A stretch of 29,427 nt of DNA, from positions 1-29,427 of IMG/VR virus record IMGVR_UViG_3300042547_000185; one strand, given 5' to 3'. The position numbers and the translations under genes were made by a program. Below the pieces are notes generated by a model. That model did no database searches. It was not told where the DNA came from and was given only the letters and a program-made list of their open reading frames with translations. This stretch comes from a virus. The first letter of the stretch is position 1. Each line of letters starts with the position of its first letter. This document shows positions 1 through 29,427 of the stretch, in pieces.

Positions 1-439
1 CATGTAGAATCTCCCATAGTTCTTTAGGTGTAAAAAGGTAAGGAGTTTCCCAACCTTTGAATCGTAAGTAATCACAGATGAAAGTGATACAGCTGGCTGG
101 TTGTTTCATTCCAAGAAACTTACCACCAATTTGATAAGCAATCATCTTCCAAATATTAGGCTTCTCATAATTACTGGCGTAGGAAATATCAAGTTCATTC
201 ATATCCAGTTCGCCTAAATCATAAGAGTAATACTTCTTCACTCCCATCTGTAGTAGTAGCTCCAACTTTAGGGCGCGTATGGGATTGTTGTGAGTAACAA
301 TAAAAGCAAATGGTTTATTTATATTGAACTCAATATGAGCATGAGTATGACGGCTCCAAGAAAGTAAACGAACGATGTAATACCATTTTTTCTGGAGCGG
401 CTTGAAATCGTAGAACGCAATCTCAGCCTTAACTTTCAT
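1..439 (-). CDS. Partial protein with a possible permuted papain-like (NlpC/P60, YiiX-type) fold
   Basis: The frame opens with ATG at 439 and runs 146 codons to the window edge with no stop, so the C-terminus is missing. It overlaps the end of the DUF4406 gene by 11 bases. Residues 28-38 read WSRHTHAHIEF and residues 114-123 read PASCITFICD. A His-rich strand ending in His-x-Glu, followed about 80 residues later by a Cys in a hydrophobic helix, is the order in circularly permuted papain-fold hydrolases, where His precedes Cys. Small phage proteins of this layout are common but mostly uncharacterised. Fold assignment is inference from pattern only; the coding call is firm because the frame is open and continues the operon. 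Confidence 0.7.
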   Translation of the reverse strand, partial: MKVKAEIAFYDFKPLQKKWYYIVRLLSWSRHTHAHIEFNINKPFAFIVTHNNPIRALKLELLLQMGVKKYYSYDLGELDMNELDISYASNYEKPNIWKMIAYQIGGKFLGMKQPASCITFICDYLRFKGWETPYLFTPKELWEILH

Positions 440-761
440 AATAGATAGGCATCTTTAGATAGGTTGCGAGTGAATGTTCAACTCTTGCACCTTCTGAATG
501 TTCCCATCCATGAAGCATAACTAAAGCGTCCGATGCCAGTATTGCGTTGATGTCTCTTTCCATGCATGAGCGGAGATGATCCTTTGAATCTTCAGCCGTG
601 CTAGGATCAAAGCCCTCATCCTCATCCATCCTTGCTGGATTAAAGATACGCTTGACCATTGGATTCTTTAGCCACTTCTGTTCCGCATTATAGAATGCAG
701 GAAAGTTGTGGCTTGGATATCCTCGCATCGGTCCTGCAATATAAATCGTTAGTCCTTCCAT
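429..761 (-). CDS. DUF4406 family, nucleoside 2-deoxyribosyltransferase-like protein
   Basis: This 110-residue protein starts LTIYIAGPMRG and later has RDINAILASDALVMLHGWE then SEGARVEH. These are the signatures of DUF4406, related to nucleoside 2-deoxyribosyltransferases: the IAGPM loop near the N-terminus, the aspartate-rich RDI helix, and the GWExSxGAxxE segment holding the candidate catalytic glutamate. Family members are frequent in phages and are suspected of cleaving or transferring the base of deoxynucleosides or nucleotides; the substrate here is unknown. The ATG at 761 follows AAGGAG at a good distance. It sits 9 bases after DNA polymerase and so belongs to the replication and nucleotide operon. 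The family call is confident, the exact activity is not. Confidence 0.85.
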   Translation of the reverse strand: MEGLTIYIAGPMRGYPSHNFPAFYNAEQKWLKNPMVKRIFNPARMDEDEGFDPSTAEDSKDHLRSCMERDINAILASDALVMLHGWEHSEGARVEHSLATYLKMPIYYES

Positions 762-770
762 TGTAACTCC

Positions 771-2462
771 TTAATGGGTTTCTGCCCAAGTATTGCCGAC
801 ACGATACTCGGCATCAATACGAATGTTTAGATTAAGTAACTCTCCTGCCTTGGTTGCAGCAGCAGTAACAGCCTTGCCGAAATCGTCGGCACAAGACTTA
901 GGACAAGAGTATTGTAGTTCGTCATGGATATAGGCCAGCTGGTGTGCCCTGTGGCGCATCGCTTCCTTGCTGGCCTCTACCATCCAGTACTTACTTACGA
1001 TGGCTCCTGAGCCTTGCAGCAGGGTGTTAAGGGCTGCGTGTTCGCTGCGTACCGGAACCTGTCTACCATCAGGCAGTCGTACCTTACCTGTCTTGACAGT
1101 TTCAAATCGAACAGCATCCTGAACCTTAGCAAGTGCAGGGATTTCTTTCTGAAACCGTTCGCGTAACTTACGAGCATCAGATACAGAGCAGTCACAAACC
1201 AAAGCAATCTTCTTATCACCAGCACCGTAGAGATAAGCATAGATAAATGACTTGGCTAAGGAACGACTAGACAAACCAGCAGCATGTTGATTGTGGGTAT
1301 GAATGTCTCCGGTTAGTAGAACCTTTGCATATTCACCATTGTCGTACTTCGCCATGAAGTGAGCAAGCATACGCAGCTCAAGGCCAGATAAGTCTGCACC
1401 TACAACTACATCACCGGGGTCTGCAACCCACAGTTCTCTTGCACGATGATCACCACTAACCTGTGCAATGTTAGGTTGGCTGTGTGTGCAACGACCAGTA
1501 GCAGCACCTTGTGCATTGATGTTACCGTGGATACGGGTATCTCTGCTGTTGTTTGCTCTGGTGTTCCAATCCTCAACCATACCCATAAGCTTGACCGTGT
1601 TAAAGTACTCAGTCAGCTTCTTTGCTTCGGGGTATTCAAGAGTAGCAAGCACTGCTTCGTCTACCTTTGGATTACCCTTGTCAGTTAGCGGTGGCTCCCA
1701 CCCATACTTATCAGTTAGACGAGCAGCAATCTGCTGTCGGCTACCGGGATTGAAGGTTTCGATCTTGTCCTTCAGCCTCTTGCCTGTCTTCTCTGAGTGT
1801 CGGATGATGATTCGGTCAGGAAAGATCTGACGCATTTCATCTTCGATACCAAGCTTCTCAAGCATAAGTGTTTGATACAACCGATCTCCAGCATCGCGGT
1901 CATAATTAAATCCATGTTCGACTTGCTCCATTAAAACCTCAGACACACTACTCTCAAACCGAACAAGCTCCTTGTTCTTAGTGATGAATGACTTCTGTGC
2001 TTGATAGATAGCCATGCCTAAGCGGGCATCTTGCAAACAGTAAGTACCCATCTCATCTGAGTATTGCTGCCAGCCTCCAGTGTAATCCATCTTGGGAAAC
2101 TTTAAGTGTTTGCCCCAAGACTCCAGCGAGTTATCACCAATAGGATGATTGTTGATATCTGGATACATTAACTTGCTGATAACTAAAGTATCAACAATGC
2201 ATTTCGGTCGCGCCATCCCGTACAGTCTACGCATTACGGGAAAATCGTAGCCCCAGATATTGTGCCCGATAATTACGGGCATCTCACTAAGGTACTTGAC
2301 CAGATCTTTCATCTGGTGTTCTAACCAAAGGATGGGTTCCTCGTCATTGACCTTCGTTGCGGCACATAAAACTCTTGTAGCTTCTGTATATGGCTTGCCC
2401 TTGCTGTCAAGCACAAGCTCTCCTAATCCGTTACCTTCGATGTCAAGGACGCATACTTTCAT
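771..2462 (-). CDS. Family A DNA polymerase with 3'-5' exonuclease (T7 gp5-like)
   Basis: This is the replicative polymerase, 563 residues against 704 in T7 gp5. The exonuclease domain (about 1-170) shows DIE at 7-9, the HNIWGYD segment near 67-73 and YCLQDAR near 141-147, so all three exo motifs are present. Polymerase motif A is DLSGLELR at 357-364, motif B is RSLAKSFIYAYLYGAG with K404 and Y408, and motif C is IHDE with D514. Tyr at the T7 Y526 position is kept. The stretch between exo domain and motif A is about 100 residues shorter than in T7: only about 23 residues lie between F214 and the FNPGSR segment, where T7 carries its thioredoxin-binding loop. The gene begins immediately after the primase-helicase stop codon. 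Confidence 0.97.
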   Translation of the reverse strand: MKVCVLDIEGNGLGELVLDSKGKPYTEATRVLCAATKVNDEEPILWLEHQMKDLVKYLSEMPVIIGHNIWGYDFPVMRRLYGMARPKCIVDTLVISKLMYPDINNHPIGDNSLESWGKHLKFPKMDYTGGWQQYSDEMGTYCLQDARLGMAIYQAQKSFITKNKELVRFESSVSEVLMEQVEHGFNYDRDAGDRLYQTLMLEKLGIEDEMRQIFPDRIIIRHSEKTGKRLKDKIETFNPGSRQQIAARLTDKYGWEPPLTDKGNPKVDEAVLATLEYPEAKKLTEYFNTVKLMGMVEDWNTRANNSRDTRIHGNINAQGAATGRCTHSQPNIAQVSGDHRARELWVADPGDVVVGADLSGLELRMLAHFMAKYDNGEYAKVLLTGDIHTHNQHAAGLSSRSLAKSFIYAYLYGAGDKKIALVCDCSVSDARKLRERFQKEIPALAKVQDAVRFETVKTGKVRLPDGRQVPVRSEHAALNTLLQGSGAIVSKYWMVEASKEAMRHRAHQLAYIHDELQYSCPKSCADDFGKAVTAAATKAGELLNLNIRIDAEYRVGNTWAETH

Positions 2463-4181
2463 TTAGTTCTCCTCTGGTTCAAATACTAACGAGCCATCCT
2501 CAGCAACGGCAAAGCCAATCTCTTTGAGGCGACCTGTAGTATGGTCATAGAATAAGGTAGCAGCAATTCCTGCTCTACCTGTCAGTCGATTCTTAAGTAC
2601 ACGCACAATAGTAGTATTAGCAATTTTGTCATCAGCATTCTGTCTGTCACGCTCTAGTGCAACCACTGTGTTAGGTACACTAGCAAGCGCACCTGATCCA
2701 CGAAGATCTTGCAGCGTGATACGATCACCTTCCTCATAGGCTTTCTCAGACTTCTTGAGCTGAGATACAATGTCAATATGCACACCAGTTCGGACAGCCA
2801 AGGCGCGTAGTTCCTTCATAAGTGTATCAATAATGATACGCTCTGAACCGCCACCCTCTACATCCTTGTCATGCATACCCATCAGACCAGCAGCAGCTGC
2901 CGTGATATGGTCAAGTACAATGACCTGAACACCAAGCGATACAGCCATGAATTCCATACGAGCAAGTAGATTCTGCATTGCGTTGTTGCCAAGGTGGTCG
3001 TAGATATAGAAGCTAGTCTCACTTAGCTTACGCTTAGCAGTGTAGTACTCGTCATCAGTAAGATCATCAATCATCTGCATATTGATTGGGTTCTTACCCA
3101 TCTGTACCCGCAGTTCATTCATCATGCGGCAGGCACGGATAGCACGGACTGGCTTGTTAAGCATAAGACTAATCATGTCATCCATAGTCTCTTGCGGAGA
3201 CTCCTCAAGCATGATGCAGCCTACGCTGCGACCCTCTGATAGATGGTGCATCATCAGCTCACGCAAGATAGTAGACTTGCCTGAGCCTGTACCTGATGCC
3301 CATAGGGTAATCTCACCACCACGCTGCCCAATGAGGAACTCGGATAGTCCATCATATGGGAAGGGGTAAACCTTAGATGCTGTGATTGTCTCAGAAGTAT
3401 CCACGATCTTAGAGATATGCAGGATCTCATCGGGAGAATACTGATGGGCTTCCCAGATAGCAGACACAAGCTGCTTAGTCTGGGCATTAACAAGACACTC
3501 ATTAGCATCCTTATAGGGAAGCTTGGCAATCTTGCACTTACCCGGAGGCAACAGTTCAGCCACCTCATTAGCAGCCTTGATACCCGGCTCATCCATATCA
3601 AAGCAAAGGACAACCTCTGCATATGAATTGATGAACTCAAGGTTATCACGGATAGACTTGGCAGCAGACTGCGCTCCATTGGGAATGGAGACTACGGGCC
3701 ATGTACCACCAAGTACCTGATTGACAGTCATGCAGTCAATCTCACCCTCAGTAATTACAAGTCGCTTACCACCTGTCTTCCATAGGTTCTGACCATACAG
3801 TTCAGCACCCTTAGCAGAACCACGCCAAGCAAATTGCTTGTTAGGTCCACGCAGATGCTGGCCGATCATCTCACCATTCTGGTAGTAGTTAGCGACATGT
3901 ACTTCTTTGCCGTTGACCTTGGCTACCTGATAGCCATACAGTCGGCAAGTCTTCTCCGTAATACCACGATCCTCAAGATCAATGTAAGAGCCAGTGATAA
4001 CCTTAAATTCTTTAGGTGTCGTTTCCATAACATCAGTCATCTCTTTTCCTTTTGTATTACGGTGGTATCCACACTTGAAACAATAAACATGATCGTCGTA
4101 CACGGCAAGGTTATCACCGCTACGATCCTCACCTTTACCTACGCAGCGCGGACATTCCGTTTTCTTTTGAAATAAACTCAT
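2463..4181 (-). CDS. Bifunctional DNA primase-helicase (T7 gp4-like)
   Basis: The product makes primers and unwinds the fork. It has 572 residues, close to T7 gp4 (566). A zinc-binding domain has C10, C13, C34 and C37. The TOPRIM primase domain shows TEGEID at 144-149 and FDMDEPG at 194-200. The RecA-like DnaB-type helicase domain has Walker A GTGSGKST at 297-304, Walker B VIVLDHI with D424, a QLKK segment near 474, and R532/R536 as arginine-finger candidates. The upstream 99-codon gene stops just before it, and a GAGGAA lies ahead of the ATG. A second start with a strong ribosome-binding site lies at codon 48, which could give a helicase without the zinc domain. Confidence 0.97.
   Translation of the reverse strand: MSLFQKKTECPRCVGKGEDRSGDNLAVYDDHVYCFKCGYHRNTKGKEMTDVMETTPKEFKVITGSYIDLEDRGITEKTCRLYGYQVAKVNGKEVHVANYYQNGEMIGQHLRGPNKQFAWRGSAKGAELYGQNLWKTGGKRLVITEGEIDCMTVNQVLGGTWPVVSIPNGAQSAAKSIRDNLEFINSYAEVVLCFDMDEPGIKAANEVAELLPPGKCKIAKLPYKDANECLVNAQTKQLVSAIWEAHQYSPDEILHISKIVDTSETITASKVYPFPYDGLSEFLIGQRGGEITLWASGTGSGKSTILRELMMHHLSEGRSVGCIMLEESPQETMDDMISLMLNKPVRAIRACRMMNELRVQMGKNPINMQMIDDLTDDEYYTAKRKLSETSFYIYDHLGNNAMQNLLARMEFMAVSLGVQVIVLDHITAAAAGLMGMHDKDVEGGGSERIIIDTLMKELRALAVRTGVHIDIVSQLKKSEKAYEEGDRITLQDLRGSGALASVPNTVVALERDRQNADDKIANTTIVRVLKNRLTGRAGIAATLFYDHTTGRLKEIGFAVAEDGSLVFEPEEN
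4038..4051 (-). promoter_or_regulatory. Internal ribosome-binding site and ATG inside the primase-helicase gene
   Basis: AAGGA at 4051-4047 is followed after six bases by an in-frame ATG at 4040-4038 (codon 48). Starting here removes all four zinc-binding cysteines (10, 13, 34, 37) and leaves 525 residues. T7 gene 4 makes such a pair, gp4A and gp4B, from an internal start at codon 64. That this phage does the same is inference from the site alone. Confidence 0.6.
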
Positions 4182-4184
4182 TCA

Positions 4185-4484
4185 TTAAATTTCCTCAAAG
4201 CGGTGTAGATGTCGTGGCTTGATCGCATTGATTGTACGCACCATAGTCAGGAGAAGATCCTGAGATAAAGTGAATGCAACCACAGGCTCATCTTGGCTAG
4301 TGCGTAAGCCGTCAGAATTCATCGACTCGTAGATCATACAGTATGCATAATCGTTCTCTGCGGAGAAGTCTACTTCCATGTAGTATCTATCTGATGGAAG
4401 TAAGTCATGCCCAACAGTAATCTCTGGACCAGAACCAACGGGAAAGTTCATCTTCAACCACTCATTCGTTTCTCTAGTTTCCAT
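4185..4484 (-). CDS. Conserved-looking hypothetical protein, 99 aa
   Basis: I do not recognise this protein. It is mildly acidic with a beta-type core (YYMEVDFSAENDYAYCMIYE, residues 34-53) and a C-terminal amphipathic helix rich in Leu and Ile. No catalytic motif or membrane segment is visible. Its ATG overlaps the previous stop in a TAATG arrangement and the primase-helicase follows 3 bases later, so it is translationally coupled within the replication operon. A role in the replisome is possible from position only. Confidence 0.75.
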   Translation of the reverse strand: METRETNEWLKMNFPVGSGPEITVGHDLLPSDRYYMEVDFSAENDYAYCMIYESMNSDGLRTSQDEPVVAFTLSQDLLLTMVRTINAIKPRHLHRFEEI

Positions 4485-4708
4485 TATTCATCCTTTCCTT
4501 TACCCCAACCAAGCTCGGTTGAGTAGGGATTCTTTAGGTTTCTGAACACACCAGCGATCTCATTCCTTAATGAGTCGCGGTCATTAACAAGTTTGTCATA
4601 CTTTGCTTGCGTCGATGTGCCATCAGTTTCGATGCGACCGATCTTATGACTCATCACAGCAAGATCGTAAACCATTTCTTCAAGTTCGATTAGTGTTTTA
4701 GTTTTCAT
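4484..4708 (-). CDS. Small coiled-coil hypothetical protein, 74 aa
   Basis: The product is largely helical, with two stretches (about 5-26 and 32-58) rich in Leu, Ile, Lys and Glu that could form a short coiled coil, then a Gly- and Lys-rich tail ending GKGKDE. The family is unknown to me. The start overlaps the preceding stop as ATGA, and the stop shares a base with the next ATG, which supports real translation. Confidence 0.7.
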   Translation of the reverse strand: MKTKTLIELEEMVYDLAVMSHKIGRIETDGTSTQAKYDKLVNDRDSLRNEIAGVFRNLKNPYSTELGWGKGKDE

Positions 4709-4878
4709 ATGGTGTTGTCCTTAAGTAAGTAACCCCATCCTCTTGCTCTTGCTGCATCGGGAATGGAAAGCCTACCATGAATAGCATCATAAGCTACCAG
4801 TTCACGACGAGCATCATCTCTTTCCTTAACTACCCACTCTAATTCTTGAACAACCTGAGATAAGGGATCGTCACTCAT
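4705..4878 (-). CDS. Small hypothetical protein, 57 aa, paralogue of its upstream neighbour
   Basis: The start chosen is the ATG at 4878, which overlaps the previous stop as ATGA; an upstream extension of the frame would run through that neighbour in another phase and has no need. The protein begins MSDDPLSQVV, has KERDDARREL in the middle and ends near ARGWGYLLKD. The same layout (ERDEARREV, then GWDCFKD) occurs in the 54-residue product directly upstream, pointing to a tandem duplication. The helical, charged centre may mediate pairing. No function is assigned. Confidence 0.7.
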   Translation of the reverse strand: MSDDPLSQVVQELEWVVKERDDARRELVAYDAIHGRLSIPDAARARGWGYLLKDNTI

Positions 4879-5039
4879 TTGTGATCCTTGAAGCAATCCC
4901 AACCGTTCAGTTCTGCTAGTTCTTGTGGCGCTCCAAAGAATGGAGTCTTTGGTGGGCTGCATTTGCACTCACACACTTCCCTCCTCGCCTCGTCGCGCTC
5001 GGCGGTAAGCAAAGCTATCTTAATATCTTTTTCATCCAT
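4875..5039 (-). CDS. Small hypothetical protein, 54 aa, paralogue of its downstream neighbour
   Basis: The ATG at 5039 lies 8 bases inside the end of the deaminase gene, with GAGGAAGG upstream. The product starts MDEKDIKIALLTAERDEARR, continues with the Cys pair CECKC and ends near NGWDCFKDHK. Three cysteines are close together, but a full metal site is not evident. It shares the ERDxARRE helix and the GWxxxKD tail with the next gene. Too short for most gene callers, yet fixed by coupling at both ends. Confidence 0.65.
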   Translation of the reverse strand: MDEKDIKIALLTAERDEARREVCECKCSPPKTPFFGAPQELAELNGWDCFKDHK

Positions 5040-5385
5040 AAATAATCTTACCTTCCTCGTTAGAGTAAACGATTCGATCAAATACATGGGAACACCAAGG
5101 CATGCAGAACTTGCACGGCTTAGACATCCCTAGCTTTCCCGTCTTGCTGAAGCGGTAGTTGTAAAGGACGAGCTTATCTTGTGGTACTTTAATCTTCCTA
5201 AACGCATCAAGCTCGGAGTGAAGGTAAGGGTACATATACCCAAACTCAACAGTCTTAGGGTGTGTCTTCCAGTTGTTTGTACCAACCGCGAGGAGCTGAT
5301 TCTTTCTAACAATGAGAGACACATGCGCTCTGTCCCTGTTGACAGTCGTTGCGATATGTCTTGCCAAGTCATGCCAGCGTTCCAT
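5032..5385 (-). CDS. Cytidine/deoxycytidylate deaminase-fold enzyme
   Basis: This zinc-dependent deaminase-fold protein has 117 residues. The signature is HSE at 56-58 (zinc His plus proton-shuttling Glu) and PCKFC at 90-94 (two zinc cysteines), followed by WC. The ATG at 5385 was chosen because GGAAGG precedes it and translation begins 17 bases before the thyX stop; the longer open frame would bury it deep in thyX. The neighbour ThyX uses dUMP, so conversion of dCMP to dUMP is the natural guess. The protein is shorter than typical dCMP deaminases and lacks an obvious allosteric region, so a nucleic-acid or free-cytidine substrate is not excluded. Confidence 0.8.
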   Translation of the reverse strand: MERWHDLARHIATTVNRDRAHVSLIVRKNQLLAVGTNNWKTHPKTVEFGYMYPYLHSELDAFRKIKVPQDKLVLYNYRFSKTGKLGMSKPCKFCMPWCSHVFDRIVYSNEEGKIIYG

Positions 5386-6025
5386 TGAGAGCCTTCCAAG
5401 ATATCGGGAATGCTTCGGCGCATGCCTCATTGAGACACATGGCAACCTGTCGGCATTCGTTCTGGGCATGGGAATCAAGCCGCAGCTGGCACACACGGGC
5501 AAAGCCGTACAGAGATCCCGTCCAGTACCACTCAGTCATCATTGACTGCGGCAATACAGAACGAGCTTGCTCCGGGCACACACCATTGGCAAGCATAAGA
5601 TTATAAGTAAGCAGACAATATCGCATGGCATCCTCAAAAACATCTTGTGATTCCAAAGGATCATCGACAAGATCATCCATAGATCCTTGCTTCTTGTTGT
5701 CAGCTTTCTTTCTCCAATTACCTTTAGGATTCCAAAAGGTGGGATCATAATCAACATATCGTCGGCTTACCTCATTCCAAGCAAACCCGACCTGATGCTT
5801 CTGCAATTGTCGGGCAACAAAGATGGGAGCCTTAATTCTGAATTGAAGAGTACAATGAGCGAAAGGACTCCAGTGATTATGCTTTGCCAAGTATTTAATA
5901 AGCTTGGTGTTCTGCTCTTCTGTGTAGTTGGCAGCTTCTTTGCTGAACGACACTCTAGCAGCATCGACAACCGTATTGTCTGATCCCATCTTGTCGATTA
6001 ATTCAACTGAAATATGTTCGTACAT
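5369..6025 (-). CDS. thyX: FAD-dependent thymidylate synthase ThyX
   Basis: ThyX methylates dUMP to dTMP using methylene-tetrahydrofolate and reduced FAD. The 218-residue length is typical. The signature region reads ARQLQKHQVGFAWNEVSRRY (about residues 72-91), and the C-terminal part has WYWTGSLYGFARVCQLRLDS then HAQNECRQ, with the Arg-Leu-Asp and Ala-Gln-x-Glu elements of the nucleotide site. The usual RHRx7S is changed to KHQ with eight residues before the serine, a variant discussed in the findings. AAGGAG sits 6 bases before the ATG, just after a rho-independent-type hairpin. It precedes the deaminase gene, giving a dTMP supply pair. Confidence 0.95.
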   Translation of the reverse strand: MYEHISVELIDKMGSDNTVVDAARVSFSKEAANYTEEQNTKLIKYLAKHNHWSPFAHCTLQFRIKAPIFVARQLQKHQVGFAWNEVSRRYVDYDPTFWNPKGNWRKKADNKKQGSMDDLVDDPLESQDVFEDAMRYCLLTYNLMLANGVCPEQARSVLPQSMMTEWYWTGSLYGFARVCQLRLDSHAQNECRQVAMCLNEACAEAFPISWKALNGTLA

Positions 6026-6038
6026 TGTTCTCCTTTAG

Positions 6039-6068
6039 AAAAAAGCGGAGGGGAATTAACCCCTCCAC
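6039..6068 (-). terminator. Rho-independent-type terminator between rusA and thyX
   Basis: Read on the minus strand, a 9-base-pair stem (GTGGAGGGG with CCCCTCCGC, one G-U pair) closes a TTAATT loop and is followed by six T residues. It starts just after the rusA stop and ends only a few bases before the thyX Shine-Dalgarno. This is the clearest textbook terminator in the window. It could partly limit expression of thyX and the replication genes behind it. Confidence 0.85.
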
Positions 6069-6070
6069 TT

Positions 6071-6445
6071 TCAATTGTCATTAACGGATAACACAAAGTA
6101 TCCGTCTTCTCCTTTAGAGGCCCACTGCTTAGAAACATGTAGTGTAGTTATCTGAGAGTCATCGTCCCAGATCTTTCCATTCATTACATCTAAGACTGCC
6201 TTGGCAAAGTTGTCGATATCTGCCTTCGGCCATCCTCTTTCAGTGGTCTTGGGTCGCTTCACATATAGCTCTATGCTTACAGCTAACTCTCCAGAGAGAG
6301 GCGTAAAGTTACTACCAAGAACATCATACACAATACCCGTGGCTTCCTCTCGGAAATCCTTATAGGTTCCTGTGTAGTATGCGCCCCATTTACCAACCCG
6401 TGGCCGGGATGCGGCAACCGGATTGATATTAAACTTCCATTCCAT
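6071..6445 (-). CDS. RusA-like Holliday junction resolvase
   Basis: The 124-residue protein has the RusA family plan: an N-terminal strand leading into ASRPRVGKWG (about 12-21), then PKADIDNFAKAVLDVMNG with D76, D78 and K82, then KIWDDDSQI with D94 and D95. These acidic residues match the metal-binding aspartates of E. coli RusA. The enzyme cuts four-way junctions and so resolves recombination intermediates or trims branched concatemers before packaging. It takes the place held in T7 by gp3 endonuclease I, between SSB and the helicase. The start overlaps the SSB stop as TAATG. Confidence 0.92.
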   Translation of the reverse strand: MEWKFNINPVAASRPRVGKWGAYYTGTYKDFREEATGIVYDVLGSNFTPLSGELAVSIELYVKRPKTTERGWPKADIDNFAKAVLDVMNGKIWDDDSQITTLHVSKQWASKGEDGYFVLSVNDN

Positions 6446-6981
6446 TAGAAGGGAAGGTCTTCGTCCTCAGTCTCTTCGACTTCGGGCGCAGGCTTAGAAG
6501 CGACTGCGCCAACAAACCCACCATCAACAGCGTCAAACCCGCTGCTACCAGTGCCTGTCATATTGTTGGCATTCTTCTCAACGATCTGAATACCATTCAG
6601 ATACAGGCTAAGACTGTTATCACGGGACAAGACAGCGGGTGCAAGCTTGAGCCTGACCTTATCGCCACCGAATGGAACAGCATCAGTCTCAGTAGCCTGA
6701 GAGTCTACGCAGGGAAACTTGCCCTGCTCGACAAACACACGGCTCTTAGCCTTCAGAGTTTTGATGCCATCCTTCTCCATGATACCGTTGATCTTCTTAG
6801 CACCAGACTTCTTGAGCATGTCAGCAAGGGCTTTCTCAAGTGTCTTGGTAATCACAACAGTAATGTTATGATTGGCAGATGCCTCACCGAAAGCTGTGTC
6901 GGGCTTAAGTAGATTACTCCACTTAACATCGACAACCTCGGTAACAAACGGCGGCATCTTCTTCATCTTCTTATTAACCAT
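6445..6981 (-). CDS. Single-stranded DNA-binding protein (T7 gp2.5-like)
   Basis: This 178-residue protein has a basic N-terminus, a beta-rich body and an acidic tail EETEDEDLPF ending in phenylalanine, the layout of T7 gp2.5 (232 aa), whose tail contacts polymerase and helicase. The body includes KVRLKLAPAV and LYLNGIQIVE strands expected for an OB fold. A Gly/Ala/Pro-rich linker (about 140-165) joins body and tail. AAGGAAACC lies before the ATG. The position between RNA polymerase and endonuclease matches T7 gene order, which supports the assignment more than the weak sequence similarity does. Confidence 0.85.
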   Translation of the reverse strand: MVNKKMKKMPPFVTEVVDVKWSNLLKPDTAFGEASANHNITVVITKTLEKALADMLKKSGAKKINGIMEKDGIKTLKAKSRVFVEQGKFPCVDSQATETDAVPFGGDKVRLKLAPAVLSRDNSLSLYLNGIQIVEKNANNMTGTGSSGFDAVDGGFVGAVASKPAPEVEETEDEDLPF

Positions 6982-7156
6982 TATTGGTTTCCTTATTCAT
7001 TGACTCGGTAATCTGAGCAACCTGAGTATTCAGGTCGTTAACGATTGCGCTTAGTGCGCTAGCCATTCCACTCAGGTAAGCAACTACGCTATCGCTACGG
7101 ATTGCAGGAACCTGTTCCTGTGTTGCAGTCTGAGTTTCTGTAGTAGTGTCGGACAT
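6974..7156 (-). CDS. Small Thr/Gln-rich hypothetical protein, 60 aa
   Basis: The first 17 residues are rich in Thr, Gln and Glu (MSDTTTETQTATQEQ), followed by a helix with SVVAYLSGMASALSAIV that is hydrophobic but probably too polar for a membrane span. The ATG follows an AAAGGAG. The end overlaps the SSB start by 8 bases. It is the first gene after the candidate promoter at 7205-7187. Function unknown; it may be a partner of SSB. Confidence 0.75.
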   Translation of the reverse strand: MSDTTTETQTATQEQVPAIRSDSVVAYLSGMASALSAIVNDLNTQVAQITESMNKETNNG

Positions 7157-7186
7157 TTTAGTATCTCCTTTCTAATAAATAGATAT

Positions 7187-7205
7187 TATCTATAGCCCCA
7201 ACCAT
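7187..7205 (-). promoter_or_regulatory. Candidate phage RNA polymerase promoter, copy A
   Basis: The minus strand reads ATGGTTGGGGCTATAGATA in the only sizeable gap of this operon, just before the SSB cluster. It matches copy C near 15486 at 17 of 19 positions and copy B near 19303 at 15 of 19. The CTATAG core resembles the end of T7 and SP6 promoters, which would place the first transcribed G near 7190. The same gap holds two hairpins, CCAACC/GGTTGG and ATAGAT/ATCTAT. Promoter function is inference. Confidence 0.5.
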
Positions 7206-7217
7206 CGGGTTGGTTAT

Positions 7218-7874
7218 TCAAAGTTCCATCATTTCCATGTACGGCTTGCCATCAATGACAACACCGCAACTAATCACGGGCTTCTTGATATGGTCTTCGC
7301 CATACTTCATGGCAAGGTGCTTGCGGTCTACACCACAGCCGACATTCATTCCAAAGATTGCATGAAGCGGACTAACTTGCCAGTTGATTCCGGCGCAAGA
7401 GTGATGATGACCAGCAACCACAGAAATACCCATAGCTTTAGCAGTGTTAAAAGCAGGATACAAGCCGCCACCCCCAAGACCATGATAATAAAACACACCA
7501 TCAATAGTGATGTTCTTAATCCATTGCCAAGTTGTGTTATAAATTTCATTGAAACCTCTCAGATAAAAGTCAGGGATACCAGCATCACCAGCGATCCTTC
7601 GCACTCTATCATCGTGGTTGCCAATCGTGACAACTAAGTTCTTGAATGAACTCTTCCACTCTTTGATGCACTCTACTGCCTGCTTGTATTCACTTACAGC
7701 ACCGGGATGATCCGGGTGTTTAGTGTGGAATGAAATGCAATGGTGGTCAATGACATCACCGATATGCACAACACGATCACACTTGTATTCTTTCTTTACT
7801 TCCTTGACAAAAGAAAGGTAGCCGTCAAGCACGGCAGGAAAGTGAGTATCTCCAACAACTAATACCCTACTCAT
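7218..7874 (-). CDS. Calcineurin-like metallophosphoesterase
   Basis: The 218-residue protein carries the full set of metallophosphoesterase motifs: GDTHF at 8-12, GDVIDHH at 39-45, GNHDDR at 85-90, an HG pair at 131-132 and GHHHS at 155-159. These supply the Asp, His and Asn ligands for two metal ions. The family hydrolyses phosphomonoesters and diesters; phage members are suspected in nucleotide, RNA-end or DNA-end processing, but the substrate cannot be read from sequence. Its ATG overlaps the previous stop as ATGA. It is the last gene before the gap with candidate promoter A. Confidence 0.93.
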   Translation of the reverse strand: MSRVLVVGDTHFPAVLDGYLSFVKEVKKEYKCDRVVHIGDVIDHHCISFHTKHPDHPGAVSEYKQAVECIKEWKSSFKNLVVTIGNHDDRVRRIAGDAGIPDFYLRGFNEIYNTTWQWIKNITIDGVFYYHGLGGGGLYPAFNTAKAMGISVVAGHHHSCAGINWQVSPLHAIFGMNVGCGVDRKHLAMKYGEDHIKKPVISCGVVIDGKPYMEMMEL

Positions 7875-8062
7875 TTACGGTGTCTCCGTTTGTAATCTTC
7901 TTTCCATTGCTGTGCTATGGATGGCATGCCATTTGGCTGCGGTGCATAGACATCAACGATACCATCAAAGTGATCCTTCTGTGTCTGATTCCACGAATCA
8001 TACAGATCACCCCAACGCCAGCTCTTACCGTTAAGCATCTTGTTCGGTTTCCAGATCGTCAT
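7871..8062 (-). CDS. Small Trp-rich hypothetical protein, 63 aa
   Basis: The start at ATG 8062 follows AAGGAAG by eight bases; an upstream TTG in the same frame is less likely. The product begins MTIWKPNKMLNGKSWRWG, has several tryptophans and ends in a basic tail (KEDYKRRHRK) that could bind nucleic acid. The family is not recognised. It overlaps its upstream neighbour by 32 bases and its downstream neighbour by 4. Confidence 0.7.
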   Translation of the reverse strand: MTIWKPNKMLNGKSWRWGDLYDSWNQTQKDHFDGIVDVYAPQPNGMPSIAQQWKEDYKRRHRK

Positions 8063-8294
8063 CTTTGTCGCTTCCTTCAATGTAAATGTTAATGTTCATG
8101 TCAGGCTGAGGAGGAATATTCTTGAACGAGAAGTCTGTATAAGCAGCTCGTAAGAACATGTCGCTAAATTGTTCATTAGGAAACCAAAAGGAAATGTTCT
8201 TTCGTTTCTTTTTGGATGCGGCTAATTGAATGAACATCTTAACAGCTTCCTCCATAGCACCTTCGCTATTGACACGGTAGATCTTGCCTTTCAT
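8031..8294 (-). CDS. Hypothetical protein, 87 aa
   Basis: This protein starts MKGKIYRVNSEGAMEEAVKM, has a Lys-rich central turn (ASKKKRKN) and an acidic C-terminus (SDKDDDLETEQDA). Alternating beta and helix character suggests a small alpha/beta fold. The start overlaps the RNA polymerase stop as ATGA, so it is coupled to the polymerase gene. A regulator of the polymerase is conceivable from position only. Confidence 0.75.
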   Translation of the reverse strand: MKGKIYRVNSEGAMEEAVKMFIQLAASKKKRKNISFWFPNEQFSDMFLRAAYTDFSFKNIPPQPDMNINIYIEGSDKDDDLETEQDA

Positions 8295-10762
8295 TGGAAG
8301 AAGTACTCCGCATCAAGCACACGGTTTATATTGTACGAGCCAGTAGGTGGTGTCTCTGGTACATCAATGCCTAGTTTTGCTGAGACTTCATCTCGCATAA
8401 CATCAAGCAGATTCAATTGATGCATCTTGTGAAACTCTTCGTTGGTGTATGCTCTCATTAGATTAACATCGGGAGCAGGACAACCATACGAATCATGGAT
8501 CATACTAAACTGTGTAATACCTGAATCAATCATTCGTCTGATGGTAGACCACATATGACTCGCATCCAACGAGTGTATGTAGTTTGGAGAGATAGCCAAA
8601 TTAACTGAAGTTCCATCAATAGATTCCTTATCGGGTGAGCCAAAGTGTAACTCTTTCATGTCGAACAGCTTGGCTACTGAACGACGAGTCATAATCTCGT
8701 AGTACTGGTGGACAACCTTGAATCCACAAGGCGTAGTCCACTCAACATTCTTACCTGTCTCGCTAGCCATGTCAGCAACATGCTTAAGCCATGCCTTACC
8801 TTTGTTAGCCTCAACCAATGTACCCTTCAGAGCATCAAAGATAAAGGTAGCAAGCTCAGCCACAGCGCCAGCAATCTCTTCCTTACCTACCCAATCAAGG
8901 TGGCCTTCCGTCTTACAATATCTGCGAATACCGTAGAAGGTTACGCCATAGGGATCAGTCATCACAGCCCGTTTGCAAACAGACCGATCAATCTTGTCTC
9001 CCCAATGTTCAATGAATCGGGTAGCCCACCGCCCTTTGTTTGAGTCTTCATCTTTAACAGAAGCCATAGCCTCGCTCATCATATCAGCAGTATACTGATA
9101 CAGATCTTCTGGCTTGGTCACACTAACAAGGTTAACCTTCTTTGCCAGTACCTCGTCACGCATGAGAGCAGCCCAATGCTGCACACCATTGCATGATCCA
9201 TCCATCTGTACAGGAATCTGGGTAAGCCCATCGGTTCTGCATAGATCAAAGATGGCAGCGATACGCTGGAAACTAGGATTCTTTTTCTTCTTGTCTGACA
9301 CCCATAACTTGCGGTGTTCATATGGATCTTCATTGATACGCTTGAACATATCCATGTTGTCTTCGACCCACTTGACACGCTGATCAAAGGGAACTTTGTC
9401 TTGGTCAAATAGGTTGGCAACATGAACTTTAAGCCAGTACTTACCAGTTGGGGTTTGATTGCGTGGCTCAGCAAACATAATCAGACCACGATCAAAGTCT
9501 CCTGATTGTGGAGACAACAGATCACAGGCAGCATTAGCACGACCACGAAAGTCACATGTATAAATCTGGTAGAAGAACTTGTACTCGGCCAGTTGCTTGG
9601 CAAGCTGAAGCCTGACAAGCATACGACCACGCGATCTTTCTTCCTTGTACCATGAAGAGTATGCTTCCTCTTTCTTCTGACACCACTTGGCTTGCTCTTC
9701 CTTTGTTCCATCAGTTGGATAAGGATCGGCAAAGTCAAACGCTGAGAACTCATACGCTGGTAGGTTAGCATCTCTTGTGTTGTTCTTGAATAGATTCTCC
9801 ATCACTTCAAGTACCTTGGTATTGATGGCCCACTCAGTATGCATCAATGCATTAAGACCATCAATCACCACTTGAGATGGTGTACTACCACGCTGCACAA
9901 TCTTCTCATCCCACATCAAGTCTTTGAACTTCTGCACCACAGGCTTACGCACATAGGGCAGAAGATTACCACCACTATTGTCGATAGTGTGTGGCACAGG
10001 AGGCACAAGCATAGGACGGTACAGTAATGCAGCTTTAGCAATCACATCACGGTGTCGCTTATGCAACTCCTTAAGAATGTCATCAGTAAAGGAAACAACC
10101 ACACGCTCAGACCAACGCTTGCCAGTATGCTTTCTAATGTTCTTAAGCACGATGATCTCAGACATCTCAGCAATTCGTAGCATGTGGTGTCCGAAATCTT
10201 CTCGCTGCTTTCTAGTAAACTGTTTCTTATTGAGAGTACCTACCTTATATGCAAAGGCGCGACAACGCTTAGGTGTCCACTTCTTTTGGTAGTGCGACTG
10301 CTTCAACCAATCCTGCTTGAATTGTTTCTTAGCCTGCTGATATGCAACGATCTCAATCACCATCTCAGAAATAACATGGGCAATGTGCTGCGCTGTAGGC
10401 AATGGAAACAAATCATTCTCATACTTCCTGTCCCAGAGCGAGGCATTGAACCACTCAAGAATCAAAGCACGAACAGTAATGTCTGCCATCTTTGCTGCAC
10501 CAACGGCAAACAAAGGGAAGGCCCAATCAGGAGTCTTTCTATTCTGAGATACGGTATCAATCCATTGCTGATAGTAAGGGGTCAGGTGAATGACACACGC
10601 ATCCATTAGAGTCTGCTCAGGCAAACCCTCATCTGGATTGGCTTCATAGGTTTCCCAATACTTGCGCTCAGAAAGCACAAGCATATCTTCCTCACCAATT
10701 ACTTGTAGTTTAGTTCTATGTTCCTGTTCCTGCGGAGTCAGTTGTTCCCACATTCTTGGCAT
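8291..10762 (-). CDS. Single-subunit DNA-dependent RNA polymerase (T7 gp1-like)
   Basis: The 823-residue enzyme (T7: 883) transcribes phage genes from phage-specific promoters. Visible motifs, numbered from the chosen start: CDFRGRANA near 403-411 (T7 DWRGR), motif A QMDGSCNGVQHW with catalytic D521, motif B KRAVMTDPYG with K597 and Y605, HSLDASHM near 730, and motif C MIHDSYG with D757. Both catalytic aspartates and the O-helix Lys and Tyr are intact. ATG 10762 was chosen because AGGAGG lies seven bases upstream; a TTG eight codons earlier lacks that. The start lies 46 bases inside the previous gene. Its presence defines the phage as T7-supergroup. Confidence 0.97.
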   Translation of the reverse strand: MPRMWEQLTPQEQEHRTKLQVIGEEDMLVLSERKYWETYEANPDEGLPEQTLMDACVIHLTPYYQQWIDTVSQNRKTPDWAFPLFAVGAAKMADITVRALILEWFNASLWDRKYENDLFPLPTAQHIAHVISEMVIEIVAYQQAKKQFKQDWLKQSHYQKKWTPKRCRAFAYKVGTLNKKQFTRKQREDFGHHMLRIAEMSEIIVLKNIRKHTGKRWSERVVVSFTDDILKELHKRHRDVIAKAALLYRPMLVPPVPHTIDNSGGNLLPYVRKPVVQKFKDLMWDEKIVQRGSTPSQVVIDGLNALMHTEWAINTKVLEVMENLFKNNTRDANLPAYEFSAFDFADPYPTDGTKEEQAKWCQKKEEAYSSWYKEERSRGRMLVRLQLAKQLAEYKFFYQIYTCDFRGRANAACDLLSPQSGDFDRGLIMFAEPRNQTPTGKYWLKVHVANLFDQDKVPFDQRVKWVEDNMDMFKRINEDPYEHRKLWVSDKKKKNPSFQRIAAIFDLCRTDGLTQIPVQMDGSCNGVQHWAALMRDEVLAKKVNLVSVTKPEDLYQYTADMMSEAMASVKDEDSNKGRWATRFIEHWGDKIDRSVCKRAVMTDPYGVTFYGIRRYCKTEGHLDWVGKEEIAGAVAELATFIFDALKGTLVEANKGKAWLKHVADMASETGKNVEWTTPCGFKVVHQYYEIMTRRSVAKLFDMKELHFGSPDKESIDGTSVNLAISPNYIHSLDASHMWSTIRRMIDSGITQFSMIHDSYGCPAPDVNLMRAYTNEEFHKMHQLNLLDVMRDEVSAKLGIDVPETPPTGSYNINRVLDAEYFFQ

Positions 10763-11066
10763 TAGGCTTCCTCCTGTAAGGTTCAAGTTTCTTCTTTACA
10801 TAATCCAACACCGATGCGTAATACTGATCATCATGCAATTCCTTAGTCCAGATATCAAACCGAAGGTATTCGTGATATCTAAATTGTTCATGCATAAGAT
10901 CAAGCTCTTCATCTAACCTAGCCAATTCATCTAACGCCTTCTGTCCCTGCTCCCAATCAAGTCTAATCTTACGACAATGAGAACAGAGAGTATCAACAGG
11001 GTCTTGATAGGTAAAGCAACTACACTCATAGCTGCTTGGCTCAGGATGGTTTCTGTCAATGTACAT
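10716..11066 (-). CDS. Hypothetical protein with Cys pairs, 116 aa
   Basis: C15, C17, C28 and C31 near the N-terminus (ECSC and CSHC) could form a small zinc site. A strongly charged helical stretch follows (about 35-65, rich in Glu, Leu and Asp) and the tail is basic, then Thr/Gly-rich. The ATG has GAGGTG upstream and overlaps the previous stop by 11 bases. The C-terminus overlaps the RNA polymerase start by 47 bases in another frame. No known family is recognised; a zinc-binding adaptor is one possibility. Confidence 0.72.
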   Translation of the reverse strand: MYIDRNHPEPSSYECSCFTYQDPVDTLCSHCRKIRLDWEQGQKALDELARLDEELDLMHEQFRYHEYLRFDIWTKELHDDQYYASVLDYVKKKLEPYRRKPNAKNVGTTDSAGTGT

Positions 11067-11532
11067 TGTTAAACACCTCCACTACATACCAGTACGGGGT
11101 TTCGGTCTTAGTCCATGTAGCAATACGAGCCTTCTCATTCATGTAGTAATTACGGTAGGCAGACACAGCATCATTAGGATTCTTGTACTGATCTGGCATA
11201 GCCTGAGCAAAGGGAAGCAAGCCAAGGTCTAGTATGTTAGGCTTGTTTTGCCACGCCCATTCGATGACTTCAGTACTCTTGTGAATCTTATTATACCTGA
11301 AGGTGTACTCCCGTGCAAGTGCCAGCCCATGATGCACAAGCCAATCGTAATTACCCATGCTTGATCTAGTCCAGACAGCACAAGGATGGTTGTAGTGAGT
11401 ACGCTTATAAGGAGCAGTCTCATGGGCAGAGCATAGAAGCTGAGCCGTTTCAAGAACCATCTTAACCACATGCTTATCGCATTGGTACTTGGCCGCAAAC
11501 TCTGGACAATTATCAAGCACAAAGATATTCAT
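11056..11532 (-). CDS. Conserved phage protein with CDKHVVKM motif, 158 aa
   Basis: The N-terminus MNIFVLDNCPEFAAKYQCDK then HVVKMVLETAQLLCSAHE is a pattern I know from many phage proteins. Other conserved-looking parts are YNHPCAVWTRSSMGNYDWL, YTFRYNKIHKS and FAQAMPDQYK. Such proteins are mostly annotated as hypothetical, and I recall some labelled as pyrimidine-dimer DNA glycosylase-like, which I cannot confirm from the sequence. The many His, Cys, Trp and Tyr residues suggest an enzyme. The start overlaps the previous stop as TAATG. Confidence 0.85.
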   Translation of the reverse strand: MNIFVLDNCPEFAAKYQCDKHVVKMVLETAQLLCSAHETAPYKRTHYNHPCAVWTRSSMGNYDWLVHHGLALAREYTFRYNKIHKSTEVIEWAWQNKPNILDLGLLPFAQAMPDQYKNPNDAVSAYRNYYMNEKARIATWTKTETPYWYVVEVFNNVH

Positions 11533-11750
11533 TAGTCACCATCCTCAAGGGTTTCAAGAATGTCCATCTTACCAGATAACTTATAGTACACAGCGTTTAA
11601 CTCTTCCTGAAGATCAGCATAGGTAATATCTCCAGCAAATATACGACCCTTAATATCTAAGAGATCTGCAAGACAAGCATCAGTACTATTTAACAAATCA
11701 TAATAAAGCTTCTGATAATTAACAACCTTAGTCTTCTTCTTATTAGCCAT
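11532..11750 (-). CDS. Small hypothetical protein, 72 aa
   Basis: ATG 11750 follows AAGGAG by six bases and that Shine-Dalgarno overlaps the DUF932 gene stop. A TTG six codons upstream is possible but weaker. The protein has a Lys-rich start (MANKKKTKVV) followed by an amphipathic, probably all-helical body with LLDIKGRIFAG and an acidic end. It might pair with a partner through its helices. Function unknown. Confidence 0.75.
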   Translation of the reverse strand: MANKKKTKVVNYQKLYYDLLNSTDACLADLLDIKGRIFAGDITYADLQEELNAVYYKLSGKMDILETLEDGD

Positions 11751-11760
11751 AGTGTTCTCC

Positions 11761-12741
11761 TTAAGCAAGGGTTAGAGCGTACTTCATAACATCAATCGTG
11801 GTGTCCTGATTCTTACCCATGAGATTGCTATAAGCGGATGACTCAAAGGTAGGCTTCTTACCACGGGCAGGGATACGATGCTGAACCTCATTGGTAACAG
11901 CGTTAGCAGCAAGCCAGAGATTAGCAGTCGTGCTAAGCTGCTGCCGCTCAGTATCAAACACCTCAGCCCACTTAGCAATCGTAGTAGTAGCCTTCAGGTA
12001 GTTGGCATACTCAGACTCAGACTGAGGATTGGTAACGATAGGCTCCTCAATCATACCCCACACATCCATCCAGAACTTCTGAATGTCAGACTTAGTAAGC
12101 TCCTTGCGGACAAGCGTATCAACCTTCTCCTCAAACAGCTGGCCCGTCTTAGCATAGAACTTAAGGGCATCAGCCATAGCATCCTGCTTCTTCTTCATAT
12201 CACCAGTATGCACGATGCGGAAAGACTTCTTCATACCCGCAGCCATAGCCATGCTCAGAGTATTCTGACACACGATACGCACACTAGTAGGAAGGGCAGA
12301 CATGGCAAGCGTACCATCATGGCTATTGATGAGAGCCATATACTTCTCAATCGGATCGCGCCCACCAGCCCCATGCATAGTACCAGTACGGCAAAGGACA
12401 ACCAGACGGCGACCACCATTCATAGACAGCGCAGACTCAACCTGAATCTTGTCACCAAGATGATAGGCCATGTCAAACACTTCACTATTCTGGATGATCT
12501 TGTAGTCAGGAGACTGGATCGACAGGATAGTATTGGTATTACCACGCACAATAGCATTGTACTCATCAGACTCAGCATCACCCGCACTAACAGGGCCAAC
12601 CTTAAAGACATCCCAATTAAGACCAGCAATATTCATAGCCTCGGTCGGAGACATCTCCTCATTAATCACAACGCCAAGCCCGTGCCATGCAGCCTCCTTA
12701 TGAAAGACTGCGCCATCAGTATCCGTAATATTGTGAGCCAT
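11761..12741 (-). CDS. DUF932 family protein
   Basis: The 326-residue protein shows the DUF932 (phage/plasmid-like, TIGR03299-type) features: the opening with WHGLG (about 19-23), a middle part with MNGGRRLVVLCRTG, ALINSHDGTLAMSALPTSVR and VCQNTLSMAM, and a helical C-terminal half. Members are widespread on phages and plasmids but their biochemical role is not established. AAAGGAAAC lies before the ATG. The codon set is more G+C-rich than in the middle of the giant gene. It is a large gene placed between early small genes and RNA polymerase. Confidence 0.9.
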   Translation of the reverse strand: MAHNITDTDGAVFHKEAAWHGLGVVINEEMSPTEAMNIAGLNWDVFKVGPVSAGDAESDEYNAIVRGNTNTILSIQSPDYKIIQNSEVFDMAYHLGDKIQVESALSMNGGRRLVVLCRTGTMHGAGGRDPIEKYMALINSHDGTLAMSALPTSVRIVCQNTLSMAMAAGMKKSFRIVHTGDMKKKQDAMADALKFYAKTGQLFEEKVDTLVRKELTKSDIQKFWMDVWGMIEEPIVTNPQSESEYANYLKATTTIAKWAEVFDTERQQLSTTANLWLAANAVTNEVQHRIPARGKKPTFESSAYSNLMGKNQDTTIDVMKYALTLA

Positions 12742-12750
12742 TAGTTTCCT

Positions 12751-12888
12751 TTAATAGGTATCATCTTCATCGTAGCGACCATGACGATCATTGTCGCGTA
12801 CCTTACTCCGCTTATAAGGATCAAGCCGTGGTTTCTTGGGCTTGTCCTTGTCCACACTCTTTTCGGTTTTCTTTTTCTGCTCGCTCAT
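12751..12888 (-). CDS. Lysine-rich disordered small protein, 45 aa
   Basis: This short frame begins MSEQKKKTEKSVDKDK and ends RHGRYDEDDTY; 15 of 45 residues are Lys or Arg, mostly in the first two thirds. It is likely disordered and could bind nucleic acid. The start at ATG 12888 lies 68 bases inside the end of the preceding gene in another frame, an unusually long overlap, and its Shine-Dalgarno (AGAG) is weak, so confidence is moderate. Confidence 0.5.
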   Translation of the reverse strand: MSEQKKKTEKSVDKDKPKKPRLDPYKRSKVRDNDRHGRYDEDDTY

Positions 12889-13108
12889 AGTCACTCTGTA
12901 AGTAGTAAAGAACCATGCTAAGGTTATTGATGTCATTCTTGGTAAGCTTCTGCTGCTTAATGCAAGTAAAGCCCATCTCCCCATCCATCTTTATGAGAGA
13001 CAAGGCAACCTCAATCTCACCCGTAGTAATGTTCTTACTCAAGATACCCTGCATAATGCAGTAGTCATTCACATCACCAACAGTCTGCGTTCTCGTAGAG
13101 ATAATCAT
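12821..13108 (-). CDS. Hypothetical protein, 95 aa
   Basis: ATG 13108 follows AAGGA by five bases; a TTG extension upstream is unlikely. The first 60 residues look like a beta-rich fold (MIISTRTQTVGDVNDYCIMQ then GEIEVALSLIKMDG), followed by a helix (NDINNLSMVLYYLQSDYERA) and a polar tail. Not recognised. The 3' end overlaps the next small gene. Confidence 0.7.
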   Translation of the reverse strand: MIISTRTQTVGDVNDYCIMQGILSKNITTGEIEVALSLIKMDGEMGFTCIKQQKLTKNDINNLSMVLYYLQSDYERAEKENRKECGQGQAQETTA

Positions 13109-13122
13109 GTAGTTCCTTTTGT

Positions 13123-13497
13123 TTACCACCAACCCACAACAAAACCGTTATGTTCCTTGACAGTATTAAACCATGCGTACAAAGCCTTCACCTCAGCAAC
13201 AGTAACACAGTACTCGTAGAAGTAATTCATATCATTGTAATCCTTGTGACTATCCTTGTCATAGGAATCAATGATGTTCTTGAGTGAGTCAACAATCATA
13301 TTGAGATCCTCGTTAGACATCTTCTCGGTATACAAAGTCACGCCTGAGATTGACTCAATAAAACTATTGTATACCTTACCTCTGAAGGAGGAGCCACCAC
13401 CACTAAACATACCACCGCAAAGATGAATACAACTCTCGGGAAACAAAGTATCAGCCATCGGTTCCTTATCTACATACGCATAAGTATCAAGACCCAT
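13123..13497 (-). CDS. Conserved phage protein starting MGLDTYAY, 124 aa
   Basis: The start MGLDTYAYV, the central CGGMFSGGGSSFRGKVYNSF segment (about 27-46) and the end with GFVVGWW form a pattern that I recall from small proteins of marine and soil phages annotated as hypothetical. AAAGGATTG precedes the ATG. The Gly/Ser-rich loop followed by FRGKxY could bind phosphate, but this is speculation. It is the first protein gene after the tRNA cluster. Confidence 0.8.
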   Translation of the reverse strand: MGLDTYAYVDKEPMADTLFPESCIHLCGGMFSGGGSSFRGKVYNSFIESISGVTLYTEKMSNEDLNMIVDSLKNIIDSYDKDSHKDYNDMNYFYEYCVTVAEVKALYAWFNTVKEHNGFVVGWW

Positions 13498-13516
13498 TAC
13501 AATCCTTTCTAAAGAG

Positions 13517-13589
13517 TGGGCCGGGAGAGACTTGAACTCTCAACCAATTGATTAAAAGTCAACTGCTCTACCTATTGAGCTACCAGCCC
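13517..13589 (-). tRNA. tRNA-Lys (UUU)
   Basis: The full cloverleaf can be folded by eye. The acceptor is GGGCTGG with CCGGCCC (one G-U pair) and discriminator A, the D-stem is GCTC/GAGC, the anticodon stem is GTTGA/TCAAT with loop CTTTTAA, and the T-arm is GAGAG-TTCAAGT-CTCTC. The anticodon TTT reads AAA and AAG. CCA is not encoded. Confidence 0.95.
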
Positions 13590-13591
13590 AA

Positions 13592-13664
13592 TAGCATCGG
13601 TGGGAGTCGAACCCACACTTGGTCGATTTTAAGTCGAGTGTCTCTGCCATTGGACTACGATGCC
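13592..13664 (-). tRNA. tRNA with UAA anticodon (Leu by anticodon), class I shape
   Basis: The acceptor is GGCATCG with CGATGCT and discriminator A; the T-arm is GTGGG-TTCGACT-CCCAC. The anticodon loop CTTAAAA gives anticodon TAA, which reads the leucine codon UUA. The D-stem is short (GTC/GAC), the outer anticodon pair is C opposite C, and the variable loop has only five bases. Bacterial leucine tRNAs normally have a long variable arm, so aminoacylation identity is uncertain. Confidence 0.8.
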
Positions 13665-13792
13665 GTAAAGTATAAGACCCATCAGAACTTATACTCCTAG
13701 TTTAATCATGTCCTTTATTTTATGATACCTTGGCGGGTTGAAAGTCGCGCTGTATATCATAACGCATGAGGGATTTGTTGGTCTACAAGGAA
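13665..13792. other. 128-base spacer inside the tRNA cluster with two perfect inverted repeats
   Basis: No gene or complete tRNA is visible. Two 7-base perfect inverted repeats occur: GTATAAG/CTTATAC at 13670-13694 and TATGATA/TATCATA at 13721-13761, the second enclosing a G+C-rich 27-base loop. The tRNA genes on either side are spaced by 2 and 5 bases from their other neighbours, so this gap stands out. It may hold a small RNA, a decayed tRNA or processing signals. Confidence 0.4.
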
Positions 13793-13866
13793 CATCCCTG
13801 ATAGGGATCGAACCTATAGCCTATGACTTAGAAGGTCATTGCTCTATCCAATTGAGCTACAGGGAC
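13793..13866 (-). tRNA. tRNA-Arg (UCU)
   Basis: The acceptor is GTCCCTG with CAGGGAT (first pair G-U) and discriminator G. The D-arm is GCTC/GAGC, the anticodon stem is ATGAC/GTCAT with loop CTTCTAA, and the T-arm is ATAGG-TTCGATC-CCTAT. The anticodon TCT reads AGA and AGG. All arms pair well. Confidence 0.95.
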
Positions 13867-13871
13867 AAACA

Positions 13872-13947
13872 TGGAAGGGGCGGGAGTTGCACCCACATAT
13901 TCACGCTTATAAGGCATGCGCTCTATCTACTTTTCAGCCACCCTTCC
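13872..13947 (-). tRNA. tRNA-Ile (UAU)
   Basis: The acceptor GGAAGGG pairs perfectly with CCCTTCC and the discriminator is A. The anticodon stem is CATGC/GCGTG with loop CTTATAA, so the anticodon TAT reads AUA. The T-stem is GTGGG/CCCGC; its loop TGCAACT has G where the near-universal second T is expected. The D-stem has three good pairs. The fold is otherwise sound. Confidence 0.85.
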
Positions 13948-13953
13948 AGTAGA

Positions 13954-14154
13954 TTACTTCTTCTTACTCTTGATACCGGGGATAACCTTCTCCCTCTGCA
14001 TCTTAATCTGCTTCTCAAGCAGCGTACAATAGTTAGACAGACCAGTAATCCGATCCTTAATGATATCCATCTCCTTGGTAATCATCCACACCATGAACCA
14101 CATGGTAGCACCAAGAATAACAAACAGAACAAAAGCAAAGGTAGTGTCAGACAT
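13954..14154 (-). CDS. Small membrane protein with cytoplasmic-type helix, 66 aa
   Basis: Residues 6-25 (FAFVLFVILGATMWFMVWMI) form one clear membrane span. A charged amphipathic helix follows (about 26-55) and the protein ends in a basic tail KSKKK. AAGGAG lies six bases before the ATG. A single span plus helix resembles spanin-like or membrane-anchored inhibitor proteins, but position among early genes argues against a lysis role. Function unknown. Confidence 0.8.
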   Translation of the reverse strand: MSDTTFAFVLFVILGATMWFMVWMITKEMDIIKDRITGLSNYCTLLEKQIKMQREKVIPGIKSKKK

Positions 14155-14164
14155 TTAAATCTCC

Positions 14165-14395
14165 TTAATCGTCTTCGTCGTTTTCGTTTGGCAGATCTTC
14201 CCATTCCTCAACGGGAGTCTGTTCGTACTCATACTGTTCCCATTCATCGGGAATACAGTCGATGAGTGCATCTCCAATAATCTCTTCCATATCCTCAACC
14301 CATTCAATGAAGTCGGACTGTGGAATCCTACTCGCATCAATCTCAAATCCATTAAGCCAATCCTTCCAGTAAGTAAAGACTGCGGTATCATTCAT
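14165..14395 (-). CDS. Extremely acidic small protein, 76 aa
   Basis: Twenty-six of 76 residues are Asp or Glu and only two are Lys or Arg; five tryptophans are also present. The acidic residues are spread throughout and concentrate in the tail (WEDLPNENDEDD). This composition is seen in DNA-mimic proteins such as T7 Ocr (gp0.3), though no sequence similarity is evident. The ATG overlaps the preceding stop as TAATG. An overlapping frame of 78 codons was rejected. Antirestriction or another DNA-mimic role is only a suggestion. Confidence 0.8.
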   Translation of the reverse strand: MNDTAVFTYWKDWLNGFEIDASRIPQSDFIEWVEDMEEIIGDALIDCIPDEWEQYEYEQTPVEEWEDLPNENDEDD

Positions 14396-14769
14396 TAGAT
14401 TACCCGCACTTCCACATTACAATCGGACACAGCATTCTCAATCAGCTCACGAACATTGTCGTTGACATTATCCTCAACGATATAGTTGAAGGTATCAGAG
14501 TCAACATAGTCACGGACAACCTGCTCACATGCATCCTTAACCATAGTGTTAATCTCCTTACGGAAATCATCTGTGTTAATGGCATCAAGCACCATCTTAG
14601 TAATGGTATCTCCAACAGTAGACTCAACCTTAGTAGCAATCTGATCGGTAATAAGATTGGTAATCAGCTCAGCCATCTCCTGCTTAGTAGCATAGTTAGC
14701 AAACTTCATACGCTGTTCGATCTTCTCATACAACAGGTCAACAAGGATAGCAGTAGTATCGGTAGACAT
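14395..14769 (-). CDS. Helical hypothetical protein, 124 aa
   Basis: The protein appears all-helical, with regular hydrophobic spacing in AILVDLLYEKIEQRMKFA, ELITNLITDQIATKV and TITKMVLDAI, then an acidic second half (VRDYVDSDTFNYIVEDNVND). No membrane span or catalytic motif is visible. It may oligomerise. Start and stop overlap neighbours by one base in TAATG form. Confidence 0.8.
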   Translation of the reverse strand: MSTDTTAILVDLLYEKIEQRMKFANYATKQEMAELITNLITDQIATKVESTVGDTITKMVLDAINTDDFRKEINTMVKDACEQVVRDYVDSDTFNYIVEDNVNDNVRELIENAVSDCNVEVRVI

Positions 14770-14984
14770 TAGCAGTAAGCCTCAACAAGATGTTCAAGGG
14801 AATCAATCATAAGTTCCTCTTCATCGGTAAGCCAATACCGATTAAAGGTACGCTGGTCAAACTCATTCAACATTTCAATAGCCTTGTCCCGCTTCTCTGA
14901 ATCATCAATCCAAAGAAAGAACTTATCATGCACCTCACTAATGAAGGAGACATCATCACTAACAAAGAAGGTACTAGGTTTCAC
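14769..14984 (-). CDS. Hypothetical protein, 71 aa, GTG start
   Basis: The start codon is GTG at 14984, overlapping the previous TGA by four bases (GTGA), so translational coupling is likely. The product begins MKPSTFFVSDDVSFISEVHD and is acidic and helical (EMLNEFDQRTFNRYW). It resembles its neighbours in charge but no family is recognised. Confidence 0.7.
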   Translation of the reverse strand: MKPSTFFVSDDVSFISEVHDKFFLWIDDSEKRDKAIEMLNEFDQRTFNRYWLTDEEELMIDSLEHLVEAYC

Positions 14985-15211
14985 TTTGATTCTCTCTTGA
15001 TAAAGAGTTTCTCTTCCGTTGCAATGATAGGCGACAACTTATTCAACTCATACTCCATGTAATCAGGGAGATCCTCAATGGGATTACCATGATCCACCAA
15101 AGTAAAGTAGCCCATGAGACTACGATCTTCAATCATCTCTTGCAGCACATCATAAAGTAACTGCTGCTGACTATCATCCTCAACCTCAATCAGCATAATC
15201 AATCTCTTCAT
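14981..15211 (-). CDS. Hypothetical protein, 76 aa
   Basis: ATG 15211 follows AAGGAGAG and was preferred to an upstream in-frame start that lies deep inside the previous gene. The protein begins MKRLIMLIEVEDDSQQQLLY, looks alpha/beta and has an acidic middle (GNPIEDLPDYMEYEL). The first strand LIMLIEVE is followed by a helix, as in small ferredoxin-like folds. Function unknown. Confidence 0.75.
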   Translation of the reverse strand: MKRLIMLIEVEDDSQQQLLYDVLQEMIEDRSLMGYFTLVDHGNPIEDLPDYMEYELNKLSPIIATEEKLFIKRESK

Positions 15212-15446
15212 TAGGCTCTCCTTCATAGGGGGTTGTGGCATTGTAGCCGTTGTCAAGACAATGATTCTCTAGATAAGACTTGAGTGTACCAATGGGAATG
15301 AAATCATCAGGCTCAACACATTCAATAAATAGGTTATCAAAGATCCATTCATCATCTTCAATAATCCATACAATACTATACTCAACCTTAATCAAACCAT
15401 AGTCTTCATGGTTAAACTCTAGATAGTGTTTGTTTGTTCGCTTCAT
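15186..15446 (-). CDS. Hypothetical protein, 86 aa
   Basis: ATG 15446 with AAGGTG upstream sits about 25 bases after the proposed start point of candidate promoter C. The protein is beta-rich and acidic (LIKVEYSIVWIIEDDEWIFD), with an acidic, Pro-containing tail. It overlaps the next gene by 26 bases. No family is recognised. Confidence 0.78.
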   Translation of the reverse strand: MKRTNKHYLEFNHEDYGLIKVEYSIVWIIEDDEWIFDNLFIECVEPDDFIPIGTLKSYLENHCLDNGYNATTPYEGEPNEEIDYAD

Positions 15447-15456
15447 AGGGTTCACC

Positions 15457-15576
15457 TTACTGATCTGTATCAGTAGCCCCAACCATTCGGCAGAGGGTAG
15501 TTAGTGCAAGTGCGGGAGTTTCAAACGCTCCGATAGTCAGCCAATATGGTGCATCAGGAGTTATTACTTGAACCAT
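15457..15576 (-). CDS. Possible 39-aa protein
   Basis: The segment from ATG 15576 reads MVQVITPDAPYWLTIGAFET and ends CRMVGATDTDQ, which looks like a natural alpha/beta peptide and fills an otherwise empty gap. Its Shine-Dalgarno is poor, and the frame stays open upstream through the preceding gene, so the start is uncertain. The last ten codons coincide with candidate promoter C. Confidence 0.45.
   Translation of the reverse strand: MVQVITPDAPYWLTIGAFETPALALTTLCRMVGATDTDQ
15468..15486 (-). promoter_or_regulatory. Candidate phage RNA polymerase promoter, copy C
   Basis: The minus strand reads ATGGTTGGGGCTACTGATA, identical to copy A except for two bases in the middle. It lies within the 3' end of the possible 39-aa gene and about 22 bases before the ATG of the 86-aa gene. 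The first transcribed G would be near 15471. Because it may be coding, the match could be chance, but 17 of 19 is high. Confidence 0.4.
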
Positions 15577-15748
15577 GTAGATCAGACTGTCGTTCAGAAA
15601 GGTTGGCATAATTTGGATTTGTATACCACGCTCCATATACATGGGCATCCATGTTGTCTCTAAATCCGGTGATAGATTGGCCGTTGACATAGACCATAAA
15701 CCAGATGCCGTCATAGTCATGCTCCTTCTTAACGATAAACTTAGTCAT
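15554..15748 (-). CDS. Hypothetical protein, 64 aa
   Basis: ATG 15748 has AGGAAG upstream and starts 8 bases before the end of the preceding gene. The product begins MTKFIVKKEHDYDGIWFMVY and has NGQSITGFRD followed by an aromatic, Asn-rich tail. The first 35 residues look like three beta strands. Function unknown; the style matches other small early proteins. Confidence 0.75.
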   Translation of the reverse strand: MTKFIVKKEHDYDGIWFMVYVNGQSITGFRDNMDAHVYGAWYTNPNYANLSERQSDLHGSSNNS

Positions 15749-15881
15749 CGAATGCTTCCTCAATAGTCCAGTTGTCACCGATACGCTTTAGGTTAAGCAT
15801 AAGTTCATCAATAACATCATCAGCAAAAGCTGAACTAGAGTTACCAACCTCGGGATAATCAAAGACAACGACAACTTTCAT
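15741..15881 (-). CDS. Small acidic protein, 46 aa
   Basis: This gene is shorter than usual cut-offs. It begins MKVVVVFDYPEVGNSSSAFA, a strong beta strand then a loop, and ends in an acidic helix (DNWTIEEAFDD). The ATG overlaps the previous stop as TAATG and the stop lies 5 bases inside the next gene, so it fits the tight spacing of the operon exactly. Unknown function. Confidence 0.72.
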   Translation of the reverse strand: MKVVVVFDYPEVGNSSSAFADDVIDELMLNLKRIGDNWTIEEAFDD

Positions 15882-16072
15882 TAGATATCTCCATCCTCAA
15901 TAAAGGGAATCTCATCATCCTCATCATCCTCATAGTCCTCTACATGGTATGCATCGGGACATGAATCATAAAGACGGGGATCATGCTCACCCTCATAGGA
16001 ATCATACTCAAACCTCTGCTCATAGATCTCATCAGGATCAGGGTAATACTCACGCTCACATGAAGATGACAT
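15881..16072 (-). CDS. Extremely acidic Tyr-rich protein, 63 aa
   Basis: Of 63 residues, 25 are Asp or Glu and 3 are Arg; there is no Lys, and eight Tyr. A run at 45-54 reads EDYEDDEDDE. GGAGG lies seven bases before ATG 16072, one of the best ribosome sites here, suggesting high expression. The start overlaps the preceding gene by 17 bases. The composition fits a DNA mimic or charged inhibitor of a host DNA-binding enzyme. Low complexity makes family assignment impossible. Confidence 0.8.
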   Translation of the reverse strand: MSSSCEREYYPDPDEIYEQRFEYDSYEGEHDPRLYDSCPDAYHVEDYEDDEDDEIPFIEDGDI

Positions 16073-16382
16073 CGTTAACCTCCTCAATGGTATACATGAC
16101 AGTCTCTTGGTGTAACGAATCCTTGATAAGACTAATGTAGAATGCAATCATTCCTTCAATAGTCTTAGCATCGGTGATGGTATAGATAGCCCACACCTTA
16201 TCACGCATGACAATACCACGGTCATTCATCCAGTATCCATTCACATCAACGATACTACAACCATTAAAGTTACGGGTCATAGCACCAATGATTTCCTTGC
16301 GAATGTTATCTGCAATGTGATACGATCCGGGCGTATCATCGTTGTCATGCTTCGGTAAATAGATAGTGTGCTTGTACTTCAT
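16056..16382 (-). CDS. Hypothetical protein, 108 aa
   Basis: The protein starts MKYKHTIYLPKHDNDDTPGS and contains IVDVNGYWMNDRGIVMRDKVWAIYTITD in two pieces, followed by a hydrophobic helix (TIEGMIAFYISLI). It looks like a compact alpha/beta protein. The ATG overlaps the prior stop as TAATG. I recognise no family; several phages carry similar small early proteins of unknown role. Confidence 0.78.
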   Translation of the reverse strand: MKYKHTIYLPKHDNDDTPGSYHIADNIRKEIIGAMTRNFNGCSIVDVNGYWMNDRGIVMRDKVWAIYTITDAKTIEGMIAFYISLIKDSLHQETVMYTIEEVNDVIFM

Positions 16383-16615
16383 TAGTATACCTCCGAAGAT
16401 TGTTCAACACTAGACCTAGACCAACGCTCTCCACAACAATCGCAATCATAGTTTGTAGTAAACCAAGGCTGCTTAGTGAGTGCATCCCAAGCATCGTCTT
16501 CATTACGGGCAGTAACAGTAAACTCAACAGGCCCAATGAAATACCCAAAGCTATTGTTCTGTCGGAATGTCCAGTTATAGTACGAAAGTTTCGACCAGTA
16601 ATCAGTATCCTTCAT
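16382..16615 (-). CDS. Hypothetical protein with CDCC motif, 77 aa
   Basis: ATG 16615 was chosen because AAAGGA precedes it; an upstream alternative start lacks a site. The protein begins MKDTDYWSKLSYYNWTFRQN, has a beta-type core (GYFIGPVEFTVTARNEDDAW) and then YDCDCCGERW. Three close cysteines could contribute to a metal site. The central part resembles a small domain with a strand, the Asp-Asp-Ala-Trp turn and a helix. Function unknown. Confidence 0.75.
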   Translation of the reverse strand: MKDTDYWSKLSYYNWTFRQNNSFGYFIGPVEFTVTARNEDDAWDALTKQPWFTTNYDCDCCGERWSRSSVEQSSEVY

Positions 16616-16629
16616 GTCGATTTCCTTTC

Positions 16630-16869
16630 TTAGGAATACCACCTACGCGAAGCCTCACCCATCACATCGTTATAGTAGTTAAGGTTCTGCTCAGTAAGGA
16701 TATCATCCTCGTCTGTATCTTCAGGCTCAAGTGTAAACTCCAAGCACTCAACCAAAACATTAGAGCCGGGATTCTTCATCGCATACTCAACGGCACTACG
16801 ATTGGCCTCATACTTAGTGTCAAACCATGCCACACTATTACCGTTCACGACCACATGATACTCAAACAT
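16630..16869 (-). CDS. Hypothetical protein, 79 aa
   Basis: Begins MFEYHVVVNGNSVAWFDTKY, followed by a helix (EANRSAVEYAM) and an acidic second half. The strand-turn-helix start is similar in plan to the 77-aa and 54-aa neighbours, so the three may be diverged copies. The start overlaps the preceding stop as TAATG. Confidence 0.78.
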   Translation of the reverse strand: MFEYHVVVNGNSVAWFDTKYEANRSAVEYAMKNPGSNVLVECLEFTLEPEDTDEDDILTEQNLNYYNDVMGEASRRWYS

Positions 16870-17033
16870 TACTTGTTCTCCTTGTCAGAAGCACCAAAGA
16901 TGATACCAAGGATAGTGCTATCACGATAGAACAAAGAGATAGCCCGCTTAGCCTCGGTATCGTTATACGAATACACAAGATGGTTATACATTTCGTCGTT
17001 AGCCAACACAACAGTCACATCAAAGGGCTGCAT
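16869..17033 (-). CDS. Small hypothetical protein, 54 aa
   Basis: The frame starts MQPFDVTVVLANDEMYNHLV, contains the helix TEAKRAISLFYRD and ends with a hydrophobic strand then ASDKENK. It overlaps both neighbours by one base (TAATG on each side) and is therefore almost certainly translated. Its strand-helix plan resembles the 79-aa product that follows. Unknown function. Confidence 0.75.
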   Translation of the reverse strand: MQPFDVTVVLANDEMYNHLVYSYNDTEAKRAISLFYRDSTILGIIFGASDKENK

Positions 17034-17119
17034 TACTTGATCTCCTTATTCTCTTGGACGGAAACAACGAGAGCATACAGAAACAGAACACCAATCACCC
17101 CACCAATCAGCTCAAACAT
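17033..17119 (-). CDS. 28-aa membrane micropeptide
   Basis: The peptide starts MFELIGGVIGVLFLYALVVS and ends in a short charged tail. Nearly the whole peptide is one membrane span. CGGAGGAAC lies upstream at good spacing, and the stop overlaps the next ATG as TAATG, both of which support translation. It may act on a host membrane protein or on membrane potential; nothing more can be said. Confidence 0.65.
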   Translation of the reverse strand: MFELIGGVIGVLFLYALVVSVQENKEIK

Positions 17120-17133
17120 TAGAGTTCCTCCGA

Positions 17134-17415
17134 TTAGATGTTGATGTTAGTCCACTTGATATTCGCCTGCTCATTCCTCAGACGAATAATCTCACGCTCC
17201 AACTCACCAATCCTATCCTCGTAAGCACGGATAAGACTAGCATCCGTATGACACAACTTCTCATAGTTCCCCGCAACAACAGAAAGTCTAGTGAGAATCC
17301 CAAGCATATTCTCATAGTTATGCTTGGCCGTGTCATTGGTAAGGCTGTCAAACGAAACCTTGGAAAGAGTTTCGGACATAGCCTTAGCCTTAACAATCGT
17401 GGTGCTATTGTACAT
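17134..17415 (-). CDS. Helical, coiled-coil hypothetical protein, 93 aa
   Basis: The C-terminal half has a strong heptad-like helix (RAYEDRIGELEREIIRLRNE, about 64-83). The N-terminal half is also helical, with hydrophobic residues spaced for packing. The ATG at 17415 follows GGAAGGATAAGC; a small CCGGC/GCCGG hairpin (17428-17440) sits directly in front of that ribosome site. Coiled-coil dimerisation is likely; function unknown. Confidence 0.78.
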   Translation of the reverse strand: MYNSTTIVKAKAMSETLSKVSFDSLTNDTAKHNYENMLGILTRLSVVAGNYEKLCHTDASLIRAYEDRIGELEREIIRLRNEQANIKWTNINI

Positions 17416-17465
17416 TGCTTATCCTTCCCGGCATAGCCGGATGAGAGAAAGAAATCAGACGGAAA

Positions 17466-17495
17466 GGTATACCATAGGTTTCCCTACGGTATACC
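17466..17495 (-). repeat. 13-base-pair hairpin with GAAA loop between early genes
   Basis: On the minus strand GGTATACCGTAGG pairs with CCTATGGTATACC around a GAAA tetraloop, with a single G-T position. Three T residues follow. It lies 8 bases after the 103-aa gene stop. T7 early mRNA is cut by RNase III at intergenic hairpins; this could be such a site or a weak terminator. Confidence 0.75.
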
Positions 17496-17503
17496 GTGAT
17501 GGC

Positions 17504-17815
17504 TTAGATTGAAGCCGCAATCAACGCAACGCTATTGTCGGGAACCTTAGTTTCGCTAATGATCGTCCGATCAAAGCGAACCGGGATCGGATCGTTCGCG
17601 GGATTCTTCGCCACATAGATCGACGGACGATCCTTGCATTCCCGCTCCGCATAGCGGATACCGTACTTGGCGCGGAGGGCATTCATGCAGGCCGCATAGG
17701 GCGCACCGGAAACCTTCATCAGATAGTCGGCTGCGATAGCCGCATCAGCAAGGGTTCCCGTGGTACGGGCGCGCTTCACATAGTCCGTGAGGACCGTCAC
17801 TTGGAAACTTTGCAT
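17504..17815 (-). CDS. G+C-rich early hypothetical protein, 103 aa
   Basis: The protein begins MQSFQVTVLTDYVKRARTTG, with a helical Ala-rich middle (LADAAIAADYLMKVSGAPYAACMNALRAKYG in overlapping helices) and a Pro-containing basic centre (RPSIYVAKNPANDP). GGAG precedes the ATG. Its codons are much richer in G and C at the third position than those of genes farther downstream. Hairpins flank it on both sides. Unknown function; likely among the first proteins made. Confidence 0.8.
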   Translation of the reverse strand: MQSFQVTVLTDYVKRARTTGTLADAAIAADYLMKVSGAPYAACMNALRAKYGIRYAERECKDRPSIYVAKNPANDPIPVRFDRTIISETKVPDNSVALIAASI

Positions 17816-17845
17816 GGCTTTCTCCGGGTTAGGTGCGAACGGATA

Positions 17846-17883
17846 GACGCTAGGATACCCCCCGTGAGGGATACCCTAGCGTC
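17846..17883 (-). repeat. 16-base-pair hairpin between the first two early genes
   Basis: GACGCTAGG pairs with CCTAGCGTC (9 perfect pairs), continued inward by GTATCCC with GGGGTAT (two G-T positions), around a TCACGG loop. It fills the gap between the 147-aa and 103-aa genes. No T-run follows, so RNase III processing or mRNA stabilisation fits better than termination. Confidence 0.8.
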
Positions 17884-17909
17884 TACCCCTTGCGGGATAG
17901 ACGGATAGG

Positions 17910-18353
17910 TTAGATCTCCAGAGTGGCGAGGATAGCCGCCGGGATATCCTGCCGCCGCTTAGCGGGAGCGGAAACCGTGCGCTCAAAGTTGAGCGTAGGG
18001 AAAGTCTCGCGGAGATACGCGGTGGCGTATTCCATGTACTGTGCAGCGGCAGGCGTAGCCTCAATACCCTTCGACTCATTACCACGCCAGCGGAAACCGT
18101 ACTCAATAACTCGACCTTCATCATCCTTGATATCTTCCATCATAATGTTATCCTTCCCGCAAAGGATGCTAGTCATCGGATAGCCGCCGTACTTATTGGT
18201 GCAACCGACAACCTTATACACGGCAGCGTGATCCATGATCGACGCAAAGTTACGGGCGTCCACCTTGCCCGTATCCGTCAACTTCAGATTGTCGTTGAAC
18301 GCGGCGGCAAAGTTGCAAGCGACAGCGACGCGGCGGAAAGTAGCGTAGTCCAT
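17910..18353 (-). CDS. First early gene: G+C-rich hypothetical protein, 147 aa
   Basis: This is the first gene after the long noncoding block. It starts MDYATFRRVAVACNFAAAFN, and the middle holds YKVVGCTNKYGGYPMTSILC and EYGFRWRGNESKG. The C-terminal part has an Ala/Tyr-rich helix and a basic stretch (APAKRRQD). AAAGG lies before the ATG. Base composition is strikingly G+C-rich. No family is recognised. Position suggests a role in the first minutes of infection, like the T7 gene 0.3 region, but homology to it is not seen. Confidence 0.82.
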   Translation of the reverse strand: MDYATFRRVAVACNFAAAFNDNLKLTDTGKVDARNFASIMDHAAVYKVVGCTNKYGGYPMTSILCGKDNIMMEDIKDDEGRVIEYGFRWRGNESKGIEATPAAAQYMEYATAYLRETFPTLNFERTVSAPAKRRQDIPAAILATLEI

Positions 18354-19093
18354 TGTAACCTTTGGTAAACTTGCGAATCCGATAGCCTACGCGGCTAGCG
18401 GCTAGGCGCACATTCGCGGGAATGTACCCTAGCCGATACCCTACGATCCAAAGTGACGCGCCTTACTCCGGTTGCAGAGGCTAGGGCGGAAAGGTTAGAA
18501 AGAAGGCAGGGTATCGGACGAAGTTTAGAATCAGCGGCGTTTACTCACCTACTCGCATTGTAGGTAGCCGTGTGGCGCGGTTATTGCAAACCCGCGTCCA
18601 CCCAAACCCGTGCGGCGCATCGGGTCGATCCTTACTTTCGCTATCCGTTCCTGCGCCACTAGCAAGGTACTGCGCGAGGACCAAACTTCCGGGCCGGATA
18701 GTTCCCGTAGGGAACCTGCCCCAATCAGACCGGGGGCAGAACGCGGTTAGAATGTCAAAGACTCCGACATTCGGGGGGGTTCCCGGCGGAGAAACTTGCA
18801 GCCTCGGCCACTAGGGTCCGATAACGCCCTCCCCCCGGCCATAGGTTATCGGCGGGGGTCGCGTAGGGGGGCACGGGGGGAACCTAAGACCCCCTTTTGG
18901 GGGGATACCCCTTTGCTAATTTCTGACCCCTAAGTCGATTTCTTAAAACACTTACAAGAATCCCAAAAGGCTTACCGGGGAGGCCCACAGCTTTAAACCG
19001 CTTATAGGGGGATTTTGGGTTGGGATGGTCCTTGGTCCCCTTCGGTCTAACCGGAGCTGTCTCCGGGCATCGTAGGCGAAATAAACAAGGGTT

Positions 19094-19114
19094 AAAACCG
19101 GGGGGAAACCCCGG
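19094..19114 (-). terminator. Hairpin followed by four T, possible late terminator
   Basis: On the minus strand CCGGGG, loop TTTCC, CCCCGG is followed by TTTT. Six G-C pairs make a stable stem. It lies about 190 bases after the giant gene stop and could end late transcription. The short T-run keeps confidence moderate. Confidence 0.55.
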
Positions 19115-19177
19115 AGTGCGGTGATCGACAAGGGATCACCTTTGTTGTTATTATTGTTGTATTAATAACTAAAGAAT

Positions 19178-19207
19178 CCCCTAGGTTCCACTTAAGGAAC
19201 CTAGGGG
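19178..19207 (-). repeat. Perfect 12-base-pair inverted repeat
   Basis: CCCCTAGGTTCC pairs perfectly with GGAACCTAGGGG around a six-base loop. On the minus strand it is followed by ATTCTTTAG, a poor T-run, so it may be a weak terminator, an RNA-processing site or a protein-binding site. The word CCTAGGGG recurs at 19262 and inside the last codons of the giant gene. Confidence 0.75.
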
Positions 19208-19284
19208 TGTATAGGTTAGCAAAGACAATACAAAACCTAAATTCAAACTATAGGGGATATCCTAGGGGTTAACCTATGGTATAT

Positions 19285-19303
19285 CTTCCATAGCCCCAAC
19301 TAT
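19285..19303 (-). promoter_or_regulatory. Candidate phage RNA polymerase promoter, copy B
   Basis: The minus strand reads ATAGTTGGGGCTATGGAAG, 15 of 19 positions identical to copy A, and begins within the stop codon of the giant gene. Its end CTATGGAAG resembles the CTATAGAAG of the SP6 promoter. It points into the noncoding block and early genes. A CTATGG/CCATAG hairpin overlaps it. Confidence 0.45.
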
Positions 19304-22300
19304 TGGGAATCACTAAGGAGTTCCCCTAGGATACCAGATACTCCTTTGGCACTGGTCGAATCCATAGGTGGTGGGGTTTTGATTTGTTGTTGTCTAGCTT
19401 GTTCATATCTCTGTCTTTCAAGAGCAAGGTTTCTAGGCTGAGGTGTGACTGTCATCCCTGTGGGTGCAGCCTTAGCCATCTGTCGTTGAGCCTTGGCATA
19501 TGGATATGGATCTCGCTGAATCATATCTAGGTATTTCTGTACAGCACCCTTTTGATCCAACGCTCCAAGATCCTCAAGCATTCTTACAGGAACAGCAACG
19601 GGACTACGGTTAAACAGAGAATTGTATGGAACAATATCACCCAGACCTTTGACCATCTTAGTTCCATCCATGTCTCCAGAGGTGAATTGACCAGCAATTT
19701 CTGCAGTACCCGTAATTATATCCTTGGTAGCTGAGCCAGCAGCATTGACACCAATGGAGCTTAGTGGGCTACCGTAGTAACGCCAAGAGCCACCGGACAA
19801 TGCACTGAGGCCACCAAGGAAGGCTTCCAGTGCGGCATTGGCTGATCCCATGATAGGAGCAGCCTTGGCTACACGGATGGCAAAGTTAGCAGGATCGTTG
19901 GTGAATTCATCAACAATATCCTCATGCTCTCTACCACCTACCCATTCTCTGAATAATCCAACAAGGGTGTCGATTACACCAAAGAATACAATAGAGCCAG
20001 CCAAGTAATTGAGTGTACTCTTTCCTGCATAGTTTAGGATTACGCTATCCTGATAACCTCTGATCCAAGAAGTCAAGGCATACCATAGTCTGCCAAAGCT
20101 TGTCTTGGAATCAATGCTGGTAATTCTACCAAGCCCTGTGGGTTCAGGAGATGATGTCTTAACAACAAGATCATCAAGCATAAAGCTATAGGAACTGAGA
20201 ACTTCTTCAAGTACTCGGTTGTCAATACCAGCAACAGGATTCTTTCTGTGCATCCAATAGGTATTAACCATTTTGTTAATATTGACTCGGCCACTAGAAT
20301 CCACACCAGACTTGCTGATGAGGTATTCAAGGTGTCTGATTTTTTCCTTGGTGTTTAAACCATAGCGGAAGAATATCATAGCCTCTAGTGGTTCAAAACC
20401 AAAACCAGCTTTTCTGGCTTCAGCAACAAATCTCTTGGATAGCAATCTCTCTGCTGCAGGGTCTGTTTCAGAAGCTTTGAGAAGATCATCCATTAACTTC
20501 TTCATATCTGGTCGTTCCATAACTTCCAGTAACTTCTGAATGCGCTGCTTCTTAATGTGCTTCCAGATACGGCGTTGCCATCTGGTTGCTGCCATGTTCC
20601 TTACAAAGTTAGTTACAGCCTGTAGAGAACCTAATGACTCAGCAACTCTAGCTCCTGTTTCAAGCGCACGAACACCACGGTCTACAGTTCCTAAAGGTTT
20701 AGAGGAATCAATAAACTTTGTTCGTAGCTTGCTATCTAACTCAAAAGCGCCGAATGCGGTTTCGCCTAAGAAGCGATCTCCCATTTCAGACTTAAAGTTA
20801 TCTAGAACAAAAGGCAAGTCACCAATGTCTTCTTCAAGTAGGGCTGACTTCTTTGCACGAATATCACCTAACACAAATCGAATACTGTCAATTAGATTGG
20901 CAGGAAGTTCGATTGGATTGGACTTTGAAAGCTCCATTGCAACTTCGGTAATGGTAGACATAATGTAACCGGGAGCAACCTTCATCTTCATAAGAGCTAA
21001 ACCAGCACGGGCTGAATATAGTTCCTTATTAGGAATGGTTGGAGAAGTGTCTGCATTGAGTGCATACTCTTCCTTAAGTCGGTTAATCCCTAGGGTTACA
21101 TCTTGTATTCTTGCATTCACTACGGCATCAGACCAACCATTTTGCTTAGCAAGATCTCTTAGATCTTGAATGGTAGTGGCATGTGCCCATTCAAATACCT
21201 GTGTAATCTTAATACCCTTAGAGCCTAAAAGTCTATCTAGCTCTCTCTGGAACAGAAGCTCAAACATCCGCCCTGTCAAGAAATAGTGATAAGCTTCGGC
21301 AATGTTAGTACGCATTACATCTGTAATATCAGGTGAAGCTAAGACTTCATCAGGAATCAAGCCGGGAACGGCAAGAGCTGTTTGTTCATCAGCACCAGTA
21401 CGCATTATAGGTCTATCTATATTGGTACTGTTTTTTGAATTGAACTCTGAGTACTTACCACTCTTTGTCTTGAAGTCAAGCATTTCTTCCATCTCAGCTT
21501 TGATGAGATTCTGATTCTTGAGATATTCCTTCCAGCGTGGATGATACAATCCAGTGTTACCTTGGATTGCTTCACGATAGCGAATAAGATCACTATCAGA
21601 TAAATCATCTACTAACTTTGGAATCCTATAAACATTGAGTACTCCATTCTCTTTGAGAACAAAGTATTCGTTTGGCAGTCCCTTGTTAGCAAGCATTGTA
21701 AGAATATTCTTTGGATCAGTACCAATAGGATAAGTAATTCCTGTGCGTAGTTTATCCAAAGTTTCTTTGCTAAAGGTATTGATCCCAAGTCCAGAACGGA
21801 TTTCCCGATCACCAGCAAATAGATCTGTACCTCTGATTTGTGCGTTAGGCTTTACATCAAGCCAACCAAGAACAATTAGAGTATTGATATCTAATGTCTT
21901 TTCGTTTAGCTTCCTGTTTGTTCTAGCAGTAACTAAAGCATTTACTAAAGCTTCTCGTTGAGTAGGGCTAAGTCTAGAAATCATTTCGTGATCTAGCTGG
22001 ACAGTTGCCCATCTATCAGCATCAACAGGATTGCCGTAGCTATCTACGGTTCTTACTAATCCAGTCTCTGCTTCTAGATCTAGGAAAGTCCTATTAGCTT
22101 CTCTCACAACCTTTAGCAACTCATTGGAGTTAGCAACTAAAGTTCTAACAACAGTAGGATCAGTAATACCAACAGCACGAATATCAGCATCAGTAAGCTG
22201 AGAACCCTCTACTTGCTTTCGATAGATAGCAAGCATAAGACTCTTTCGCTGATCTACATTATCTTGCAAGTAAGAGTTAATTCGCATCTGATACTTAGCA

Positions 22301-25300
22301 ATTCTAAGTAGCAGTCGTTTTTCATCGGCTTTTGCTTGAAGAGCTGTACGGAATGCGGACTTACCAGCAGCAGCTAAGTGTCCTGTTTGAGCGCGGGTGT
22401 CATCAAACATTCTAGATAGGAATCTAATTCTAGCCTGCATGCTACGGATTGTGCGACCTGTTGCGGAAGCTGTCTGGCTGGTATTAACCATCCAGTTCAT
22501 AAGTTCACGCCACCAGTTAGCAGATTCTCGGTTACTACCACCAAAGATTGCACCAATAAGATTACTTAATCTTAAAGGCATAGAAGCATTGCTTTCTGCT
22601 TTATCAATTCCGTTTTCTAAAATATCTGCTACTTCTTTTAGTTCGACATCATCAGCAATTGGAAGTTTAACTTCTTCTGCTGCAGCTTCTTTAGCTGGTG
22701 GAACTGGAGGAGTAGGTACAGGAGACTCAGCTTTGTTTTCAGAAATAATGCTTCGTACTAAAGGATCTTTAGAACTAAAGATTACTTCATCATCAACTAC
22801 CTTCATCTTTACTGAGTCAGGAGTAACAAAAGGAATAAACTTAGCATCCACTTTGTTAGCTGCTTCTGCAAATATTGCACGATCAGATCGTACCTTATAA
22901 GAAGGAAGAGTTGTTTTCTTGACTTGCTCAACAGCCCGAAGTTTGTCTACTTCTTTCCAGAATAGATCTACTTTGTCTTTTCCAAATAGCTTTAGGTTAG
23001 CTTCCATGATCTCTTTATTGATTACAATAAACTTAGACCATGCTCTCATAAACTGTGGGGTATAAGGAGCTGAGTTGTCGATATCAACATCCTTCATCAT
23101 CTTCCAGTAAGTCGTAAGTAGTCGCTTTAAGAAGTTGGTATCTAAACCGTTTTCTCGTAGAGTGTCTCGGTTTTCATTAATAACTCGTTCAACACGAACA
23201 GGTTCAGAAGTCTTAACAACATCTGACTTAGCTGGAGTTGGCTCTGGGCCTTTGACTTCTCCGGCCTTATTTACTTTTACTGGATGCCCTTCGGCTGCTT
23301 TTCGTTTCTTTGCTGGAGCTGGAGAAACTTTCTTAGTTGGTACATTACCTTTAACGGTAATAGACACAACAGTTTCAAGTCCAACTGGTTTATTGTTTTC
23401 AACACGACCAACTATAGTTGGTTCAACCTTTGGCATTGGAAGGACTGAGCCATCCTTAAGAACAATAGCATCAAATCCAAAGCGGCTACCAGAACTAACC
23501 AGAGCATTTAACTTTCCGCTTGCTTCTAGTTCTTCAAATGTATTGAAAGAGGTTAGTAGTGGTTTCTTTGGAGTAAAGACTACGGCTTCTTTAGTGCTTG
23601 CTGGTGAGCCATCAATGATAGCATCAGCCTGCTTTTCAGGTCGTAGTACTTGCTCTGTAGTGTTACCAGTTACTTCACTAGATACACGATAAAGCTGTGC
23701 TTCTGTTGTATTAACAGGAACTGGCTCTGGAGTTGGATCTGGGTTTTGCAGCTTACCAATTCTAGCGGCTGTCTCAGCAATTCGCTTACCACCTTCTTCT
23801 GGAAGTTCGGCTGGCTTTGCTTCTTCAGTCTTTTTGATAATCTGCTTTTTACTAGGCGCTTTCTTAGTTACTTCCTTAACAACAGTTTCTTGTTTCTTTT
23901 TCCAAGAATCAAGTTGTTCTTTAAGAAGTGTTGGATTAGCCAGAACTTCAGCATCAATACCAGCATCTTTAATTAACGAACCAAACTTTTGTTTGATCGT
24001 ATTAAAGCGTCGGCTAACTGTTGCTTCTGAAATTCCCAATAGTTTACCAGCTTCTGCGTTTGTTCCTACATTGTTTAAAGTTGTTAGTAAAGTATACTCA
24101 TCAGCAGTTAAAAACTCTGGGATTACATTTGTAATCTTAGTATACTCTTGTAAGAAAATATCTTTGTTTTCTCTCACAATACCTTCAACTTCAATACGCT
24201 CAGGCGCTCTAACACCTTCCTTAGTCCTACCTTCAGCATCAGTTAAGCTTTCAACATCGGTTCGTACTCGGACTTTTTCACCTGTTGCTTCATCTACAAC
24301 TGTCTTAGCTCTTCGCTGTCTACCTTCATCGCCATCTAAGTTTTTAGCTGCTTTTTTAATTGCTTCTAATAGTTGCTCTGATGTTGTGATTGTACCAGCT
24401 TCTACAGCTTGTCTGATTCGATTCTTTTCATTTAACCAAATTCGTGTTGTAGCGTCGATTAACTTAGCTTGAGTATTTACATTCTTAATTCTAGAGAAGT
24501 CTTCTAATAGTTTTTGAATGTGTTGGTTTAAGTTATCAATAGTAACGACTTCACTGTTAGCGGCAGCTGCCTCAAGTTTAACTTGTTCAGCAGGCTTTTC
24601 TACTTTTGGTTTAGCCGCAGCTGCTGGTTTCCTTGGCTTCTTTACTTTAACAGGTTCAGTCTGCCACTTTTTAGTGATACTGTTATAGTTAAATGTGCCA
24701 TTGTCAATACCATTGTAAATACCTTGAAGTAGTTTATCTAGAGCTTCTTCTGGTTTGACACCAGCAGTATTAAGCATATCAAGTATTGTCTTCAATAAGA
24801 CAGGATCAATATGCTGTTGGAAAGTTGCTAATACTACTGGAAGATCTGCCTTTGCTTGGATTAGATCTGAGATTGCAGTCTTAGCAATGTCAGCATTATC
24901 CCATGCTGGTGGAAGAACATTGTAACGAATGTCTGTTAAAACTGGTGTTCGTACCTGTTCAATAGTTAACGCAGTAGGCCAATTTCTTTTAGCTCTTTCT
25001 AAAGCATGCATAGCATTCATGCCTTTGATCGAATCTGTTGATGAGGTTGTTTTACCTTCTGCATCTTTAAAAGTAAGTTTAATGCTTAAAACAAAAGGAT
25101 ATTTTTCTGCATCAAATCCTTTGTTTTCTTTTCCATCTGCAAAACCCATTAAAGAGTCAGGAACATTTTCATATCCTGTTATAATGTCTTCGACTTTGGT
25201 TGGACGAGTAACATTAAACAAACCTTGTCCTGCAAACTCTAAAGCCCACTTTCGGCTTGCCGCAGTAACAAGAGTATTACTAATGTCTTCATAACCAAAC

Positions 25301-28300
25301 TCTCGTAGATAGTCTCTTACTGAATCTAGCAACGACTTTTGAATGAATGAACTATCTTTAAGAATTGATGTGTCTACACCAAGATCATCCATAGCTTGTT
25401 CAAAAGCCTTGCCATCACTTAACCAGAAAGAAGCTCCATACTGTTCGTATGTACCTCCAGTTAGTTTGTTTGGTAGGTCTATGAGAATTCGATCTTGATA
25501 AGTAGGCGCTCTAGCAGCTGTCAGTGCTGCAATACCTTCTCCAATACTGGTAAGTGTTGCGTCAAAATAGCTGTTTTCAAAGAATGCTAGTCGTTGATCT
25601 CTTGATACTTTTTGTTTGATAAGTAAACTATCTAAGCGTAATGCATGCGATACCCTAAATAGTAAGCTAGCTCGTTGTGTCTGTTTATAAGTTAGATATG
25701 CATTCATCAAATATTTATAATCCCCATTAAGTTTGTTTTCTGTTTTAGCAACAGTAAACGCAACAATGAATGAAGGATCATCAGAGCTAACTTTAGATAG
25801 TAAATCAAACTCTTTAGGAGTTAGATTGTATCTACTAGTATTAAACTTTTTGACTAGGTTTTGATTTATAGTAGCTAGGTCTAGTTTCTTATTAACAGCT
25901 TCAGCTAGTTCCGCCGTCATAGATGAGACAGACACACCATCATTTAGTTTAGCGTTGATGGTGGTGAGGCGTTCCATAATTGACTTAGCCGCAGCATAGT
26001 GTGCAGAAGTACCAAACAAGTCGGCAGCAAACACAAGGCTTTCGCCAATTTTGTCTAGTATAGACTGAGCCATTGAAACCTGAACTGCCTTTAGGTTTTT
26101 AACAGTAAACTCTGCTTCACTAAATAGGATCTTTGAAAAAGTTTCAACAAAGGTTTCTTCTGCGTTTGCATAGTGATATGGGCGCAAGAAACTATCTTCA
26201 AACATAGGATCATTTATAAGCTTAGCATCGTCTATACCAATAGGCAACAGAGTGCTTCGGTTGTATAACCGTAATGCATCCAAATAAGTTTCGCCTTTAG
26301 CATGATGATAGAAGAATGCATGTCCTAGTTCGTGTAAGACAGTCGTGGTTCGGAGCATTCCTGCTGTATCTTTGTTTGAGGCTACAAAGCCTTTGTTAAT
26401 TGTAATTGTGTTTGAAGCTGGATCATACTGACCAATAAAAGTATCACGAACTTTGTTATTGCTATCTCTGATTGTGTCTAGCTTATATTCAATACCAAAA
26501 GCTCTGGCATCAAAGTTTAAGTGAACAACAGAAGCCAGCAATAGTTCTTGTTCTGTCTCCGTAATAAACTTAATCATTCGGAGTTTGTTAGTAAAGTTTA
26601 AGAACTTTTGTGCATTGGCTTGATTACCAGTAACAATAGATGCAAAACCTTGTGGGTTGTCTATGACAGCCTGAATCTTTGCTTTTCTACCGTCATCAAT
26701 CTTTGCCAGTACAAAAGCTCTTTTAATACTTCGATCAATGAAGTCAAGCTTTCCACCTTTAACAAGAGTTTCGCCTGCAACATTAGCACGGACTTCTGCT
26801 ACCTTTTCTGCTGAAACATTCCCTCTAATAGCAATTTCAGTAGCTAGTTCATCAACCTTAGTTAGAACTTCGGCTGGTACAGATTCTCTGATGGCTGGAG
26901 CATTCTCTGGATTCTTTGCCAGTTCTCTAGCCTTGGTTACTAGATCAGCAGCTAAGCTATCTGCAGCAGCTTTACGATCAGCTTTGCTAGCAGCATCGTT
27001 GCGAACAATAGCTAGTGCTTCTGGTAAAGCAAGAACCTTTTCTCCTTTGAGTTGTTTCTTAAGCTGCTTGTACTCAAGCTCAGTCATGGTCTTGGCAAGG
27101 TTTCTAATGTACGCCTTACGCTGCTTTTCCATTACTTCATAGACCTTAGCTCGGTCTAGTGTCAGTTTGGTTGGAGACTGAGACTCAGCTTTCTTGGCGG
27201 CTTCAATCCACTGCTCAGCATCTGACAAGACCTTGATCTTATCGGCTGCGGTCATCTTAGACCAATCAGAAGAACTTAGAACAAGGTTATCTAATGCATC
27301 AGGAATAATTCTGGCAAGCTCTCTGGAAAAGGAAACAATGTCTGTAACCAATCCAGTAGCGCCAACTCTTTTTACATAGTCAGCCTTGCTTTCATTATCG
27401 TACCGCTTGCTTGCGCTTTCAGTTGGTGTGATTGTTGCCTTTTCAGCTGAGTCGATATTTCGTGTGTCTACACGGTCAACACGCTCTGCTGTCTCAGCTA
27501 CAACCTGTTCATCTGCTGGCTTGACTCCGTTTAGTTCAGCATCAGCCATCATCTTCTCATCAACTGGTGGACCAACAATTGGCTTTTCCTTTTTGTTTAG
27601 ATTCTTAAGCGAAGTTAAAGAATCGCCAATCAGTGTACCTTTAAGACTCCACTGTTTATTGTAGTTGTCTCTGAATACAGGCTCACCATACTTAGCAAGG
27701 TTAATACCTTTGATTCGATTCAGTGTTGCACCAAAGCCTGCTCCAGCAAGGGCTGGAGCTAAGCCAAACAATGCACCACCAAACATACCTGAAACTATAC
27801 CAGTCCAAGCAACAGCTTCATAATCATATTCAGTCTGTGCGTCTGGATCAGAGTACATAGATGCAGCGGCATATGCAATTTCAGATTTCTGTCGGAAGTA
27901 TTCTGTCAGTCCACCGCCAACTAAACCTAAAGATGCAGCGCCACCAACAGCACCTAACAGCCCTAACTTCTTGGCATAACTAGGAGCCATGCCTAATGGA
28001 AGCTTGGCTGCTGTTTCAGCTGTCACTGCAATAGCACGAACAGCACGGCTTGATTGATAGATAGACCGTAGTTTTGCAAAGCCGCGAGTTAAACCAATAG
28101 CTCCACCAGCAACAGTACCTACTGGTCCTGCGGCTATTGTTCCAGCAATAGTAGACACTCCAGCTTCTAAAGCAAGACCCGGAATAAGATCTGGGTCGTT
28201 AATCATAGCTGTTGCAAATACATTTACATCGTCTGTCCAACTAGGTGTGTATTGAGAAATCCTACGCTGTAGATCATTCTTGCTAAGCTGTGTAGCTACA

Positions 28301-29115
28301 ATAAACTTTGCTGCGTCTTCATTAGGAGCGCCTGCAACAGTATCAGCAGAAATACCATACTGCAGTAATCCTTCTTGTACAGTGGGGTCTGCAGCAAAAC
28401 CATTAAACCAAGCTACTGGATCAAAGTTAGGATCTCTAGTAGATCTAATTTGGTTGATATCAGTTAAGTCTGCTCCTTCGGCTTCACTGCTGTTTGTAAG
28501 CCAATCAAACTTAGCCGATAGCTCATCAACTAAAGAACTTAAGAAACCCTGTGGAGAGTATCCAAGGGTTTCCTTAGCCTTAGTTTTGCCACGGGCATAC
28601 GCAAGTTTATTCCAAGCGTTTTCAATATTCTTTTGGTTTGGTGTTAGGTTATTAGGATCAACGGGCTTTCCCTTTTCACCTTCAATCCAAATCTGTAGAT
28701 TTTGTTCTGTAGTAGCAAGGGCTTCAGGGGTAAGCTCGCTGTCCCTATATTGAATAGGAGACAGCGGATCTTTCTTACCCATGAATATACCACGAACTAC
28801 AGCAGCTTTGGATTCGTCTTTAAACCAGTTTAATCCAAACCAACCAGCAACATCCTCCATGTATCCGCGCATTTCACTGTCTGCGGCCATGAGAACTTTA
28901 ACACCATTGCGGTATTCAGCTTGAGTTGTTTCGTCTTCAAGACCTGAAGCGTATCCCCAAGAAGAAGCCTGATTGATCTTATTGACATCAATGACTTTTC
29001 CTTGGCCTTGCATGGTGTCTAGAAATTCTGGTGTTTCAACATAGGCTTTAAACCTAAGTTGATCCGCATCTGGCTGCGGACTTATAATGGGGAAGTTGTT
29101 TGTATAATCAAACAT
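19300..29115 (-). CDS. Giant virion-type polyvalent protein, 3271 aa, with metallopeptidase-like and HTH segments
   Basis: One uninterrupted frame fills a third of the window. Phage proteins of this size are usually internal virion proteins ejected with the DNA, and many are multi-domain polyvalent proteins. Visible parts: glycine-rich hydrophobic segments at about 311-343, 384-404 and 436-466; HELGH at 928-932 with EETFVE at 986-991 as candidate zinc ligands; Ala/Pro/Lys linkers near 1488-1515, 1748-1773, 1927-1960 and 2128-2150; a helix-turn-helix near 1669-1720 (LGISEATVSRRFN); a possible ADP-ribosyltransferase-like stretch near 1806-1890; a hydrophobic segment near 3030-3055. AAAGGAT precedes the ATG. 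No T7-like RNA polymerase or lysozyme motif was found in it. Virion location is inference. Confidence 0.85.
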   Translation of the reverse strand: MFDYTNNFPIISPQPDADQLRFKAYVETPEFLDTMQGQGKVIDVNKINQASSWGYASGLEDETTQAEYRNGVKVLMAADSEMRGYMEDVAGWFGLNWFKDESKAAVVRGIFMGKKDPLSPIQYRDSELTPEALATTEQNLQIWIEGEKGKPVDPNNLTPNQKNIENAWNKLAYARGKTKAKETLGYSPQGFLSSLVDELSAKFDWLTNSSEAEGADLTDINQIRSTRDPNFDPVAWFNGFAADPTVQEGLLQYGISADTVAGAPNEDAAKFIVATQLSKNDLQRRISQYTPSWTDDVNVFATAMINDPDLIPGLALEAGVSTIAGTIAAGPVGTVAGGAIGLTRGFAKLRSIYQSSRAVRAIAVTAETAAKLPLGMAPSYAKKLGLLGAVGGAASLGLVGGGLTEYFRQKSEIAYAAASMYSDPDAQTEYDYEAVAWTGIVSGMFGGALFGLAPALAGAGFGATLNRIKGINLAKYGEPVFRDNYNKQWSLKGTLIGDSLTSLKNLNKKEKPIVGPPVDEKMMADAELNGVKPADEQVVAETAERVDRVDTRNIDSAEKATITPTESASKRYDNESKADYVKRVGATGLVTDIVSFSRELARIIPDALDNLVLSSSDWSKMTAADKIKVLSDAEQWIEAAKKAESQSPTKLTLDRAKVYEVMEKQRKAYIRNLAKTMTELEYKQLKKQLKGEKVLALPEALAIVRNDAASKADRKAAADSLAADLVTKARELAKNPENAPAIRESVPAEVLTKVDELATEIAIRGNVSAEKVAEVRANVAGETLVKGGKLDFIDRSIKRAFVLAKIDDGRKAKIQAVIDNPQGFASIVTGNQANAQKFLNFTNKLRMIKFITETEQELLLASVVHLNFDARAFGIEYKLDTIRDSNNKVRDTFIGQYDPASNTITINKGFVASNKDTAGMLRTTTVLHELGHAFFYHHAKGETYLDALRLYNRSTLLPIGIDDAKLINDPMFEDSFLRPYHYANAEETFVETFSKILFSEAEFTVKNLKAVQVSMAQSILDKIGESLVFAADLFGTSAHYAAAKSIMERLTTINAKLNDGVSVSSMTAELAEAVNKKLDLATINQNLVKKFNTSRYNLTPKEFDLLSKVSSDDPSFIVAFTVAKTENKLNGDYKYLMNAYLTYKQTQRASLLFRVSHALRLDSLLIKQKVSRDQRLAFFENSYFDATLTSIGEGIAALTAARAPTYQDRILIDLPNKLTGGTYEQYGASFWLSDGKAFEQAMDDLGVDTSILKDSSFIQKSLLDSVRDYLREFGYEDISNTLVTAASRKWALEFAGQGLFNVTRPTKVEDIITGYENVPDSLMGFADGKENKGFDAEKYPFVLSIKLTFKDAEGKTTSSTDSIKGMNAMHALERAKRNWPTALTIEQVRTPVLTDIRYNVLPPAWDNADIAKTAISDLIQAKADLPVVLATFQQHIDPVLLKTILDMLNTAGVKPEEALDKLLQGIYNGIDNGTFNYNSITKKWQTEPVKVKKPRKPAAAAKPKVEKPAEQVKLEAAAANSEVVTIDNLNQHIQKLLEDFSRIKNVNTQAKLIDATTRIWLNEKNRIRQAVEAGTITTSEQLLEAIKKAAKNLDGDEGRQRRAKTVVDEATGEKVRVRTDVESLTDAEGRTKEGVRAPERIEVEGIVRENKDIFLQEYTKITNVIPEFLTADEYTLLTTLNNVGTNAEAGKLLGISEATVSRRFNTIKQKFGSLIKDAGIDAEVLANPTLLKEQLDSWKKKQETVVKEVTKKAPSKKQIIKKTEEAKPAELPEEGGKRIAETAARIGKLQNPDPTPEPVPVNTTEAQLYRVSSEVTGNTTEQVLRPEKQADAIIDGSPASTKEAVVFTPKKPLLTSFNTFEELEASGKLNALVSSGSRFGFDAIVLKDGSVLPMPKVEPTIVGRVENNKPVGLETVVSITVKGNVPTKKVSPAPAKKRKAAEGHPVKVNKAGEVKGPEPTPAKSDVVKTSEPVRVERVINENRDTLRENGLDTNFLKRLLTTYWKMMKDVDIDNSAPYTPQFMRAWSKFIVINKEIMEANLKLFGKDKVDLFWKEVDKLRAVEQVKKTTLPSYKVRSDRAIFAEAANKVDAKFIPFVTPDSVKMKVVDDEVIFSSKDPLVRSIISENKAESPVPTPPVPPAKEAAAEEVKLPIADDVELKEVADILENGIDKAESNASMPLRLSNLIGAIFGGSNRESANWWRELMNWMVNTSQTASATGRTIRSMQARIRFLSRMFDDTRAQTGHLAAAGKSAFRTALQAKADEKRLLLRIAKYQMRINSYLQDNVDQRKSLMLAIYRKQVEGSQLTDADIRAVGITDPTVVRTLVANSNELLKVVREANRTFLDLEAETGLVRTVDSYGNPVDADRWATVQLDHEMISRLSPTQREALVNALVTARTNRKLNEKTLDINTLIVLGWLDVKPNAQIRGTDLFAGDREIRSGLGINTFSKETLDKLRTGITYPIGTDPKNILTMLANKGLPNEYFVLKENGVLNVYRIPKLVDDLSDSDLIRYREAIQGNTGLYHPRWKEYLKNQNLIKAEMEEMLDFKTKSGKYSEFNSKNSTNIDRPIMRTGADEQTALAVPGLIPDEVLASPDITDVMRTNIAEAYHYFLTGRMFELLFQRELDRLLGSKGIKITQVFEWAHATTIQDLRDLAKQNGWSDAVVNARIQDVTLGINRLKEEYALNADTSPTIPNKELYSARAGLALMKMKVAPGYIMSTITEVAMELSKSNPIELPANLIDSIRFVLGDIRAKKSALLEEDIGDLPFVLDNFKSEMGDRFLGETAFGAFELDSKLRTKFIDSSKPLGTVDRGVRALETGARVAESLGSLQAVTNFVRNMAATRWQRRIWKHIKKQRIQKLLEVMERPDMKKLMDDLLKASETDPAAERLLSKRFVAEARKAGFGFEPLEAMIFFRYGLNTKEKIRHLEYLISKSGVDSSGRVNINKMVNTYWMHRKNPVAGIDNRVLEEVLSSYSFMLDDLVVKTSSPEPTGLGRITSIDSKTSFGRLWYALTSWIRGYQDSVILNYAGKSTLNYLAGSIVFFGVIDTLVGLFREWVGGREHEDIVDEFTNDPANFAIRVAKAAPIMGSANAALEAFLGGLSALSGGSWRYYGSPLSSIGVNAAGSATKDIITGTAEIAGQFTSGDMDGTKMVKGLGDIVPYNSLFNRSPVAVPVRMLEDLGALDQKGAVQKYLDMIQRDPYPYAKAQRQMAKAAPTGMTVTPQPRNLALERQRYEQARQQQIKTPPPMDSTSAKGVSGILGELLSDSQ

Positions 29116-29156
29116 AGTATCCTTTCTGGGGGCATTGCGCCATAAACAGGATTAAA

Positions 29157-29427
29157 TTATTTAGAAGTTGGGTTAGGATTTTTTAAGAAGCGTTTAGCAA
29201 CTGCTCTAATTCGTACCCAATCTGTTGTTCCATCAAAAGTTCTAGCTTGTGGAGACAAGCGTGACATCAAATATTCGATCTTAAGTTTAATGTTAGAAGT
29301 CGGATCGTTTAAATCACGAACAACTTCTTCATATTGTGCTGGATCGTTTATTTTATTATAGGCCATATAATAACTAACATCACTTAGTATTTGTCGTTTT
29401 AATTGCTCTGATAAAGGAAATACAGTT
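29157..29427 (-). CDS. C-terminal part of an unknown late gene, cut by the window edge
   Basis: An internal ATG at 29366 would give 69 residues, but the frame stays open upstream to the window edge (89 codons seen, including TVFPLSEQLKRQILSDVSYY) and no Shine-Dalgarno precedes that ATG. The gene therefore probably begins outside. The visible part is helical and mildly basic, ending KRFLKNPNPTSK. It lies 41 bases before the giant gene and is likely a virion or virion-assembly protein by position. Confidence 0.65.
   Translation of the reverse strand, partial: TVFPLSEQLKRQILSDVSYYMAYNKINDPAQYEEVVRDLNDPTSNIKLKIEYLMSRLSPQARTFDGTTDWVRIRAVAKRFLKNPNPTSK

Follow-up and report, generated by a model that had tools for sequence, protein, structure and literature searches.

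A recurrent 23-bp motif is the probable promoter of a T7-type RNA polymerase in a group of related phages

Introduction

Promoters of the T7 type are laid out as a recognition part from -17 to -5 and an initiation part from -4 to +6, and positions -4, -3, -1 and +1 are conserved in other phage promoters (PMC13029058). The T7 consensus promoter itself reads TAATACGACTCACTATAG (quoted in PMC10134795). The phage-specific promoters of Pseudomonas phage LUZ100 have been mapped by cappable-seq (PMC10134795), and those of EM1, which was found in a metagenome, have been tested in vitro (PMC9596486, PMC6834552).

We analysed an entire virus record of 29,427 bp (the window), in which an earlier note had pointed to three copies of a 19-base motif as possible promoters of the phage's own RNA polymerase. 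The motif does not match the canonical T7 consensus, since its recognition half differs, and the GTTGGGG specificity part is indeed distinct from that of T7, as the note had proposed. The likeness to T7 that it saw in the start half is also present, the initiator of one copy (CTATAG in copy A) matching the start half of the T7 promoter.

Results

The three copies are found at 7205-7187, 15486-15468 and 19303-19285 (copies A, B and C, respectively), with GTTGGGGCTA exact in each, and all lie, as claimed, in the direction of coding and transcription (minus strand). When up to one mismatch was allowed, GTTGGGGCTA occurred at six sites in the window, all on the minus strand, against 1.5 expected, and one of 100 shuffles reached six. 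A 17-base form, searched with a tolerance of three mismatches, gave four sites against 0.41 expected, a number seen in none of 100 shuffles. A 23-column matrix, from whose training the window and its >95% relatives were left out, scored the three copies at 34.1, 34.0 and 31.4, compared to a maximum of 23.7 across 100 order-2 Markov windows. The conserved block is longer than first described, and extends over 23 bp from -19 to +4 (Table 1).

The predicted +1 of copy A lies 34 nt upstream of the ATG (7156) of the SSB/replication cluster, and that of copy B lies 25 nt upstream of the ATG (15446) that opens the 86-aa gene. Both genetic neighbourhoods had been described correctly, with a 60-aa gene and the SSB behind copy A and the 86-aa gene directly behind copy B. 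The placing of copies in the main noncoding gaps was only partly right. Copy B falls within the 3'-terminal part of an ORF upstream of the 86-aa gene (15457-15720, reading ...MVGATDTDQ and then stop), and copy C, the first site of the early region, overlaps the stop codon (19302-19300) of a 3271-aa ORF, so that neither is purely noncoding. This long ORF (19300-29115, minus strand) is the last of the virion genes, and searches of PHROG, Pfam and the PDB gave no match to it. Between early genes, at 13516-13948 (minus strand), lie four tRNA genes, for Lys, Leu, Arg and Ile. A motif-like stretch, CCCTAAAGTTGG(G/A)GCTACTA, is seen at 273-251 (minus strand) within coding sequence and is kept in the relatives L121, L130, L142, L169 and L178; it is probably a coding coincidence.

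Table 1. Positions of the putative promoters and associated features in the window.
Feature	Coordinates	Strand	Details
Gp2.5-like SSB	6445..6981	-	in cluster behind copy A
Palindrome ATAGAT-AAT-ATCTAT	7179..7193	-	about -3 to +12, over predicted start of copy A
Copy A, putative phage RNA polymerase promoter	7187..7209	-	CCCGATGGTTGGGGCTATAGATA, -19 to +4; predicted +1 = G at 7190
T7-type single-subunit RNA polymerase, proposed cognate enzyme	8291..10786	-	831 aa; profile and PDB matches
86-aa gene	15186..15446	-	directly behind copy B
Copy B, putative phage RNA polymerase promoter	15468..15490	-	CCGAATGGTTGGGGCTACTGATA; predicted +1 = G at 15471
Strong terminator-like hairpin	19178..19207	-	stem of 12 pairs; follows copy C by about 80 nt
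Copy C, putative phage RNA polymerase promoter	19285..19307	-	CCCAATAGTTGGGGCTATGGAAG; predicted +1 = G at 19288

The register of the motif was taken from 40 distinct sites, and since these were representatives picked from sites already selected with the matrix, their profile serves to describe the motif and is not, taken alone, proof of it. Information content is high from -19 to +4, sharply bounded, and close to background outside. T-4, A-3, G-9, G-6 and C-5 are each present in 40 of 40 sites, while +1 is G in 37 and A in three, and -1 is A in 18, T in 17 and G in five. The motif can be divided into CC-N-NATR (-19 to -13), the core GTTGGGG (-12 to -6) and the initiator CTANNG(A) (-5 to +2). 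If the G of CTANNG is +1, positions -16 to -13 make up an A/T-containing part and T-4 A-3 lie in the melting region, and T7-type promoters show the same placing of A/T part, specificity core and melting region (PMC13029058, PMC10138996).

Searches with the RNA polymerase for relatives gave 15 loci, and then 77 loci. In relatives whose polymerase is 64-99% identical, the block stands at the same gene boundaries and strong matches are found exclusively on the coding strand, with mostly three to five strong sites in each near-complete genome. Site C is at the late/early junction, after the last virion gene; site B is ahead of the small early genes; site A is ahead of the 60-aa gene and the SSB/replication genes; and a further site, D, which lies beyond this window, is ahead of the genes for dUTPase and class II ribonucleotide reductase and of the portal/virion genes. 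Among the core genes that T7-like phages (Autographiviridae) share, matches were noted only for the RNA polymerase, primase-helicase, DNA polymerase and SSB; the genomes measure about 66 kb and contain a 3271-aa ORF. A reversed-pattern control gave zero matches in 15 records, and a scan of all IMG/VR with a 21-bp pattern gave 65 stretches, all but about four from this phage group as assigned by eye from their contexts. A lack of enrichment elsewhere had been named beforehand as what would refute the promoter proposal, and the outcome was the opposite: dozens of related contigs carry the motif in synteny, and its strong matches are confined to one strand. No close relative was found among the sequenced phages searched or in GTDB genomes.

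A de novo 12-mer search, which recovers the motif in the clade with 80% polymerase identity, gave nothing comparable in the 47-52% clade, so that the promoter code can be claimed for the inner group only. In L076, a phage of the 50% clade, hairpins of the form GTCCCC-TTCG/TAAG/TAAC-GGGGAC are found repeatedly in intergenic positions (e.g. just upstream of 10001), among them the one ahead of the RNA polymerase gene, and are possibly that clade's own signal.

The proposed cognate enzyme matches PF00940 (E 2.8e-83), phrog_414 (E 5.7e-148) and the T7 RNA polymerase in the PDB (E about 1e-53), which bears out the statement that the phage encodes a T7-type polymerase. Its specificity hairpin is located at about residues 697-716 (EIMTRRSVAKLFDMKELHFG). 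An AlphaFold model was dropped (pLDDT 61, with most of the specificity loop below 50). Comparison across the relatives showed that the loop RRS(V/I)(A/T)KLF(D/N)MKEL(H/Y/N)FG goes with a core around GGGG at -9 to -6. The core is GTTGGGG in the clades with 80-99%, 67% and 64% polymerase identity. In the 72% clade, positions -12 to -10 vary (GCTGGGG, GTCGGGG, GGTGGGG, CTTGGGG) and -7 is A in some sites, and residues 706 and 710 are unchanged. The substitution D709N was considered as a cause of this looser core and rejected, as N709 occurs with GTTGGGG too.

One lineage, represented by L015 and L016, has switched its core. The polymerase hairpin here reads RRSVSRLFDTKELHFG, site A reads CCCAATAAATGTAGCTATAGATA and site D reads CCGAATATATGTAGCTATAGATA, so that GTTGGGG has become AATGTAG at A and TATGTAG at D while the flanks are kept at both sites. 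The polymerases of this lineage are changed at only six of 368 positions that are invariant in 34 other RNA polymerases, and two of the six changes, K706R and M710T, are among the 20 residues of the specificity hairpin (P = 0.016, from one lineage and two polymerase sequences). Site C on G031, a contig of the switched lineage that does not include the polymerase gene, reads GATGGGG and shares only the change of T to A at -11, indicating that the core switch is incomplete. What the sequences show is a change in both the core and the loop tip of the polymerase in a single lineage, one event in all. Seven contigs with CCCAATAAATGTAGCTAATGA (L108, L109, L112, L114, L117-L119) looked initially like another switched C site; they were excluded, because in the three examined the site belongs to another virus, where a nearby gene encodes a large unrelated protein.

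The terminator-like hairpin that follows copy C raises the possibility that site C has a role different from normal early expression, for example in making a leader RNA or starting replication, which is speculation. The stretch of about 930 nt from copy C to the next gene (18354-19285, minus strand) has no evident gene, reaches up to 55% G+C, and contains strong hairpins, and parts of it are kept in relatives. Within this noncoding leader past the last virion gene, AATCGACTTAGGGGTCAGAAATT is present once in the window (18918-18940, minus strand), and near-identical copies, one per locus, are found in phages whose RNA polymerase is only about 50% identical, making this element a candidate for a packaging site, an origin or the end of the genome.

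Discussion

The three copies and the corresponding sites in relatives are very probably promoters of the phage's own T7-type RNA polymerase, with a new specificity, as suggested by their synteny, their strand exclusivity, and, in one lineage, a change of the core alongside that of the polymerase loop tip. Copy B does lie in a coding frame and weak matches elsewhere, such as that at 273-251, are coding, but none of 100 Markov windows scored like the copies in the window and the conservation is syntenic, leaving chance or coding coincidence with a negligible probability. Repetition upstream of operons would also be expected of sites for another regulator, or for host polymerase guided by an alternative sigma factor. 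We regard this as highly improbable, given that the motif agrees with T7-type promoters in length, register and initiator, that the core changes in the one lineage whose polymerase has a changed specificity loop, and that sigma-70-like sites are not enriched in the region (16 vs 25.5 expected).

A structured RNA element in the transcript, controlling translation, stability or processing, would make the shared sequence a part of the structure, and CCCAA-TAG-TTGGG can pair in copy C of the window. However, this 5' stem is fully paired in only 13 of the 40 sites, pairing is lost without compensation elsewhere (G faces G at -17/-9 in 14 sites), and the stem is gone from the switched lineage, where the flanks are conserved. 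What is conserved in the 5' half is the primary sequence, not pairing. The RNA element offered as an alternative in the earlier note is thus rejected for this half, and survives in part at site A, where all 12 distinct sites have a stem of 5-8 bp (G-U allowed) from about -4 to +13, spanning the start, against 1.8 expected after shuffling, and show compensated changes (TAGA/TCTA, CAGA/TCTG, CTGA/TCAG). This 3' hairpin is absent from all eight D sites and from most C sites, so the palindrome is not part of the general motif, and an RNA element is very unlikely to explain the motif itself. A separate palindrome at A could instead be added to a promoter that is present everywhere, acting in read-through RNA (in the control of processing or translation ahead of the replication genes) or as DNA. 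We consider this extension, which does not exclude the promoter reading, a serious possibility that falls short of an even chance: the A sites keep their pairing despite sequence change and the D sites lack it, but most of the stems reach upstream of the predicted start, so that a transcript initiated at +1 would include just half of such a stem, one A site (in the L200 clade) pairs only with the help of G-U, and weak stems arise easily in AT-rich sequence.

If the sites are promoters of the phage polymerase, we infer its binding, the exact start and the timing from sequence as follows. The host polymerase would first make some phage RNA polymerase, which would then read from C, at the late/early junction, into the early region, and from B through early genes toward the polymerase gene itself, providing positive feedback. 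Reading from A would yield the SSB and replication genes, and reading from D the dUTPase, class II ribonucleotide reductase and virion genes. Transcription would start at the G of the initiator, or at A in a few copies.

These sites provide a probable transcription map for a group of phages found repeatedly in IMG/VR, without a close relative among the sequenced phages searched, as well as a new polymerase-promoter pair for orthogonal expression. A natural pair of polymerases, about 80% identical and with different cores, carries the loop differences A705S, K706R and M710T and makes the reading of DNA by the specificity loop directly testable. The broader proposal of an uncultivated family of ~66-kb phages with its own GTTGGGG code, a natural specificity switch owed to a few residues at the loop tip and, ahead of the replication genes, a composite A site with a compensated, start-spanning palindrome is tentative, and on balance unlikely to hold in full.

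Like the promoters of the T7 family (T7, T3, SP6 and K11), the sites described here are about 23 bp in length, have an AT-containing upstream part, specificity near -12 to -6, T-4 A-3 and G+1, and lie on the coding strand ahead of operons in a genome that encodes a single-subunit RNA polymerase. They differ in that GTTGGGG replaces the T7 specificity sequence and CCNNATR replaces TAATA, in the variation at -2 and -1, and in their number, three to five copies in about 66 kb. The virion RNA polymerase of N4 uses hairpin promoters, and close to some of the copies here the sequence also allows a short hairpin. Unlike in N4, this hairpin is not kept as pairing (13 of 40 5' stems; absent in the switched lineage), and the polymerase is an ordinary T7-type chain, the 3271-aa protein being without an RNA polymerase match. 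EM1 and KP34 resemble the present system as polymerase-promoter pairs defined outside the T7 core group (PMC9596486, PMC6834552), and differ in sequence (EM1 TCAGAAGTCACACTATAA) and genome type. Judged by both coverage and identity, the polymerase of LUZ100 is the closest relative in the phage collection. Here the specificity part, ATTACCACACAG, is different, the polymerase is only 28% identical and the genome is 37 kb, but the LUZ100 promoters, ATTACCACACAGGTATGGA, have TATGGA in common with copy C, with an identical TATGGA(AGA) around the start (PMC10134795).
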